Assembly (NCBI RefSeq): GCF_020149915.1
Contig: NZ_CP083760.1
Span: 868,001-932,000, forward strand
Source: Candidatus Sulfidibacterium hydrothermale
Lineage (GTDB): Bacteria; Bacteroidota; Bacteroidia; Bacteroidales; F082
Direction: 5' to 3'
DNA length: 64,000 nt
Shown here: positions 1 through 64,000 of the stretch, piece by piece
Numbering within the stretch: the stretch's first letter is position 1
Layout: every line of letters begins with the position of its first letter
Program-made: the position numbers and the translations under genes
Notes under the pieces: generated by a model
The model's input: only the letters and a program-made list of their open reading frames with translations
Databases searched by the model: none
What the model was told of the DNA's origin: nothing

Positions 1-680
1 TTGCATAAAACATATTGTGCTCCCAGGTGATTGGCACGGTTGAACAAACTTTTGGTGTTGGCTGATTGCTGAATGCCCAAAACGAGATACCGAAATGGTT
101 CTCCGTTTTTCCGGTTCATATCCGCTATTTGGCTGAACATGGTTCCTGAACTGATTCCGTTGTGCCAGGGACGTAAATCGAAATGAGCATCCAGGTTGAC
201 AATAGCCGGTAAAGGTTCACCCCGTTCTTTAAAAAACCGGTGCAATCCCAGATAATGTCCAAAAGCTATTTCGTGACCGCCGCCTAAGAGCACCGGAAAC
301 ATTTCTGCCTGAAGAAGTTTATAAACCGCTTCTGCCAACAGTTCCTGTGACTGTTCCAGATTGTTTTCGCATAAAATATTTCCGGCATCAAAAAGGTTGA
401 CATCCGAATTAAAATAAGAGGGCAGGTTGGCCAGCTGTTTGCGAATGCTGTCGGGTCCTTGTTTGGCTCCCGGGCGGCCCAGATTTCGTTTTACACCTTC
501 ATCGGATTTGAATCCTAAAAAACAAAAACTGAGTTTTCTCTCTTTTTGTAAAGGTTTCCGTAAATCCAAAAACTGCATCAGCTGGTGCCAGCGGTAAGCA
601 TCCGGATCATGAAGGTCATCAACCCGGCCTGTCCATATTTCCTTTTGGGCGGGTTTGTATAAATGCTCGAAATCGGTCAT
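1..680 (-). CDS. hutG: Formimidoylglutamase (arginase family), 3' end beyond the window
   Basis: Reading leftward from the ATG at 678-680, 226 codons are open and run off the left edge, so the C-terminus (probably about 90 residues) is missing. The protein begins MTDFEHLYKP and contains the ureohydrolase metal-binding motifs GGGHE and NLDAHFD, typical of the arginase/agmatinase/formimidoylglutamase family with its binuclear Mn centre. These enzymes act in the cytoplasm; HutG hydrolyses N-formimidoyl-glutamate to glutamate and formamide, the last step of one histidine-degradation route. The family fold is certain from the motifs. The substrate is inferred from hutH lying 1.6 kb away on the other strand. 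No Bacteroidota-type promoter was seen directly upstream. Confidence 0.85.
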   Translation of the reverse strand, partial: MTDFEHLYKPAQKEIWTGRVDDLHDPDAYRWHQLMQFLDLRKPLQKERKLSFCFLGFKSDEGVKRNLGRPGAKQGPDSIRKQLANLPSYFNSDVNLFDAGNILCENNLEQSQELLAEAVYKLLQAEMFPVLLGGGHEIAFGHYLGLHRFFKERGEPLPAIVNLDAHFDLRPWHNGISSGTMFSQIADMNRKNGEPFRYLVLGIQQSANTKSLFNRANHLGAQYVLC

Positions 681-826
681 TTTTTCAGTACTTATTGAAA
701 TGAAAATAAGAAAGGTAAAAATAGGTTTTTTGGTGAAAATGGCGGTTATTTTGGCGTTTTTTGCCGGTGGATTTCAGATGGGCTGGGTTTGCAAAAAATT
801 ATTCACGGTTTTCCTGTTTGAATTTG

Positions 827-834
827 TACTTTTG
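827..834 (+). promoter_or_regulatory. Candidate -7 box for hisS
   Basis: TACTTTTG matches the Bacteroidota -7 consensus TAnnTTTG and sits 28 nt before the hisS ATG. No TTTG was found at the expected 19-21 nt upstream, so only half of the promoter is supported. Confidence 0.4.
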
Positions 835-862
835 CATCCGGAAAAAATGATAAGAAACTTTT

Positions 863-2227
863 ATGGCACAAAAACCATCCATTCCGAAAGGAACCCGCGA
901 TTTTGGTCCGTTGGAAATGAACCGCCGGAACTATATTTTTACCACCATCCGGAAAGTATTTGAAAAATATGGTTATCAGCCGATTGAGACGCCGGCAATG
1001 GAGAACCTGAGTACTTTACTGGGAAAATACGGCGAAGAAGGAGATAAGTTATTATTTAAAATTCTGAATTCGGGTGATTATCTGGCAAAGGCTGATCCGG
1101 CGTTGTTAGAGCGTAAAGATTCGTTGCGGTTGAGTACCCAAATCAGCGAAAAAGGACTGCGTTATGATCTAACGGTTCCGTTTGCCCGTTTTGTGGTGCA
1201 GCACCGGAATGAAATCTCTTTTCCTTTTAAAAGATATCAGATGCAACCGGTTTGGCGGGCCGATCGTCCCCAGAAAGGGCGTTATCGCGAGTTTTACCAG
1301 TGTGATGTGGATGTGGTGGGCTCTGATTCGCTGTTGAATGAAGTGGATTTGGTGCGTATGATCGATGAGGTGTTCCGGAAACTCCAGATCAACGTGGTAA
1401 TTAAACTGAATAACCGGAAAATCCTGAGTGGGATTGCCCAGACTATTGATGCGCCTGAACTGCTGACCGATATCACGGTGGCGATGGATAAACTGGATAA
1501 GATTGGCGTGGAAAAAGTTTACGAAGAGTTACGGGCAAAAGGTCTTTCGCAGGAAGCCATTGATCAGCTGGAACCCATCTTGAATTTGAGCGGAAGCAAT
1601 ACCTCCAAATTAATTTGTCTGAAAGAACTTATTGGTCATACTACTGACGGCTCAAAAGGAATTCAGGAATTGACGACTCTTTTTGATTATCTGGAAGATG
1701 TGGATTTAAAGGCAGAGGTTGAACTGGACCAGTCGCTGGCACGTGGACTTAATTATTACACCGGGGCCATTATCGAAGTAAAAGCCGCTGATGTGCAAAT
1801 GGGAAGTATTTGCGGTGGCGGTCGTTATGATAACCTGACGGGTATTTTCGGTATGCCCGGGGTGTCGGGCGTGGGCGTTTCTTTTGGCGCTGACCGGATT
1901 TATGATGTGTTGACCGAATTACAGCTGTTTCCCCAGGAAGCCGCGGCATTGACACAGGTGTTGTTGGTCAATTTTGGTGAAAAAGAAAGCCGTTATGCTC
2001 TGAAGGTTTTGCAAAAATTACATCAGGAAAATATTGCTGCCGAATTGTATCCTGAACCGGCTAAAATGAAAAAACAGATGAAATATGCCGATCAGAAACA
2101 GATTCCTTATGTTTTATTGATTGGCGAAGAAGAGATGAACAGCGGAAAACTGACATTGAAAAATATGCAAACCGGTGAGCAGCAAAAAGTGGATGCCGAT
2201 GCATTATCCGAAATTTTGAAAGAATGA
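863..2227 (+). CDS. hisS: Histidyl-tRNA synthetase
   Basis: This 454-residue cytoplasmic enzyme charges tRNA-His. It is a class II synthetase: the N-terminus [14 protein letters not shown] is the usual HisRS opening, the motif 2 region reads [16 protein letters not shown], and the histidine-binding stretch [10 protein letters not shown] (around residue 295) and GGGRYDNL follow. A C-terminal anticodon-binding domain occupies about residues 355-454. Length is normal. The ATG at 863 is chosen because it starts the conserved KGTRDF block; a longer overlapping frame from 655 has no family resemblance. It lies between the divergent hutG and the downstream hutH. Confidence 0.97.
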
Positions 2228-2289
2228 TCTTTGGTGTCACGGGTTATTTTTTGTGACCTGTGAGATACGAATTATAAACCTGTGAAAAT

Positions 2290-3810
2290 ATGGACAATTT
2301 TCATCTTATCAGTAATCAAAAACTCACTTTTAAAACCGTTTTTACGATTCTGAAAAACGGATATAAATTAAAGCTTTCTGAGGAGTCGAAAGCGCAAATT
2401 ATTGCCTGCCGGAATTATCTCGACAAACGTATTGCGGAAAATGACGAGCCCATTTACGGTATTAATACCGGATTTGGTGCGTTATACAACAAAAGTATTT
2501 CGTTTGAAGACCTAGGGCAGTTGCAAGAAAATTTGGTAATGTCGCATGCCAGTGGAACCGGCGAAGAAGTGCCTTCCGAAGTGGTGAAGCTGATGTTGTT
2601 GCTGAAAATCAACTCGCTGGCTTACGGTCGTTCGGGCGTGCAGCTGATGACGGTTCAGCGGCTGATCGATTTTTTTAACGAAGGAATTTTTCCTGTCGTT
2701 TACCAGTTGGGATCGCTGGGTGCTTCCGGTGATCTGGCTCCGTTGGCGCATATGTCTTTGCCCTTGCTGGGAAAAGGAGAAGTAATTTATAAGGGCGAGA
2801 AACGTCCGGCCATGGAAGTGCTACAAGAAAAGGGAATGGAACCCATCCGTTTGCAATCGAAAGAAGGGCTCGCATTACTTAACGGTACCCAGTTTATGAG
2901 TGCTTACGGGATTTATTCCGTGCTTAAACTGTTCCGGCTTTCCGATATGGCCGATATTATCGGGGCTTTGTCGCTGGATGCTTATGACGGTAGGATAGAG
3001 CCTTTTTACGAAGGATTACATACCATCCGGCATCATTTGGGGCAAGTGCAAACGGCCCAGCGTTTTCGCGAACTGCTTGATGATAGTGAGATCATTAAAC
3101 AACCGAAAAAACATGTTCAGGACCCTTATTCGTTTCGTTGTATTCCCCAGGTTCATGGCGCTTCAAAAGATGCCATTAATCATGTCGCTTCGGTGTTGTC
3201 AGAAGAGATGAATGCGGTAACGGATAACCCGACGGTTTTTCCTGAAGAAGATTTGGTGATTTCCGGCGGGAATTTTCATGGTCAGCCACTGGCTTTGGCA
3301 TTGGATTATTTGGCTATTGCTGCTGCTGAGTTGGGAAATATTTCGGAACGCCGTACGTATCAGTTGATTGCCGGAAAGCGCGGACTGCCTTCTTTCCTGG
3401 TGGCTAATCCCGGTTTGAATTCGGGTTTTATGATCCCCCAATATACGGCCGCTTCCATTGTGAGCCAAAATAAGCAACTTTGTAGCCCGGCTTCGGTGGA
3501 TTCCATTGTTTCGTCACAAGGACAGGAAGATCATGTGAGTATGGGGGCTAATGCTGCTACCAAAGCTTACAAAGTGGTGATGAATGTAGGAAGAATTTTG
3601 GCCATCGAACTGTTTAATGCGGCTCAGGCATTGGAATTTCGCAGGCCATTAAAAACGTCGTCGTATCTTGAAGATTTCCTGCAAAAATACCGTCAGCGGG
3701 TTCCGTTTGTTCAGCAGGATAAAATCATGCATGATGAAATAGAAAAGTCCATTCAATTTCTTTATGAAGTGGAATATGAATTACCGGATGCTTTGATTCC
3801 GGGAATTTAA
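2290..3810 (+). CDS. hutH: Histidine ammonia-lyase
   Basis: This 506-residue cytoplasmic enzyme deaminates L-histidine to urocanate and ammonia, the first step of histidine use as a carbon and nitrogen source. The Ala145-Ser146-Gly147 triad in GSLGASGDLAPLAH is the sequence that cyclises into the MIO cofactor. NGTQFMSAYG and the late SQGQEDHVSMG block are also family signatures. Length is typical. It starts 62 nt after hisS with no obvious promoter between, so it may be co-transcribed. Its TAA overlaps the stop of the convergent thioredoxin gene (shared TTAA). Urocanase and imidazolonepropionase are not in this window. Confidence 0.95.
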   Translation: MDNFHLISNQKLTFKTVFTILKNGYKLKLSEESKAQIIACRNYLDKRIAENDEPIYGINTGFGALYNKSISFEDLGQLQENLVMSHASGTGEEVPSEVVKLMLLLKINSLAYGRSGVQLMTVQRLIDFFNEGIFPVVYQLGSLGASGDLAPLAHMSLPLLGKGEVIYKGEKRPAMEVLQEKGMEPIRLQSKEGLALLNGTQFMSAYGIYSVLKLFRLSDMADIIGALSLDAYDGRIEPFYEGLHTIRHHLGQVQTAQRFRELLDDSEIIKQPKKHVQDPYSFRCIPQVHGASKDAINHVASVLSEEMNAVTDNPTVFPEEDLVISGGNFHGQPLALALDYLAIAAAELGNISERRTYQLIAGKRGLPSFLVANPGLNSGFMIPQYTAASIVSQNKQLCSPASVDSIVSSQGQEDHVSMGANAATKAYKVVMNVGRILAIELFNAAQALEFRRPLKTSSYLEDFLQKYRQRVPFVQQDKIMHDEIEKSIQFLYEVEYELPDALIPGI

Positions 3811-4142
3811 TTCTCGAAGATCATGCGGTAAGGACGCTCTATTTCAGCAGCCAGCTGGGGAATAGAGATATATTTGCTTTCGCGACGATACTCACGGCCG
3901 TCAAAAAACAAAATGAGAGTGGGATTGGAAAAAACCTGATAGCGAGCCGGAAGTTCCGGGTATTTCTCCGAATTGACAAAAGCCAGTTTGATATTTGGAA
4001 ATTCTTCTTCAACCAGTTTAATCACTTTTGGCCGTAAACTCAAACAAGGGGCACAATGGTCGTTGTAAAAATAAAGCATGGTTGCCACATTGTCTTTTAC
4101 ATGTGCTTCCAGTTGCTCCGGTGTCTGCAGTTCGTTTTTCAT
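3807..4142 (-). CDS. Small thioredoxin-fold protein with a CAPC active site
   Basis: The protein has 111 residues, the size of a single thioredoxin domain, with no signal peptide. The redox motif is Cys30-Ala-Pro-Cys33 in YNDHCAPC, followed by a cis-Pro region in FSNPTLILF. It should act as a cytoplasmic dithiol reductase or thiol-oxidoreductase. CAPC instead of the CGPC of housekeeping thioredoxin suggests a specialised member. The ATG at 4142 (MKNELQTPEQ) is preferred over an upstream in-frame ATG because the extra 57 residues are unlike the family and would cover the promoter at 4171-4200. Convergent with hutH. Confidence 0.85.
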   Translation of the reverse strand: MKNELQTPEQLEAHVKDNVATMLYFYNDHCAPCLSLRPKVIKLVEEEFPNIKLAFVNSEKYPELPARYQVFSNPTLILFFDGREYRRESKYISIPQLAAEIERPYRMIFEN

Positions 4143-4170
4143 TTTAGATGCTGTTTTTGAAAAATGGCTG

Positions 4171-4200
4171 CAAAAATACAATTTCCGGATAATCGTACAA
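4171..4200 (-). promoter_or_regulatory. Promoter of the small thioredoxin gene
   Basis: Read on the minus strand, TTG, 19 nt, TATTTTTG. Both elements and the spacing fit the Bacteroidota sigma-A consensus. The -7 box is 29 nt upstream of the ATG at 4142, which supports that start. Confidence 0.55.
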
Positions 4201-4263
4201 TATTTTTTCAGGGTTCCCCAATTTGCTTTAATTTCGCGCTGTCTTTTTACAAAAACAGACCAC

Positions 4264-4692
4264 ATGACAGCAGAAGAAAAAATAAAACCCGGATTTTTGA
4301 AAGTTTTGCTCATTCTTACTTTTATAGGAAGCGGAATGACAATGTTGTCTAATTTGCTGATATTTACCTTTTTCGATCAGATGAAAATGGTGGTAACCAC
4401 ACAAATGGCAAATTATACTTTTATGGGAACCAAAATGGATTTCACTCCTTTTTTTGAGATCAGCCCCCTTTTTTATCTCATACAAGGTCTGCTGTCGGCA
4501 CTTTCGCTGAGTGGTGCTATTTTGATGTGGGATTTAAGAAAACTGGGTTTTCATCTTTATACCATTGCCCAGATTTTATTACTGATTGTACCCAAGCTGT
4601 TTATTAAAGGACTTCCTTTTCCGGGAATGGAACTGCTGATTAGCTTTATTTTTGTGTTTTATTATTCGCGGTTCTTAAAAATCATGCGTTAA
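4264..4692 (+). CDS. Small inner-membrane protein, unknown function
   Basis: The product has 142 residues with four hydrophobic stretches, roughly residues 13-35, 62-85, 95-110 and 118-138, so it is probably a four-helix inner-membrane protein with a short charged N-terminus (MTAEEKIKPG). I recognise no catalytic motif and no named family. The ATG at 4264 is chosen because a longer upstream reading would run antisense through the thioredoxin start region. It is transcribed away from the thioredoxin gene, with 121 nt between the two starts. No function is proposed. Confidence 0.7.
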   Translation: MTAEEKIKPGFLKVLLILTFIGSGMTMLSNLLIFTFFDQMKMVVTTQMANYTFMGTKMDFTPFFEISPLFYLIQGLLSALSLSGAILMWDLRKLGFHLYTIAQILLLIVPKLFIKGLPFPGMELLISFIFVFYYSRFLKIMR

Positions 4693-4708
4693 AACCAGAT
4701 GAATCCCG

Positions 4709-4740
4709 TTTGCTTTTGATGGAAGGTTGTGTTAATTTTG
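4709..4740 (+). promoter_or_regulatory. Promoter of the secreted protein gene at 4778
   Basis: TTTG (4709-4712), 20 nt, TAATTTTG (4733-4740): a full match to the Bacteroidota promoter consensus in elements and spacing, 37 nt before the ATG. Confidence 0.6.
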
Positions 4741-4777
4741 TCTGTAAACTTTTTTTGGATTTTATAGAACAGAAAAC

Positions 4778-5479
4778 ATGAACTTTTCCAGATTTTTCGT
4801 TTTTGTTGCTTTTTTGTTGGCTTCATCGGGCTTATTTGCCCAAAGCGAGTCAACGGTTTTGACGTATGGAGATTTTATCCAGTTACGACAAAGCCGGCCG
4901 GTGGGGAAGCAATCGCTTAGCCTGTCGGAAATTTCGGGCTCTCCGTATCTTAACGTAAAGTATCAAACCGGCTCGGTATTGACCAAAAAGGGGGTAAAAT
5001 ATGTTCATATCCCTCTGCGCTATAATATTTACAGCGATGAAATGGAGTTCAGAAACAAGAACGGGAATGCACTAATTATCACTTCTCCGGATAATATAAA
5101 GGAAATTAAAATGGGAGATACGGTTTTTGTTTACGTCCCTTATCTTGCTGATAAAAAGCTGCATAAGGGTTATTTCCAGCTACTTAATCACGGAGCCGTT
5201 GAAGGGCTGGTCCGTTACCGGGTTGAATTTCAGCCTGCCCAGCAGGTTGGTGCTTATACAGAATCCCAACCGCCTAAGTTTATCCATTATTCTCCTCTTT
5301 TTTATGTGCGTCCTGCCGGTCAACCGGCTGTTGAAGTACATAAGGTAAAAACCCTGATCAACTTATTGGGAGACCACAAAAAAGAATTGCAGGCTTTTGC
5401 CAAAAAAGAAAATATTAAATTACGTCGTGCCGAGGATTTAAGGAAAATACTGGATTATTACAATAGTCTGAAAAATTAA
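4778..5479 (+). CDS. Secreted or periplasmic protein of unknown function
   Basis: The 233-residue product begins with a clear signal peptide (MNFSRFFVFVAFLLASSGLFAQ, cleavage after about residue 21-22). The mature part has a mixed polar composition with beta-like stretches (GVKYVHIPLRYNIYSDEMEF, GDTVFVYVPYL) and a lysine-rich helical C-terminus from about residue 190. No lipobox, catalytic motif or sorting domain is visible. It has its own good promoter at 4709-4740, and 402 nt of non-coding sequence separates it from susC-1. The family is not recognised. Confidence 0.7.
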   Translation: MNFSRFFVFVAFLLASSGLFAQSESTVLTYGDFIQLRQSRPVGKQSLSLSEISGSPYLNVKYQTGSVLTKKGVKYVHIPLRYNIYSDEMEFRNKNGNALIITSPDNIKEIKMGDTVFVYVPYLADKKLHKGYFQLLNHGAVEGLVRYRVEFQPAQQVGAYTESQPPKFIHYSPLFYVRPAGQPAVEVHKVKTLINLLGDHKKELQAFAKKENIKLRRAEDLRKILDYYNSLKN

Positions 5480-5881
5480 AACGGTCTGCTGAAAAAGATG
5501 GCTGTTTAACCTGTTGGTTTTAACATTGTTTATCCGGTGATGTTTCTTGCGTTAGTGTGAAATTTTATGCCTGGTTTTCTTTTTTTGAGCGGGGCGAAAT
5601 TACCGGGCTGCCGGATTTATTCTTTGTTTCCTGAAAATTATGGGATAAATCTCCCCTTTTTCTGATTATTTTTTATTAAAAAACCCTTTCGTTTTTTAAT
5701 TCCCTGCAACTTCTTAAATAATTAGCTTGTAGCTTGTTGTAAAACAGTGTATTACAGCGCAATGTTAAATATTTTTTAAAATAGTTAATAAATGTTAAAG
5801 TTTTCTTTTATATATTTGGATGATGATTGTGCGAGCAATTATGCATTTTTCTAAAATTTTCATTAACCAAAATTTATCATT
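5480..5881. other. Gene-free AT-rich leader before susC-1
   Basis: I see no gene here. The last 130 nt are strongly AT-rich with repeated AATGTTAAA words. The only regulatory candidate is TATATTTG at 5811-5818. Confidence 0.5.
5811..5818 (+). promoter_or_regulatory. Candidate -7 box for the susC-1/susD-1 operon
   Basis: TATATTTG matches TAnnTTTG, 63 nt before the susC-1 ATG. No convincing -33 TTTG lies 19-21 nt upstream. Confidence 0.4.
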
Positions 5882-8800
5882 ATGAGAAAAATTACTTTTA
5901 TGTTCGTGTTCTTGTTGTTTGCAGGGCTTAATTTTGCCTGGGCACAAACAAGAACCATCCATGGTAAAGTTACCAGCTCAGAGGATGGCTTGCCCATTCC
6001 CGGAGTAACTGTGAAGGTCAAGGGGACTACGGTAGGAACCACTACCAACCTTGATGGTAAATATGCCTTGGAAGTGAAAGCAGGCCAAAACACGCTTGTT
6101 TTTTCGTATGTGGGTATGAAAACCCAAGAAGTTACCCTTGGCAACAGCAACGTCGTAAATGTTGTTTTGCATCCTGATGTGTTGCAAATTGACCAGGTGG
6201 TGGTAACCGCTATTGGTATTACCAAAGAAAAGAAAGCATTGGGATACAATGTGCAAGATGTTACCGCTAAAGAAATTGCCAAGAGTGGAAATACCGATGT
6301 GGTAAATGCTCTCCAGGGTCGTGTTTCGGGAGTGACCATTACTCAGGCCAGTGGTGCTGCCGGTGGAGCTACATATATTACGATCCGCGGGGCAACATCT
6401 ATTATTGGAAATAACCAACCACTTTTTGTGGTAGATGGTGTGCCGATTGACAACTCCGGTGGAGCCGGTGGCGTGGCTGGTGTGGCTACTTCTAACCGTG
6501 TTCAGGACCTGAACCCCGATGATATAGCCAGTGTTAGTGTACTGAAAGGTGGTGCTGCTACTGCATTGTATGGTATTCGTGGTGCTAATGGGGTAATTGT
6601 AATTACCACCAAAAAAGGAAAATCAACCAAAGGAAAGAAAATTAACGTTACCTTTAATTCCTCTGTAACTATTCAGAAAATTAGCCAGGTTCCGGATTTA
6701 AATACTGAATATGCTCAGGGATGGAGCGGACAATGGTATTCCGGCTTTTTTGCTTCCTGGGGACCAAAAATCTCAGAATCGGGTTACAGTAAAGATCCTT
6801 CTGTATGGTATTATCCGGGATTTGATGTAGATGGAGCTATCGTACCGAAAGATCAGGCCGATCCTAGCTTGGGCCCGGTAAAAGTTTACGATCAGTTTGA
6901 TTTCTTCCAGACAGGTGTAACCAATAATAATTTCCTTAGCCTTTCCGGTGGAAATGACAAATCGACCTTTTACATTTCGGCTTCTGACCTGAGGGATGAA
7001 GGGGTAATCCCAAATAACCTGATTCGAAGAAATACTTTTAAAGTATCCGGTTCTTCTGAATTGAGTGACCGGTTTAAAATTTCTGGAAATGCAAATTATT
7101 TAATTGATAACGGAGAACGTATCCAGCAGGGATCCAATACGTCGGGTGTGATGCTGGGATTAATGCGTACTCCGCCTACCTTTAATAATGCTGCCGGATA
7201 CGAATTTCCGGATGGTACCCAACGGAATTATCGCCACGGCGGTGGTTATGATAACCCTTACTGGACAGCCAATAAAAACCTTTATAACGACAAGGTAAAT
7301 CGTATCATTGGTAATTTGCAGATGGATTATTTTGTAACGGATTGGTTGCATTTGATGTTCCGTCCGGGTGTTGATTATTACAACCGGTATGTAAAAAGTC
7401 ATATTGCTATTGGTTCAAGAACTTATTCTGCTGGACAGGTTACGGTTTCTAGTTATAACCATTTTGATTTGAACAGCGACCTGATTGCTTATATGAACTG
7501 GAATCTGAGTGAAAATACCAGCATGTATGCCAATGTGGGCTTTAATATGCAACAACGGAAATCAAATTATGTTTGGGGACAAGCCAACGGACTTTCTATT
7601 CCTGATTTTTATAATTTGAGTAACAGCCCTAATATCCAAACGGGTGAAAGTACCTACGAAAAACGGATGATGGGTGTGTTCTTTGATGTGGGAGTAAGTT
7701 ATAAAAATATGCTCTACCTGAATGTTACCGGACGTAATGACTGGTCAACAACACTTCCCGAAGAGAATAATTCATTTTTCTATCCGTCTATCAACGGTAG
7801 CTTTATTTTGTCGCAACTTCCTTTCCTGAAAGGAAACAAAGTGCTTCCTTATGTTAAAATTTATTCTTCTTATGCTATTACAGCTAATGATGCTGCAGCT
7901 TACCGTACTTTAACGTATTACGGACAGGCAGGTATCAGCGACGGATGGGTTAGTCCTTCCGGGGTTAATTTCCCGATTACTACTGACGGCGTTAGCTATA
8001 ACGGCTTTACTTATGGAAACACCATGGGAAGTAATGATCTGAAACCGGAACGTACACGTACTTTTGAAATAGGAACCAACTTGAAATTTGTCAATAACCG
8101 GTTGGGACTTGATTTCTCATACTTTAATAATTTGAGTACAGATTTGTTGTTGCCGGTAGATATTGATCCTTCCACTGGTTTTTACAGCATGTATGAAAAT
8201 GCAGCTTCGATGTCTTCAAAAGGATTCGAATTTACTTTGTATGCCACACCGATAAAAACCAAAAACTTTTCTTGGGATATTCAGGTGAATTTCTCCAGAA
8301 TTAAAAACGTGGTCGAATCGTTGGCTCCGAATGTAAATTCTATTTTCTTGGGTGGATTTACCGATCCGCAAGTTCGTGCTGTGGCTGGCGAAGAGTATGG
8401 AACCATTTATGGTTATGACTGGCAGCGTGATGCTAATGGAAATGTCCTGATTGACGATAATACCGGATATCCGGCAGGTGATTACACGATGAAACCGTTG
8501 GGAAAAGTAAATCCTGATTGGACAATGGGTATCAGTAACTCTTTCCACTTCTTTAATTTTACGGTTTATGCTCTCCTGGATATCCGCCAGGGAAATAAAA
8601 TGTGGAATGGTACCCGTGGTGCCCTGGATTTCTTTGGTGCCGCCGCCGAAACCATGAGCCGTGATGATGATTATGTATTCAGTGGAATTAAAGCCCACTG
8701 GGAAGATGGTGTTTTGGTTCCTGATGATGGAAATCCGGTAAATGATATTGTAGTAAAACTGGATCAAACCTGGCGTACCTCTGGTGAAGGTAGTGGATTT

Positions 8801-9070
8801 ACTGGTCCTACTGTTGATTATATCGAAGATGCAAGCTGGGTTCGTTTACGCGAACTGACAATTTCCTATTCTTTTAACAAGATGCTGAAAGGTACCTTTG
8901 TTGATAATCTGGAAATTTACTTTACGGGAAGAAACTTGTGGCTAAGCACCCCCTATACGGGTATTGATCCTGAAACCAGTTTGTTGGGTGCATCCAATGC
9001 CCAGGGAATGGATTACTTTAATATGCCGGGAACAAAATCATATTTGTTTGGCGTACGCTGGTCATTCTAA
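5882..9070 (+). CDS. SusC/RagA-type TonB-linked outer membrane receptor 1
   Basis: This 1062-residue outer-membrane beta-barrel imports a polymer fragment (glycan or peptide) using TonB energy, together with the SusD lipoprotein downstream. After a signal peptide ending at about residue 21 (FAWAQ) comes a carboxypeptidase-D regulatory-like domain (about 24-105, RTIHGKV to NVVNVVL), the DQVVVTAIGI region, a plug domain (about 120-230, with NALQGRVSGV and PLFVVDGVPIDN), then the barrel ending in FGVRWSF with the terminal aromatic usual for outer-membrane proteins. No glycosidase or ECF/anti-sigma gene is adjacent, so the substrate cannot be named. The N-terminus is nearly identical to that of the second SusC at 14094. 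Confidence 0.95.
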   Translation: MRKITFMFVFLLFAGLNFAWAQTRTIHGKVTSSEDGLPIPGVTVKVKGTTVGTTTNLDGKYALEVKAGQNTLVFSYVGMKTQEVTLGNSNVVNVVLHPDVLQIDQVVVTAIGITKEKKALGYNVQDVTAKEIAKSGNTDVVNALQGRVSGVTITQASGAAGGATYITIRGATSIIGNNQPLFVVDGVPIDNSGGAGGVAGVATSNRVQDLNPDDIASVSVLKGGAATALYGIRGANGVIVITTKKGKSTKGKKINVTFNSSVTIQKISQVPDLNTEYAQGWSGQWYSGFFASWGPKISESGYSKDPSVWYYPGFDVDGAIVPKDQADPSLGPVKVYDQFDFFQTGVTNNNFLSLSGGNDKSTFYISASDLRDEGVIPNNLIRRNTFKVSGSSELSDRFKISGNANYLIDNGERIQQGSNTSGVMLGLMRTPPTFNNAAGYEFPDGTQRNYRHGGGYDNPYWTANKNLYNDKVNRIIGNLQMDYFVTDWLHLMFRPGVDYYNRYVKSHIAIGSRTYSAGQVTVSSYNHFDLNSDLIAYMNWNLSENTSMYANVGFNMQQRKSNYVWGQANGLSIPDFYNLSNSPNIQTGESTYEKRMMGVFFDVGVSYKNMLYLNVTGRNDWSTTLPEENNSFFYPSINGSFILSQLPFLKGNKVLPYVKIYSSYAITANDAAAYRTLTYYGQAGISDGWVSPSGVNFPITTDGVSYNGFTYGNTMGSNDLKPERTRTFEIGTNLKFVNNRLGLDFSYFNNLSTDLLLPVDIDPSTGFYSMYENAASMSSKGFEFTLYATPIKTKNFSWDIQVNFSRIKNVVESLAPNVNSIFLGGFTDPQVRAVAGEEYGTIYGYDWQRDANGNVLIDDNTGYPAGDYTMKPLGKVNPDWTMGISNSFHFFNFTVYALLDIRQGNKMWNGTRGALDFFGAAAETMSRDDDYVFSGIKAHWEDGVLVPDDGNPVNDIVVKLDQTWRTSGEGSGFTGPTVDYIEDASWVRLRELTISYSFNKMLKGTFVDNLEIYFTGRNLWLSTPYTGIDPETSLLGASNAQGMDYFNMPGTKSYLFGVRWSF

Positions 9071-9108
9071 TCATTTTTATGGAATACAAACTAAAAAAGA
9101 ATAAAATC

Positions 9109-10542
9109 ATGAGAAAAAATATCTTAATAAAAATAGGTTTGTTCATTATGATTGCACTGGCTTTTACCTCGTGCGACAAATGGATAGACACGAGCATAAA
9201 TATAAATCCTGACGCTCCGTCGGATGTGCCCATGAACCTGATTCTTCCCAGTGTGGAAGCCCGGTTTGCTTTTACACTTGTGCAGGGAAATGATGGTTTT
9301 AGAACGCTCTCTTTATGGGATCAGCAAATGTCGGGTATTGCTCGTCAATCACAGGCTGAAGGAGCCTACTCTTTCCGTGCCGGTGATGCGAACAATAACT
9401 GGGGCGCTTTGTATGCTGGTTTCCTGATGGATGCCAAACAATTGATGGACAAAGCCTCATCAGCTGAGTCTAAATCGCCTTATTTTGAAGGAGCGGCAAA
9501 AGCTATTACGGCAGCTGCCCTTGGATATGCTTCCGATTTGTGGGGAGATATTCCTTATTCTGAAGCTTTGCAGGGTTCTGACAACTTAACGCCGAAATTC
9601 GATTCGCAGCAAACCATTTATGCGGATATCCAGAGTTTACTTGATGAAGCCATTGCTGATTTTTCGCAGCCCGCTTCATCCAATGTCTTCCCTTTTGAAG
9701 GCGATATCATTTATCAGGGTGATGCTGAAAAATGGGTGAAAGCATGCTATGCACTGAAAGCCCGCTATGCTTTGCATCTTTCAAAGGTTGATCCGACCAA
9801 TGCTTATAAAACAGCACTGGAGTATATTGCTAAAGCCTTTACCAGTAACGATGGTAATATGTACTACCATTACAGTACCAGTAATGATAATGCCAATCCG
9901 TTGTATTTGTTTATGTACGATCGGGGTGATGTTAGAGTAAGTAAACTGATTACGGATACGCTTACCAAATACAATGATCCTCGTTTGCCAGAATACGCTG
10001 CGCCTATTCCGGCTGATGTTGTGATTGACGGGGTTACTTATCCGGCAGGATCTTATGTGGGTTCGCCCATTGATCAGCCGATTAGCGGAGCTTCTGAACC
10101 AGGTCCGGGAATTGCAAGTATCAATACACCGACTCCGATTATAACGTATGCTGAGCTGGCTTTTATCACTGCTGAATGTAAATTTAAGCTGGGTGATGAA
10201 GCTGGTGCTAAAACTGCAGCAGAGGAAGGTTTAAAAGCTTCTCTTGACGAATACGGAGTTTATGATGATGCTTGGTTTGCAGATATGAAAGCTAAATTTG
10301 ATGCAAAAAGTGGTGATGAACTTTTCCGCTTTATTATGCTTCAAAAATATTTGGCTTTGATGTATAATTTTGAAGCCTATAACGACTGGAGAAGAACCGA
10401 TCAGCCGGCTCTTATCCCGAATCCGTTGGCCAGTGGCCAGGCTATCCCGAGAAGATTTCCATATCCTACGGACGCACTTACCTATAATCCTAATACACCA
10501 CAGGATGTAACAATATGGGATAGAATATGGTGGGATAAATAA
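9109..10542 (+). CDS. SusD/RagB-type surface lipoprotein 1
   Basis: This 477-residue lipoprotein is the substrate-binding partner of the SusC receptor 38 nt upstream. The lipobox ends at Cys22 (ALAFTSC, then DKW). The mature protein has the alpha-helical TPR-like content of SusD proteins, including NPDAPSDV near the N-terminus, ASDLWGDIPYSEAL and the tail YNDWRRTDQPAL before the final NPNTPQDVTIWDRIWW. The ATG at 9109 is chosen over one at 9079 because it places a short basic n-region directly before the hydrophobic signal segment. A strong terminator follows at 10580. Confidence 0.93.
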   Translation: MRKNILIKIGLFIMIALAFTSCDKWIDTSININPDAPSDVPMNLILPSVEARFAFTLVQGNDGFRTLSLWDQQMSGIARQSQAEGAYSFRAGDANNNWGALYAGFLMDAKQLMDKASSAESKSPYFEGAAKAITAAALGYASDLWGDIPYSEALQGSDNLTPKFDSQQTIYADIQSLLDEAIADFSQPASSNVFPFEGDIIYQGDAEKWVKACYALKARYALHLSKVDPTNAYKTALEYIAKAFTSNDGNMYYHYSTSNDNANPLYLFMYDRGDVRVSKLITDTLTKYNDPRLPEYAAPIPADVVIDGVTYPAGSYVGSPIDQPISGASEPGPGIASINTPTPIITYAELAFITAECKFKLGDEAGAKTAAEEGLKASLDEYGVYDDAWFADMKAKFDAKSGDELFRFIMLQKYLALMYNFEAYNDWRRTDQPALIPNPLASGQAIPRRFPYPTDALTYNPNTPQDVTIWDRIWWDK

Positions 10543-10579
10543 AATTCGATGGGTTTTTAATTAAACCCGTTAATTAAAA

Positions 10580-10610
10580 GGGGCGCAATTTTATTGTGCC
10601 CCTTTTTTTA
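10580..10610 (+). terminator. Intrinsic terminator of the susCD-1 operon
   Basis: Stem GGGGCGCAA (10580-10588) pairs with TTGTGCCCC (10594-10602) with one G-U pair and a 5-nt loop, followed by seven T. It lies 38 nt after the susD-1 stop. Confidence 0.85.
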
Positions 10611-10954
10611 TCCCCGTTTTGATTTGAGATAAACTTACCTGCCGGCTTTGTTTCTTTATGGATATATCTGTATTTAAAATGGATAGGTTATCAATCAATT
10701 CTTTTTTTGTTTTTTTCTTTAGATTTATAAAAACTTGTTATACTTTTGATATTTGGTTTGACAATGTGAGGCTAGTGAGTAATAAAAATATTGTTGTGCT
10801 GTAAAAATTTAGTTTGAAGTATTTTAATTGCCCTAAAAAGATAATAAACTGGTTAAATTGCCACTCAGTAAAAAGGTTCTTGAAATTCTTTTGCAGTGAA
10901 TAAAATAAAGAAGGGTTATTGGACGGTAATTTATAAAAAATCAATAATTTATAA
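10611..10954. other. Gene-free AT-rich stretch before the subtilase gene
   Basis: No gene is supported. A TACTTTTG word at 10741-10748 resembles a -7 box but has no partner at the right distance and is 207 nt from the next ATG. Otherwise the stretch is low-complexity T/A-rich sequence. Confidence 0.45.
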
Positions 10955-13819
10955 ATGAAAAATTTTACAATTAAAATCAAACTGACCCTGTTCCTGTTGC
11001 TTTTCTCATTAGCAGTAAATGCACAAACGGTCAATCCTCATGCCATTGATGGAGAAATTTACTTGATGACAAAAAAAGATTTTTCCTTTAAATCTCAGGG
11101 AGTTGATGGAAAGGTTAGTCTTAGTCAGCTTCCCTTTTTAAATGGCTTGAAAGAAAGTTATAAGCTGTATAAAGCGGTTCGCCCTTTTTATTATACGGGT
11201 GATTCGGTTTTGAAAAGAACCTACTTATTGTATTTTTCAAAAATTAAAGCCGTTGACAGTCTGATAGCTGTTTTAAGAAAAAATCCGGACATTGTTTACG
11301 CAGAAAAGGCTCCTTTATTCAAAGCTTTTTATACGCCCAATGATCCTTACTTTAATTCAACTTACAGCAAACGGTGGTATCTGTCGGTAATTCATGCCCA
11401 GGAAGCCTGGGATATCCAAAAAGGAAACCGCCATGTAGTGGTGGCTGTGTTAGATGACGGAGTTGATATTGATCATCCGGATCTGCAAAGTAAAATTGTA
11501 TCGCGGGTTGATTTGGCCGATAATGATCTGGATCCTACACCGCCGGAAGAGTCGTATGACTGGACGCATGGAACTCATGTGGCGGGATTGGCCGGAGCGG
11601 CTACCGATAATGGGATTGGTATTGCCTCTATCGGTTTTAACGTGGGGTTAATGGCGGTAAAGGTAGCCAGTGATACTTCCAGTGGGGAGAATATGACCTA
11701 TGGATATCAGGGGATTGTTTGGGCTGCTGATCATGGTGCCGATGTGATTAATATGTCTTGGGGAGGCCCCGGTTATTACCAAACGGGTCAAAATATTGTC
11801 AATTATGCTTATAACAAAGGTTGTGTTTTGGTTGCCGCTGCCGGTAACGACGGAAATTCGGATATTTCCTATCCTGCCGGGTATCACCATGTTATATCGG
11901 TAGCTTCTACGGATGGTGATGATAAAAAGTCTTCCTTTTCACAGTACGGCAGTACCATTGATGTTTGTGCTCCCGGTGGTCAGAATCAATATGCTTCGGA
12001 AGGCATTTACAGTACTTTTTATACGACCAGCAGTGCCTATGGCTATATGCAGGGAACATCCATGGCGTCTCCTATTGTTTCTGGTTTGTGTGGTTTGATG
12101 CTTTCGGAAGATTCTACATTGACTCCGGAAAAATTAACCCGGATTTTAAAAGCTACTTGTGACAATATTGATGCACAAAATCCGGATTATGTCGGAGAGC
12201 TGGGGGCTGGACGTATCAATGCTTACCAGGCTTTGCTGGCTGTGAAGGACAGTATGATGAATCGTACGGTGGTAGCTAATTTTAAAGTTTCTAAGATTTC
12301 TATTCCGGAAGGAGACACCGTTCACTTTACTGACTTGTCTATCGGAAATCCGACCTCGTGGTACTGGACTTTTGAAGGCGGTACTCCCGAACATTCAACA
12401 GAACAGAATCCGCCTCCTGTTCAGTATGATAAGGCGGGTTCTTACAAAGTAACCCTCACGGTTTCGGATGGTACAAATACGAATACAGAGGTAAAAACAA
12501 ATTATGTTTTGGTTTATCCGTTAATATCAGGTGCCTGGCAGCCACAGGCAACCGGATTTTCAACGGAGAGCAGGGGAATCAATTATATTTATATTGTAAA
12601 TCCGGATGTGGTTTGGGCCAATGCCTATGACGGAACGGGCAAAGATGATAATGTTCAGGAATTTACCAAAACTACTGATGGCGGAAACACCTGGAAACCG
12701 GGAAAATATACCGGTGTTCCTTACGGATATGCTGTTTCTTGTATTGCTGCTACCGATTCGCTTCACGCGTGGATTGCCATGTACAACAGAAGTGCTCCCA
12801 CCGGCCACGGAGGAGTTTATGTGACTACTGATGGCGGAAAAACCTGGAGTTCTCAACCTACAGCCTCCTTTAGCGACGCGGCATCATTTCCGGATATTAT
12901 TTACTTTTGGGATAATCAGAATGGGGTGTGTATGGGTGATCCGGTGAATAATGTTTTTGAAATCTATACAACCACCGATGGAGGGGCAAACTGGGTCCGG
13001 GTTCCTTCTGCCAATATTCCTGTTTCGCTCTCTGGAGAAGCCGGATGGACAAATTTGTATGCAGTGGAAGGAAATACCATTTGGTTCGGAACGAACAAAG
13101 GAAGAATTTATCGTTCTGTTGATAAAGGATATCATTGGACGGTGGCTTCTACGGGTATGGATAACATTACTTCTTTGGGATTTCATAATGATACCTTGGG
13201 CGTTGCAGCAGAAACAGTCTATCAGTCAGGAGCTATTACGGCTTTTCATTTGGTAAAAACAGAAGACGGAGGAAAAACCTGGAGTGAAATTCAGCCCTCA
13301 GGCGCCTATTTTAAATCGGATCTGGCGGTGGTTCCCGGTGCTCCCGGATGGCTTGTGTCAACCGGAATTTCCAGTGATCTTGCAGAATGTGGCTCCGCCT
13401 ATTCGTTGGATGAAGGAAAAACATGGACGCAACTGGATGATTCAATTCAATATACAGCGGTCAAGTTTTATAATAGCGCAACCGGATGGGCCGGCGGGTT
13501 TAATGTAAGTGCTACCTCACGGGGTATCTGGAAATGGCTGGGAATCCCTGCCACAGGTGTTCGTCGCGTAATTAATAATAATAAGGTATTGGTTTATCCG
13601 AATCCGGCTTCCGGTAAGGTTCATTTTCATGTGACCGGGGCAGATAAAGTGACGGAAGTTTCAATTTATAATGAATCGGGAAAAAATGTGGGGACCTTTC
13701 GTTACCCGGTTGCACGTGAAGATGTGGTTCTGGATTTAAAAAAGCTGAAGGAGGGAATTTATATTGCTGTTTTGAAAGGAAAACACATTGTGGCGGTGAA
13801 AAAAATCATACTGAAATGA
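10955..13819 (+). CDS. Secreted subtilisin-family protease with PKD, Asp-box repeats and T9SS sorting domain
   Basis: The 954-residue multidomain exoprotease has: signal peptide (1-23, ending AVNA-Q); propeptide-like region (about 25-130); peptidase S8 domain (about 140-430) with the full triad Asp167 (VLDDGVD), His205 (HGTHVAG) and Ser369 (GTSMASP); a PKD domain (about 442-520, WYWTFEGGTPEHS, YKVTLTVSDG); a beta-propeller-like region with at least six Asp-box repeats of the form T-D-G-G-x-T-W (about 535-850); and a C-terminal sorting domain (about 870-954, VLVYPNPASG to GIYIAVLKG) of the kind that directs proteins through T9SS to the cell surface. It sits alone between two SusC/D pairs, which suggests, but does not prove, a role in protein or peptide feeding. 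Confidence 0.93.
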   Translation: MKNFTIKIKLTLFLLLFSLAVNAQTVNPHAIDGEIYLMTKKDFSFKSQGVDGKVSLSQLPFLNGLKESYKLYKAVRPFYYTGDSVLKRTYLLYFSKIKAVDSLIAVLRKNPDIVYAEKAPLFKAFYTPNDPYFNSTYSKRWYLSVIHAQEAWDIQKGNRHVVVAVLDDGVDIDHPDLQSKIVSRVDLADNDLDPTPPEESYDWTHGTHVAGLAGAATDNGIGIASIGFNVGLMAVKVASDTSSGENMTYGYQGIVWAADHGADVINMSWGGPGYYQTGQNIVNYAYNKGCVLVAAAGNDGNSDISYPAGYHHVISVASTDGDDKKSSFSQYGSTIDVCAPGGQNQYASEGIYSTFYTTSSAYGYMQGTSMASPIVSGLCGLMLSEDSTLTPEKLTRILKATCDNIDAQNPDYVGELGAGRINAYQALLAVKDSMMNRTVVANFKVSKISIPEGDTVHFTDLSIGNPTSWYWTFEGGTPEHSTEQNPPPVQYDKAGSYKVTLTVSDGTNTNTEVKTNYVLVYPLISGAWQPQATGFSTESRGINYIYIVNPDVVWANAYDGTGKDDNVQEFTKTTDGGNTWKPGKYTGVPYGYAVSCIAATDSLHAWIAMYNRSAPTGHGGVYVTTDGGKTWSSQPTASFSDAASFPDIIYFWDNQNGVCMGDPVNNVFEIYTTTDGGANWVRVPSANIPVSLSGEAGWTNLYAVEGNTIWFGTNKGRIYRSVDKGYHWTVASTGMDNITSLGFHNDTLGVAAETVYQSGAITAFHLVKTEDGGKTWSEIQPSGAYFKSDLAVVPGAPGWLVSTGISSDLAECGSAYSLDEGKTWTQLDDSIQYTAVKFYNSATGWAGGFNVSATSRGIWKWLGIPATGVRRVINNNKVLVYPNPASGKVHFHVTGADKVTEVSIYNESGKNVGTFRYPVAREDVVLDLKKLKEGIYIAVLKGKHIVAVKKIILK

Positions 13820-14093
13820 TCGGATAAATGCAATTTGTTTTCTTTCTTTGTAGGCAAAATGTAGTGTTTTCGGTGCATGCAACACCGGTTTGGATTTTGA
13901 CCTGTTTTTTGGCGGATAAGAGGGATGAACAAAAAATTTAACATTTCGCATGTGAGTATTATAGGGGGTAATGGTTTGTTTAGTAGGTTGTTATGCGCTA
14001 ATTTAGAAGCGTTAAAAAAAAATAACATTTTTTATGATTTTTGTGAGAAAGTTCTAATTTTACACTTTAAATTTTTAACAAAAAATTATCGTT

Positions 14094-17000
14094 ATGAGAA
14101 AAATTACAATGATGCTTGCGTTCTTGTTATTTGCGGGGCTAAATTTTGCCTGGGCACAGACAAGAACGATTAGCGGTAAGGTAACGAGTGCAGATGATGG
14201 TTCTGCGCTTCCAGGTGTTACTGTTGTGGTCAAAGGGACCAACAATGGAACAGTTACAGATGCTAATGGTAAATATTCCTTGCAAGTTGGAAAAAACGCC
14301 ACGACGTTGGTGTTTTCCTTTGTGGGAATGAAAACTCAGGAAGTTCCGATCGACGGAAAAACCACCATTAATGTGGCTATGTCAAGTGAAGCCATATCCA
14401 TGAATGAAGTTGTGGTTACCGCTTTGGGTATTTCCCGCCAGAAAAAATCACTCGGTTATGCCGTTCAGGACGTAAAAGGTTCTCAGCTGGCCGAAGTGCC
14501 GAAACAAAACGTACTGAATGCTCTTGCTGGTCGTGTTTCGGGTGTACAGGTAACTGCTAGTAGTGGTGCTGTCGGTGCTTCTACTCGTATTACCATCCGT
14601 GGTAACAGTTCTTTCCGTAGTAACAACCAGCCGCTGTTCGTAGTGGACGGTGTTCCGGTAAGTAATGCAACCACTGGTGCTTCCCAATGGGGTGGTGTTG
14701 ACTTTGGTAATGCCATTGCCGATATTGATCCTGAAAACATTAAATCCATGACCATTCTGAAAGGTGCTTCCGCTGCTGCTCTTTATGGTAGCCGTGCTTT
14801 GAACGGGGTAATCCTGATTACCACCAAAACCGGTAGCGCCCATAAAAAAGGTATTGGAATTACTTATGACTTTAGTATAGGTTTTAGTAATGTTTACATT
14901 CTTCCTGATTACCAAAATAAATATGGTCAGGGATACTATGGTAGTGAATATTGGTACAACCATTTTAAAGATGCTGGATACGGTTTTGCTCAGTTTGATA
15001 ACTATACTGATTTTATTGAGCAGAACGGTGTTGTTGGTTTCTCCTATTACGATGGTAACTGGGGTGGCGTTATGGACGGTATGGATGAATCCTGGGGTCC
15101 TCGTTTGGACATTGGGATAAAACTTCCTCAGTTTGACAGTCCTTATACACTGGATGCCGATGGTAATCCTGTATATGAGCCGACTCCGTGGGTTTCACAA
15201 CCTGATAACGTAAAAGATTTCTTTGTAACTGGTGTACATCAGACTCATCACATTGCTTTAACCGGCGGAAGTGACAAAGCTTACGGACGTATTGCTTACA
15301 CCTATGATGATGTTACCGGTACCGTTCCGAATACGGGTGAAATCAAACATAACTTTAATGTTAGCGGTCATCTTCAATTATCTAAAAAATTGAGCGCCAG
15401 CGCTAACGTAACTTATGTGAACAATCACAGTGACAACCTTCCGGGACAGGGTTACGATGTAAACAACGTAATGCAGTCTCTCGGTTCTTGGTTTGGTCGT
15501 CAGGTAAACATTAACCACCTGAAAGAATACTGGAATACTTTGAACCCTTGGGGAAATCCTTATAACTGGAACTCCTCTTATCATAACAACCCTTACTGGA
15601 CCGTTTATAACAATACCACTTCCCGCGTAAGAAACCGGATGTTTGGTAATGTTTCTATGAAATGGGACATTCTGGATTGGATGAACTTGAATTTCCGCGC
15701 TGGTACTGACTTCTATGAAGAACGTCGTAAACATGTGGATTATAACAAATCACAAGATTATCCTCATGGCCACTTCTGGCAGAACAAACAGTTCAACCAG
15801 GAAAATAACATTGACCTGTTCTTGAACATTGACAAAAACCTGACCAAAGACATCCGCTTAACCGGTATGATTGGTGCTAACTATCGTCAGGATTTGTACA
15901 ACTACACCAGCATGGAAGCTAATGAGCTGACTGTTCCGAATTTCTTTGACATCAGCAATGCAAAAGGAACTCCGATTTCTAATATGTATACCAGCGAAAG
16001 AGAAACCAATAGTATTTATGGTCAATTGGACGCTAGCTACAAAGATTTCTTGTTCTTAGGTGTTACTGGTCGTAATGACTGGAGTTCTACGCTGCCTAAA
16101 GGAGAATGGAGCTATTTCTATCCTTCAGTAAACGTAGGCTGGATCTTTACCAATAACTTCCACATGACTGGAAAAATCTTTACCTTTGGTAAATTGCGTG
16201 CCAGCTACGCTATCGTGGGTGGTGATGCCAGCCCTTATTCTTTGAGCAATGTTTATTATGCTTCTTCCAGCGCCTTCAAGGGAATTACCCAGTACTACTA
16301 TACTCGTACACTGGCTAACTCCGAATTGAAACCGGAAAGAAAATATTCCTGGGAGTTGGGTACGAACTTGAAATTTATGAATAACCGTATTGGGTTAGAC
16401 TTTACCTATTATGATTCTTATACTAAAGACCAGATTATGGCCATTCAGATTCCGACCTCTTCTGGTTTTGGAAACCGTTGGATCAACGCTGGTCAGATTT
16501 CGAACAAAGGGGTTGAAATCACTCTTTATGCTGACATCTTCAAAAAAGCTAACGGCTTTAACTGGCGTGTAACTTTGAACTGGGCTAAAAACGACAACAA
16601 AGTTGACGAATTGTACGGTGACCTGCAATCTCTGCAGATTGGTAGCTCTTGGAGCGGACTTTCCGTACAGGCTCGCCCGGGTGAAACTTACGGTGTAATT
16701 CGTGGTATTGGTTACCTGGTTGATTCTGCTACTGGTGCTTATGTAGTGGGTAGTAATGGTATGCCGCTCAGAACTCAAAACAATGTTACTTTAGGTAATG
16801 TTACTCCTGACTGGACTGGTGGTATCGCCAACGACTTCAGTTACAAAGGCGTTACTTTGCATGTTTTGATTGACGGACGTAAAGGTGGTGACCTGTTCAG
16901 TGTAACCAAAATGTTTGGTCTCTATTCTGGTATTTTGGAACAGACTGCTCAGGGTAACATTCGTGAAACTGGTGTTGTGGCTGGATACAATGCTATGCAG

Positions 17001-17390
17001 CAATATACTTTCGTTCACGAAGATGGAACTCCTTTGAATACAAACCTTGATGACCCGAATAATACGGATATTGTAAGTGCCCAGAGTTTCTATGAAAACT
17101 ATTACGGTATTAAACAAGAAAGTATTATTGATGGTTCTTTCATTAAACTGAGAGAAATTTCACTGGGTTATACTTTACCCAAATCGTTGCTTGGTAGACA
17201 GAACATTATGCAGTCACTTACCGTTTCGTTTTATGTACACAATGTAGCTCTGCTGTATGTGGACAAATCGAACGATGTGAAGATTGATCCGGAAACCGGT
17301 TATGGTAATGGTAATAGTGGTGTCGGTTTTGAGCAATATCAGTTGCCGCCCTCACGTACCTTTGGTTTCAAACTATCCGTTAAGTTCTAA
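14094..17390 (+). CDS. SusC/RagA-type TonB-linked outer membrane receptor 2
   Basis: The 1098-residue receptor has the same architecture as SusC-1: signal peptide to about residue 21 (FAWAQ), carboxypeptidase-regulatory-like domain (about 24-105), EVVVTALGI, plug (about 120-235, NALAGRVSGV, PLFVVDGVPVSN), then the barrel ending GFKLSVKF. Of the first 30 residues, about 25 match SusC-1 and the flanking DNA is also alike, while the barrels have diverged, so the two probably bind different substrates. The gene uses noticeably regular, GGT/AAC/CGT-rich codons, consistent with high expression. Its SusD partner starts 17 nt downstream. Confidence 0.95.
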   Translation: MRKITMMLAFLLFAGLNFAWAQTRTISGKVTSADDGSALPGVTVVVKGTNNGTVTDANGKYSLQVGKNATTLVFSFVGMKTQEVPIDGKTTINVAMSSEAISMNEVVVTALGISRQKKSLGYAVQDVKGSQLAEVPKQNVLNALAGRVSGVQVTASSGAVGASTRITIRGNSSFRSNNQPLFVVDGVPVSNATTGASQWGGVDFGNAIADIDPENIKSMTILKGASAAALYGSRALNGVILITTKTGSAHKKGIGITYDFSIGFSNVYILPDYQNKYGQGYYGSEYWYNHFKDAGYGFAQFDNYTDFIEQNGVVGFSYYDGNWGGVMDGMDESWGPRLDIGIKLPQFDSPYTLDADGNPVYEPTPWVSQPDNVKDFFVTGVHQTHHIALTGGSDKAYGRIAYTYDDVTGTVPNTGEIKHNFNVSGHLQLSKKLSASANVTYVNNHSDNLPGQGYDVNNVMQSLGSWFGRQVNINHLKEYWNTLNPWGNPYNWNSSYHNNPYWTVYNNTTSRVRNRMFGNVSMKWDILDWMNLNFRAGTDFYEERRKHVDYNKSQDYPHGHFWQNKQFNQENNIDLFLNIDKNLTKDIRLTGMIGANYRQDLYNYTSMEANELTVPNFFDISNAKGTPISNMYTSERETNSIYGQLDASYKDFLFLGVTGRNDWSSTLPKGEWSYFYPSVNVGWIFTNNFHMTGKIFTFGKLRASYAIVGGDASPYSLSNVYYASSSAFKGITQYYYTRTLANSELKPERKYSWELGTNLKFMNNRIGLDFTYYDSYTKDQIMAIQIPTSSGFGNRWINAGQISNKGVEITLYADIFKKANGFNWRVTLNWAKNDNKVDELYGDLQSLQIGSSWSGLSVQARPGETYGVIRGIGYLVDSATGAYVVGSNGMPLRTQNNVTLGNVTPDWTGGIANDFSYKGVTLHVLIDGRKGGDLFSVTKMFGLYSGILEQTAQGNIRETGVVAGYNAMQQYTFVHEDGTPLNTNLDDPNNTDIVSAQSFYENYYGIKQESIIDGSFIKLREISLGYTLPKSLLGRQNIMQSLTVSFYVHNVALLYVDKSNDVKIDPETGYGNGNSGVGFEQYQLPPSRTFGFKLSVKF

Positions 17391-17407
17391 TTTGAAAATA
17401 TAAAGTT

Positions 17408-18940
17408 ATGAAAAGAATATATATTAAAACATTCGCAATTTTGTTCTCGATGTTGTTTGTGGCAACATCTTGTACAAACGATTGGGAACAGCTGAACACG
17501 GACCCGAACAACCCGGTCCAGGCGCCGTTTACCAATGTGCTTGCTCACTCGATCCGTTTAACCGGTGATGCTTTCTTCGATGATTGGCAGGGTATGAATA
17601 ACTTCTGTAGTTATGCCGGTGAGATTACTAAGATTCAGTACATTGACGAAGCCAAGTATAACTACCGTGACAATGTAGTATACACGGCTTGGAGTAACTA
17701 CTATGAAATTCAACTTGACCTTAAAAAGTTGATCGAAGCTGCTAAAGCTGATGGTAGAAACCTGAGTGAAGGTGTTGCTTTAACTTGGTCAGTTTACTTG
17801 TGGCAAATGGCTGTTGACCAGTGGGGTGATATTCCTTATAGCGAAGCTTTGATGGCTGAAGAAGGAAATAATACACCTAAGTATGATGCTGCATCAGACA
17901 TTTACAAAGATTTGCTTAACAAAATCGAAGAAGCTAATGATCTGTTAAGTAAGCCGAATATTACTGATGATTTGGGTGATGGCGATATTCTCTATAATGG
18001 TGATGTAGCCAAATGGCGTGAATTTGCCAATGCTATTCACTTGCGTATTGCTATGCGTCTTTCTTATGTAGAACCTGCTACCGCACAGGCTGAAGTAGAA
18101 AAGATTTTGACCAATCCGGATAAATATCCGTTGTGGGCAGGTCGTTCTGATGAAGCCAAATTGCAATGGCAGGGTACCAACCCTTACGACGAACCTTATT
18201 ACTATAACCGTTACGTAAGCAACCGTGATGACCATGGTATGGCCAAAACAATGATTGATACTCTGTTAAGCTTTAACGATCCTCGGATCTCTGCCTTTGC
18301 CAAACCGGCTACTTTGGATGGCGTTTACCGTGGTATGGTTGAAGGTGGAGCTCAGGTTGACCTGAAATCGATCTCCCGTATTGGTGCTATGTATCGTGAT
18401 GATCCGGCTGGATATACTTATTTCCTCCGTTATGCTGAGGTAATGTTTGACATTGCTGAAGCTGCTAACAATGGCTGGAATACCGGTTCTTATACTAAAG
18501 AAGGCGCTTATGAAGCTGGTATTAAAGCTTCGTTTGACGAAACTTACGGAAGCACTTATTCTCCGCTCTATGGTCAGGATGAAGCTGCTGCTTTGGCCGC
18601 TTATATGGCTAATCCGAAAGTGAAATTAACCGGTAATGCCGGTACACATTTCGACCTGAACCTGGACAACGACATGACAAAAATCTTTGTTCAGAAATGG
18701 ATTGCCATGTTTAAAGAAGGTCAGGAATTGTGGGCTTTCCAGAGAAGAACCAACTATCCGCCGATGTCGGCTGCTCCTGAATCAGTTTATCCTGGTCATA
18801 CAGTAGGACCTTTCCGTTATCCTTACCCAAGTACAGAATTCAACTTGAACAAAGAACATGTTGAAGCTGCTGCTCAGGGTATCGTTGACCACTTCTGGGG
18901 TAAACAGATTTTCTGGGATACTCGTCAGGGCGTTCAATAG
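17408..18940 (+). CDS. SusD/RagB-type surface lipoprotein 2
   Basis: The 510-residue lipoprotein, with Cys22 as the lipidation site (MLFVATSC, then TNDW), is followed by the SusD signature region NTDPNNPVQAP and the helical core with QWGDIPYSEAL (compare LWGDIPYSEAL in SusD-1) and the tail EFNLNKEHVEAAA. It is anchored in the outer membrane and caps the SusC-2 barrel. The 17-nt gap from susC-2 and the terminator at 18962 define a two-gene operon. Substrate unknown. Confidence 0.93.
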   Translation: MKRIYIKTFAILFSMLFVATSCTNDWEQLNTDPNNPVQAPFTNVLAHSIRLTGDAFFDDWQGMNNFCSYAGEITKIQYIDEAKYNYRDNVVYTAWSNYYEIQLDLKKLIEAAKADGRNLSEGVALTWSVYLWQMAVDQWGDIPYSEALMAEEGNNTPKYDAASDIYKDLLNKIEEANDLLSKPNITDDLGDGDILYNGDVAKWREFANAIHLRIAMRLSYVEPATAQAEVEKILTNPDKYPLWAGRSDEAKLQWQGTNPYDEPYYYNRYVSNRDDHGMAKTMIDTLLSFNDPRISAFAKPATLDGVYRGMVEGGAQVDLKSISRIGAMYRDDPAGYTYFLRYAEVMFDIAEAANNGWNTGSYTKEGAYEAGIKASFDETYGSTYSPLYGQDEAAALAAYMANPKVKLTGNAGTHFDLNLDNDMTKIFVQKWIAMFKEGQELWAFQRRTNYPPMSAAPESVYPGHTVGPFRYPYPSTEFNLNKEHVEAAAQGIVDHFWGKQIFWDTRQGVQ

Positions 18941-18961
18941 AAAATTATTTTTCTTCATAAC

Positions 18962-18996
18962 AAAAAAGGCTGTTCATTTTTGGACGGCCTTTTTTG
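18962..18996 (+). terminator. Intrinsic terminator of the susCD-2 operon
   Basis: AAAAAAGGCTGTTC (18962-18975) pairs with GGACGGCCTTTTTT (18982-18995) through two G-U pairs. The hairpin ends in a T-run and lies 22 nt after the stop. Confidence 0.85.
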
Positions 18997-19007
18997 TTTC
19001 ATTTTCT

Positions 19008-19015
19008 TATCTTTG
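19008..19015 (+). promoter_or_regulatory. Candidate -7 box for the O-acyltransferase gene
   Basis: TATCTTTG matches TAnnTTTG and lies 28 nt before the ATG at 19043. The nearest TTTG is 25 nt upstream, longer than usual. Confidence 0.4.
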
Positions 19016-19042
19016 TTTTATATTGATTTAAGGTGTGATCTT

Positions 19043-19894
19043 ATGGAGAAAAAGCCTGTTCAGCCTGAATTTATTGATGTGGCCAACGTCATTGAGCGGA
19101 AAAGTCCTTCTTTGCGGAAGCGGCTTCCGGGTTTTGTGATTAATTATTTGCGTCGTATCGTTCATGAAAATGAACTCAATGAGTTTTTGGCACTGTATGG
19201 TCATCTTGAAGGAATCCCTTTTATTGAAGGGGCCTTGTCATTTATGAATACAACGGTGCATGTACAAGGTCTGGAGCATATTCCGGAAAAAGGAAAAGTA
19301 ATTGTTGCTTCGAATCATCCCTTGGGCGGACTGGATGGGTTGGCTTTGATGATGACGGTAGCCAAACGAAGAGATGAACTGGTATTTCCGGTGAATGATA
19401 TCCTGATGAACGTGAAAAATCTGGAACCGTTGTTTATTCCTATTAATAAACATGGCTCTAATACAGAGAATATCCAGATCATTAACGATACTTTTGCCTC
19501 GGATAAAGTGATTTGTTATTTTCCTGCCGGGTTGGTTTCGCGAAAACGTAAGGGGATAATCAAAGATTTGGAATGGCATCCGACTTTTATCACCAAGGCT
19601 AAACGGTTTAAACGTGATATTATTCCGACCCACATTAGCGGGCGGAATTCTAATTTCTTTTACAATCTGGCTAATTTGCGGAAATTGTTGCGGATCAAAG
19701 CCAATATCGAGATGTTATATCTTGTGGATGAGTTTCATAAACAGAAAAACAAGTCCATTACGATTACTTTTGGAAAGCCGATTTCTTATCAGGTTTTTGA
19801 TCATCGGTTTACACGGCAGGAGTGGGCATCCAAGATGCACGATTTTATTTACCGGTTAGAAGATGACCCGGATGCTGAGTTTCAGCCTGTTTAA
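19043..19894 (+). CDS. PlsC-type O-acyltransferase, probable glycine/ornithine-lipid synthesis (GlsA/OlsA-like)
   Basis: The 283-residue protein has the glycerolipid acyltransferase signature Asn-His-x4-Asp in SNHPLGGLDG, where His and Asp are catalytic, and the substrate-binding block FPAGLVSRKRKG later on. Enzymes of this kind transfer an acyl chain to a hydroxyl at the membrane surface. The next gene is a GNAT-like N-acyltransferase of the OlsB family. The same pairing makes acyloxyacyl amino lipids: ornithine lipids in proteobacteria and glycine lipids in Bacteroides (glsA/glsB). The function here is inferred from family plus neighbour. The ATG at 19043 is chosen over a longer reading from 18980, which would start inside the terminator. 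Confidence 0.85.
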   Translation: MEKKPVQPEFIDVANVIERKSPSLRKRLPGFVINYLRRIVHENELNEFLALYGHLEGIPFIEGALSFMNTTVHVQGLEHIPEKGKVIVASNHPLGGLDGLALMMTVAKRRDELVFPVNDILMNVKNLEPLFIPINKHGSNTENIQIINDTFASDKVICYFPAGLVSRKRKGIIKDLEWHPTFITKAKRFKRDIIPTHISGRNSNFFYNLANLRKLLRIKANIEMLYLVDEFHKQKNKSITITFGKPISYQVFDHRFTRQEWASKMHDFIYRLEDDPDAEFQPV

Positions 19895-19954
19895 GGACTT
19901 TAAATTTTAAAATGAGCACAAAACGTATCCTGGATTTCTAATCGCTATGATTCG

Positions 19955-19962
19955 TATCTTTG
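19955..19962 (+). promoter_or_regulatory. Candidate -7 box for the N-acyltransferase gene
   Basis: TATCTTTG lies 22 nt before the ATG at 19984, with no clear -33 element. If used, the two lipid acyltransferase genes could be transcribed separately as well as together. Confidence 0.4.
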
Positions 19963-19983
19963 TAGTCTCAAAATAAAGTGGAT

Positions 19984-20904
19984 ATGGAAACAATTATTCC
20001 TCCGGTGGATAAGGAGCTGTTAATGTCGGAGTTGAACGAAAAAACCTTTTTGCGGAAAACCAACAGTGGGGGCAATGAGATTTATGATTTGTCGGCCGAC
20101 GAGGCACCGCATGTCATGCGTGAAATCGGACGTTTACGTGAATTAACATTCCGGGATGCTCAGGGGGGAACCGGTAAGAGTGTGGATATTGATGAATTTG
20201 ATACCGGCAGGGGGGCTTTCCGGCAAATGATTGTTTGGGATCCGAAAGAACAAAATATTGTTGGTGGGTACCGTTATAAGCATTGTAAGGAAATGGAAGT
20301 AACAGATGGTGAAGTGTCAACACCCACTGCTCGTCTTTTCAAATACAGCCGGTCTTTTATTGAAGAATATTTGCCTTATACCATTGAGTTGGGACGTTCG
20401 TTTGTTCAGCCCTATTATCAGCCTTTGTATAATCTCCGGCGTGGATTGTTTTCGCTTGATAATCTTTGGGACGGGTTGGGAGCCGTAATGATGAAATATC
20501 CCGATGCAAAATATTTATTCGGAAAAATCACCATGTATCCGCATTTTGATTCTTTTGCCCGTGATCTGATTTTGTATTTTATGGGAAAATATTTTCCGGA
20601 TCCGGAAGAATTGGTTCGTCCCAGAAATCCGTTACCCATAAAAACCGATAAAAAAATATTGGAAAGTATTTTTACGGGGGACAATTATGATGAAGATTAC
20701 CGGATTCTGGTACAGAAAGTTCGAAAATTGGGCGAAAATATTCCCCCTTTGTTTAATGCATACATGAGCTTGTCATCCACCATGAAGACTTTTGGTACGG
20801 CATTGAACGATCATTTTGGTAATGTGGAAGAAACAGGGATCCTGGTAACTTTTGAAGATATCTACGGGCCGAAAAAGGAACGTCACCTGCATATTCCGGA
20901 ATAA
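19984..20904 (+). CDS. GNAT-like N-acyltransferase, probable glycine/ornithine-lipid synthesis (GlsB/OlsB-like)
   Basis: The 306-residue protein belongs to the family often labelled putative hemolysin or OlsB-like N-acyltransferase: FDTGRGAFRQMIVWDPKEQNIVGGYRY, RSFIEEYLPYTIELGRSFVQPYYQP and KYPDAKYLFGKITMYPHF are typical blocks. Members transfer a 3-hydroxyacyl chain from acyl carrier protein to the amino group of an amino acid, giving a lyso-amino-lipid that the upstream PlsC-type enzyme would complete. The ATG at 19984 is used; an in-frame GTG two codons earlier is also possible. It is followed 15 nt later by engB. Confidence 0.85.
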   Translation: METIIPPVDKELLMSELNEKTFLRKTNSGGNEIYDLSADEAPHVMREIGRLRELTFRDAQGGTGKSVDIDEFDTGRGAFRQMIVWDPKEQNIVGGYRYKHCKEMEVTDGEVSTPTARLFKYSRSFIEEYLPYTIELGRSFVQPYYQPLYNLRRGLFSLDNLWDGLGAVMMKYPDAKYLFGKITMYPHFDSFARDLILYFMGKYFPDPEELVRPRNPLPIKTDKKILESIFTGDNYDEDYRILVQKVRKLGENIPPLFNAYMSLSSTMKTFGTALNDHFGNVEETGILVTFEDIYGPKKERHLHIPE

Positions 20905-20919
20905 AACACAGGAGAATTC

Positions 20920-21522
20920 ATGGAAATACAACAAGCAGAATTTATTACCAGCTCGGTTGCTGAAAGTCAGTGCCCCAAACCATTGCTTCCGGAGTATGCC
21001 TTTATTGGCCGTTCAAACGTGGGGAAGTCACGTTTGATTAACATGATTACGGGGAGTAAAAAGCTGGCTAAGGTTTCGGGCAGCCCTGGCAAAACCATTA
21101 CCATGAACCATTTTTTAATTAATAAATCGTGGTATTTGGTCGATTTGCCGGGTTATGGCTTTGCCAAACGATCAAAAACCGAACGAAAAAAATGGGAAAG
21201 GATGATTCGGCATTATATCCTTACCCGGTCGAATCTGCTTTCGTTGTTTTTGCTGATCGATATTCGTCTGGAGCCGCAGAAAAACGATATGGAATTTATG
21301 GAATGGCTGGCCATGTCAGAAATTCCTTTTGTTTTGACCTTTACCAAAGCCGATAAGCTGGGGAAAACAGGCGTCGACAAGAATCTGGCTGCTTACAAAA
21401 AGACACTATTACAAAAATGGGAGGAACTGCCTCCGATTATTGTTACCTCATCGGTTACAGGTGCCGGCCGGGAAGAAATTCTCCGGTACATTGAAAAAAC
21501 GAACGCGGTGTTCCAGCTTTAA
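20920..21522 (+). CDS. engB: Ribosome-assembly GTPase EngB (YsxC/YihA)
   Basis: The 200-residue cytoplasmic GTPase is needed for late assembly of the 50S subunit. Visible nucleotide-binding motifs are G1 (Gly30 to Ser37, GRSNVGKS), the G2 threonine in SPGKTITMNHF, G3 (DLPGYGFAK) and G4 (TKADK). Length is exactly that of the family. The start at 20920 gives the usual short N-terminus; a frame from 20852 is in another register and is a shadow. The gene is 15 nt after the N-acyltransferase gene and probably in its operon. Confidence 0.96.
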   Translation: MEIQQAEFITSSVAESQCPKPLLPEYAFIGRSNVGKSRLINMITGSKKLAKVSGSPGKTITMNHFLINKSWYLVDLPGYGFAKRSKTERKKWERMIRHYILTRSNLLSLFLLIDIRLEPQKNDMEFMEWLAMSEIPFVLTFTKADKLGKTGVDKNLAAYKKTLLQKWEELPPIIVTSSVTGAGREEILRYIEKTNAVFQL

Positions 21523-21568
21523 TACCGGATTGTTGAGACTTATAAAACAGAATACGTAAGCTGGCTAA

Positions 21569-21907
21569 TTACTCGATCTCCACCAACAGTTGATCTTTGG
21601 CGACGAGATCCCCTTTTTTAACCCATATTTTTCGGATGTAACCTTCTTTAGGAGCCGTAATAATGTTACGCATTTTCATGGCTTCCAGTAACAACAGGGG
21701 TTCTCCTTCATTTACTTTTTGCCGCCGTTTTACTTTTATTTCCACAATAGTTCCGGGGATAAAGGCTTTAACCTTTCCGCTGTCCGGTTCCTCATAGCGT
21801 TTCCGGTTTTTGTATTTCCGGGTAAGGGTGGTTTTATAAACCATTCCGCCAATGGTGAAATCTTCCAGCTTCTTCTTCTCCGGTGTGTTGTTTTGTGTTT
21901 CAGACAT
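21569..21907 (-). CDS. Biotin carboxyl carrier subunit of an acyl-CoA carboxylase/decarboxylase
   Basis: The 112-residue protein has a C-terminal biotinyl domain (about 43-112). The biotin site is Lys78 in LLLEAMKMRN, with the expected paired hairpin GKVKAFIPGT. The carrier moves CO2 on biotin between a biotin carboxylase or decarboxylase partner and the carboxyltransferase encoded 12 nt upstream (21920-23467). The basic stretch RKYKNRKRYEEPDSG before the domain is a short linker. In Bacteroidota such pairs belong to methylmalonyl-CoA/propionyl-CoA metabolism. No biotin carboxylase or membrane decarboxylase subunit is in the window, so the full complex is unresolved. Confidence 0.88.
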   Translation of the reverse strand: MSETQNNTPEKKKLEDFTIGGMVYKTTLTRKYKNRKRYEEPDSGKVKAFIPGTIVEIKVKRRQKVNEGEPLLLLEAMKMRNIITAPKEGYIRKIWVKKGDLVAKDQLLVEIE

Positions 21908-21919
21908 GCTTCGTAAAGA

Positions 21920-23467
21920 TTAAAATGGTGGAATTCCGTGTTTCTTTTTGGGAAGATAAACTTCCTTTTCCTGGGAAATAGCCAAAGCGCGGATCATCAT
22001 TTTCCGGGTTTCCGAAGGCTCAATAACCGCATCGATGTAACCATAAGCAGCAGCTACGTAAGGATTGGCAAATTTCTCTTTGTATTCTTCCACTTTTTGC
22101 CGCCGGTACTCATCCGGGTTTTTGGCTGCCATGATTTCTTTCCGGAAAATAATATTAGCAGCTCCTTCCGGTCCCATTACAGCAATTTCGGCTGTAGGCC
22201 AGGCAAAAACAAAATCGGCCCTTAGATGGTGCGAGCACATGGCAATGTATCCGCCACCATAAGCTTTTCGCATGATTAAGGTAATTTTGGGAACCGTGGC
22301 TTCAGAGTAAGCATAAAGTACTTTCGCTCCATGACGGATTACCCCGGCATGTTCCTGATCCACGCCAGGCAAATATCCCGGTAAATCTACCAGTGTTACC
22401 AGCGGGATATTAAACGAGTCGCAATACCGGATAAACCGGGCTGCTTTGTCTGATGAATCCACATCCAATACACCGGCAAGCACTAACGGCTGATTGGCTA
22501 CAAAACCAACCGTTTCTCCTTCCATCCGGCCAAAGCCGATCACCATATTTTGAGCAAACAATTCCTGAACTTCCATGAAATTGGAATCGTCGGTTAACGA
22601 CCGGATGACGTCACGTACATCATAAGGTTCGCGCGGGTCAGATGGGATGATATTATCGATGTTGTATTTTCGGGTTTTGGGCCTTTTAGGCGGGTATTTG
22701 GCAGCTTTCCGGGTGTTATTCCACGGAATGTAGCTCACCAGTTCTTTGATTTGGGTAAAGCATTCTTCTTCGCTTTTGGCAAAGAAGTGAGCATTCCCTG
22801 TCGTTTCACAGTGAACGCGGGCACCTCCCAAAGCTTCCATGGTAATTTCTTCACCCAGTACCGTTTTAATCACTTCCGGTCCGGTGATGAACATTTTGGA
22901 GATGTTTTCTACCACAAAAACAAAATCGGTGAGTGCAGGAGAATAAACGGCACCTCCGGCACAAGGTCCGAGAATGACAGAGATCTGAGGAATAACACCA
23001 GAGGCCAGTGTGTTACGGTAAAAAATTTCACCATATCCGGCCAACGAGTTAACCCCTTCCTGAATACGGGCACCGCCGGAATCATTAATGCCAATTAACG
23101 GGACTTTCAGCTTTAGCGCATGGTCCATAATTTTAGTGATCTTTTTGGCATGCATCCAGCCAAGAGAACCACCGGCTACCGTAAAGTCTTGTGCGTAAAT
23201 GCAAACCGGATGGCCGGAAATGGTTCCGGTTCCGGTAATAACACCATCACCCGGAAGATACTTTTTGTCCATATCAAAATCTTTTCCGGCGTGTTCCACA
23301 AACAGATCATATTCGTGGAAAGTGTCTTTGTCAAGCAGAGCGAGAATTCTTTCCCGGGCCGTGAGTTTTCCAATGGCCTTTTGTTTTTGGATGGCTTTGT
23401 CACCGCCGCCCTTTAAAGCATTCCGCATGCGCTTTCGCAAATCGGTTGATTTTTCTTTGAGTCCCAT
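21920..23467 (-). CDS. Acyl-CoA carboxylase carboxyltransferase subunit (propionyl-/methylmalonyl-CoA type)
   Basis: This 515-residue cytoplasmic subunit transfers the carboxyl group between biotin and an acyl-CoA, most likely propionyl-CoA/methylmalonyl-CoA. Both crotonase-like halves are present: the N-terminal half with LTARERI, GDGVITGTG, INDSGGARIQEGV and GPCAGGAVYSPALTDF, and the C-terminal half with VDLPGYLPGVDQEHAGVIRHGAK and AYGGGYIAM. Length and motifs match the MmdA/PccB family. It is co-transcribed with the biotin carrier gene. The upstream leader holds an unusual promoter/hairpin arrangement at 23497-23582. Direction of the reaction (fermentation, or propionate use) cannot be told from sequence. 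Confidence 0.93.
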   Translation of the reverse strand: MGLKEKSTDLRKRMRNALKGGGDKAIQKQKAIGKLTARERILALLDKDTFHEYDLFVEHAGKDFDMDKKYLPGDGVITGTGTISGHPVCIYAQDFTVAGGSLGWMHAKKITKIMDHALKLKVPLIGINDSGGARIQEGVNSLAGYGEIFYRNTLASGVIPQISVILGPCAGGAVYSPALTDFVFVVENISKMFITGPEVIKTVLGEEITMEALGGARVHCETTGNAHFFAKSEEECFTQIKELVSYIPWNNTRKAAKYPPKRPKTRKYNIDNIIPSDPREPYDVRDVIRSLTDDSNFMEVQELFAQNMVIGFGRMEGETVGFVANQPLVLAGVLDVDSSDKAARFIRYCDSFNIPLVTLVDLPGYLPGVDQEHAGVIRHGAKVLYAYSEATVPKITLIMRKAYGGGYIAMCSHHLRADFVFAWPTAEIAVMGPEGAANIIFRKEIMAAKNPDEYRRQKVEEYKEKFANPYVAAAYGYIDAVIEPSETRKMMIRALAISQEKEVYLPKKKHGIPPF

Positions 23468-23496
23468 AATGAAATTTTAATTCCTTGCGTATTTAC

Positions 23497-23545
23497 GAAA
23501 AAAAAGAGATAAGTAAAGCTTTACAGCTCATGGCTTTCTTATCTC
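23497..23545 (-). terminator. Hairpin with T-run, terminator or attenuator before the carboxyltransferase gene
   Basis: On the minus strand GAGATAAG (23545-23538) pairs with CTTATCTC (23513-23506) around a 24-nt loop holding the self-complementary word TAAAGCTTTA, and is followed by eight T. It lies 135 nt after the stop of the prolyl oligopeptidase gene, whose terminator it may be, but also directly downstream of a promoter-like sequence for the carboxyltransferase gene. Confidence 0.65.
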
Positions 23546-23551
23546 CGCATG

Positions 23552-23582
23552 CAAAAGTAATGGAATTTGAAAAAATATCAAG
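23552..23582 (-). promoter_or_regulatory. Candidate promoter of the carboxyltransferase/biotin carrier operon
   Basis: Read on the minus strand: a TTG-containing -33 element (23579-23581), 19 nt, TACTTTTG (23559-23552). The predicted start falls at about 23545, exactly where the terminator-like hairpin begins. Confidence 0.5.
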
Positions 23583-23679
23583 TTTTCGTGAAAATTAAAT
23601 CACTGGTCCAAGCGGAGGCTTGAATCACTGAGAAACAGCGGATGTTGAACCAGAAGCAGAAATATTTTCCTTTCCCTTT

Positions 23680-25758
23680 TCATCGTTCAAGCATCCGCTT
23701 GGACGATGAAAGATCCAACAAATAAATCAAAAAAGCATATTCCATTGCGGTTTCCTTGTGTTGTTCAAAACGTCCGGATGCACCGCCATGCCCCACATTC
23801 ATATCGGTCCAAAGCAGCAGTAAATGATCGTCGGTTTTCATTTCGCGGAGTTTAGCCACCCATTTGGCCGGTTCCCAATATTGTACCTGACTGTCATGTA
23901 ATCCGGTAGTGACCAGCATGGCCGGGTAGTTTTGTGGCTGTACATTGTCGTAAGGAGAATAAGAAAGCATGTATTCGTAATAGATTTTGTCGTTTGGATT
24001 TCCCCATTCATCATATTCTTCTGTGGTGAGCGGAATGGTTTCGTCCAGCATCGTGGTAACGACATCTACAAAAGGAACTGCTGCGATAATCCCTTTAAAT
24101 AATTGGGGAGCTTCATTTGCAACAACTCCCATAAGCAAACCGCCGGCGCTGCCTCCCATGGCAAAAAGGCGATCCGATGAAGTATATTTTTGTTTGATGA
24201 GATCCTGGGCGCAGTCTATAAAATCGTAGAATGTATTTTTCTTTTTCAGCAATTTCCCTTCTTCGTACCACCAGCGTCCGAGTTCTTGTCCGCCACGGAT
24301 GTGGGCTACGGCAAAAATGAACCCTCTGTCAAGAAGACTTAAACGGGCAGAACGAAAAACCGATTCCATGCTGAGTCCGTATGAACCGTAGCCATAAAGC
24401 AGGAGAGGCGCTGTTCCGTTTTTTCGAATCCCTTTTTTGTACACCAAACTGACCGGAACCTGTTTTCCGTCGCGTACTTTTATATGAATGCGTTCGGTTT
24501 CATAATTTTCCGGCTGATATCCTCCTTTTACCTTTTGCTGTTTGATCTGTTTTTGCTTTTGTGTTTTCAGGTTGTAATCAAAGAGCGTGTGCGGTGTTTT
24601 TAATGACGTAAACCCATATCGCAAAACCGATTGACGGTAAGCATAATTATCATCGAAATAGATAAAGTAATCCGGTTCGTCGAAATGGATATAATGGTCC
24701 GACTGATTTTTTGTATTGAAAACATGGAAACGCAAGAGCCCGTTTTTTCTTTCTGCTACCACAAAGAAATTTTCAAACACTTCTACTTCTTCAATAAATA
24801 CATCTTCGCGATGAGGAATAACTTCTTTCCAGTTTTCGCGGCTGGTTCGGTCCAATGGGGCTTCCATCAGCCTGAAGTTTTTTGCGTTATCGTTGGTTCG
24901 GATAAGAAACCGGTTTCCCTGACGGGCGATTTCATATTCCAGATCTTTTTTGCGGGGAGTAAAAATCTGGAACTTCCCCAATGGTTTTCGGGCATCTAAA
25001 AGCCGGTATTCGGTAGAGAGGGTGGAATCGGATGCGATAATGATGTAATCGCCCGATTTGCAAAGGTATACACCGGTTTCAAAAGCGGCATCCCGTTCAT
25101 GAAAAACCAGTTTGTCGTTATCTGTTTTTTCTCCCAGAAGATGGCGGTAGATTTTGTCCGGACGTAATGCTTTGTTTTTGTGAGCGTAAAAAATGGTTTT
25201 ACTGTCGTTGGCCCAGGCAATGTCTCCGGAAGTATTCTGGATTTTGTCCGGAAGAATTTCTCCGGTTTCCAGATTTTTAAAGTGAAGGGTGTATTGCCGG
25301 CGGCTTACCGCGTCCACACTATAAGCCAGTATCTTGTTGTCCGGACTAACTTCCCAATTGTTAATGTCGAAATAAGAAAACCCTTCTGCCATTTCGTTTA
25401 CATTAAGCATCACTTCTTCCGGAGCGCTTTTTTTCTCTTTTTTCCGGCAATATACCGGATACTCTTTTCCTTTCTCATAGCGTGTGTAATACCAATATCC
25501 GTTACAGAAGTAAGGAGCGGTACGCTCTTTTTGCGGAATCCTTCCAATGATTTCATGGTAAATGGTTTCCTGCTGTGTTTTTGTTGGCTCCTGAAAAACC
25601 TTTTCGGTGTATTTGTTTTCGGCTTTCAGGTAATCCAGTACTTCCGGGTTATCCCGTTCATTGAGCCAGTAGTAATTATCTATACGTACATGCCGGTGTT
25701 TAACAAGCTTTTTGGGAATTTTTTTTGCCACTGGCGGGCGGATATCTTCTTTCTGCAT
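23680..25758 (-). CDS. Prolyl oligopeptidase family serine peptidase (S9A, oligopeptidase B-like)
   Basis: The 692-residue protein has no signal peptide, so it is predicted cytoplasmic. The N-terminal two thirds (about 70-410) form the beta-propeller that admits only short peptides. The C-terminal alpha/beta-hydrolase domain carries the catalytic Ser537 in GGSAGGLLMG, Asp622 in TTGLHDSQV and His657 in NVGHGGASGR. The block YGSYGLSMESVF followed by VAHIRGGQELGRWW is typical of oligopeptidase B, which cuts after basic residues; the specificity is inferred from that resemblance. It stands alone between two other minus-strand units. Confidence 0.93.
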   Translation of the reverse strand: MQKEDIRPPVAKKIPKKLVKHRHVRIDNYYWLNERDNPEVLDYLKAENKYTEKVFQEPTKTQQETIYHEIIGRIPQKERTAPYFCNGYWYYTRYEKGKEYPVYCRKKEKKSAPEEVMLNVNEMAEGFSYFDINNWEVSPDNKILAYSVDAVSRRQYTLHFKNLETGEILPDKIQNTSGDIAWANDSKTIFYAHKNKALRPDKIYRHLLGEKTDNDKLVFHERDAAFETGVYLCKSGDYIIIASDSTLSTEYRLLDARKPLGKFQIFTPRKKDLEYEIARQGNRFLIRTNDNAKNFRLMEAPLDRTSRENWKEVIPHREDVFIEEVEVFENFFVVAERKNGLLRFHVFNTKNQSDHYIHFDEPDYFIYFDDNYAYRQSVLRYGFTSLKTPHTLFDYNLKTQKQKQIKQQKVKGGYQPENYETERIHIKVRDGKQVPVSLVYKKGIRKNGTAPLLLYGYGSYGLSMESVFRSARLSLLDRGFIFAVAHIRGGQELGRWWYEEGKLLKKKNTFYDFIDCAQDLIKQKYTSSDRLFAMGGSAGGLLMGVVANEAPQLFKGIIAAVPFVDVVTTMLDETIPLTTEEYDEWGNPNDKIYYEYMLSYSPYDNVQPQNYPAMLVTTGLHDSQVQYWEPAKWVAKLREMKTDDHLLLLWTDMNVGHGGASGRFEQHKETAMEYAFLIYLLDLSSSKRMLER

Positions 25759-25826
25759 ATGTTCAAGCCGTTTATTTTTCTTAAAATCGACGGGAAAATT
25801 TTTTGCAAAGGAAGGAAAAAAGCATG

Positions 25827-25851
25827 AAAAAACCCGGCATTTTGCCGGGTT
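25827..25851 (-). terminator. Intrinsic terminator of the PspC/LiaF-like operon
   Basis: On the minus strand AACCCGGCA pairs perfectly with TGCCGGGTT across a 3-nt loop (25831-25851) and is followed by a T-run. It is 34 nt after the stop at 25885. Confidence 0.85.
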
Positions 25852-25884
25852 GGAGAAAATAGGTAAAACCGGATTATTCTGAAA

Positions 25885-26808
25885 TCAATAGCGTTCGATA
25901 TGGAAACTGGATACTGCGGCATCCACTTCCAGATGGATTTTGTTTTTGGCTGAATTGTAGTTTTCGGTTTGGTAATGACCATTTTCTGCTTTTTCAAATC
26001 CCGGAAAACTTTTTCCGGAAAGGACTGCCGTTATTTTCAGGTCACAACCGGTGTTTCTCGGAATCCGGATTGTGATGGATGATGCCCCGGCATTAATTTC
26101 AGCTTTTACATCCGGATAACGGTTTCCCAGGGTGATTTTAAATGAACCGGCGCCTCCGTCCAGTTCCAGCTTTTTTACTTTGAAAGGAGAAAGGTCATAA
26201 TTTACTGCACTGGCTCCGGCATCCAGGTCGATATTCCATACCGGTTTGGGATTGAGTTCGATGGTGACAACCTTATGATTGTTATTATGAAAAACGTGGT
26301 CTTCTTTTTCATGGATTTTGATAACTGCCTTGTGGTTTTTGCGGCTGTCAAAGTATTCGTAACTGCCTGCATAGCGCCCTTTTTGTGAAAAATAAAGCAG
26401 ATTTGAAGTAGTGTCTTTTAAAATAAACTTACCGGCTGCTGCATCCATTTTCAGTGTGGCTTGCTCAACAGAATCCGAAAAAGGAATCGTAAATTCCTGG
26501 TTTACCTTGGTATAATGAGCGTCATCAATGTCAAATCTTTTGTTGATGAGAAATTCAAGATTATTATACCGGTTGGTTCCTGAATAGTCCATTACAAACC
26601 AGGTAGCACCACCAAGCAAAATTACCATTATTCCGATTTTGATATTTTCACGAATGGGAAGTACTGAGAGGCCCCATAAAATGAAGATTAAAGGCCACAG
26701 GCGTATAATATTCATCCAGTCGAAATTGATCCATCCCAGGTTACGGCCAATCATAAGGGTGCCGATCAGAATAAGACTTAATCCCCAGAAAACGTTTCTA
26801 AATTTCAT
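25885..26808 (-). CDS. LiaF-like membrane protein with C-terminal adhesin-like beta domain
   Basis: The 307-residue protein has an N-terminal membrane domain (about 1-80) with paired hydrophobic segments, GLSLILIGTLMIGRNL and LWPLIFILWGLSVL, resembling the LiaF membrane domain (DUF5668). The rest (about 100-307) is a polar beta-rich toast-rack-like domain with glycine/alanine-serine turns such as DAGASAVNYDLS and NAGASSITIRIP. In Firmicutes LiaF senses envelope stress. Here the only context is the overlapping PspC-domain gene upstream (shared ATGA, 26805-26808), so an envelope-stress role is an inference. Confidence 0.75.
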   Translation of the reverse strand: MKFRNVFWGLSLILIGTLMIGRNLGWINFDWMNIIRLWPLIFILWGLSVLPIRENIKIGIMVILLGGATWFVMDYSGTNRYNNLEFLINKRFDIDDAHYTKVNQEFTIPFSDSVEQATLKMDAAAGKFILKDTTSNLLYFSQKGRYAGSYEYFDSRKNHKAVIKIHEKEDHVFHNNNHKVVTIELNPKPVWNIDLDAGASAVNYDLSPFKVKKLELDGGAGSFKITLGNRYPDVKAEINAGASSITIRIPRNTGCDLKITAVLSGKSFPGFEKAENGHYQTENYNSAKNKIHLEVDAAVSSFHIERY

Positions 26809-27299
26809 GATTTTTCGTTTTTGTTTGATTTTAAAATGTTCGGGTCAATAATAAAGAAGCCGATAATAATCAGTAATACAGGCCAGAAATTGGCAAGATT
26901 TACCCAAGGCATAATACGGTTTATCAGTAAAAGGGTTCCAATCATAATGAGTAGGATTCCGGCAATCAGTCCGGTATTGGATGCATTATTTTTGGAAGAA
27001 TGAGAATCCGTTGGTGTTGATGGTGGCGTTGCCGGATTATTTTTTGTTTCGGTATTTTGATCCGGTGCAGGAGGCGTTTGTGCCGAAGCGGTTTGATAAC
27101 CAGTAGGCACAGGTCCGGGGGGAATAACAATCCACATCACAATATAAGCCAGTAATCCGCCGCCGCCAAACAGCACCAGCAAAACAAACAATAACCGGAA
27201 AACCACCACATCCACATCAAAATACTCGGCCAGGCCGCCGGCAACGCCACCAATTACTTTGTTGTGGATGGTTCTGTATAACTTTTTATTCTGTGTCAT
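26805..27299 (-). CDS. PspC-domain inner-membrane protein
   Basis: The 164-residue protein carries a PspC domain at about 5-65 (NKVIGGVAGGLAEYFDVDVVVFRLLFVLL) with a glycine-rich transmembrane helix ending MWIVIPPGP, then a Pro/Thr/Asn-rich linker (about 70-110), then two more membrane segments (GLIAGILLIMIGTLLLINRIMPW and FWPVLLIIIGFFII) like the LiaF membrane domain of the next gene. PspC proteins take part in phage-shock/envelope-stress responses. No pspA is adjacent. Its stop overlaps the start of the following LiaF-like gene, indicating translational coupling. Confidence 0.85.
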   Translation of the reverse strand: MTQNKKLYRTIHNKVIGGVAGGLAEYFDVDVVVFRLLFVLLVLFGGGGLLAYIVMWIVIPPGPVPTGYQTASAQTPPAPDQNTETKNNPATPPSTPTDSHSSKNNASNTGLIAGILLIMIGTLLLINRIMPWVNLANFWPVLLIIIGFFIIDPNILKSNKNEKS

Positions 27300-27323
27300 T
27301 TTTTATTGATTTTGAATTCATGG

Positions 27324-27358
27324 CAAAAATAGTATGGCCGGGGAGGGGATGAAACAAA
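27324..27358 (-). promoter_or_regulatory. Candidate promoter of the pspC operon
   Basis: TATTTTTG on the minus strand (27331-27324), 25 nt before the ATG, with TTTG 23 nt further upstream. The spacing is slightly longer than the usual 19-21. Confidence 0.4.
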
Positions 27359-27434
27359 AAATCGGTCATTGGCCTTGTTTTGTCGGTAAACGGATGATGT
27401 TTCTTTTCTCCTGAAGAAAAGATCCTGCACAAAA

Positions 27435-27462
27435 AAAAGGCAGCCGGTAAAAGCTGCCTTTT
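27435..27462 (-). terminator. Intrinsic terminator of the isocitrate dehydrogenase gene
   Basis: AAAAGGCAGC and GCTGCCTTTT pair perfectly over 10 bp with an 8-nt loop. On the minus strand the hairpin continues into a T-run. It lies 24 nt after the stop at 27487. Confidence 0.85.
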
Positions 27463-27486
27463 AAAATTTGTATTTCAGTCAGATCA

Positions 27487-29718
27487 TTAAATGTTGTCAA
27501 TGATGGCATTTAACGTGGCACTGGGACGCATGGCTTTTTCAGCTAACGCATCGTCTGGCAGGTAGTAACCGCCAATATCCGTAGGTTTGCCTTCAGAAGC
27601 CATGATTTCACTCAGAATTTTTTCTTCATTTTCTGTCAGCTGTTTGGCTATATCGGTAAACTGTGCTTTCAGTTCTTTATCATCATCTTGTTCTGCCAGT
27701 GCTACAGCCCAATATTGTGCCAGGTAGTAATGACTGCCGCGGTTATCGAGTTCGCCAGCTTTACGCGAAGGTGATTTTTCGTTTTCAAGATAAGTTTCCA
27801 CGGCTTTATCCAATGCTTTGGAAAGGACTTTAAGCCGGTTTACCTGATATTTGTCACCCATAAATTCAAGGGAAACCATCAGAGCCAGAAATTCACCCAA
27901 CGAATCCCATCTTAAATGGCCTTCGTTTAAAAACTGCTGAACATGTTTAGGTGCAGAACCACCGGCACCGGTTTCGAACAATCCGCCACCGGCCAACAGC
28001 GGAATAATGGATAACATGCGGGCACTGGTTCCCAGTTCAAGAATGGGGAACAGGTCGGTGAGGTAATCTCTGATCACATTACCCGAAACAGAAATAACAT
28101 TGTTTCCTTTTCGTACTTCTTTCAAAGTGAAACGCATGGCATCCTGGGGTGACAGGATACGGATATCCAAACCGTTCAGATCGTAATCTTTCAGATAGGT
28201 TTCTACTTTTTTGATGATTTGTGCATCATGGGCTCTGTTTTTATCCAACCAGAAAATAGCCGGATATCCGGTTGATTTTGCCCGGTTAACCGCCAGTTTT
28301 ACCCAGTCTTTTATGGGAATGTCTTTTACCCTGGACAGTCTCCAAACATCACCTTTTTCCACGTTGTGTTCCATCAGTACCTTTCCGTTGCCGTCAACCA
28401 CTTTAACGGTTCCGTCGGCAGGAATTTCGAAAGTGGTGGGATGTGAACCGTACTCTTCGGCCTTTTGGGCCATCAGTCCGACGTTAGATACGCTGCCCAT
28501 GGTAGCCGGATCAAACTGTCCGTTGGCTTTGCAGTCGTCCATCACCACCTGATAAAAAGTAGAATAACAGCGGTCAGGAATGACGGCTTTGGTTTCGTGC
28601 AATTGACCGTCAGGACCCCACATTTTTCCGCCATCGCGGATAACTACCGGCATGGAAGCGTCAATAATTACTTTATTAGGGGCGTGCAGGTTGGTGATGC
28701 CGTTATCGGAATCTACCATAGCCACGTCGGGTTTTTCTTTAAAGGCATTCTGAATGGCTTCTTTAATTTCATTTTGTTTGTCGGCAGGAAGTTTTTCCAG
28801 CTTTTTGTAAAGATCGCCCAATCCAAAATTAGGATTGAATCCGATGGAGTTAAGTTCTTCGGCATATTTTTCAAAAACTTCTTTGAAGAATACGTCCACG
28901 GCATGACCGAACAGAATAGGATCGGAAACTTTCATCATGGTCGCTTTCAGATGAAGCGAAAACAAAATGTTTTGTTTTTTGGCATCTTCAATCTGTTCAG
29001 CATAAAAAGTCCGTAAGGCTTTTGTGTTCATGAAAGTACCATCCAGAACTTCTCCGTCTTTTGATTCCAGTCCGTCTTTCAGTACAATGGTGTTTCCATT
29101 TGGCTCAACCAGTTCAATTTTGAATGGAACCCCTTTTTCGGTAACCACCGATTTTTCATTTCCGTAGAAATCATCTCCTTGCATGGTAGCCACATGGGTT
29201 CGGCAGTCGCTGCTGTAGGGTTTCATCAGTTTATGCGGATGCTTTTGTGCATTCTTTTTTACGGAATCGGCTGCCCGGCGGTCGGAGTTACCCTGTCGCA
29301 GTACCGGGTTTACAGCGCTTCCCAAAACTTTTGAGTAGCGTTCAGCAAGTTTTTGTTCTTCTTCTGTTTTGGGTTCTTCGGGATAATCAGGAACAGCATA
29401 GCCTTTGCTTTGCAGCTCTTTAATGGCATCTTTCAGCTGAGGAACCGAAGCACTGATATTGGGGAGTTTAATTACATTGGCATCCGGTTGAAGAACCAAC
29501 TCGCCTAAGCGGGCAAGGTCGTCTTCAATTCTTTGGTCTTCTTTCAGGTAATCCGGAAAGCTGGCCAAGATTCTGCCGGCCAGCGAAATGTTGCTGGTTA
29601 CAATTTCCACTCCCGAGGATTTTGTAAAAGCTTTTGCAATAGGCAAAAAGGAATAACTGGCCAATGCGGGTGCTTCATCTACTTTTGTCCAATTGATTTT
29701 TAATGATTTATCTTTCAT
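27487..29718 (-). CDS. icd: Monomeric NADP-dependent isocitrate dehydrogenase
   Basis: This 743-residue cytoplasmic enzyme oxidises isocitrate to 2-oxoglutarate and CO2 with NADP+. Length and sequence fit the monomeric (IDH-II) family rather than the common 400-residue dimeric type: the start [21 protein letters not shown], then [45 protein letters not shown] and [16 protein letters not shown] are family blocks. It has its own promoter (29759-29790) and terminator. It is transcribed divergently from citrate synthase 489 nt away, placing two TCA-cycle enzymes together. Confidence 0.96.
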
Positions 29719-29758
29719 TGTACGCTTATTAAAGGTTAAAAATATGTTCGATAAACAG

Positions 29759-29790
29759 CAAAAATATCATGTCATCGTTCCATTTGCAAA
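29759..29790 (-). promoter_or_regulatory. Promoter of isocitrate dehydrogenase
   Basis: On the minus strand TTTG (29790-29787), 20 nt, TATTTTTG (29766-29759). This is a full consensus match, 41 nt before the icd ATG. Confidence 0.65.
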
Positions 29791-30095
29791 ATTGCAGTAA
29801 ATTCTTGAAATAACAACCTGTTTTTGTTATTCATATTGTTTCTTACTTTTTAAGGATGTATGGATTTTTTATTTTTCGGGGAATGTTTTGACAAGGAAAA
29901 GTTGGTCTTGTTGATTGGCGGAAAACACCCGGAGTGAAAGGACCATGGTGAAATGCCGGATATTTTCTCTTTATGAATTAACCGCTTGGAAATCACATGA
30001 AATAATTTGTGTTTGAAGCCGGTTTTGCAATTTAGAACACATAAAAATATAGCCCGGGACTCGATATGATGTAAATATCCGGGGGTATTTTGTCG

Positions 30096-30103
30096 TATCT
30101 TTG
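30096..30103 (+). promoter_or_regulatory. Candidate -7 box for citrate synthase
   Basis: TATCTTTG matches TAnnTTTG and would give a leader of about 97 nt before the ATG at 30208. No clear -33 TTTG at the right distance. Confidence 0.4.
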
Positions 30104-30207
30104 AGGCATGTTTAGATAGGCCCGTAGTGGAGAATGAAGGGCATATCTTTTTATAAAAAATGTTAGTTCAATAATTTAGCTTAGGCTGAATAAAAAATTT
30201 TAAACTT

Positions 30208-31515
30208 ATGGCAACTTTAAAAGAAAAGTTAAGAGAAAAAATTGAAGCCCACAGACCGAGAACAACCCGTCTTCTGAAAGAATACGGTGATGTGAAAGTG
30301 GGTGAAGTAACCATCTCTCAGACAATTAACGGAATGAGAGGGGTGAAGGGCCTGACAACCGATATTTCCTATCTTGACCCTTACGAAGGAATCCGTTTTC
30401 GCGGAAGAACGATCCCCGAAGTGATGGAAGTGATTCCTAAACCTGAAGGAAAAGATTATCCTTACGTGGAAGCTTTTTGGTATTACCTGCTTACCGGTGA
30501 TGTTCCTACATTGGAAGAAACCAAAGAGATTGTGGAAGAGTTCAAACAAAGAAGGACCGTTCCGCAGTATGTTTTTGATATTCTGAGAGCTATGCCGCGC
30601 GATACACATCCGATGACCATGTTCTCGGCAGCTGTTTTGTCCATGCAACGCGAATCGAAATTTGCCAAATTCTATGCCGAAGGTTTCAACAAAATGACGG
30701 CATGGGAACCCATGTACGAAGATGCTACTGACATTATTGCCCGGCTGCCGATTATTGCGGCTTATATTTACCGCATGAAATATAAAGGTGATGTACATAT
30801 TCCGGCTGATCCTGATTTGGATTTGGGTGGCAACTTTGCCCATATGATGGGATTGCCTGAGCCTTACGATGATGTAGCCCGTATGTATTTCATTATTCAC
30901 TCCGACCACGAATCCGGAAACGTTTCGGCTCATGCTACCCATTTGGTGGCTTCGGCTTTGTCGGATGCCTATTATTCATTATCTGCCGGTTTAGACGGTC
31001 TTGCCGGTCCGTTGCACGGTTTGGCTAACCAGGAAGTGCTGAAATGGATCCAGGGTGTGATGAAGAAAATGGACGGCAAACTGCCTTCAGAAGAAGAAAT
31101 GAAAAAATTTGTTTGGGATACGCTGAACAGTGGTCAGGTTATTCCTGGATACGGACATGCCGTACTGCGTAAAACCGACCCGCGTTACATGGCACAGCGT
31201 GAGTTTGCCCTGAAACATCTGCCGGACGACCCGATCTTTAAATTTGTATCGCGTCTGTACGATGTGGTTCCGGATATTTTGCGCGAACATGGTAAAGCCA
31301 AAAATCCGTGGCCGAATGTGGATGCTCACTCTGGTGTTATCCAATGGCACTACGGCTTGCGCGAATATGACTTCTACACAGTATTGTTCGGTGTTGGAAG
31401 GGCTATGGGCGTACTGGCCAATATTACCTGGGACCGTGGTCTTGGTTATGCCATTGAGCGGCCGAAATCGCTTACTACCGATATGTTGGAAGAAATCGCC
31501 GGCATCAAAAAATAA
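30208..31515 (+). CDS. gltA: Citrate synthase, mitochondrial-like type
   Basis: The 435-residue enzyme condenses acetyl-CoA and oxaloacetate into citrate. The three catalytic residues are His270 (AGPLHGLANQEV), His317 (GYGHAVLRKTDPRY) and Asp372 (NVDAHSGV), nearly at the positions known for animal mitochondrial citrate synthase (274, 320, 375). The stretches REFALKHLPDDP and GKAKNPWPNVDAHSGV are strikingly close to the animal enzyme, so this is the eukaryotic-like class known from a few bacteria such as Geobacter, not the E. coli hexameric type, and would be expected to lack NADH control. Terminator at 31543. Confidence 0.96.
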   Translation: MATLKEKLREKIEAHRPRTTRLLKEYGDVKVGEVTISQTINGMRGVKGLTTDISYLDPYEGIRFRGRTIPEVMEVIPKPEGKDYPYVEAFWYYLLTGDVPTLEETKEIVEEFKQRRTVPQYVFDILRAMPRDTHPMTMFSAAVLSMQRESKFAKFYAEGFNKMTAWEPMYEDATDIIARLPIIAAYIYRMKYKGDVHIPADPDLDLGGNFAHMMGLPEPYDDVARMYFIIHSDHESGNVSAHATHLVASALSDAYYSLSAGLDGLAGPLHGLANQEVLKWIQGVMKKMDGKLPSEEEMKKFVWDTLNSGQVIPGYGHAVLRKTDPRYMAQREFALKHLPDDPIFKFVSRLYDVVPDILREHGKAKNPWPNVDAHSGVIQWHYGLREYDFYTVLFGVGRAMGVLANITWDRGLGYAIERPKSLTTDMLEEIAGIKK

Positions 31516-31542
31516 ATTTTGTTGGCGTATAAAGTTTTTGTT

Positions 31543-31575
31543 AAAGCCCTGCGAAAGCGGGGCTTTAATTTTTTC
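31543..31575 (+). terminator. Intrinsic terminator of citrate synthase
   Basis: AAAGCCCTGC (31543-31552), GAAA tetraloop, GCGGGGCTTT (31557-31566) with one G-U pair, then a T-rich tail. It is 27 nt after the stop. Confidence 0.85.
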
Positions 31576-31948
31576 TGCTCTTGCCTTCCGTTATTCAAAA
31601 GAAAACGTTCACCTGCACACAGCCAGGTTTGCAAAGATAAATTACGGGAATAATGTTACGTTTATTTAAAGTGAGAACATCAAAGCAATGTTCTCTTTTC
31701 GGATCGAGCCTGAAAAGGGTAGAATACCAAAAACTTCGTTCTTTAGCCTGATCTTTTCAAGGCTTTCCTATGGAAATACGTCCGCGTTTATACAACGCGG
31801 ACGAGTATTTGTATGGCCTTTTGAACAACGTGTGCCGGCCTGTGGGAATCTTGTTGAAAATAGCTTCGCTACGTTCTCCAAAGAAGTCTTCCGGAAGGGA
31901 AGACCGGTCAAAGAAAGCAAAGTTTATATGAGCGCAGAAACTGACCAG
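31576..31948. other. Gene-free stretch with several perfect hairpins, possible repeat element or RNA
   Basis: I support no protein gene here. Two perfect inverted repeats stand out: GAGAACAT/ATGTTCTC (31673-31695) and CGTCCGCGTT/AACGCGGACG with a 5-nt loop (31781-31805). A weak GGAAG/CTTCC cluster lies near 31885-31910. An ORF of 101 codons (31688-31993) runs through it and into the antisense of the phosphatase gene; it has no start context or recognisable domain. Structure without coding signal suggests an RNA or a dispersed intergenic repeat; no known RNA family was recognised. Confidence 0.4.
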
Positions 31949-32746
31949 CTATTTACAGGCGTTCCCGAAGCGCTTGGTCATGACTTTCAATAACGAATCA
32001 ACCGGAGCTTTTTTGGCATTAAGTCCCAAAGCAGAGGCCCAGCTTCCATACATTGCATTAGGCAGGACAATATATTTTACGCCGAATTGTTTACGGAGTG
32101 TTTCTGCTTGTTTATTGCGTTGCGGATATTTCCCGGAAGCTTCGTACAGATCGCCCAGGTTATCTCCGGCCAGCAAAACAATGTCATATTTTTTGGAGAT
32201 CATTTGACGACGCGGCTCTTTATTGCTGGTTGTTGTTCGCATATACATGTGGTCATCTGTAACCTGGGGGAAACCAAATTTGCGTAGATTTTTCATCGTA
32301 GCCGCTTTCAGTTTTATGCTGCGGTTGGTTACATAAAAAACATGAAAACCCAGCGAATCGGCGTATTTCAAAAAAGAAACAGCTCCCGGAACAGGTCGGG
32401 CTACCGCCAGGTTACACCATGTGTCCCAACACGAAGGGAAATGACCGTTTTTCTCTATGATGTGGGCAGGGTACGGACTATTGTTCAACACCGTTTCATC
32501 AATATCCACTACTACTGCCATGTTTTTCTTGCGGGGAAACTCCTTATGCAAAAGGGCTATTCTTTCTTTGGCCACATTGTAGGCCTGATAACACAAAGCC
32601 TGGTATTCGGCAGCGTAATAATTGTAAAGAGTTGCCATAAGCAACGCATTGTCAGCCGGTTTATAGGTCGGCTTTTGCTGTTGAACCTGAGTACATGAAA
32701 GCAGTACTCCCGACAGCAACACCAAGAGAAAAAATTTAATCTTCAT
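31949..32746 (-). CDS. Acid phosphatase / 5'-nucleotidase lipoprotein, e(P4) type
   Basis: The 265-residue lipoprotein has its lipobox at Cys18 (GVLLSC, then TQV). The mature protein is a class B/C-like HAD phosphatase: catalytic Asp81 and Asp83 in VVVDIDETVLNNSPY, motif II in FYVTNRS, and motif IV acidic residues in LLAGDNLGDLYEA. The family removes phosphate from nucleotides and other esters outside the cytoplasm, here on an outer- or inner-membrane-anchored protein facing the periplasm or surface. It is a single gene on the minus strand, convergent with citrate synthase. Confidence 0.9.
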   Translation of the reverse strand: MKIKFFLLVLLSGVLLSCTQVQQQKPTYKPADNALLMATLYNYYAAEYQALCYQAYNVAKERIALLHKEFPRKKNMAVVVDIDETVLNNSPYPAHIIEKNGHFPSCWDTWCNLAVARPVPGAVSFLKYADSLGFHVFYVTNRSIKLKAATMKNLRKFGFPQVTDDHMYMRTTTSNKEPRRQMISKKYDIVLLAGDNLGDLYEASGKYPQRNKQAETLRKQFGVKYIVLPNAMYGSWASALGLNAKKAPVDSLLKVMTKRFGNACK

Positions 32747-33032
32747 CGTCTTTAATTTTTTTGCAAAGTGAAGTAATATTTTTGATTTTTAAAAGAACTT
32801 TATTCGAAATTTTGCCGGTTTATTCAGCCGGATAGGCCTGTTTTTGTTTTAATGTGCTCAAAATGACTTATTATCCGGCTTTTATTTTTTTTTCTGTGGA
32901 GCAAAGCGCGGAAAAACGCATGATTGCGTAAAAATGCAGACGAGTATTCGTGTATCTTTTTAACAGAAATTGTTTTGTGCGTTTTTTATTTTGTTGTTGG
33001 GAAACTGAAAAACAAAATACCGGTTCGGTATG
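32747..33032. other. Gene-free AT-rich intergenic stretch
   Basis: Upstream region shared by the divergent acid phosphatase and YjbQ genes. I see no ORF or strong hairpin; only the YjbQ promoter at its right edge is supported. Confidence 0.45.
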
Positions 33033-33065
33033 TTTGTAAAAATTGGGCAATAATGTTTAATTTTG
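33033..33065 (+). promoter_or_regulatory. Promoter of the yjbQ gene
   Basis: TTTG (33033-33036), 21 nt, TAATTTTG (33058-33065), 19 nt before the ATG. This is a full Bacteroidota consensus. Confidence 0.6.
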
Positions 33066-33084
33066 ACCTAAAATTATACGGTAC

Positions 33085-33495
33085 ATGATACTACAGAAAG
33101 AGATTCTTCTGCCTCCCTTCTCCAGGGGATTTCATTTGATCGATGATCTGGTGCTTGATGCTTTGGGCCAGCTGCCCCAGACCGGACTGCTTAACATTTT
33201 TCTGAAACATACCTCCGCAGCGCTGATGTTGAACGAAAATGCCGATCCGGATGTGCGTACCGATTTAGAGACCCTGCTCAACCGGATGGCTCCCGAAGGG
33301 GCTTCTTTTTACACCCATGTGTTAGAAGGTGCCGATGATATGCCGGCGCATTTTAAATCAGCAGTGTTGGGGACCTCTCTTACGCTTCCGGTAACCGATT
33401 ACCGGATTAATACGGGAACCTGGCAGGGGATTTACCTTTGTGAATTTCGCCGGCATGGTGGTCGCCGCCGCTTGGTTTTAACTCTTTATTCATAG
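33085..33495 (+). CDS. YjbQ family protein (UPF0047)
   Basis: The 136-residue cytoplasmic protein has the signature blocks HTSAALMLNENADPDV, DDMPAHFKSAVLG and GTWQGIYLCEFR, with conserved His and acidic residues that bind metal or phosphate in known structures. E. coli YjbQ has weak thiamine-phosphate synthase activity, which may not be its main job; the true role is unresolved. Length is typical. Followed 6 nt later by a small membrane protein gene. Confidence 0.92.
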   Translation: MILQKEILLPPFSRGFHLIDDLVLDALGQLPQTGLLNIFLKHTSAALMLNENADPDVRTDLETLLNRMAPEGASFYTHVLEGADDMPAHFKSAVLGTSLTLPVTDYRINTGTWQGIYLCEFRRHGGRRRLVLTLYS

Positions 33496-33501
33496 GATAT
33501 T

Positions 33502-33708
33502 ATGTTGAAAGTAATTATTCTGGCTGTGATTCTGACAGGCCTGGCCTTTGCCGCGCTTTCGATCACGATTTTGTTAAAAAAAGACGGGAAATTTCCCGAA
33601 ACCAAAATCGGTCATAATAAAAAAATCAGGAAAAAAGGCATTGAATGTGCTTTTACTCAGGATTATAAATCGCAAAAGCAATCTCCCGGGTGGAACCGTC
33701 CCAACTAA
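33502..33708 (+). CDS. Small single-pass membrane protein
   Basis: The 68-residue protein has one N-terminal hydrophobic helix (about 3-25, VIILAVILTGLAFAALSITILL) followed by a short basic tail with GKFPETKIGHNKKIRKKGI and one cysteine (ECAF). The GKFPET..GHN..MRKKGI pattern recurs, as far as I remember, in small unnamed Bacteroidota membrane proteins. It lies 6 nt after yjbQ, so it is probably co-transcribed. Its stop overlaps that of the convergent AcpH-like gene by a few bases. Function unknown. Confidence 0.65.
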   Translation: MLKVIILAVILTGLAFAALSITILLKKDGKFPETKIGHNKKIRKKGIECAFTQDYKSQKQSPGWNRPN

Positions 33709-34298
33709 TCGGCAGGGAGTGTATAGCCGGTTTCTTTTACCCGGTTTTCCAACAAGGGATAAAAAGTATTGAAATTTTTCTGAAGTTGGTCATAGTGTTC
33801 TTGTAAAACAGGAAGGGCATTTTTCATTCCTGACCGGAAACCAGTTCGACGATCCATATTATAGAAGATTTTTTCCAGCTCAACGGGTGAAGCATAACTA
33901 TGCAGCCAGTTCTGTGCTATCATAAAAGGGATGATGCGCTTTATGCGGGCAGGTAACAAAAAGAAATTTTTCCCCAATACCCGGTAGATGTGCCGGGTAA
34001 AATCCACCAGTTGTCCGGAAGAATAAGCCGACCAGTTAACCGATAAAAAATGATCGAAATAGAGATCAATAACAACACCGGAATAGAGTCCAAAATAAGG
34101 ACGCAGAATAACCCGGCTCTGTTTTACAAGCGGATGTTTGTCCGTAAAATCATCAATAACCCGGTGCAGCAGAATCCCGTTTTGGATTTTTGAAGAGTAA
34201 TTTTTCCATTGATTTCCTTTTACAGCGTCGGCTATTAAATTGCCTGTTAGTATTTTGTCGTCGTCTCCGGAAAGATGGGCGTGTGCCAGAAAATTCAT
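33705..34298 (-). CDS. Acyl carrier protein phosphodiesterase-like (AcpH/DUF479)
   Basis: The 197-residue cytoplasmic protein starts MNFLAHAHLSGDDD, the conserved N-terminus of the AcpH family with a His-rich metal site, and continues with ILTGNLIADAVKG and HRVIDDFTDKHP, whose His and Asp residues resemble an HD-type active site. AcpH of E. coli removes the phosphopantetheine arm from acyl carrier protein; many relatives have unproven activity. The ATG at 34298 is chosen because it begins the conserved block; 34 extra upstream in-frame codons do not resemble the family. Confidence 0.85.
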   Translation of the reverse strand: MNFLAHAHLSGDDDKILTGNLIADAVKGNQWKNYSSKIQNGILLHRVIDDFTDKHPLVKQSRVILRPYFGLYSGVVIDLYFDHFLSVNWSAYSSGQLVDFTRHIYRVLGKNFFLLPARIKRIIPFMIAQNWLHSYASPVELEKIFYNMDRRTGFRSGMKNALPVLQEHYDQLQKNFNTFYPLLENRVKETGYTLPAD

Positions 34299-34615
34299 TG
34301 TTGAAAATTTGCTTAAAATTAGTTTTTCTTCGGAATTGATTTCCGGCAAGAAATCAAGATTTTTTGCTGAAGCAACAAAACAAGAATTTGTCTTTGCCAA
34401 CGGACATTATCTGCTTTTAAAATCCGATTTTCATACATACCGTTTTTAGTTGTAACTTGCACCCGTTTTTATTAACGGCTTTTTGTCTTTGGTAAAAACC
34501 GGAAAGTGTTGAGTGTTATGATGTTTTAGTGAGAAAATGTTGAGCCGGTTCTGCTGGTTGTAAACGAAAAACAGCGTTTGCAAAAAGCGAAGCGGATGAA
34601 ATAAATTTTAAATGT

Positions 34616-35443
34616 ATGAAAAACATAGAAGTTGCAGGTAAAACTTTTGGCGAAAAAGAACTTTTCCTGATCTGTGGTCCTTGTGTTATTGAGGAAGAAA
34701 AGATCATGATGGATGCCGCCGAACGAATAAAAAAAATAGCCGAGCGTCTTCATTTGCCGCTGATTTTCAAGTCGTCTTTTATGAAAGACAACCGAAGTTC
34801 GGTGGAGTATTATCAAGGGCCCGGGCTGGAAAAAGGTTTGCGCCTGCTCGAAAAAATAAAAACAACTTTTGATATGCCGGTACTCTCGGATGTGCATTAC
34901 CTTTCGCAGGTAAAACCGGCAGCCGAAGTGTTGGATGTTATTCAGATTCCGGCTTACCTTTGTATGCAAACTTCGTTGGTTACCGAAGCAGCAAAAACCG
35001 GAAAACCGGTGAATATTAAACACGGTCAGTTTATTGCACCTGAAAATATGATTAAACCGGTGCAGAAGGTTGAACATTACGGCAATAAAAATATTATACT
35101 TACCGAGCGTGGTTATACCTTTGGATACAATGACTTAATTGTGGATCCGCGCAGTTTTTATGAGCTGAACCGTATTGGTTATCCGGTTGTATTTGACATT
35201 ACTCATTGTATCCGGCGGTACGGTATTCCGAGTGCCGATCCGGCCGGTGGAACCCGCCAGTATCTTGGCCCTATTGCCCGGGCTGGTGTGGCTGCCGGTA
35301 TTGATGGTATTTTTGTGGAAGCACATCCTAAAGCTTGTGATGCCTTGTGCGATGCTGCCAGCCAATTGGATATTGACCAGCTTGAAGAATTCCTGAAACC
35401 TCTTATTGAAATTCATTACACCGAAAAAAAATATAGAAAATAA
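34616..35443 (+). CDS. kdsA: 3-deoxy-D-manno-octulosonate 8-phosphate synthase
   Basis: This 275-residue cytoplasmic enzyme condenses phosphoenolpyruvate with D-arabinose 5-phosphate into Kdo 8-phosphate for lipopolysaccharide. Motifs: LICGPCVIEE with Cys23 in the metal-ligand position, FKSSFMKDNRSS, and FDITHCIRRYG followed by DPAGGTRQ. Having Cys rather than Asn at the GPC site places it in the metal-dependent class. It heads a same-strand group with the transaldolase/CBS fusion (16 nt later) and a KdsC-like phosphatase. No good promoter consensus was found in the 215 nt upstream. Confidence 0.95.
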   Translation: MKNIEVAGKTFGEKELFLICGPCVIEEEKIMMDAAERIKKIAERLHLPLIFKSSFMKDNRSSVEYYQGPGLEKGLRLLEKIKTTFDMPVLSDVHYLSQVKPAAEVLDVIQIPAYLCMQTSLVTEAAKTGKPVNIKHGQFIAPENMIKPVQKVEHYGNKNIILTERGYTFGYNDLIVDPRSFYELNRIGYPVVFDITHCIRRYGIPSADPAGGTRQYLGPIARAGVAAGIDGIFVEAHPKACDALCDAASQLDIDQLEEFLKPLIEIHYTEKKYRK

Positions 35444-35459
35444 CTTAAAAGCGATAATT

Positions 35460-36491
35460 ATGATGGAGTTATATCTGGATTCGGCCGATGTTAACGAGAT
35501 TAAAGAAGTCTTTAAACTCGGTTTTCTCGACGGATTGACCACAACCCCCACTTTTATGCACCGGCACGGTATTACCGATATCGACGGTACTATTCTTGAA
35601 CTTTCAAAAATTGTTCCGGTTTTGCAGATTGAAGCACTGGGCGACACGGCTGAGGAAATTGTTGCCGAGGCACACCGCCTGCTCGATTTGGGGCTGGATA
35701 AGAAAAAAACCGTTTTTAAAATTCCGGCATCGTTGGAAGCGACCCGTGCCTGCAAAATGTTGCGCGACGAAGATATTATGGTAAACATCCATCTGGTTTA
35801 CAACCTGCAACAGGCTTACATGGCCATGTCGGCCGGAGCAACTTATGTATGTGTACTCGTGGGCAGGATGCAAGACCAGGGGTATGATGCTTTGAAACTG
35901 GTGGAAGATATTGTCAATGTGATTGATCATTACGGTTACGATAGCAAATTGATGTTTTCATCGGTACGTCATCCTGAGCATGTGAAAAATGCCCTTGAAC
36001 TGGGTTCGCATTGCTGTACCATTCCCTGGCGTGTGATGAAACAAATGAATACCAATAACTTTACCACTATCGGAACAGAGCAGTTTGTTTCGCACACCCG
36101 GCAAATTACCATGCGGGTAAAAGATGCCATTCCTGAAGGTGTAAATCCTGTTGTTACCTTGAACAATACGGTAAATGATGCCATTGTGGAAATGACAAAA
36201 TCAGGAACCGGCGCTGTGTCTATTGTGGACGAAAAAGGAAAAATTGCCGGTGTTTTTACCGATGGCGATCTGCGTCGTTATCTGAAAAACGAAGGCGAAT
36301 CCATTTTGTCCAGAACCATGGACAGTTTTAAACTTTTTGAACCCATTACGGTGGATGCCGATGACTTGCTGAAAAATGCCACGGCTATTTTTAAAGAAAA
36401 ACAAATCGATAACATCATTGTAACGGATCATCAAAAACCGGTCGGGATGCTTGATGTGCAGGATTTGGTGAAGCTTAAAGTGTTGGATTAA
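35460..36491 (+). CDS. Transaldolase/fructose-6-phosphate-aldolase-like domain fused to a CBS pair
   Basis: The 343-residue protein has two parts. Residues 1-210 form a TalC/FSA-type barrel: MELYLDSADV keeps the conserved Asp7, GLTTTPTFM corresponds to GVTTNPSII of E. coli FsaA, and Lys87 in VFKIPAS sits at the Schiff-base lysine. Residues about 223-343 are two CBS motifs, AGVFTDGDLRR and PVGMLDVQDLVKL, most like the regulatory tail of arabinose-5-phosphate isomerase KdsD. It lies between kdsA and a kdsC-like gene, where KdsD would be expected. A link to Kdo precursor supply is inferred. The start is ATG 35460 or the next ATG, 35463. Confidence 0.85.
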   Translation: MMELYLDSADVNEIKEVFKLGFLDGLTTTPTFMHRHGITDIDGTILELSKIVPVLQIEALGDTAEEIVAEAHRLLDLGLDKKKTVFKIPASLEATRACKMLRDEDIMVNIHLVYNLQQAYMAMSAGATYVCVLVGRMQDQGYDALKLVEDIVNVIDHYGYDSKLMFSSVRHPEHVKNALELGSHCCTIPWRVMKQMNTNNFTTIGTEQFVSHTRQITMRVKDAIPEGVNPVVTLNNTVNDAIVEMTKSGTGAVSIVDEKGKIAGVFTDGDLRRYLKNEGESILSRTMDSFKLFEPITVDADDLLKNATAIFKEKQIDNIIVTDHQKPVGMLDVQDLVKLKVLD

Positions 36492-36587
36492 GAAGGAGAG
36501 GATCGATCAGTAAATTTTTTGCAGACAGATAAATGGCTTACCGAAAAACATGAAAAATAAAATAAGGTTCCACATAAAACAGAATGC

Positions 36588-37271
36588 ATGAATGATATAG
36601 AAGCCTTATTTATCCGGACCGGTGGCCGGTTTGTCACCGCTGTTACTGATCTGCAAAAGAAAGTTGCCGCCTTAAAAGCGGTGATCTTCGATTGGGACGG
36701 TGTGTTTAATGCCGGCTACAAAACCGATGCCGGCAGCAGTCCTTTTTCTGAAGTTGATTCCATGGGAATCAATATGCTCAGGGTTGACTTTTGGTTACGT
36801 TATCACCGGATACTTCCTGTTTTTGTGATCACCGGAGCTGAAAACGAAATGGCTTTGCGTCTGGCACGTCGCGAACATTTAAACGGGATTTTTATGAAGT
36901 ATATTCATAAAACCCGGGCTCTTGAGATGATCTTACATGATTACGGTTTGAAAAAAGAGGAAGTGGCTTTTGTTTTTGATGATATTTTGGACATTGAAGT
37001 GGCCCGCCAAGTAGGTGTTTCTGTTCTTGTGAACCGTTCAGGAAGTCCGCTTACCACTGATTATATCGTTTCAAACAAAGTGTGTGATTATATCACTGGC
37101 AATGAAAGCGGAAATTTTGCTGTACGCGAAGCTTGTGAACTGTTCATCGGCCTTGGTGGCAATATGGTTCAAACCATCGAAACACGGATTCGTTTTAAAG
37201 GCGAATACGAACAGTACCTGACCAACCGGAATCGTACCGAAACCCATCTGTTCCGTTTCGGCGAGCAGTAA
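36588..37271 (+). CDS. kdsC: KdsC-like HAD phosphatase (Kdo 8-phosphate phosphatase)
   Basis: The 227-residue cytoplasmic protein has a HAD core at about 28-185: motif I IFDWDGVFNAG, motif II VITGAEN, a lysine in YIHKTRALE, and motif IV VFDDILDIEVARQVG. FSEVDSMGINMLR and AVREACELF also resemble KdsC, which dephosphorylates Kdo 8-phosphate to Kdo. Compared with E. coli KdsC it has about 25 extra N-terminal and 30 extra C-terminal residues. Its place 96 nt after the transaldolase/CBS gene in the kdsA group supports the assignment. A related sugar-acid phosphatase activity cannot be excluded. Confidence 0.8.
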   Translation: MNDIEALFIRTGGRFVTAVTDLQKKVAALKAVIFDWDGVFNAGYKTDAGSSPFSEVDSMGINMLRVDFWLRYHRILPVFVITGAENEMALRLARREHLNGIFMKYIHKTRALEMILHDYGLKKEEVAFVFDDILDIEVARQVGVSVLVNRSGSPLTTDYIVSNKVCDYITGNESGNFAVREACELFIGLGGNMVQTIETRIRFKGEYEQYLTNRNRTETHLFRFGEQ

Positions 37272-37295
37272 TTTGTTTATTCTTGTTTTGTTTGT

Positions 37296-37333
37296 AAAAC
37301 ACCTGGTATTCAGATGTTATACGGGGTGTTTTT
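37296..37333 (+). terminator. Intrinsic terminator of the kds group
   Basis: AAAACACC (37296-37303) pairs with GGTGTTTT (37325-37332) with a partly paired interior, followed by a T-rich tail. It lies 25 nt after the kdsC-like stop. Confidence 0.65.
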
Positions 37334-37448
37334 CTCTTGGCTTCGATGTGAATATTTCGAAATTCGTAAGAGAAAATTTTTCCGGGAAAATCAATTTAAA
37401 ATTATTATAGATTTCGGTTTTTCCCGGAACAAACGTTTGAAAAGTGGT

Positions 37449-37456
37449 ACCTTTGC
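37449..37456 (+). promoter_or_regulatory. Candidate -7 box for iorAB
   Basis: TACCTTTG matches TAnnTTTG, 38 nt before the iorA ATG. No -33 TTTG at the expected distance. Confidence 0.4.
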
Positions 37457-37493
37457 GTGCGATTTTTTTAAGCTTAATTAAACAAAAAAATAA

Positions 37494-39125
37494 ATGGATA
37501 AATTACTGCTACTTGGTGATGAAGCAATTGCCCAGGGTGCTGTAGATGCCGGAATTTCCGGTGTTTTTGCATATCCGGGTACTCCTTCCACCGAAATTAC
37601 CGAATATATTCAAGCTTCAAAAGAAGCCAAAGAACGGCACATTGCCTCACAATGGTCGTCCAATGAAAAAACAGCCATGGAAACAGCTATTGGTATGTCA
37701 TATGCCGGTAAGCGTGCCTTGGTATGTATGAAACACGTGGGTTTAAATGTAGCGGCCGATGCATTTATCAATTCGGCCATTACCGGAGCTCACGGTGGAT
37801 TGGTGGTCGTTTCGGCCGATGATCCTTCCATGCACTCGTCGCAAAACGAACAAGATTCGCGGTTTTACGGAAAGTTTGCCCAGATCCCGGTGTTGGAACC
37901 TTCTAACCAACAGGAAGCTTACGACATGACCCGTTATGCTTTCGATTTGTCGGAAAAATTCGGAACGCCGGTTCTGTTTCGTATTACCACCCGGTTGTCT
38001 CATTCTCGTTCGGGAGTAAAACGCGGCGAAATGCATCCGCAAAATGAGCTGAGCCTGCCTTCCGATCTGAAACAATTTATTTTGCTTCCGTCTATTGCCC
38101 GTAAACAATATGATGTGTTGCTGGGGAAACAGGCTGCTTTCCAGGAAGAAAGTGAAAAATCGGGCTACAACAAGCTCATTCCCGGAAAAGACAAAAGTAT
38201 GGGAATTGTGGCCTGTGGTATTGCCTATAATTATCTGATGGAAAACTATCAGGGAGAAGAAATTCCTTATCCTGTTTTAAAAATCGGACAATATCCGGTT
38301 TCTCGCCGGTTGGTTCGTGAGTTCTACGATCAGGTAGATTCTGTTCTTATGCTTGAAGAAGGCTACCCGGTGTTAGAAGAACTTTTCCGTGGTATTTTGG
38401 ATGAAGGGAAACCGGTAAAAGGCCGGATGGACGGAACCATTCCGCGTTCCGGCGAACTTAATCCCAATATTGTGGGAAAAGCACTGGGAAAAGAAATAGC
38501 CGAAGGTTATCCTGTTCCTTCTGTTTTGCGCGGCCGCCCGCCATTGCTTTGCGACGGATGTCCGCACTGGGATTCGTTTGGTGCGCTTAACGAAGCCATG
38601 AAAGACTACGGCCCCGGACGTGTTCTTTCCGACATTGGATGTTACACACTGAGTGCCCTTGAACCGTTAAATTCGATCAACAGTTGTGTGGATATGGGTG
38701 CTTCCATAACCATGGCTGTGGGTGCTGCCGAAGCCGGACTGGTACCGGCTGTGGCGGTGATTGGTGATTCTACCTTTACCCATTCGGGAATGACCGGACT
38801 TTTGGATGCTGTAAACCGGAACGTCCCTGTTACGGTTGTGTTGCTCGACAACAGTACCACCGGAATGACCGGCGGACAAGATTCTGCCGGACTTGGAAAA
38901 TTAGAAAGTATCATTAAAGGAATTGGTGTGGATGAAAAACATATCCGGATCATCAAGCCTTTACGCCGCCTGCATGACGAAAATGTAAAAGTCTTTAAAG
39001 AGGAACTTGCCTATGAAGGGGTTTCGGTAATTATTCCGCGGCGCGAATGTGTACAAACGCTGGCCCGCCGGATGAAACTGAAACATGCTAAGAAGAAAGA
39101 GACCAAAGAAAGTGTCAACAATTAA
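37494..39125 (+). CDS. iorA: Indolepyruvate:ferredoxin oxidoreductase, alpha subunit
   Basis: The 543-residue subunit of the cytoplasmic enzyme that oxidatively decarboxylates aryl-pyruvates (from Trp, Phe, Tyr) to aryl-acetyl-CoA using ferredoxin. The N-terminal pyrimidine-binding domain contains GVFAYPGTPSTEITE, and the thiamine-diphosphate/Mg domain has CDGCPHWDSFGAL (about 355) and GDSTFTHSGMTGLLDAV with TVVLLDNSTTGMTGGQ. The protein stops at IIPRRECVQ plus a basic tail and has no Cys-rich C-terminal 2[4Fe-4S] module, unlike the archaeal/Clostridial enzymes of about 600-650 residues, so electrons must leave differently. iorB starts 13 nt later. Confidence 0.93.
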   Translation: MDKLLLLGDEAIAQGAVDAGISGVFAYPGTPSTEITEYIQASKEAKERHIASQWSSNEKTAMETAIGMSYAGKRALVCMKHVGLNVAADAFINSAITGAHGGLVVVSADDPSMHSSQNEQDSRFYGKFAQIPVLEPSNQQEAYDMTRYAFDLSEKFGTPVLFRITTRLSHSRSGVKRGEMHPQNELSLPSDLKQFILLPSIARKQYDVLLGKQAAFQEESEKSGYNKLIPGKDKSMGIVACGIAYNYLMENYQGEEIPYPVLKIGQYPVSRRLVREFYDQVDSVLMLEEGYPVLEELFRGILDEGKPVKGRMDGTIPRSGELNPNIVGKALGKEIAEGYPVPSVLRGRPPLLCDGCPHWDSFGALNEAMKDYGPGRVLSDIGCYTLSALEPLNSINSCVDMGASITMAVGAAEAGLVPAVAVIGDSTFTHSGMTGLLDAVNRNVPVTVVLLDNSTTGMTGGQDSAGLGKLESIIKGIGVDEKHIRIIKPLRRLHDENVKVFKEELAYEGVSVIIPRRECVQTLARRMKLKHAKKKETKESVNN

Positions 39126-39138
39126 AAAAGAAAAAACC

Positions 39139-39723
39139 ATGAAAAAAGATATTATCCTTGGTGGTGTGGGCGGACAAGGAATCCTTACCATAGCCACTGT
39201 TATCGGAATGGCTGCTTTGTCAGAAGGTTTGCAATTAAAACAGTCTGAAGTGCACGGGATGAGCCAGCGCGGCGGTGATGTGCAGTCGAATTTGCGGATT
39301 TCTTCCGATCCGATCGCATCGGATCTGATCCCCGAAGGGAAAGCTGATATGATCCTGGCTGTGGAGCCGCTCGAATCATTACGCTATTTTAATATGCTGA
39401 ACCGCGAAACAGGTTGGCTGATTACCAGCATCAACCCGTTCAAAAATATTCCGGATTATCCTCCTTTGGAAGAAGTGTTGGCTGAGATTACAAAACTTCC
39501 CCGTTATATTACCATTGACGCTGACCGGATTGCTCAGACGCAGGGCTCGGTAAAAGCGGCCAATATTGTAGTGCTCGGTGCCGCTTCTCCTTTTATCGGA
39601 CTGAAGTACGAATCGTTGGAGAATGCTGTACGCCAGCTTTTTGGTAAAAAAGGAGAAGAGATTGTAAATCTGAACCTCCAGGCTTTGAAAGCCGGACGCG
39701 ATTTTGCCGAAGAAAACCGGTAA
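39139..39723 (+). CDS. iorB: Indolepyruvate:ferredoxin oxidoreductase, beta subunit
   Basis: The 194-residue gamma-type domain pairs with IorA. The N-terminus MKKDIILGGVGGQGILT has the glycine-rich motif of the 2-oxoacid oxidoreductase gamma family, followed by SEVHGMSQRGGDVQSNLRI, diagnostic for IorB. The ATG at 39139 is chosen because it begins this motif; an upstream ATG at 39085 overlaps iorA and adds only a basic tail. Cytoplasmic, co-transcribed with iorA, and closed by a terminator at 39733. Confidence 0.93.
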   Translation: MKKDIILGGVGGQGILTIATVIGMAALSEGLQLKQSEVHGMSQRGGDVQSNLRISSDPIASDLIPEGKADMILAVEPLESLRYFNMLNRETGWLITSINPFKNIPDYPPLEEVLAEITKLPRYITIDADRIAQTQGSVKAANIVVLGAASPFIGLKYESLENAVRQLFGKKGEEIVNLNLQALKAGRDFAEENR

Positions 39724-39732
39724 TTTGTGTTG

Positions 39733-39788
39733 AAAAAAGCCGATGGCAGTCCTGAATTTGTTTGTCAGGATTTCTATCGGCTTTTTTT
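39733..39788 (+). terminator. Intrinsic terminator of iorAB
   Basis: AAAAAAGCCGAT (39733-39744) pairs with ATCGGCTTTTTT (39776-39787). A second inner stem, TCCTGA/TCAGGA, lies in the loop. T-run at the 3' side. Confidence 0.85.
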
Positions 39789-39902
39789 ATGCCGGTACTG
39801 CTCCTTTTCTTTTTGTGGGAAGTATTCCGGAGGGCAAATGTTAAAAAATCTGAAAACAAAAAGGCGCTTTCTTTTCCTTTTTCCCGTGGAAAAAAATAAT
39901 TC

Positions 39903-39910
39903 TACTTTTG
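39903..39910 (+). promoter_or_regulatory. Candidate -7 box for the M23 peptidase gene
   Basis: TACTTTTG, 25 nt before the ATG at 39936; no clear -33 element. Confidence 0.4.
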
Positions 39911-39935
39911 CACCTTCCAAGTTAATAATACGGAT

Positions 39936-41174
39936 ATGACTCAAGCCAAATCAAAATATTTCTTTTTCTATATATTTATTTTATCTCTTTTTGTTGCCTC
40001 TTGTCATCGTACGGAAAAGGCGCCGGCATCAACATCGCCGGTTTCTGCTGTTCAGCCTAAAACCGTTGCACGGGTGATTTATGGCATTAATGTGGATAGC
40101 TTGTTGGTGAAGAAGGGGAAAGTAAAACGAAATCAGCACTTGTCTGATATCTTGTTGCATTATGGCGTAAGTTACGCTACTATTGATTATCTGGCCCGTC
40201 ATACCAAAAAAGTATTTGATGTCCGGCAAATCAGACGGGGACACTGGTATGTTCTCATTGCCCGGAATGACTCCCTCCAGACGCCGGAGTGGTTTGCTTA
40301 TGAAATATCTCCGTCACGGTATGTTTTATATCATCTTTTTGATTCGCTTTATGCGGTGAGAGGAGAAAAACCGATAATCAAAAAACAGGTTGCTACCGAG
40401 GGCGTGATTACTTCTTCCTTGTGGAATGCCATGATGAAAAGCCATGATGATCCTAATCTGGCAGTGAAACTCTCTGAAATTTATGCCTGGACCATTGACT
40501 TTTTTGAGTTGCGAAAAGGAGATCGCTATAAAGCAATATACCAGAAGGTTTATGTGGACAGTAACTATGTGGGACTGGGAAAAGTAGAAGCAGCCGATTT
40601 TATCCGGAAAGATGGACATCATTACGCTTTTTACTTTGAACAGAATGGAAAAGGGGATTACTTTGATGAAAACGGAAAGAGCCTGGAGCGCACTTTTTTG
40701 AAAGCGCCGTTAAAATACCGTTATATCAGTTCTCGTTTTTCCAATCACCGCTGGCATCCGATTTTGAAAATATACCGCCCGCATCATGGGGTAGATTATG
40801 CTGCTGCCGAAGGAACGCCGGTGCATGCACTGGGCGACGGCGTGGTCATTAAAAAGGGATATCAGCGTAATGGAGCGGGGAATTATTTAAAAATCAGACA
40901 CAACAGTGTTTATACAACACAATATGCGCATTTAAGGGCTTTTGCACGCGGAATTCGTGTGGGTGTTCATGTCCGGCAGGGGCAGTTGATTGGTTATGTG
41001 GGGCATACCGGTCTGGCTACCGGTCCGCATCTCGATTTCCGGTTTTATAAATATGGGAAGCCGGTTAATCCGCTTACGGTGAAATCGCCGCCGGCTAAAC
41101 CGGTAGCACCGCAATACCGCCAGGCTTTCGACTCGATCGTTCGTCATTACCGCCCGATTCTCGATTCATTATAA
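39936..41174 (+). CDS. M23-family metallopeptidase lipoprotein
   Basis: The 412-residue envelope protein has its lipobox at Cys23 (LFVASC, then HRTEK). The middle (about 55-240) resembles the Csd3/OapA-type N-terminal domains. The C-terminal LytM/M23 domain (about 260-385) begins RFSNHRWHPI and has the zinc ligands His283 and Asp287 in HHGVDYA, then YAHLRAF and GHTGLATGPHLDFRF. The usual HxH of the second zinc motif reads HLD, so the second His is Asp. M23 enzymes cut peptidoglycan cross-links; the altered ligand may be a clade variant or may mean reduced activity. Confidence 0.88.
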   Translation: MTQAKSKYFFFYIFILSLFVASCHRTEKAPASTSPVSAVQPKTVARVIYGINVDSLLVKKGKVKRNQHLSDILLHYGVSYATIDYLARHTKKVFDVRQIRRGHWYVLIARNDSLQTPEWFAYEISPSRYVLYHLFDSLYAVRGEKPIIKKQVATEGVITSSLWNAMMKSHDDPNLAVKLSEIYAWTIDFFELRKGDRYKAIYQKVYVDSNYVGLGKVEAADFIRKDGHHYAFYFEQNGKGDYFDENGKSLERTFLKAPLKYRYISSRFSNHRWHPILKIYRPHHGVDYAAAEGTPVHALGDGVVIKKGYQRNGAGNYLKIRHNSVYTTQYAHLRAFARGIRVGVHVRQGQLIGYVGHTGLATGPHLDFRFYKYGKPVNPLTVKSPPAKPVAPQYRQAFDSIVRHYRPILDSL

Positions 41175-41215
41175 TTCTTTCTATATGAATTGATATTTTG
41201 TAGCCGGAAAAAGGG

Positions 41216-42019
41216 TTAAAAACTTATTGTAACTTTTAATTTTCCAGAAATGGATTTGACTTGATCAATTTTACTTTTTTGTACGGCACCAATAATTTTA
41301 ACTTTCCAGTTTCCTGGTTTTTGTCTGCTGTTGTTAACAACAGATGCCGAGCATTTTAAGGGTTTTTGCCAATTGGGTAAATTAGACCAGGTTGAATTCT
41401 TGCATAGTACAACTTGGGTTGGTCCTGCTAATTCAACCTTTAACATTTGTGTTTGCTTATCAATTTCAACCTTTATTCGTTTTGCAGTCTTGGGTACGTT
41501 TATTGTAAAAACGACTTCTCCTTTTGGAGCAATATGAAAGGAAAATTCTTTTGTGTCTGATTTTTTTTCAGAAACTAATGGGTGGTTTTCAATAAAATGA
41601 CCGTTGATATAAACAATTAAAGTGCCTGAAACTGATTTGATTTGATCAACTTTACTTTTTTGTACTGCACCAATAATTTTAACTTTCCAGTTTCCGGATT
41701 TTTGTCTCTTGTTGTTGGCAATAGACGCTGAGCATTTTAAAGGCTTTTGCCAATTGGATAAATTAGACCAGGTTGAATTTCTACATAAAACAGTGTTAGT
41801 AGGTCCTATCAGTTCAACTTTTAACATTTGGGTTTGGTTTATTATTTTGGCTTCAACAGTTTTTGTCCCTTGCGGTATAAGAATATTAAAAGTTTTTTCT
41901 CCGGTTGCGGAAACGGTAAAGTTTACTTTCGTTACAATTTTTTTCTCATTATTTTGCGAATAGGCACTTAAAGAAGCAGAAATAAAAAGAAAGAAAAAAA
42001 TGAATTTGTTTGTTTTCAT
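41216..42019 (-). CDS. Secreted protein built of two tandem 127-residue repeats, unknown function
   Basis: The 267-residue product has a signal peptide (MKTNKFIFFFLFISASLSAYSQ, about 1-22), then two near-identical units about 127 residues apart. Each holds QTQMLKVEL.GPT, VLC.NSTWSNL.NWQKPLKCSAS and GNWKVKIIGAVQKSK, ending SGTLIVYI or SGKLKVTI. Two cysteines per unit (VLC and KCS) could form a disulphide. The beta-rich pattern recalls pre-peptidase C-terminal (PPC) jelly-roll domains of secreted proteins; that resemblance is tentative. The repeat is also obvious in the DNA (offset 381 nt), which points to recent duplication. No functional neighbour. Confidence 0.75.
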   Translation of the reverse strand: MKTNKFIFFFLFISASLSAYSQNNEKKIVTKVNFTVSATGEKTFNILIPQGTKTVEAKIINQTQMLKVELIGPTNTVLCRNSTWSNLSNWQKPLKCSASIANNKRQKSGNWKVKIIGAVQKSKVDQIKSVSGTLIVYINGHFIENHPLVSEKKSDTKEFSFHIAPKGEVVFTINVPKTAKRIKVEIDKQTQMLKVELAGPTQVVLCKNSTWSNLPNWQKPLKCSASVVNNSRQKPGNWKVKIIGAVQKSKIDQVKSISGKLKVTISF

Positions 42020-42121
42020 GAGTGTAATTTTTGTGTGATTATTTGTTGATGTAATATGTTGTTCAGGTTCTTAAGTCAGCAAAATAGTTTAAGTTTTTGA
42101 GTGCATGGCAGAACAATTATT

Positions 42122-42378
42122 TTACTTGTTTTTTGATTCATAATCTTTTAATGTCGTTCCGTCTTTTAATTTCCATTCTGTTAACCCATTTGCATTTCTC
42201 CCCATGACAATTGCCGCGGCAGTTGAAGGGCTTGAGAATTCATAATCTTCCACAAAAATTAAGCTGCCATTATCTTTTAATAAGCTTTTCCTGTCCAGTT
42301 TGATAATTCACATGTAATTCGTCCATTTGGAATACCATCGATTAAAAATAATGTTATTTTTTTTCCGAAATTTTTCAT
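42122..42378 (-). pseudogene. Broken DUF4357-type protein gene (GIY-YIG nuclease family relative)
   Basis: From the ATG at 42376-42378 the minus strand reads MKNFGKKITLFLIDGIPNGR, then ITCELSNWTGKAY, then a stop. In another frame it resumes with KDNGSLIFVEDYEF, then SSPSTAAAIVMGRNANGLTE, then WKLKDGTTLKDYESKNK and a stop at 42122. The first piece looks like the N-terminus and the second like the C-terminal DUF4357 domain of proteins normally near 280 residues, so the middle has been deleted out of frame. Family recalled from memory, not searched. Confidence 0.7.
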
Positions 42379-42798
42379 ACAATTTTTTTATAGTGATGGC
42401 TAACTTATTAGTCCATCATCAAATATACACTTTTTTTATTAAAGAAAGTTTAAATAAAGGGTGTTTAATTTTGGTGTAGTTGTATTCAATAGGTTCTGAG
42501 TTACTAAGTATTTATAGCGTCGGTTGAAAAATATGGGAAAACCAAATGAGCGGCTTTTGTATCATGAAAACAGAAACCAAAATCAGAATAATTTCTAATG
42601 TTTTTTTGTTGCCAGTTTTAAGGATGAAGAAAGAATAACCCCGGTTTTTACGATGGAGTTATTAACAAACGGCCCCTTCGGTGTATTGTTAATAAGTTTT
42701 TGCCTGATTCTCTTGAAAGTCCTTATTGCTGATAATCAGCGTGTTGTCTTTTTAATGAAAAAGAAAAGCCCCCTTTTTTGTAACATTTTTTTAACAAC
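42379..42798. other. Gene-free stretch upstream of the division cluster
   Basis: No gene is supported. It contains one perfect 10-bp inverted repeat, TTATTAACAA/TTGTTAATAA (42659-42695), around a GC-rich 17-nt loop and followed by five T; it may be a weak terminator or protein-binding site. The rest is AT-rich. Confidence 0.45.
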
Positions 42799-42838
42799 GT
42801 GGTAAAAAGTGGTAAATAATGTAAAAAAGTGGTAAATA
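42799..42838 (+). promoter_or_regulatory. MraZ operator: 10-bp-phased direct repeats before mraZ
   Basis: GTGGTAAA occurs at 42799, 42809 and 42829, with a degenerate copy (ATGTAAAA) at 42819, so four sites are spaced exactly 10 bp. MraZ is known to bind short GTG-centred repeats with 10-bp spacing upstream of its own operon in several phyla. A near-consensus -7 box, TATATTTA (42844-42851), follows, so bound MraZ would cover the -33 region. Autoregulation is inferred. Confidence 0.75.
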
Positions 42839-42870
42839 AGTAGTATATTTACGCCATAAAACTGCGTTTA

Positions 42871-43329
42871 ATGCTCAATGTGATAGGAACATACGAAGCC
42901 AGAATTGATGCCAAAGGAAGATTCATGTTTCCAGTGGCTTACAAAACCCAAATGGGGGATGAGATCCGGAAGGGCTTTGTGGTGAAACGGAGCATTTTCA
43001 AAAAATGTCTTGAGCTTTTCCCGGCAGAGCAGTGGAAAATTGAATCGGCCATGGTGGCCAAGCTGAATATGTTCAAGAAAAAGAACGCAGAGTTTGTTAC
43101 CAAGTTTATGGCTGGTGTTAAGCCGGTCGAGCTGGATGGTACCGGGCGGTTGCTTCTCCCGAAGGATCTGCTGCAATATGGCGGAATTACTAAGCATATC
43201 GTGCTCACATCAGTCGTAAACCGAATTGAAATCTGGGATAAAGAGGCCTATGAAAAGGCGGTGGATTATAACCCGGACGATTTTGCCGAATTGGCTGAAG
43301 AAGTGATGGGTGAGCTCGAAACTGAATAA
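42871..43329 (+). CDS. mraZ: Transcriptional regulator MraZ
   Basis: The 152-residue protein has two AbrB-like SpoVT/MraZ half-domains: the first begins GTYEARIDAKGRFMFP, the second GVKPVELDGTGRLLLPK, each with the conserved D.KGR/D.TGR loop. MraZ forms a DNA-binding ring that controls its own division operon, fitting the phased repeats at 42799-42838. Length is normal. It is the first gene of the dcw cluster; rsmH starts 1 nt after its stop. Confidence 0.95.
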   Translation: MLNVIGTYEARIDAKGRFMFPVAYKTQMGDEIRKGFVVKRSIFKKCLELFPAEQWKIESAMVAKLNMFKKKNAEFVTKFMAGVKPVELDGTGRLLLPKDLLQYGGITKHIVLTSVVNRIEIWDKEAYEKAVDYNPDDFAELAEEVMGELETE

Positions 43330-43330
43330 A

Positions 43331-44236
43331 ATGTATCACAATCCGGTTTTATTACATAAAAGCATTGATGGTCTTCGTATTCATCCCGGCGGGATATACG
43401 TAGATGCTACTTTTGGCGGAGGGGGACATGCCCGCGCTATTCTGGAAAAACTGGGGCCTGATGGAACGTTGGTGGCTTTTGACCAGGATCCGGAAGCCGA
43501 AGCCAATAAGCCGGACGACGAGCGGTTGATTTTTGTGAATCAAAATTTCCGTTACCTGAAAAATTTTCTCCGTTTGTATGATAAAGTGCCGGTGGATGGT
43601 ATTCTGGCTGATCTCGGGGTGAGTTCCCATCAGTTTGATGAGGGCGCACGCGGGTTTTCCATTCGGTTTGACGGACCGTTGGATATGCGAATGGGAAAGC
43701 ATCAGGAGATAACGGCGGCGGATGTGCTTAATGAATATTCGCAGGAAGAAATCCAACAGATTATCCGGCTTTATGGCGAAATAAAAAATAGCCGTTGTAT
43801 GGCTGAGCAGATTGTGAGCCGGAGAAAACAAAAACCTTTTGAAACCACTTTTGAATTGATAGAAGCGGTAGAGAAGTGTATTCCGCCTACGCGGCGAAAT
43901 AAAATGCTCGCCATGTTGTTTCAGGCGCTTCGTATCGAAGTCAACCAGGAGCTGGAGGCGCTTAAAGCTTTTTTGGAGCAAACCGTGGATGTGTTAAAGC
44001 CGGGAGGCCGGTTGGTGGTGATTGCCTATCATTCGCTGGAAGACCGGTTGGTGAAAAACTTCATAAAAACCGGAAATTTTGAAGGAAAAGTACAAAAGGA
44101 TTTTTTCGGGAATGATTTAGTAGAGATGAAGCCGGTGGTGAATAAAGTAATTGTTCCCGACGAGGAAGAAATTATGCGGAACAGCCGGGCCCGTTCGGCC
44201 CGAATGCGTGTGGCAGAAAAATTACCAGAATCATGA
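43331..44236 (+). CDS. rsmH: 16S rRNA m4C1402 methyltransferase
   Basis: The 301-residue S-adenosylmethionine-dependent enzyme methylates N4 of C1402 in 16S rRNA. MYHNPVLLHKSIDGL is the family N-terminus, YVDATFGGGGHARAIL the cofactor-binding loop, and DGILADLGVSSHQFD and NEYSQEEI..I...YGE the following blocks. The ATG at 43331 is chosen over an earlier in-frame codon inside mraZ because it starts the conserved block. The stop overlaps the ftsL start (ATGA). Confidence 0.95.
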   Translation: MYHNPVLLHKSIDGLRIHPGGIYVDATFGGGGHARAILEKLGPDGTLVAFDQDPEAEANKPDDERLIFVNQNFRYLKNFLRLYDKVPVDGILADLGVSSHQFDEGARGFSIRFDGPLDMRMGKHQEITAADVLNEYSQEEIQQIIRLYGEIKNSRCMAEQIVSRRKQKPFETTFELIEAVEKCIPPTRRNKMLAMLFQALRIEVNQELEALKAFLEQTVDVLKPGGRLVVIAYHSLEDRLVKNFIKTGNFEGKVQKDFFGNDLVEMKPVVNKVIVPDEEEIMRNSRARSARMRVAEKLPES

Positions 44237-44625
44237 AAGGAAATCAGTTTAAAAAAGAAAAGCAGGAAAAAGAAGGAGGGCATGCCGAAGGAGCGGGAAC
44301 CTTTGTTCGTGCTACGCAGGATGTGTTGGGAGGAGGAATTCTGGAAAATAAAAAAGCAAAACGGGTATTCCCGTTTTTGCTTTTTTTGGCACTGTTGGCA
44401 TTCGTTTATATCACCAACGATTATTTGTTGGAAAATAAAGTACGGAAAATTACCCGTATGGAACGGCAGATCAGAGAACTGCGGTATGAATACATCTCGG
44501 TGAAATCGGATTTGATGACGTTGAGCAAGCAGTCGCAGCTGGAAAAAAGGCTGGAAAAGATGGGGATAAAAGAAAACAAAGAACCGGTAAAAACCATTGT
44601 CATTTATTCTAAAAACGCAAAATAG
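44233..44625 (+). CDS. ftsL: FtsL-like cell division protein
   Basis: The 130-residue bitopic protein has a basic cytoplasmic N-terminus (about 1-50), one transmembrane helix (about 51-70, VFPFLLFLALLAFVYI) and a coiled-coil-like periplasmic part (NKVRKITRMERQIRELRYEY) ending in LEKMGIKE. Sequence is poorly conserved, but topology and position between rsmH and the transpeptidase gene identify the FtsL role: bridging FtsQ and the septal synthase FtsW/FtsI. Starts within the rsmH stop (ATGA). Confidence 0.85.
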   Translation: MKGNQFKKEKQEKEGGHAEGAGTFVRATQDVLGGGILENKKAKRVFPFLLFLALLAFVYITNDYLLENKVRKITRMERQIRELRYEYISVKSDLMTLSKQSQLEKRLEKMGIKENKEPVKTIVIYSKNAK

Positions 44626-44627
44626 CT

Positions 44628-46742
44628 TTGTCAGGAAACAAAAAAGTCATATTGCCCCGTGTGTATCTCGTCTATTTCGGGACGTTGATTTTTGGTGTAT
44701 TGATTATCGGAAAAATAATCGAAATTCAGTACAAGGAAGGTCCTCAGCTGCTGGCAAAAGCCAAAAAACAAGAGATCCGGGTTTTTAACCTGAAAGCAGA
44801 CCGTGGAAATATTTTGTCGGCAAAAGATAATCTGCTGGCTACCTCCGTCCCCGTTTTTGAAATACGCATGGATGTGGCTAACGGATATATTTCCAATGCA
44901 TTGTTTCGCGAAAAAGTCGATTCGCTGGCTTTGTGTCTTTCCCGTCTTTTTAAAGACCGTTCAACCGGTTATTACATCCGGATCTTGAAACGTGCCCGGG
45001 CCAAAGGAAACCGTTATTTGTTATTGCATCGTCATGTGAGTTATTCGCAACTGAAACAGTTACGTACTTTTCCCATTCTGCGTCGTGGAAGAAATCGTGG
45101 CGGACTCATCGCCATTCAAAAAACCCGGCGCGAATTGCCCTTTGGACAGCTGGCTGCCCGCACCATTGGTTACGAAAACAAAAAAGAACATTTGTATGTA
45201 GGACTGGAAGGAGCCTGGTCTGATGTGCTCACCGGAGTGGATGGAAAGCAAATCCGCCGGCGAATCAACGGAGGGGCCTGGCTTCCTGTGCATGATGAAA
45301 ATGAAATCCTTCCCCAAAACGGAAAAGATATCATCACTACCCTCGATATGAATTTGCAGGATGTCGCCGAAAATGCTTTGCTGAAACAGATGATCAAGCA
45401 TGATGCGGTAATGGGATGTGCCATCCTGATGCAGGTAAAAACCGGTGATATCAAAGCCATTGCCAATTTGATGTATGATAAAAAAACCGGTTTTTATCAG
45501 GAAAGTTACAATATGGCCATTGGCGAAAAATATGAGCCGGGTTCCACTTTTAAACTGGCTTCCGTGATTTCGGCATTGGAAGATCACAAAATTAAACTGA
45601 CCGATACGGTTTCTGTAAAAAAAGGTTATGTGATGTATTATGGGCGGAGGCTTCGCGATGTGCATGTCATTGGTAACGGACTGATTACCGTGCGGCAGGC
45701 TTTTGAGCATTCGTCGAATGTGGGAATCTCCAAAGTGATTGAACGGGCCTACAAAAAAGAACCTTCACGTTTTATACAGCATTTGTATGCGATGGATCTA
45801 AACAAACCGCTCGGTTTGAAAATTGCCGGAGAAGCCAAGCCGTACATTAAAAACCCGTCGGATAAAAAACATTGGTATCTTACTTCATTACCCTGGATGT
45901 CAGTGGGATATGGTTTGGAAATTACTCCGCTGCAATTGTTGACCTTTTACAATGCGGTAGCCAATAACGGCGTAGAAGTAAAACCCCGGTTTGTAACGGC
46001 AATTTCTGATGGCGGAAGGATCATCAAAAAGTTCCCGGTTCAAATCAGAAATCCGAAAATAGCCTCTTTGCCCACCATAAAGAAAGCGCAAAGCTTACTG
46101 GAAGGAGTGGTGTTGCGCGGAACCGCACAAAATCTGAAAAACGATCATTTTCAAATGGCGGGAAAGACCGGTACAGCTAAAATATCAGAAAACGGAAAAT
46201 ATATTCCGGGAGCTTATAATGCATCTTTTGTGGGATATTTTCCGGCTAACGATCCGCAATATTCTTGTATCGTGGTGATCAACAAGCCGAAACACGGCTA
46301 TTACGGGAGCCAGGTGGCCGCACCGGTTTTTAAGGAAATTGCCGATAAAGTGTATGCAACCTCTGTGGCGCTGCATCAAAAACCGGCAAAAAAAGATTCG
46401 CTGAAAACCACCATTCCGGTGGCTGTCAATGCGGCCTGGTATCCTGATCTGAAAGAAATTTATCATCAACTCGGTATTTCCACATTCCGCTATTCTTATG
46501 CTGATGGTTGGACTGTCACCAGCGAAAAGAAAGGAAAAGTAGTATTTCATCCTAAGATGTTTTCGGCAAATCTTGTTCCCAATGTAAAGGGAATGACTGC
46601 TGAAGATGCTGTGTTTTTGTTGGAAAACAAAGGAATGAAAGTAATGGTCCATGGCAGAGGAGTCGTGTATGATCAGTCGGTGAAACCGGGTAGTCCTGTG
46701 GTAAAAGGGAAAAAAATCATTATCCGGTTGACGAATTTATAA
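44628..46742 (+). CDS. ftsI: Septal penicillin-binding protein (FtsI type) with PASTA domain
   Basis: The 704-residue bitopic transpeptidase cross-links septal peptidoglycan in the periplasm. One N-terminal helix (about 8-28); dimerisation domain (about 50-240); transpeptidase domain with Ser306 in EPGSTFK, the SSN triad at 362-364 and KTG at 513-515; and a C-terminal PASTA domain (about 645-704, VPNVKGMTAEDAVFLLE). The start is the TTG at 44628: an in-frame stop lies at 44610-44612 and no ATG or GTG falls between it and the membrane helix. It begins 2 nt after the ftsL stop. Confidence 0.93.
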   Translation: MSGNKKVILPRVYLVYFGTLIFGVLIIGKIIEIQYKEGPQLLAKAKKQEIRVFNLKADRGNILSAKDNLLATSVPVFEIRMDVANGYISNALFREKVDSLALCLSRLFKDRSTGYYIRILKRARAKGNRYLLLHRHVSYSQLKQLRTFPILRRGRNRGGLIAIQKTRRELPFGQLAARTIGYENKKEHLYVGLEGAWSDVLTGVDGKQIRRRINGGAWLPVHDENEILPQNGKDIITTLDMNLQDVAENALLKQMIKHDAVMGCAILMQVKTGDIKAIANLMYDKKTGFYQESYNMAIGEKYEPGSTFKLASVISALEDHKIKLTDTVSVKKGYVMYYGRRLRDVHVIGNGLITVRQAFEHSSNVGISKVIERAYKKEPSRFIQHLYAMDLNKPLGLKIAGEAKPYIKNPSDKKHWYLTSLPWMSVGYGLEITPLQLLTFYNAVANNGVEVKPRFVTAISDGGRIIKKFPVQIRNPKIASLPTIKKAQSLLEGVVLRGTAQNLKNDHFQMAGKTGTAKISENGKYIPGAYNASFVGYFPANDPQYSCIVVINKPKHGYYGSQVAAPVFKEIADKVYATSVALHQKPAKKDSLKTTIPVAVNAAWYPDLKEIYHQLGISTFRYSYADGWTVTSEKKGKVVFHPKMFSANLVPNVKGMTAEDAVFLLENKGMKVMVHGRGVVYDQSVKPGSPVVKGKKIIIRLTNL

Positions 46743-46754
46743 CAAAAGACATTC

Positions 46755-48215
46755 ATGTTGAAAACATTACAAGACATATTATCTGGAGTTTCCGTTGAAA
46801 AAACAATCGGAGAAATCAATGTGCCTGTGAAGCATATCCGGTTTGATTCCCGTGATGTTTCTCAACAGGATCTCTTTGTTGCTGTTCCCGGTACCCAGGT
46901 TGATGGCCATCATTATATTGATAAAGCCATTGAAAAAGGAGCGGCGGCCATTGTGTGCGAACATCTCCCGGAGCATTTAAAATCAGGAGTAACTTATGTT
47001 AAAGTGCCGCATGCCGCCCGGGCTCTCGGAAAAATGGCTTCGGCTTATTTTGATCATCCATCGGAAAAGCTGAAAGTGGTAGGGGTAACCGGTACCAACG
47101 GCAAAACCACCATCGTCACTTTGCTGCATCAATTATTCCTGAAACTGGGGTACAAAGCCGGTATGCTTTCTACCATTGTCAATAAAATAAACCATCGGGA
47201 AATTAAAAGTACACACACTACACCGGATGCGGTTCACATTCAGCAGATGCTGAATGATATGGTGAAAGCCGGATGTGATTATGTTTTTATGGAAGTGAGT
47301 TCGCATGCCATTGTGCAAGAGCGTATTGCCGGTTTGCAGTTTGCCGGTGGCGTTTTTACCAACATCACTCATGATCATCTGGATTATCATAAAACATTCA
47401 AAGAGTACATTTTTGCCAAAAAACGATTTTTTGATCTTTTGCCCGAAAAGGCTTTCGCCTTGGTGAATGCTGATGACCGCCATGCTAAGGTGATGATACA
47501 AAATACAAAAGCCCGGAAGTACACTTATGGTATTCGCTCAATGGCAGATTTTCATGCCCGGGTGCTGGAGAACCGTTTTTCGGGACTGGAAATGATCATT
47601 AACGAAAAACCCTTTTTCTCGCTGCTGACAGGAATCTTTAATGCTTCCAATTTATTGGCGGTGTATGCGGTAGCTGTTTTGCTTGAGCAGGATCGTGACG
47701 AAGTTTTGCAGGTACTCAGTAGTTTGAAAGGAGCCGAAGGCCGCTTTGAAGTTTTGACTTCTCCTGATCAGGTAATCTGTATTGTGGATTATGCGCATAC
47801 ACCGGATGCCCTGAAAAATGTCTTGACAACCATTCAGGATATTCGTTCCGGTAATGAGCAGCTGATTACCGTGGTAGGAGCCGGAGGAAACCGCGACAAG
47901 ACCAAAAGACCTGAGATGGCTGCTATTGCTGCTTCGTTGAGCAACCGGGTGATTTTGACTTCAGACAATCCGCGCAACGAAGATCCGGAAATCATTTTGC
48001 AGGACATGAAAGCGGGTATCGATCCGGTGCATAAGAAAAATACACTGGTTATTTCTGACCGGAAAGAAGCCATAAAAACAGCGTATGCTTTGGCTGCTCC
48101 GGGAGATATTATTTTGATTGCGGGAAAAGGACATGAGAAATACCAGGAAATAAAAGGAGTACGCTATCCTTTTGACGATAAACAGGTTTTGTTGGAAATT
48201 TTTGAAACACGATAA
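46755..48215 (+). CDS. murE: UDP-MurNAc-Ala-Glu:meso-diaminopimelate ligase
   Basis: The 486-residue cytoplasmic ATP-dependent ligase adds the third stem-peptide residue. The ATP loop is [10 protein letters not shown] (about 110), followed by STHTTPD and EVSSHAI. The DNPR motif in SDNPRNEDP is the one that recognises meso-diaminopimelate, so the peptidoglycan is predicted to contain meso-DAP and not lysine. Length normal; 12 nt after ftsI and 2 nt before mraY. Confidence 0.95.
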
Positions 48216-48217
48216 AT

Positions 48218-49459
48218 ATGCTGTACTATCTATTTAAATATCTGCATGATGCCTATTCTTTTCCGGGAGCGGGAGTGTTTCAGTATCTCTCATTCAGGGC
48301 GGCTATGGCCATCATTACTTCGCTTCTTATCAGCTTGGTTTTTGGTGAACACTGGATTCGATATTTAAATAAAAAACAGGTGGGCGAAACGGTTCGTGAC
48401 CTGGGTCTGGAAGGACAGCTTGAAAAACAGGGAACGCCTACCATGGGCGGACTGATTATTCTTGCCTCGATCATTATACCGGCTTTGCTTTTTGCCCGGC
48501 TCGATAATGTGTATATCCTGCTCATGCTTTTTACTACCGTTTGGCTGGGCGCTTTGGGTTTTCTGGATGATTATATCAAAGTCTTTAAGAAAAATAAAGA
48601 AGGTTTACCCGGCAGATATAAGATTATCGGACAGGTAATTCTGGGACTGGTTGTCGGTTTGGTGATGTATTTTAATAAAAATGTGGTGACCCGCGAAAAA
48701 CAGGTTCATCAGGTAACACAGGTTTATTCTTTGATGGATAAATCCGGTCCGTCAGCCCGCTTTTCCATTACTGATAAACATTCTACCAAAACTACGATTC
48801 CTTTTTTGAAAAACAATGAATTCGATTATGCGGTATTGTTAAAATGGCTGGGGCCCGGTTATGAAAAATGGGCGTTTTTGGTTTTTATCCCGGTGGTCAT
48901 TCTGATTATTACCGGGGTTTCCAACGGGGCTAACCTGACCGATGGGATGGACGGACTGGCGGCGGGAACATCCGCCATTATGGGCGCTACATTGGGAATC
49001 TTGGCCTGGGTTTCCGGTAATATCATCTTCGCTGATTATCTGAATATCATGTACTTGCCTAATGTGGGTGAGCTGGCGGTTTATATCAGTGCTTTTGTGG
49101 GAGCCACGGTGGGCTTTTTATGGTACAATACTTATCCGGCGCAGGTGTTTATGGGCGATACCGGTAGTTTGGCTATCGGCGGAATCATTGCCGTATTTGC
49201 CATTATTATTCGTAAAGAATTGCTGATTCCCATTTTCGGCGGCATTTTTCTCGCGGAGAGTATCTCGGTGATTCTGCAGGTCAGCTATTTCAAATATACC
49301 CGGAAAAAATACGGAGAAGGAAAACGCATTTTCAAAATGGCGCCTTTGCATCATCACTATCAAAAGCTGGGTTTTCCGGAGCCCAAAATTGTGTTGCGCT
49401 TTTTTATTGTGGGAATTGCACTTGCCGTAGCCACCATTTTAACATTAAAAGTGCGCTAA
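48218..49459 (+). CDS. mraY: Phospho-MurNAc-pentapeptide translocase
   Basis: The 413-residue polytopic inner-membrane enzyme makes lipid I from UDP-MurNAc-pentapeptide and undecaprenyl phosphate. The acidic pair is in [10 protein letters not shown], the central motif in [15 protein letters not shown], and the histidine loop in [15 protein letters not shown]. It is about 50 residues longer than E. coli MraY because of a polar insert at about 152-208 (between NVVTREKQ and GPGYEKW), common in Bacteroidota as far as I know. Confidence 0.95.
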
Positions 49460-49469
49460 ATGAAAGATA

Positions 49470-50816
49470 ATGAAAACAACAGACGACATAGTGGTTTTGG
49501 GAGCCGGAGAAAGCGGTACCGGCGCTGCTGTGTTGGCGAAAAAAAAGGGACTAAAGGTTTTTGTCTCGGATAAAGGAAAAATAAACGAAAAATATCGTCG
49601 CGTTCTTACACAGTTTGATATTGATTTTGAAGAAAACGGGCATACGTTTCCGCGCATTTTCTCTGCCCAAAAGGTGGTGAAAAGTCCGGGAATTCCTGAT
49701 ACGGTTCCCTTTATTCAGCAGTTGCACGAAAAGGGAATACCGGTAATCTCGGAAATTGAATTTGCGGCAGCTTATACCCGGGCTAAAAAGATAGCCATTA
49801 CAGGAAGCAACGGAAAAACCACCACCACCTTGCTGACTTACCACATTTTGAAAAAAGCAGGCATGAACGTGGGACTGGCCGGCAATGTGGGGAAAAGTTT
49901 TGCCTGGCAGGTGGCTTTTCATGATTTCGACTGGTATGTGTTGGAGATCAGTAGTTTTCAGCTGGATGGAATGGTCCGGTTTAAGGCCGATATCGCCATT
50001 TTGCTGAACATTACACCCGACCATCTTGACCGGTACAATAACGATTTTCAGCAATATGTGGACAGTAAGTTCCGGATACTTCAAAATCAAACAGCGGATG
50101 ATTATTTCATTTACTGGGATGATGATCCGGTGATCAAAAAGGAATTAAAAAAAAGAAAAATCACGGCTGTCCGGGTACCTTTTGGTGAACATTGTGCCGA
50201 AAGTAATCCGGGAGCCGGAATAATTAATAAGAAAATAAGGTTTAACAACGGTAAAAACAGTTTCGATATGACACTTGAACAATTAGCTTTACAAGGTAAA
50301 CACAACACCTACAATTCAATGGCCTCAGGTGTGGCAGCTCATTTGATGGAAATCAGAAAAGAAACCATTAAACAGAGCCTTTCTGATTTTCAGAATATTG
50401 CTCACCGGCTGGAATATGTGGCCAGTGTTCACGGTATTACTTTTATTAACGATTCAAAAGCTACCAATGTCAATTCAACATGGTATGCACTGGAATACAT
50501 GGAGAAACCGGTGATCTGGATCGTCGGCGGTGTGGACAAAGGGAATGACTATGATTTGCTCAAACCGCTGGTGGCCGAAAAAGTAAAAGGCATTGTTTGT
50601 CTGGGACTTGATAACCGGCGCATACATCAGGCTTTTGAAGGATTGGTGGATACCATTATCGATACCGAATCGGCCCGCGAAGCCGTGGCCACAGCCTATT
50701 ATCTGGCAAAAAAAGGCGATGTGGTACTGCTTTCTCCTGCCTGTGCCAGCTTCGATTTGTTTGAAAATTATGAAGATCGTGGAAATCAGTTTAAAGCAGC
50801 AGTAAACGAATTATAA
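49470..50816 (+). CDS. murD: UDP-MurNAc-L-alanine:D-glutamate ligase
   Basis: This 448-residue cytoplasmic Mur ligase adds D-Glu as the second stem residue. Visible motifs: N-terminal nucleotide fold VVLGAGESGTGAAVLAKKKG, ATP loop ITGSNGKTTTT, central NITPDHLDRY, and C-terminal FINDSKATNVNSTWYAL with GGVDKGNDY. Length as expected. Placed between mraY and ftsW, 10 and 14 nt from its neighbours, on the same transcript. Confidence 0.95.
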   Translation: MKTTDDIVVLGAGESGTGAAVLAKKKGLKVFVSDKGKINEKYRRVLTQFDIDFEENGHTFPRIFSAQKVVKSPGIPDTVPFIQQLHEKGIPVISEIEFAAAYTRAKKIAITGSNGKTTTTLLTYHILKKAGMNVGLAGNVGKSFAWQVAFHDFDWYVLEISSFQLDGMVRFKADIAILLNITPDHLDRYNNDFQQYVDSKFRILQNQTADDYFIYWDDDPVIKKELKKRKITAVRVPFGEHCAESNPGAGIINKKIRFNNGKNSFDMTLEQLALQGKHNTYNSMASGVAAHLMEIRKETIKQSLSDFQNIAHRLEYVASVHGITFINDSKATNVNSTWYALEYMEKPVIWIVGGVDKGNDYDLLKPLVAEKVKGIVCLGLDNRRIHQAFEGLVDTIIDTESAREAVATAYYLAKKGDVVLLSPACASFDLFENYEDRGNQFKAAVNEL

Positions 50817-50830
50817 AAACGGGAGCTAAA

Positions 50831-52000
50831 ATGTCAGTTTTCCATTCTAAAATAAATATTAAAGGCGACCAGGTAATCTGGGCGGTCGTATTTATTCTTA
50901 CGATTCTCTCTTTTCTCGCCGTGTATAGCTCTACCGGAACACTGGCTTACAAATACCATGGGGGGAATACGGCGTATTATATGCTGAAACATGGTATTAT
51001 CTTGCTTACCGGTTTGCTGTTGATGTATCTTGCTCATTTGCTGAAATATACATACTATTCCCGTATCTTCCAGATTGCTTTTTATATTGCTGTTCCTTTG
51101 CTGTTGTTGACGTTGCTTTTCGGGTTGAACCTGAACGAAGCCCGCCGTGCACTTCCTTTACCGTTTCATTTGAGTTTTGAAACATCCGACCTTGCTAAAC
51201 TAACGCTTACCGTTTACCTTGCCCGGATTCTGACGAAAAAAGAAGAAGAAATTAAAGATTTCGGGAAAGTATTGTTGTATTTGATGCTGCCTGTTGTTAT
51301 TGTTTGTGGCCTGATTTTTCCGGCTAACTTTTCTACTGCTGCCCTTATCTTTGTCTCCAGTCTGGTTTTGATTTATATCGGAAGAGTAAAATTCTCTTAT
51401 ATCCTGGCTATTTTGGGATTAACGGTTTTACTGCTTGGCTTTGCCATTGGCATTTTGTTTATGATGCCGGCCGGAAAACAGGCCCGGCTGGCAACCTGGA
51501 AAACCCGTATTGAACAGTACGTAAAAGGAGGCGATGCCAAAGACAATTATCAGGTGGAACAGGCCAAGATTGCTATTGCTTCCGGTGGTATTTTTGGAAA
51601 AATGCCCGGGAAAAGCACCCAACGTAACTTTTTGCCTCATCCGTATTCCGATTTTATTTATGCCATTATTGTGGAAGAGTATGGCCTTTTGGGGGGAACA
51701 GTGGTTGTTTTACTTTACTTGATCCTGTTGTACCGGGCGGTACGCATTGTAACCAAAGTCCCCAATAATTTTGGGGCTTATCTTGCTATGGGACTAAGTT
51801 TTAGCCTGGTTTTTCAGGCGATGATCAATATGGGGGTAGCCGTGCATCTTTTACCGGTGACCGGACAGCCGTTGCCGTTGGTAAGTATGGGAGGAACTTC
51901 CATTTGGTTTACCAGCCTTTCCATAGGCATTTTGTTAAGTGTAAGTAAAGAGATAGAAACAAATAATACAGAAACAGAACCAGAACCGGTGGCTTCATGA
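50831..52000 (+). CDS. ftsW: Septal peptidoglycan glycosyltransferase FtsW
   Basis: The 389-residue SEDS-family inner-membrane protein has about ten helices and polymerises septal glycan strands together with the FtsI-type protein. Signature stretches are FAVYSSTGTLAYKY near the N-terminus and the late block LPVTGQPLPLVSMGGTS. A polar tail (NNTETEPEPVAS) follows the last helix. Its stop overlaps the murG start (ATGA, 51997-52000), indicating coupled translation. Confidence 0.95.
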   Translation: MSVFHSKINIKGDQVIWAVVFILTILSFLAVYSSTGTLAYKYHGGNTAYYMLKHGIILLTGLLLMYLAHLLKYTYYSRIFQIAFYIAVPLLLLTLLFGLNLNEARRALPLPFHLSFETSDLAKLTLTVYLARILTKKEEEIKDFGKVLLYLMLPVVIVCGLIFPANFSTAALIFVSSLVLIYIGRVKFSYILAILGLTVLLLGFAIGILFMMPAGKQARLATWKTRIEQYVKGGDAKDNYQVEQAKIAIASGGIFGKMPGKSTQRNFLPHPYSDFIYAIIVEEYGLLGGTVVVLLYLILLYRAVRIVTKVPNNFGAYLAMGLSFSLVFQAMINMGVAVHLLPVTGQPLPLVSMGGTSIWFTSLSIGILLSVSKEIETNNTETEPEPVAS

Positions 52001-53118
52001 AAAAGGAAAAAACATATAAAATTTTGCTGAGCGGTGGAGGCACCGGAGGTCATATCTTTCCGGCAATTGCTATTGCCAATGGATTGAAGGAAAAATTGAA
52101 ACCGGTGGATATTTTGTTTGTGGGAGCCAATGGCCGCATGGAAATGGAAAAAGTACCCCAGGCCGGTTTTCCCATTGAAGGGCTGCCCATTAGCGGAATT
52201 CAACGGCGGTTGACCCTGAAAAATTTATTGTTCCCGTTTAAGTTGATAGTGAGTTTGCTGAAAGCTAAAAAGATCGTTAAGCAATTTCAACCCGATGTGG
52301 TGGTGGGAACGGGGGGATACGCCAGTGGTCCTCTGTTGAAGATGGCTGCAAAAAAAGGATTCCCCACACTTATTTTGGAACAAAATTCTTATCCGGGAAT
52401 TACCAACCGTTGGCTCGGAAAGGTGGTAGATGTGATTTGCACGGCTTACGAAGGAATGGAAAAATATTTCCCGGCCGAAAAAATTGTGGTTACGGGTAGC
52501 CCGGTACGGAAAAATATCCGGGAGATAAAATACACACCCGGTGAAGCCCGGAAGTTTTTTGGCCTGGAAGAAAACCGGAAAACCTTGTTGATTATTGGTG
52601 GCAGTCAGGGCGCTTTGCGGATTAATGAAGCGGTGGCTTTGCATATCGAAAAATTGCTGGCAAACGGAATTCAGGTAATCTGGCAAACCGGAAAATTTTC
52701 GCAGGAGATGGCTGAACGTTCATTGCTCAATGCAAAGTTTAGAAACCGGGTAGTGGTAAAAGATTTTATTTACGAGATGGATAAAGCGTATGCCGCAGCT
52801 GATGTGGTGGTGTCGCGGGCAGGGGCCATTGCCATTGCCGAAATTGTGGAAACCGGTAAACCGGCTGTTTTTATTCCGTTGCCATCAGCAGCCGAAGATC
52901 ATCAAACCCGAAATGCCCGGGCTTTGGTACAAAAAGATGCTGCGTTGTTGCTCGAAGAAAAAAAAGCTCCCCGGTTATTTTTTGATGTGGTTTTCGGTTT
53001 ACTGAAGGATGAAGAAAAACAACAGCTTTTTCGGAAAAACCTGATGCTGTTTAAGCATGGAGATGCTACAGAAAAAATTGTTCATGAAGTCATACAGTTA
53101 ATACAAAAGCAGGCGTGA
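51997..53118 (+). CDS. murG: UDP-GlcNAc:lipid I N-acetylglucosaminyltransferase
   Basis: The 373-residue peripheral membrane enzyme converts lipid I to lipid II on the cytoplasmic face. LLSGGGTGGHIFPAIAIA is the N-terminal glycine loop, followed by VVGTGGYASGP, and the C-terminal domain has GGSQGALRIN and the UDP-GlcNAc site VSRAGAIAIAEI. It overlaps ftsW by ATGA and murC by GTGA. Confidence 0.95.
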   Translation: MKKEKTYKILLSGGGTGGHIFPAIAIANGLKEKLKPVDILFVGANGRMEMEKVPQAGFPIEGLPISGIQRRLTLKNLLFPFKLIVSLLKAKKIVKQFQPDVVVGTGGYASGPLLKMAAKKGFPTLILEQNSYPGITNRWLGKVVDVICTAYEGMEKYFPAEKIVVTGSPVRKNIREIKYTPGEARKFFGLEENRKTLLIIGGSQGALRINEAVALHIEKLLANGIQVIWQTGKFSQEMAERSLLNAKFRNRVVVKDFIYEMDKAYAAADVVVSRAGAIAIAEIVETGKPAVFIPLPSAAEDHQTRNARALVQKDAALLLEEKKAPRLFFDVVFGLLKDEEKQQLFRKNLMLFKHGDATEKIVHEVIQLIQKQA

Positions 53119-54461
53119 AAACAAAAAAAGACATACTCTTCTTTTTGGGTATCGGCGGAATCGGGATGAGTGCCCTGGCCCGTTGGTTTCTTGCCGGCGG
53201 CTATACCATTTACGGGTACGATGCTTTTCGTACACCGTTGACCCGTCAGCTTGAAAAAGAAGGAATGCATGTTTTTTATACCGAAGATGTGGCCCGGGTT
53301 CCGGAAACGGTAACCCGGGTGATCTATACGCCGGCGATTTCTAAAGATCATCCATTGTTTCGTTATTTTGTTTCGCAGAATGTGAAAATGGAAAAACGGG
53401 CAGCTGTCCTGGGTGATATCAGCCGCGATTTGTTTACCATAGCCATTGCCGGAACACATGGGAAAACCAGTGTGACTGCCATGGTTGCCCATATATTGAA
53501 AGAAGCCGGATTTCCCGTCACTGCTTTTATCGGAGGAATAGCCAAGAATTTTCAGGGGAACTTTGTCTTTTCTCCTGATTCAAAATATCTTGTGGCTGAA
53601 GCAGATGAATATGACCGCTCTTACCTTTTTCTGCATCCCGATGTAGCGGTCATTACGTCCATGGATGCGGATCATCTGGATATTTATTCCGGTATGGATG
53701 ATTTGCGGAAAACTTTTATGCAGTTTGCCCGGCGGCTTCCTGAAAACGGCAAGCTGGTGCTTAAAGAGCGGTTGCCTGAGCCGGAAAATATTTCCGTGAT
53801 AACGTATGGTTTTTCTGAAGAAGCGGTTCTGAAAGCCGAAAATATCCGGATAGAAAAAGAGAGATATTGTTTTGATGTAAAGCAAAATAAAACGTTGCTT
53901 TTTTCTCCAGCGCTGCGTCTTCCCGGTTTGCATTATGTGGAAAACAGCCTGGCCGCAACCGGTGTGGCTTTGCAATTGGGTATAGCTCCTGCGGTTATTC
54001 GGGAGGCATTAAAAAGCTTTACCGGTGTACAGCGCCGGTTTGATATCCGGATTCAAACACCGGAACGGATCTTTATTGATGATTATGCCCATCATCCCGA
54101 AGAGTTGCGGGTAACTTTGCAAACCGTTAAAACGCTTTATCCGGACAAAAAACTTACCGTGGTTTTTCAGCCGCATTTATACAGCCGTACCCGCGATTTT
54201 GTTGATGATTTTGCCCGGGTTCTCGAAACAGCGGATCGGATCATACTGCTGGATATTTATCCTGCCCGTGAGAAACCGATTCCGGGAATCACTTCGCAAT
54301 TGATTGCCGATAAAATAAAACAGACCGAAACCATTTTGATGAACAAGGAAGCATTGTTGCCGTTTTTAGAAAAGGAAAAACCGGAACTGTTGCTTACACT
54401 GGGAGCCGGAGACATTGGACTGCTGGTTCCTGATATAGAAAAAATATTACGTGTCTCATGA
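53115..54461 (+). CDS. murC: UDP-N-acetylmuramate:L-alanine ligase
   Basis: The 448-residue cytoplasmic Mur ligase adds the first stem residue, L-Ala. Motifs: FLGIGGIGMSALARW at the N-terminus, ATP loop IAGTHGKTSVTAM, VAEADEYDRSYL, and DDYAHHPEELR. The start is the GTG at 53115, overlapping the murG stop as GTGA; the protein begins directly before the conserved GIGGIGMS block, so no later start is plausible. Its stop overlaps the ftsQ start (ATGA). Confidence 0.95.
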   Translation: MKTKKDILFFLGIGGIGMSALARWFLAGGYTIYGYDAFRTPLTRQLEKEGMHVFYTEDVARVPETVTRVIYTPAISKDHPLFRYFVSQNVKMEKRAAVLGDISRDLFTIAIAGTHGKTSVTAMVAHILKEAGFPVTAFIGGIAKNFQGNFVFSPDSKYLVAEADEYDRSYLFLHPDVAVITSMDADHLDIYSGMDDLRKTFMQFARRLPENGKLVLKERLPEPENISVITYGFSEEAVLKAENIRIEKERYCFDVKQNKTLLFSPALRLPGLHYVENSLAATGVALQLGIAPAVIREALKSFTGVQRRFDIRIQTPERIFIDDYAHHPEELRVTLQTVKTLYPDKKLTVVFQPHLYSRTRDFVDDFARVLETADRIILLDIYPAREKPIPGITSQLIADKIKQTETILMNKEALLPFLEKEKPELLLTLGAGDIGLLVPDIEKILRVS

Positions 54462-55228
54462 AAAAAACATTGTCCATATTGTTTGTTTCGTTGTTTGGTG
54501 TAGCGCTGCTTTTGCTGGCGGCATTTGCCTTTCGTGAGTATCGTAATCAACGTGTCAAGGACATCGTTATCCACATCAACCGCAAAGGGGAAAAGGGATT
54601 TCTTTCAAAAAAGGAAATAAAAGCCCTGATCATCCGGAATGATTCAGTGATCGGAAAGCCGATAAAAAGGGTCAATACGGCGAAACTGGAAAAGCAAATT
54701 GATAAAAATCCGTATGTGAAACAGGCCGATGTTTATATGAGTATTGCTGGCCGACTTATGGTGAATGTCAGTGAGAAAACGCCTTTGTTGCAGGTTCTTA
54801 ACCTGAAAAATCAAAGAGGATATGTTGATCATAACGGCACTTTTTTCCCGTTGAGTAATGCATTTGCTCCCCGTGTTTTGCCTGCCAACGGATATATTAA
54901 AACCGGGTGGCATAACGGCGAAAATATTTTTGACAAAAAATTCAGGAATACTTCGCTACCTGTTTTATTTTTGCTGGCCAAAAAAATTGAAGCGGATCGC
55001 TTGTTGCGGGTTTATATCAGCCAGCTGTTTGTCAATAGCCGGGGAGAAGTTGACCTGGTTCCTGAACTGGGAAGGTATGTCATCCATTTTGGTGACAGTA
55101 CCCGGATGAATGTGAAACTGGAAAATTTAGAAGCCTTCATAAAGCAGGTTTTCGCTCATGGAGGCTGGTCAAAATACAGAAGTATTAATCTGGAATTTAC
55201 CAACCAGGTGGTTTGTACAAAAAAATAG
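54458..55228 (+). CDS. ftsQ: Cell division protein FtsQ
   Basis: The 256-residue bitopic protein has one N-terminal transmembrane helix (about 5-26, LSILFVSLFGVALLLLAAFAF), a POTRA-like domain (about 34-110, IVIHINRKGEKGFLSKKEIKALI) and a beta domain to the end. It links FtsL and the septal synthase in the periplasm. Sequence conservation is low, but topology and the slot between murC and ftsA make the call firm. Begins in the murC stop (ATGA). Confidence 0.9.
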   Translation: MKKTLSILFVSLFGVALLLLAAFAFREYRNQRVKDIVIHINRKGEKGFLSKKEIKALIIRNDSVIGKPIKRVNTAKLEKQIDKNPYVKQADVYMSIAGRLMVNVSEKTPLLQVLNLKNQRGYVDHNGTFFPLSNAFAPRVLPANGYIKTGWHNGENIFDKKFRNTSLPVLFLLAKKIEADRLLRVYISQLFVNSRGEVDLVPELGRYVIHFGDSTRMNVKLENLEAFIKQVFAHGGWSKYRSINLEFTNQVVCTKK

Positions 55229-55232
55229 GCTT

Positions 55233-56534
55233 ATGGAAGAAAATGAAATCATTGTCGGACTCGACATCGGAACTACAAAAATTGCCTGCATCGTCGGACA
55301 AAAAGACGAATTTGGAAAAATTAAAATACTGGGTTACGGAAAAACCGAATCCATTGGCGTGAAACGCGGCGTGGTTATCAATATTGAAGATACCGTTACT
55401 TCTATTAAAACAGCGGTGGCACAAGCCGAAGAAAAATCGGGGGTTGATATAAAATATGTTAATGTGGGTATTGCCGGTCAGCATATCAAGAGCATTCAAC
55501 ACCGTGGATCCATGATCCGGCAGGATGCCGACCAGGAAATTACCAACGAAGAGGTCGAAAAACTCATCAGCGACATGTATAAACTGAACATGTCTCCCGG
55601 TGAGGAAATTATCGAGGTAATCCCCCAGGATTTCATTATCGATGATGAAGACGGAATTCGCCATCCCGTGGGAATGCTGGGAAATAAGCTGGAAGCCAAT
55701 TTCCACATTATTATCGGCCAGATTGCCGCGGCCAAGAACATTTATAAATGTATTGTGAAGGCAGGGCTTGAAATGGCCGATCTGATTCTTGAGCCTATGG
55801 CCTCGGCACAATCGGTACTCAGCGATGAAGAAAAAGAAGCCGGAGTGGCGTTGGTGGACATTGGTGGCGGAACCACTGACATCGCCATTTTCCAGGACAG
55901 CATCATCCGGCATACGGCGGTGATTCCGTTTGGTGGAGATATTGTCACCGAAGATGTAAAAGAAGGTTGTTCCATTATTCGCCGGCATGCCGAGGAGCTG
56001 AAAGTAAAATTTGGTTCGGCTCTTGCCGATGAAAATTCTGAAAATGAAGTGGTGGCTATTCCCGGATTAAGGGGCCGTCCTCCCAAAGAAATTACCTTGA
56101 AAAACCTGGCTTCCATTATTCAGGCACGCATGGAAGAGATTATCGAACATGTTCATTATGAAATAAAAACCTCCGGATTTGAAAAGAAATTAATTGCCGG
56201 CATTGTACTGACAGGAGGAGGAGCCCAGTTGAAACATATCAATCAGCTGATGGAGTTTAAAACCGGTATTGAAACCCGCATCGGTTATCCCAATGAGCAT
56301 CTGGCGCAGGAAGTTCCTGAAGAAATGGCCAGCCCGATGTATGCCACCGGTATCGGATTGGTCATCGAAGGAATCAAACGGCTGGAGAGTGATATCAAAA
56401 CATCCAAAGGCGATTTGGAAAAAGCTTGGGAGAAACCGGTTGTTCCGCGAAAAGAAGAGAAAAAAACAAAGACTTCCAAAGGAACCAAACGGTATATGGA
56501 AATCTTAAAAAAGTGGTTTGAAGATACCAATTAA
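55233..56534 (+). CDS. ftsA: Cell division protein FtsA
   Basis: This 433-residue actin-like ATPase tethers FtsZ to the membrane. IVGLDIGTTKIACIVG is phosphate loop 1, VALVDIGGGTTDIAIF loop 2, and IVLTGGGAQLKHI the adenosine motif; the 1C domain lies at about 85-165. A basic region (EEKKTKTSKG) precedes the C-terminal amphipathic membrane anchor, YMEILKKWFEDTN. The ATG at 55233 is chosen because it starts the conserved block; an earlier ATG at 55158 lies inside ftsQ. Confidence 0.95.
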   Translation: MEENEIIVGLDIGTTKIACIVGQKDEFGKIKILGYGKTESIGVKRGVVINIEDTVTSIKTAVAQAEEKSGVDIKYVNVGIAGQHIKSIQHRGSMIRQDADQEITNEEVEKLISDMYKLNMSPGEEIIEVIPQDFIIDDEDGIRHPVGMLGNKLEANFHIIIGQIAAAKNIYKCIVKAGLEMADLILEPMASAQSVLSDEEKEAGVALVDIGGGTTDIAIFQDSIIRHTAVIPFGGDIVTEDVKEGCSIIRRHAEELKVKFGSALADENSENEVVAIPGLRGRPPKEITLKNLASIIQARMEEIIEHVHYEIKTSGFEKKLIAGIVLTGGGAQLKHINQLMEFKTGIETRIGYPNEHLAQEVPEEMASPMYATGIGLVIEGIKRLESDIKTSKGDLEKAWEKPVVPRKEEKKTKTSKGTKRYMEILKKWFEDTN

Positions 56535-56613
56535 ATTAACTTTTTCATGTTAAAAACTATCTTCAGGTCAATAGGAAAAGCAAAAACAAACAATTATTTT
56601 TAATACGTAAATT

Positions 56614-58320
56614 ATGGTTGAAAACAGTCGGGAAGAGAAACAAACCAATTTGTTAAAAGTTATGGAGAATAAAATAGCATTTGCTCCCAAAAGCGAACCC
56701 TCAATTATAAAAGTGATTGGTGTGGGCGGCGGTGGCGGAAACGCTGTAAACCACATGTTCCAACAGGGTATCGAAGGGGTTGACTTTGTGGTGTGTAACA
56801 CGGATATGCAAGCCCTTGAAGCCAGTCCTGTGCCGGTAAAAATTCAACTCGGAAGTACGGGACTCGGAGCAGGCTCTATTCCCGAAGTAGCCGAAAAAGC
56901 AGCCAACGAATCGTTGGATAAATTGAAAGGTGTTCTTGACAGCGAAACACAAATGGTTTTTATTACTGCCGGAATGGGCGGTGGTACCGGAACCGGTGCA
57001 GCACCGGTCATCGCCAAATATGCTCGCGAACTGGGATTGCTTTCTGTTGGGATTGTTACCCTTCCGTTTCGTTTTGAAGGCCGCCGTAAAATGTTGAAAG
57101 CTGAACAGGGAATTGCCGAGTTGCGCAAATATGTGGATACCCTGCTCGTGATTAGCAACGATAAATTACGTGAACAGTATGGCGATCTGGGATTGAAAAA
57201 TGCTTTTGCCCACGCTGACGACGTGCTGACCTCTGCCGCCAGGGGAATTGCGGAGCTGATTACGGTCCACGGTTATGTAAATGTGGACTTTGAAGATGTG
57301 AAAACCGTGATGAAAGACAGCGGTAAAGCCATTATGGGATCGGCTGTTAAATCGGGCGAAGACCGTGCTTACAAAGCCATTGAAGAAGCAATGCATTCGC
57401 CGCTGCTGGACGACAACGACATTACCGGAGCCCGGAATATTTTGTTGTATATTTCCACTGCCCATGATGCTGATGTGACCATGGATGAAATTACGGTGAT
57501 CACCGATTATATTGCCGATAAATGTGGCGAAGGAGAAACGGATGTGATCTGGGGACGCGGATTTGACGATACCATGGGCGATAGCCTGGGCGTGACGATC
57601 ATTGCCACCGGATTTGATTCTAAAGAGAAAAAGAACCCGTCGTTTACTGCTGTTTCAAAAAAAGAAAAAGAAACTCCCGAACCGGAATTGACTGTCCGGA
57701 CAAAATCTGATGAAGAAGTTACTCCGGAGAAAGCAGCTGCCTCCCCGGAAGAAACAACTGAAAAAGTTTCGGATGAGCAAACTGCTTCCGTTGAACCTGT
57801 TGAGAAAGAAGAAAAGCAGGAAGCTCCAAAGCCGGATGTGACAAGCATTTCCGAACCGGTTCGCCCGGCAAAAAAGATAGTGCATACGCTGGATGAAAAC
57901 AACGAAGAAGAGAAAAAGGATACTTTTACATCCGCTTCTCATCCTGCGTCGGAACATTCTTCTCAGGAGCAACATGAGCCGACAGTGGTGCATAAACTGA
58001 TAAAAAAAGAGCCGTCAACATTTGATAAACCGGCCGGTTCTCCTTCCGGAAAAACGCAGGAGAAAGAAAATGAACTGGATGAGCGGGTACGGAAAGCTTC
58101 GGAAGAAAGAAAAAGAAAATTGGCCCAGTTGAGCATGCTGAAAAGTACACCGGTAGCTGAGCAGGAAAAGATCCCGGCTTACAAACGCCGGAATGTGCAG
58201 CTTTCAGAGCCCAATTATTCTTCAGAGTCTCAGGTTTCGCGATATACTTTGTCGGAAGACGGGAAGAAAAATGCCATTATTAAATCGGATAATTCATTTT
58301 TACATGATAATGTAGATTAA
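56614..58320 (+). CDS. ftsZ: Cell division protein FtsZ
   Basis: The 568-residue tubulin-like GTPase forms the division ring. The GTP-binding core (about 30-340) has VIGVGGGGGNAVNHM, the tubulin signature GMGGGTGTGAAPV and LPFRFEGRRK. After it comes an unusually long linker of about 200 residues (about 345-540) rich in Glu, Lys, Ser and Pro, then a conserved-looking tail. E. coli FtsZ is 383 residues; the extra length is all in the disordered linker, as in other Bacteroidota. A start at 56662 (MENKIAFAP) is an alternative. Confidence 0.95.
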   Translation: MVENSREEKQTNLLKVMENKIAFAPKSEPSIIKVIGVGGGGGNAVNHMFQQGIEGVDFVVCNTDMQALEASPVPVKIQLGSTGLGAGSIPEVAEKAANESLDKLKGVLDSETQMVFITAGMGGGTGTGAAPVIAKYARELGLLSVGIVTLPFRFEGRRKMLKAEQGIAELRKYVDTLLVISNDKLREQYGDLGLKNAFAHADDVLTSAARGIAELITVHGYVNVDFEDVKTVMKDSGKAIMGSAVKSGEDRAYKAIEEAMHSPLLDDNDITGARNILLYISTAHDADVTMDEITVITDYIADKCGEGETDVIWGRGFDDTMGDSLGVTIIATGFDSKEKKNPSFTAVSKKEKETPEPELTVRTKSDEEVTPEKAAASPEETTEKVSDEQTASVEPVEKEEKQEAPKPDVTSISEPVRPAKKIVHTLDENNEEEKKDTFTSASHPASEHSSQEQHEPTVVHKLIKKEPSTFDKPAGSPSGKTQEKENELDERVRKASEERKRKLAQLSMLKSTPVAEQEKIPAYKRRNVQLSEPNYSSESQVSRYTLSEDGKKNAIIKSDNSFLHDNVD

Positions 58321-58334
58321 AAACAGGTTGCTTT

Positions 58335-58787
58335 ATGGGGTTGGAACATTTGATTAATCAGGATTTGAAAGAAGCCATGCTGGCCAAAGACCGGCGTAAA
58401 CTGGAAGCTTTGCGGGCAATTAAAGCAGCTTTGCTGCTGGAAAAAACCGGAGGCGGACGTGGTGATGCGGAGATTCCGGAAACCGTAGAGTTGAAATTGT
58501 TGCAGAAACTGGTGAAGCAACGCCGCGATACGGCAAAAATTTACCGGGAACAAAACCGTGCTGATCTGGCTGAAGAAGAGGAATACCAGGCTTCAATTAT
58601 TGAAAAGTACCTTCCGGAGCAAATGTCGGAGGAAGAGATTCAGGCTGTAGTGGATAAAGTAGTTGCAGATACCGGCGCTTCTTCCATGAAAGAAATGGGA
58701 AAAGTAATGGGGATTGTTTCCAAACAGCTTGCCGGCAAAGCCGATAATAAAACCATTGCCTTGCTGGTAAAAAAGAAATTATCGTAG
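58335..58787 (+). CDS. yqeY: GatB/YqeY-domain protein
   Basis: The 150-residue soluble protein starts with LINQDLKEAMLAKDRRKLEALRAIKAALL and ends with the YqeY helical domain (GKVMGIVSKQLAGKADNKTI). The domain is shared with the tail of the GatB amidotransferase, where it contacts tRNA. The free-standing version has no proven function. It lies 14 nt after ftsZ, the usual place in Bacteroidota, and closes the dcw transcript before the terminator at 58813. Confidence 0.9.
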   Translation: MGLEHLINQDLKEAMLAKDRRKLEALRAIKAALLLEKTGGGRGDAEIPETVELKLLQKLVKQRRDTAKIYREQNRADLAEEEEYQASIIEKYLPEQMSEEEIQAVVDKVVADTGASSMKEMGKVMGIVSKQLAGKADNKTIALLVKKKLS

Positions 58788-58812
58788 CGAAAAAGTGTGG
58801 AGTTTACATAAT

Positions 58813-58846
58813 AAAGGCTGTCGGCTTTATGCGGGCAGCCTTTTTT
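58813..58846 (+). terminator. Intrinsic terminator of the dcw cluster
   Basis: AAAGGCTG (58813-58820) pairs with CAGCCTTT (58836-58843) and continues into a T-run, 26 nt after the yqeY stop. Confidence 0.8.
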
Positions 58847-58855
58847 GTTGGCAGA

Positions 58856-58891
58856 ATAAAAAAAGCCGGTAAAGAAAATCTCCACCGGCTT
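58856..58891 (-). terminator. Intrinsic terminator of the ribosomal protein/tsf operon
   Basis: On the minus strand AAGCCGGT pairs with ACCGGCTT (58891-58863) followed by seven T. It lies 26 nt after the tsf stop and back to back with the dcw terminator. Confidence 0.85.
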
Positions 58892-58916
58892 GGAATTTAT
58901 TCACTAAAAACAAGCT

Positions 58917-59744
58917 TTAACCTAAAGCAAGACGTTTAAAGTCAGTAACAGTCAGGTCTTTATCATAACCTTCCAGGTATTGTTTTACCGTTTTTTTGGA
59001 ATCTTTGATAAAAGCCTGGTTCAACAGGGTGTTTTCTTTAAAGAATTTATTCAGTTTACCCATGGCAATTTTTTCAACCATTTGTTCCGGTTTTCCTTCC
59101 TGGAGCGCCTGTTCTTTTCCAATCTCCAGTTCGCGATCAATCACTTCCTGCGGAACGCGGTCTTTATCAACAGCTACAGGAGCCATGGCAGCAATTTGCA
59201 TTACAACATCATGTCCGGCTTCGGCAAAAGCATCACCGGCTTTGTTTAACCCGGCAATAGCAGCAATGCGGTTTCCCGGATGAATGTATGCGTAGGTGCT
59301 TTCTGCTTCAACCACTTCGTATTTTCCGAGTTGGATTTTTTCTCCGATAACCCCGGTTTTTTCGATAACCGATTCTTCTACTGTGCGGTCACCCAGTTTC
59401 ATGGCTTTTAATTCGTCCAGACTTTTGGCCTGTTGGGCTACAGCAAGGTCAATAACCGACTGAACATAAGCAATGAAATCCTGGTTTTTGGCTACAAAGT
59501 CTGTTTCGCAGTTGATCATTACAGCAGCGGCAAATTTTTTGTCGTCGCTGACTTTGGCCAGAACAACACCTTCGGCAGCTTCACGATCAGCTCGTTTGGC
59601 AGCCACTTTCTGGCCTTTTTTACGCAGGTAGTCGATGGCTTTTTCCTGGTCACCGTTGGTTTCAACCAAGGCTTTTTTGCAGTCCATCATTCCTGCGCCG
59701 GTAATTTTTCTTAGTTCGTTAACTTGTTGAGCAGTTATTTTCAT
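58917..59744 (-). CDS. tsf: Elongation factor Ts
   Basis: The 275-residue guanine-nucleotide exchange factor for EF-Tu. The N-terminal UBA-like domain reads LRKITGAGMMDCKKALVETNGDQEKAIDYLRKKG, including the TGAGMMDCKKAL signature, followed by AEGVV and NCETDFVAKN in the core domain. Length normal. Last gene of the rplM-rpsI-rpsB-tsf unit, 20 nt after rpsB. Confidence 0.97.
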   Translation of the reverse strand: MKITAQQVNELRKITGAGMMDCKKALVETNGDQEKAIDYLRKKGQKVAAKRADREAAEGVVLAKVSDDKKFAAAVMINCETDFVAKNQDFIAYVQSVIDLAVAQQAKSLDELKAMKLGDRTVEESVIEKTGVIGEKIQLGKYEVVEAESTYAYIHPGNRIAAIAGLNKAGDAFAEAGHDVVMQIAAMAPVAVDKDRVPQEVIDRELEIGKEQALQEGKPEQMVEKIAMGKLNKFFKENTLLNQAFIKDSKKTVKQYLEGYDKDLTVTDFKRLALG

Positions 59745-59764
59745 TTTTTAATTTTTTTCGGAAT

Positions 59765-60625
59765 TTATTTTACCTTTTTCACCACTTTAGTTTTTTTGCC
59801 TTCTTTTTCAGCTGCTCTGTCAGCTTCTTCTTCGGCCTGTTTCAGAACTTCTGATTTTGCTTTCAGATCAGCTTCTTTGGCTGCAGCAATGGCATCTTCT
59901 TTGGCTTTTTTCTCAGCAGCACTTTTTTCGCGGGCCATTTTCCGTTCGGCCAGTCCCTCAGCTACTGCAGAGGTAACTACATTCATAATCAAAGCAATAC
60001 TTTTTGAAGCATCATCGTTGGCCGGAATGGGAAAATCAACCAGATTCGGGTCGGTATTGGTATCGACCATGGCAAAAATCGGAATGTTTAATTTGCGGGC
60101 TTCAGCCACGGCAATTTTTTCTTTGTTAATGTCCACAATGAACAAAGCTGCCGGAATACGGGCCATGTCAGCAATACTTCCCAGGTTCTTTTCCAGTTTG
60201 GCTCTTTCGCGGGTAACCTGCAGGCGTTCCCGTTTCGACAAGTTTTTCCATGAGCTGGTTGTCATCATTTTGTCGATGGCAGCCATTTTACGTACGGCTT
60301 TCCGGATGGTGGCAAAGTTGGTCAGCATACCGCCGGGCCAACGCTCCGTTACGTAAGGCATATTTACTTTTTTGGCCATTTCAGCCACAATGTCTTTTGC
60401 CTGTTTTTTGGTGGAAACAAAAAGAATCCGGCGACCGGACTTGGCAATTTGTTTCATGGCTTTTGCTGCTTCTTCCAGTTTAGCCTGGGTTTTGTACAGG
60501 TCAATAATGTGGATTCCGTTACGCTCCATAAAGATATAGGGAGCCATATTCGGATTCCATTTGCGTTTGAGGTGGCCAAAATGTACGCCCGCCTCGAGCA
60601 TTTCGTCAAAGGTTACTTTTACCAT
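59765..60625 (-). CDS. rpsB: 30S ribosomal protein S2
   Basis: The 286-residue protein has the S2 N-terminus FDEMLEAGVHFGHLKRKWNP and the central blocks WPGGMLTNF and NIPIFAMVDTNTDPNLVDFPIPANDDA. The C-terminal 50 residues are a Lys/Glu/Ala-rich extension, common in this phylum. The 110-nt spacer upstream (from rpsI) holds a strong hairpin without a T-run and no promoter, so rpsB is probably read through from rplM. Confidence 0.97.
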   Translation of the reverse strand: MVKVTFDEMLEAGVHFGHLKRKWNPNMAPYIFMERNGIHIIDLYKTQAKLEEAAKAMKQIAKSGRRILFVSTKKQAKDIVAEMAKKVNMPYVTERWPGGMLTNFATIRKAVRKMAAIDKMMTTSSWKNLSKRERLQVTRERAKLEKNLGSIADMARIPAALFIVDINKEKIAVAEARKLNIPIFAMVDTNTDPNLVDFPIPANDDASKSIALIMNVVTSAVAEGLAERKMAREKSAAEKKAKEDAIAAAKEADLKAKSEVLKQAEEEADRAAEKEGKKTKVVKKVK

Positions 60626-60661
60626 TTTAATTTGTTTAATTTGTTTACATTCACTTAAATC

Positions 60662-60700
60662 AATTGCTGAATAGTCCGTTAAAACGGAGTTTCAGCAATT
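60662..60700 (-). promoter_or_regulatory. Conserved-looking hairpin in the rpsI-rpsB spacer, candidate rpsB leader
   Basis: AATTGCTGAA (60662-60671) pairs perfectly with TTCAGCAATT (60691-60700). Inside, TCCGT pairs with ACGGA around a 4-nt loop, separated by a small internal loop. There is no T-run on the minus strand, so it is not a standard terminator. S2 represses its own mRNA leader in E. coli; a similar role here is an inference. Confidence 0.5.
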
Positions 60701-60735
60701 TGGATACTAAACGCATTCCAATATCCTGAAATATC

Positions 60736-61125
60736 CTAACGTTTGGAGAACTGGAATTTCTTACGGGCTTTGGGTTGTCCCGGTTTTTTACGTTCCACCA
60801 TACGTGGGTCTCTTCTCAAAAGACCATGTTCTTTGAGTACCGGTCGGTATTCTTCTTCGTTAATTTTAAGCAGGGCTCTTGAGATGGCAAGGCGAAGTGC
60901 TTCAGCCTGACCATTAAAACCACCACCTGTTAAATTGACTTTAATGTCGTATTTTCCCTGGGTTTCGGTGAGGAGCATGGGTTGTTCCACAACATAATGC
61001 AGGGTGGCAATAGGGAAGTATTCTTTATAATCACGTCCGTTTACGGTAATTTTACCGTCGCCGTCTTTTACATAAATACGTGCAATAGCAGTTTTTCTTC
61101 TTCCGAGAGCATTAATGACTTCCAT
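60736..61125 (-). CDS. rpsI: 30S ribosomal protein S9
   Basis: This 129-residue small-subunit protein has the S9 signature GGGFNGQAEALRLAISRAL and the C-terminal KKPGQPKARKKFQFSKR, whose final Lys-Arg reaches the P-site tRNA. Starts MEVINALGRRKTAIARI. It begins 4 nt after the rplM stop, the near-universal L13-S9 pair. Confidence 0.97.
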   Translation of the reverse strand: MEVINALGRRKTAIARIYVKDGDGKITVNGRDYKEYFPIATLHYVVEQPMLLTETQGKYDIKVNLTGGGFNGQAEALRLAISRALLKINEEEYRPVLKEHGLLRRDPRMVERKKPGQPKARKKFQFSKR

Positions 61126-61129
61126 GCTG

Positions 61130-61585
61130 TTATCTGATTGAATTTAAATTAATTTTTTTCGGTTTTTGGGCTTCATGGTTGTGTTCGCTGCCTGCGTACA
61201 CATGAAGGTTTCTGAACAACTGGCTTCCCAGTTTGTTTTTGGGTAACATGCCTTTGATGGCTTTTTCCACCATGGCAGTGGGCTTTTTGGCCATTAAATC
61301 TTTGGCTGGCGTAACACGTTGTCCCCCGGGATATCCGGTGTGACGAATGTATTCTTTCTGATCCCATTTATTACCGGTCAGGCGGATTTTATCGGCGTTA
61401 ATGATAATAACATAATCGCCCGTATCGGCATGGGGGGTGAAATTGGTTTTGTATTTTCCCCGCAGGAAATTGGCAGCTACCGAAGCCAGTCGGCCTAATA
61501 CCTGATTTTCCGCATCAATCAAAACCCACTCTTTCTTGGCGGTGGCTTTGTTGGCACTGATTGTCTTATAACTTAATGTATCCAT
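61130..61585 (-). CDS. rplM: 50S ribosomal protein L13
   Basis: The 151-residue large-subunit protein has WVLIDAENQVLGRLAS, FTPHADTGDYVIIINADKI, GNKWDQKEYIRHTGYPGG and GMLPKNKLG, all standard L13 blocks. First gene of the operon, with a full consensus promoter 53 nt upstream of the ATG. Confidence 0.97.
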   Translation of the reverse strand: MDTLSYKTISANKATAKKEWVLIDAENQVLGRLASVAANFLRGKYKTNFTPHADTGDYVIIINADKIRLTGNKWDQKEYIRHTGYPGGQRVTPAKDLMAKKPTAMVEKAIKGMLPKNKLGSQLFRNLHVYAGSEHNHEAQKPKKINLNSIR

Positions 61586-61637
61586 CTATCTGTTTGTTTC
61601 TTAAGCCTTTTTACTATTTCGTCCGAAAATCGGGGTG

Positions 61638-61669
61638 CAAAAATAGAAACTATTTTCCAATTGACCAAA
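61638..61669 (-). promoter_or_regulatory. Promoter of the rplM-rpsI-rpsB-tsf operon
   Basis: On the minus strand TTTG (61669-61666), 20 nt, TATTTTTG (61645-61638): full consensus, as expected for a strong ribosomal-protein promoter. Confidence 0.7.
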
Positions 61670-61724
61670 GTTTTAAACATTTTATTGTTGATTTTTTACC
61701 GGAAGATTTTCTTTTTTGTTTGGG

Positions 61725-61905
61725 GCGGGCTTGCGCACAGGCTGGCACGGGCTTTCTGTTATAGTCCCGGCGGCAGAAGCGGTGTATTGCCACCGCCGGC
61801 TGCGAGCTTCCTTCGGTCGCTGCAGCCGGGCCATTCCCCCGGTTTCAACAGGCGCTACATCCGCTTCTGCCACCGGGCGCTGCCACTTCAATCCCTGCGC
61901 CGAGA
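61725..61905. repeat. GC-rich element with long nested inverted repeats
   Basis: A sharply GC-rich island inside AT-rich intergenic DNA. GGCAGAAGCGG (61772-61782) and CCGCTTCTGCC (61861-61871) are perfect inverted copies, extended across one mismatch by CCCGG/CCGGG. Further out TGGCA/TGCCA (61743-61747 with 61881-61885) and GCGCACAGG/CCCTGCGC (61733-61741 with 61893-61900) also pair. Inside, CCGGCTGC/GCAGCCGG forms another stem. The layout suggests a cruciform or structured RNA. ORFs crossing it have no protein-like features. It resembles the dispersed intergenic repeats seen in other Bacteroidota genomes, but only this copy is in the window. Confidence 0.6.
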
Positions 61906-61970
61906 TTGGCCATTGGGAAAGGATGAATGATGAGTGTAGAACGGTGAATGACTGATTTTAATGTTTTACT

Positions 61971-62060
61971 GTCATTCTGAACGGAGCGATAGCGAAGTGA
62001 AGAATCTCAAAAATAATCACGACTGTTCAAAGAGATGCTTCACTGCGTTCAGCAGGACAA
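61971..62060. repeat. REP-like imperfect palindrome (GAACGnAGnGAAGnATCTC type)
   Basis: The left arm (61971-62008) contains TCTGAACGGAG and GTGAAGAATCTC. The right arm (62032-62060) contains GAGATGCTTCAC and CGTTCAGCAGGAC, roughly its reverse complement. This type of intergenic palindrome is scattered through many Bacteroidota genomes. Confidence 0.6.
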
Positions 62061-62576
62061 ACTAGTTGATTTTTAGAATTTGGGATTTTTTTTGCGATTT
62101 GATTTTTTGTTTTTTGGCATTTCCCACTTTAGGCATTCCTAACTTTTGTCATTAGTCATTGGTCATTGAAAAGAATGAGTTTAAGTGTGATTTACAGTTT
62201 TCTGTATTTTTTGGTGCCATCCTGAACGAAGTGAAGGATCTCTGATGTATTGAATGGAAGGATGTTTCGTGTCGATAATGAGTGTAAAATAATAAATAGG
62301 TGGTTTCAATAGTTTGGGATTTGTTTTTTTGTCATTTGGAATTTCAAACTTTAGTCACTTGAAGTACTTGAAATTACATCCCGTCGCGTTATCCGTTTGC
62401 AGCAGATACTTTACAGTATAAATGCATGAGTGAAGGTGAATATTCAGCATTTTGCGTTTGGTATTTCTCTTTCAGGTCGGTACAATTCTTTAAACCGGTG
62501 ACATTGTGTAACTTTTTTTATCTTTGTAGATAAGGTGGAGAGGCTTTTGTTGTTTAATTTCTAAAATTTAATTCTC
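62061..62576. other. Gene-free AT-rich stretch with a half REP copy
   Basis: No gene is supported. A single REP-like arm, CCTGAACGAAGTGAAGGATC (62221-62240), repeats the left arm of the element at 61971. The rest is low-complexity T-rich sequence with recurring TTTGG-ATTT words. The right end carries a -7-like box for the next gene. Confidence 0.5.
62519..62526 (+). promoter_or_regulatory. Candidate -7 box for the gene at 62577
   Basis: TATCTTTG, 51 nt before the ATG; no -33 element at the usual distance. Confidence 0.35.
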
Positions 62577-64000
62577 ATGAAAAGATTTGTGCTCTTTTGT
62601 TTTTCTCTGTTTTTTCTTTTGCCAACCCTGTTGGCTGATGGGGTTAAAGGATTGACATGGCCTCGCGAAATTGTAAAAAACGGAACGGTAGTCGTTTTGT
62701 ATCAGCCTCAGCTCGAAAAATTTGAAGGGAATATTTTGCAGGGCCGTATGGCTTTGTCGGTCACCCCGAAGGGCGAAGATATTGTTTTCGGGGCTTTATG
62801 GTTTAAGGCCAGAATTTCTACAGATTATGACAAGCGTACAGCGACCCTTGAAAAAATAGATATTACCAGAATTCGTTTTCCCAACTTTACGGATACAGCA
62901 AGGATAGAGCGATTTCGAAAATTATTGATTCAGGAAATAGAATCCTGGGATATGGTGATGTCTCTCGACCGGATTATGGCTGATTTAAAAAATACCGGCA
63001 ATTTAAAGGTGATGGCTCAAAAGCTGAATAACGCGCCTCCTGATATCTATTTTCGTACCGAACCGGCAGTTCTGATTAGTATTGACGGTGAACCGATTAT
63101 TAAAGAAATCCAGGGACAGAAATTTGATTATGTTGTCAATACCCCGTTTTTTATCGTAAAAAAAAGACATAAATATTATATAAAAGGGGGTAAATTCTGG
63201 TATGAATCATCCCAGCTGACTTCGGGATATAAACCGGTAACCAAAGTGCCTTCTGATATCAAAAAATTTGCTGATGAAAACATGCCGGAAACCGATCTCG
63301 ATTCAATTTCGGAAAAAATGAAAACGGCTCCCGAAATAATTGTTGTCACCAAACCGTCCGAATTGATCAGCACGGAGGGAAAGCCCAAATATGCCGCCAT
63401 CAACAATACCAATTTGTTGTTTGTTACCAATACTTCAAGCGATATTATCATGAATATCGATACGCAATATTATTATGTATTGCTTGCCGGTCGTTGGTAT
63501 AAATCAAAATCGCTGGAAGACGGGAGCTGGGTTTTTGTGGAGCCTTCGGCGTTGCCTGCCGATTTCTCTAAAATTCCAGAGGATTCAGGTATTGCAGATG
63601 TCCTTGCCAGTGTGCCCAACACTCCGGAAGCGCAGGATGCATTATTGGAGCAGGTTATTCCTCAAACGGCAACGATTGACAGGAAAACAGCTACAGTGGA
63701 AGTGAAATGGGATGGCGCTCCCCAATTCGAAAAGATAAAAGGTACGGAAATCGCTGCAGCCAAAAACAGTGACAAAACGGTTTTGCTCGTTGATAAAAAA
63801 TATTATGCCGTGGATGAAGGTGTTTGGTTTGTGTCTGATAACCCAACGGGCCCCTGGAAAGTTAGTGATAAACGGCCGGAGGGAGTTGATCAGATCCCGC
63901 CGGAATCCTATGCTTATAATGTGAAATATGTTTACGTGTACGAGTCAACACCGGATGTGGTGTATGTGGGTTACCTGCCGGGCTACAACTGGTCGTTTGC
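62577..64000 (+). CDS. Large secreted protein of unknown function, 3' end beyond the window
   Basis: From the ATG at 62577, 474 codons are open to the right edge. A signal peptide (MKRFVLFCFSLFFLLPTLLA, about 1-20) is followed by GLTWPREIVKNGTVVVLYQPQLEKFEGN. The mature part has repeated beta segments with paired aromatics: KYYIKGGKFWYE, QYYYVLLAGRWYKS, LLVDKKYYAVDEGVWFVS and GPWKV. These recurring xYY..xGxW units, about 150 residues apart, look like a repeated surface-binding fold. I recall similar proteins being labelled carbohydrate-binding family V/XII, a name based on weak similarity. Function unknown; it likely acts in the periplasm or at the cell surface. Confidence 0.75.
   Translation, partial: MKRFVLFCFSLFFLLPTLLADGVKGLTWPREIVKNGTVVVLYQPQLEKFEGNILQGRMALSVTPKGEDIVFGALWFKARISTDYDKRTATLEKIDITRIRFPNFTDTARIERFRKLLIQEIESWDMVMSLDRIMADLKNTGNLKVMAQKLNNAPPDIYFRTEPAVLISIDGEPIIKEIQGQKFDYVVNTPFFIVKKRHKYYIKGGKFWYESSQLTSGYKPVTKVPSDIKKFADENMPETDLDSISEKMKTAPEIIVVTKPSELISTEGKPKYAAINNTNLLFVTNTSSDIIMNIDTQYYYVLLAGRWYKSKSLEDGSWVFVEPSALPADFSKIPEDSGIADVLASVPNTPEAQDALLEQVIPQTATIDRKTATVEVKWDGAPQFEKIKGTEIAAAKNSDKTVLLVDKKYYAVDEGVWFVSDNPTGPWKVSDKRPEGVDQIPPESYAYNVKYVYVYESTPDVVYVGYLPGYNWSF

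Follow-up and report, generated by a model that had tools for sequence, protein, structure and literature searches.

The window analyzed here is a 64,000-nt stretch of the Candidatus Sulfidibacterium hydrothermale genome (GCF_020149915.1, NZ_CP083760.1, positions 868,001 to 932,000 of the forward strand). It carries, in this order, kdsA, a gene in which a TalC/FSA-like barrel is fused to a CBS pair, and a gene for a HAD phosphatase (Table 1). An earlier reading of the same DNA, made without database searches (the sequence-only reading), had given the same order and positions. The fusion starts at ATG 35460 or 35463 and follows kdsA after 16 or 19 nt, respectively; we count residues from 35463 (Asp6, Lys86), and the 16-nt gap and the Asp7/Lys87 of the sequence-only reading are correct for 35460. 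A motif scan gave 10 promoter-like matches versus 7.4 expected and 7 terminator-like matches versus 3.3 expected. A PADLOC scan of the fusion returned nothing informative.

Table 1. Features of the locus, in coordinates of the 64,000-nt window
Feature	Positions	Strand	Basis
kdsA (Kdo-8-phosphate synthase)	34616..35443	+	TIGR01362 317.4 bits, cut-off 314
TAL/FSA-CBS fusion gene, proposed A5P-forming KdsD replacement	35460 or 35463 to 36491	+	ORF, profile matches
TalC/FSA-like barrel, residues 1-210	35463..36092	+	Pfam TAL_FSA, Foldseek
CBS pair, KdsD type, residues 212-342, with TDGDLRR	36096..36488	+	TIGR00393, 4o9k, conserved residues
HAD phosphatase gene, distantly KdsC-like	36588..37271	+	NF007019 51.1 bits, cut-off 208
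Thr28 codon of fusion	35544..35546	+	Alignment versus unfused TalC/FSA
Lys86 codon of fusion, Schiff-base lysine position of the family	35718..35720	+	Alignment
His110 codon of fusion	35790..35792	+	Alignment versus unfused TalC/FSA
Cys130 codon of fusion	35850..35852	+	Alignment versus unfused relatives

A transaldolase-type barrel with a KdsD-type tail

In Pfam, the fusion matched TAL_FSA with 119.5 bits (residues 3-201) and CBS with 57.8 bits; its score against NCBIfam fsa_talC_mipB (TIGR00875), 164.1 bits, was under the cut-off of 245.95. The top NCBIfam family on the tail was kpsF (TIGR00393), which is of the KdsD kind and was matched over profile positions 150-267 of 268 with 67.0 bits (cut-off 203.7), and the best solved relative of the tail was the CBS pair of arabinose 5-phosphate (A5P) isomerase (4o9k, E=1.5e-15). 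T266, D267, G268, D269, R271 and R272 of the tail were each at least 90% conserved both in 18 fusions and in 29 KdsD. An AlphaFold2 model of the fusion had a mean pLDDT of 92.0, and the top Foldseek match of the barrel was the transaldolase 1vpx (E=1.1e-20, target TM 0.90). The TAL_FSA, kpsF and 4o9k matches confirmed the barrel and tail types assigned by the sequence-only reading. The architecture is far above chance: relatives with 58-88% identity and the same fusion occur in several families and also in a second phylum, and chance resemblance was rejected. Thermonema rossianum and Saccharicrinis aurantiacus are among the bearers of the fusion.

Like KdsD, KpsF and GutQ (SIS plus CBS, TIGR00393), the fusion combines this type of C-terminal CBS pair, with its TDGDLRR motif, with a Kdo context, and A5P is its proposed product. 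Unlike them, it has no SIS domain detectable at E≤0.01 in the Pfam search; instead, its catalytic part consists of a barrel of the transaldolase type, in which the Schiff-base position holds a lysine.

The KdsA of the window shares 47% identity with the canonical KdsA of one genome (G006) versus 63-72% with nine KdsA of fusion genomes. It belongs to a subclass, common to the fusion genomes compared, that has KDNRS and other loops versus KANRS in the canonical KdsA compared. The HAD protein missed the cut-offs of both KdsC models, NF007019 (Table 1) and TIGR01670 (48.4 bits, cut-off 106.95). Thus, the sequence-only placement of the fusion between kdsA and a kdsC-like gene stands for kdsA, whereas the KdsC likeness of the third gene is weak. 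The HAD protein is a candidate for the Kdo-8-phosphate phosphatase of this cassette.

Kdo gene linkage and the distribution of KdsD

We compared the neighborhoods of 80 fusion loci. kdsA was present in the same locus in 64 of the 80 and a relative of the HAD gene in 71. Recurrent neighbors, defined as families found in at least 16 of the 80 loci within 5 kb, were HAD (69 loci), kdsA (63), kdsB (36), an aminotransferase (32), Fe-ADH (31) and Kdo transferase (16). Apart from the phosphatase, these are genes of Kdo or Kdo8N type, and none of them looks like a glycolaldehyde source. kdsA was absent from 16 loci, some of them at contig ends, and a second fusion copy in Labilibacter marinus lies in a sugar-metabolism operon rather than in a Kdo locus. 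The fusion is thus mostly kds-linked and not spread away from kds genes. An incidental fusion without any Kdo connection was rejected on the basis of the kdsA linkage and the recurrent Kdo-type neighbors in these loci.

The kdnA-kdnB genes constitute the Kdo8N pathway of Shewanella. KdnB is named in an excerpt of PMC5125639. Similar to that gene pair, a DegT-type aminotransferase and an Fe-ADH accompany kdsA, the fusion and often the HAD gene and kdsB in 32 of the 80 loci; neither protein was named KdnA or KdnB by any model used. Unlike in those loci, no KdnA/KdnB genes lie between kdsA and the HAD gene of the window.

A5P rescues E. coli K-12 strains that lack both kdsD and gutQ. KdsD, KpsF and GutQ are described in an excerpt of PMC10448790 as A5P isomerases that catalyze the first committed step of Kdo synthesis, with at least one typically encoded in Gram-negative bacteria; the double mutant is reported there to be nonviable. 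The source genome is one contig, 99.18% complete, and all 12 of its KdsD candidates were scored; no SIS-CBS KdsD was found among them, and a hidden one was therefore rejected. The SIS proteins that it does encode look like GlmS, GmhA and MurQ, and its best kpsF/KdsD match is the CBS tail of the fusion itself. This genome encodes a single KdsA that passes the cut-off and a single copy each of KdsB and WaaA; KdsB and WaaA exceeded their cut-offs in all ten genomes tested, fusion and non-fusion.

In a sample of 395 Bacteroidota genomes, with at most six KdsD candidates scored per genome, 288 carried KdsA and 277 of these carried KdsD. The fusion was present in 6 of the 11 genomes with KdsA and without KdsD versus 0 of the 277 with both (Fisher p=6e-10, or 1.6e-8 without the source genome, by a statistic that ignores kinship), and KdsD was present in 277 of the 282 KdsA-bearing genomes without the fusion. 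For the other five fusion genomes of the sample, completeness is 99% or more and every candidate was scored. Five genomes (G062, G239, G311, G342 and G397) had KdsA and neither KdsD nor the fusion; the KdsA of G239 lies close to a contig end. In the two of these that were inspected, KdsA is 46-47% identical to that of the window, and no KdsD or fusion relative was found near it (in 9,000 of 16,834 and 19,001 of 237,858 bases of the contig).

Fifty of the 80 loci belong to named genomes, which are mostly metagenome-assembled, with completeness not given. All 50 carry KdsA. In 42, nothing matched the SIS part of the KdsD model at E≤1e-14; in 7, a KdsD exceeded the cut-off, and in the remaining one (G456) the match fell just under it (193.1 of 203.7 bits). 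A second KdsA was found in 4 of the 7 with KdsD versus 0 of the other 43 (p=1.5e-4; 3.0e-4 with G456 counted as KdsD-positive); these 43 had one KdsA each at E≤1e-60. Two KdsA are also present in G006. In total, 57 fusion genomes were tested, and 8 of them also had KdsD, namely G006 and 7 of the 50, or 9 counting G456. Among the named genomes, isolates and the complete chromosome record of L106 showed no KdsD.

Active-site residues of the barrel

We aligned 52 fusions with four unfused TalC/FSA proteins, three TalC and one FSA-like. Lys86, which we take to be the catalytic Schiff-base residue of the family, was present in all 52 and aligned with the lysine of the unfused relatives. Position 28 was Thr in every fusion versus Asn in the four unfused proteins, and position 110 was likewise invariably His versus Thr. 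Position 130 was Cys in 47 fusions and Thr in 5, versus Ser in the three TalC and Ala in the FSA-like protein, and position 132 was Leu in all 52 versus Phe (TalC) or Tyr (FSA). Asn28 of TTNP, Thr110 and Tyr (FSA) or Phe (TalC) 132 presumably define FSA and TalC, and we assume that Asn28, Ser130 and Phe132 are active-site contacts in transaldolase. Like FsaA and TalC, the fusion has the barrel fold with Asp6, Lys86, Arg135 and Ser167, and it further retains Glu57, Asn108 and Arg169 of TalC. It differs from them in these four substitutions, in scoring under the family cut-off, and in its CBS tail and kds linkage. As judged from this alignment, the active site of the fusion is neither that of FSA nor that of transaldolase.

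Proposed role in the supply of arabinose 5-phosphate

The fusion occurs mostly where KdsD is missing and among Kdo genes, and it therefore probably supplies the same precursor as KdsD by another means. We estimate a probability of roughly 0.75 that its role is to provide the Kdo pathway with A5P, in place of KdsD and with an unrelated catalytic part. The sequence-only reading had inferred A5P supply "in place of, or beside" KdsD; the absence of KdsD from the source genome, the kds linkage and the near exclusion with KdsD support this, and the wording is apt because some fusion genomes also have KdsD. In the proposed pathway, the remodeled barrel, with Lys86 kept, would make A5P, which KdsA would join to phosphoenolpyruvate. 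The HAD protein would then probably remove the phosphate, and KdsB and WaaA, encoded elsewhere in the genome, would complete the route. The KdsD-type CBS pair probably tunes the activity to a product of the pathway, for which CMP-Kdo is a candidate.

If this role is right, an aldol reaction that joins glycolaldehyde to glyceraldehyde 3-phosphate stands at not quite an even chance, glycolaldehyde-free conversion of ribulose- or ribose-5-phosphate comes close behind it, and other chemistry is unlikely. Since the site is neither that of FSA nor that of transaldolase and no recurrent neighbor looks like a glycolaldehyde source, the aldol route shares its place with this second option. Free glycolaldehyde is, to our knowledge, not usually an abundant metabolite. 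FSA itself forms A5P from glycolaldehyde and glyceraldehyde 3-phosphate, as stated in an excerpt of PMC6298115.

Taken as a whole, it is doubtful, though the best placed of the alternatives, that the barrel makes A5P directly, as an isomerase of ribulose 5-phosphate or a C2 epimerase of ribose 5-phosphate, acting via Glu57, Lys86 and His110 with no need for free glycolaldehyde. These three residues are each invariant in the 52 aligned fusions, the changes to His110 and Leu132 leave neither known site, the recurrent neighbors offer no apparent glycolaldehyde source, and such an enzyme would replace KdsD like for like, down to the type of its regulatory tail. However, we know of no isomerase or epimerase activity for a transaldolase-type fold, and the retained TalC residues listed above fit aldol chemistry.

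It is improbable that the fusion is an ordinary transaldolase or FSA that diverts pentose phosphates, with its activity controlled by the Kdo pathway via the CBS pair and with A5P coming from an unrecognized isomerase or a side activity of GmhA. The clear family match and fold and the GmhA-like SIS protein of the source genome are consistent with it, but it leaves the exclusion with KdsD unexplained, Asn28, Ser130 and Phe132 of TalC are replaced, and the genome has a separate transaldolase-like stretch (G000:C1:536595-536987). Less probable still is a cassette making a Kdo stereoisomer from another pentose 5-phosphate, supplied by the fusion to a variant KdsA. The distinct KdsA subclass and the two KdsA kept in some genomes, including G006, would fit, but only one KdsA passed the respective threshold in the source genome and in each of the 43 named genomes that lack an above-cut-off KdsD, and KdsB and WaaA were over their cut-offs in the ten genomes tested. 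That KdsD is present but was missed, through incomplete assemblies or divergence, with the linkage incidental, is very improbable: the metagenome-assembled genomes, the six-candidate limit and the near-threshold G456 match leave some room for it, but the fully scored source genome and five other fusion genomes, the isolates, the L106 record and the regular presence of KdsD in genomes without the fusion argue against it.

Among the matches listed in the open-access literature, none describes such a fusion system. We consider it likely that the fusion represents a new enzyme class, in which a remodeled transaldolase barrel (aldolase, isomerase or epimerase) gated by a KdsD-type CBS pair makes A5P, and that this class has taken over from KdsD in several lineages of Bacteroidota and some Desulfobacterales as a second natural entry to Kdo. 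Such a non-homologous replacement, if true, would account for A5P in 6 of the 11 sampled KdsA-bearing, KdsD-less Bacteroidota and in most named fusion genomes. FsaA now serves as an A5P aldolase in carbon-conserving pathway design (an excerpt of PMC9947464), for which an aldolase that makes A5P naturally, or an isomerase with a new fold, would be useful. The replacement would also mean that two unrelated enzymes for one metabolite have acquired the same regulatory module.

Domain architecture of the fusion protein

The gene downstream of kdsA had been read from sequence as a TalC/FSA-like barrel fused to a CBS pair, and profile searches confirmed this architecture. The protein (P0001; 342 aa, counted from the second ATG) has a TalC/FSA-type barrel at residues 3-201 (Pfam TAL_FSA, 119.5 bits) and a C-terminal CBS pair (57.8 bits). 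Its AlphaFold2 model (mean pLDDT 92.0, pTM 0.72) was closest in Foldseek to the Thermotoga transaldolase 1vpx (E=1.1e-20). The proposed placement in a kds cassette held in part: the fusion gene follows kdsA by 16 nt (or 19 nt, by start codon), but the third gene, 96 nt further on, encodes a HAD phosphatase scoring far below the KdsC cut-offs.

Features described in this section; coordinates are those of the window or of the named locus
Feature	Location	Strand	Remark
kdsA, fusion, HAD phosphatase gene	window 34616-37271	+	three-gene stretch
Cassette kdsA	window 34616-35443		distinct subclass
HAD gene	window 36588-37271		
Two gene pairs	window 5882-10542 and 14094-18940		resemble SusC/SusD transport systems (translations read)
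Division/cell-wall cluster	window 42871-58320		mraZ-like through ftsZ-like gene (translations read)
Aminotransferase/Fe-ADH pair	L042 5568-7853		
Second fusion copy, Labilibacter marinus	L050 1855-12726		no kdsA beside it

Resemblance of the tail to KdsD, the SIS-CBS isomerase that usually makes arabinose 5-phosphate (A5P), was also upheld. The top NCBIfam match on the tail was the KdsD/KpsF model (positions 150-267, 67.0 bits), and among all solved chains it was the CBS pair of the A5P isomerase 4o9k (E=1.5e-15), a structure reportedly solved with CMP-Kdo. CBS pairs of 18 fusions and 29 KdsD tails (out of 32 loci tried) share P229, G250, G263, T266, D267, G268, D269, R271, R272, P294, G328, D334 and others; mean identity is 27% between the groups versus 54% inside each. 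The two kinds of CBS pair are predicted, as likely, to bind a common ligand. Among the open-access matches listed by a full-text literature search, judged by titles and abstract starts, no description appeared of transaldolase-CBS fusions or of their connection with Kdo; subscription papers lie mostly outside the coverage of this search.

Distribution of the fusion and KdsD

The genome carrying the window is a single contig, 99.18% complete. A PF01380 search of it found four SIS stretches; a 635-aa frame was read as GlmS because of its length and two SIS domains, one protein appears GmhA-like and adjoins a gmhB-like gene, and another appears MurQ-like. No SIS-CBS KdsD was found in this genome, where the top KdsD/KpsF-model match was the CBS tail of the fusion itself; the same search placed KdsD over cut-off in 21 of 25 genomes. 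One KdsA, one KdsB and one WaaA-type transferase exceeded their cut-offs, indicating that these Kdo steps are present and the usual A5P step is absent.

We then surveyed 395 Bacteroidota genomes, this one included (E<=1e-42 for the fusion, E<=1e-40 for KdsD, E<=1e-60 for KdsA; at most six KdsD and KdsA candidates scored per genome). KdsA was present in 288 and KdsD in 283, 277 of the latter over the model cut-off. Both occurred together in 277 genomes, and 11 had KdsA without KdsD. All six fusion genomes, spread over five families by table codes, fell among these 11 and none among the 277 (Fisher p=6e-10, or 1.6e-8 with our genome left out, both ignoring kinship). Within the class of our genome, among the matches listed, the fusion occurred in 5/6 KdsD-less and 0/92 KdsD-bearing genomes. 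Five genomes (G062, G239, G311, G342 and G397) had KdsA with neither KdsD nor fusion. When seven fusion genomes were rerun with every candidate scored, KdsD exceeded the cut-off only in G006, a same-genus relative outside the 395. Among eleven other genomes searched from the genus of our genome, G006 alone shows the fusion, and ten, including G006, have KdsD over cut-off, the exception being G009 (86% complete).

A contig scan yielded 490 relatives, and the best 80 of them were taken forward; judged by title, most are Bacteroidota and some Desulfobacterales, while a few have labels that are doubtful. The fusion on a contig binned as Azovibrio restrictus is nearly identical to a Bacteroidota one (L109, L110), and a binning error is likely. 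In 50 of the 80 fusion genomes, KdsA and KdsD were checked: KdsA was present in all, KdsD exceeded the cut-off in seven, and 42 had no match to the SIS part of the KdsD model at E<=1e-14. One further match, in G456, reached 193.1 of 203.7 bits (positions 1-222). Three isolates, Saccharicrinis aurantiacus, Thermoflexibacter ruber and Thermonema rossianum, are among the bearers without KdsD, as is LGM1, a complete Chitinophagaceae record. With the seven rerun genomes, which may overlap this set, KdsD occurs in 8 or 9 of 57.

Two KdsA were found in 4/7 KdsD-bearing versus 0/43 remaining fusion genomes (p=1.5e-4; 3.0e-4 with G456 counted as KdsD-bearing), indicating that both sets can coexist and that a single KdsA is nearly always paired with either KdsD or the fusion. 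G006 has both: kdsD, a second KdsA on a separate contig, and a cassette of aminotransferase, Fe-ADH, kdsA, fusion and HAD genes. In a fusion tree of 50 rows, made up of 49 loci plus the window, five changes are required to account for the rows that bear KdsD, four of them forced by starred branches, and these rows cluster slightly (19/500 shuffles equally low). Three rows from Thermodesulfobacteriota group in a single clade (100/99), whose position beside a Bacteroidota row is moderately supported (87/84).

Active site and candidate reactions

Asp6, Thr28, Glu57, Lys86, Asn108, His110, Leu132, Arg135, Ser167 and Arg169 are invariant in 52 aligned fusions, one from the window and 51 from the set of 80 loci; at position 130, 47 of them carry Cys and five carry Thr. 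Asp6, Lys86, Arg135 and Ser167 are common to all four unfused relatives, which differ elsewhere: three TalC have Asn28, Thr110, Ser130 and Phe132, and one FSA-like protein has Asn28, Thr110, Ala130 and Tyr132. By residue comparison, the part of the site that surrounds the donor carbon has been remodelled. Asn28 and Ser130 presumably make contact with the dihydroxyacetone unit at its C1 hydroxyl; their loss would suit a substrate lacking that hydroxyl, such as glycolaldehyde or an aldose. One report describes FsaA/FsaB as preferring glycolaldehyde as donor and forming A5P (PMC6298115). Unlike FSA, the fusion lacks the FSA tyrosine and has a new His110, and no glycolaldehyde source is apparent among families recurrent within 5 kb in the 80 loci. 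These features argue against a simple FSA, and the barrel may instead be an isomerase or epimerase using Glu57, Lys86 and His110.

Gene neighbourhood and proposed role

Relatives of kds and other cassette genes recur around the fusion: kdsA in 64 of the 80 loci, the HAD gene in 71 and kdsB in 36; those of the aminotransferase and of the Fe-ADH from G006 occur in 32 loci apiece. List-free clustering of ORFs (>=110 aa, <=5 kb from the fusion, families in >=16 loci reported) gave the fusion in 80 loci, HAD in 69, kdsA in 63, kdsB in 36, the aminotransferase in 32, Fe-ADH in 31 and a Kdo transferase in 16; the next family reached eight. Despite its low KdsC scores, the HAD protein belongs to the most constant neighbour family, perhaps one of Kdo-8-phosphate phosphatases that has escaped recognition. 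At L042 and L043, the two nearest loci, kdsB separates the fusion and HAD genes, at L042 together with the aminotransferase and Fe-ADH; in our genome kdsB lies away from the cassette.

The aminotransferase and Fe-ADH resemble KdnA/KdnB of the Shewanella Kdo8N route, and their Pfam families (DegT, Fe-ADH) fit, with no model naming them as such. This pair, in L042 and 31 other fusion loci, is a candidate for making 8-amino-Kdo. The cassette KdsA (also in L130 and L137) has KDNRS versus KANRS and a changed loop near IRRYGIPSAD, and shows 47% identity to the canonical form in G006. Around the second fusion copy of Labilibacter marinus lie genes for an FSA-like aldolase, a transketolase, a phosphohexomutase-like protein, a phosphoglycolate-phosphatase-like HAD and an SDR, a clue to the substrate chemistry of the fusion.

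The fusion is a new combination of known domains with a new proposed role. Our results support, at a probability of about three in four, the view that it supplies A5P in place of KdsD.
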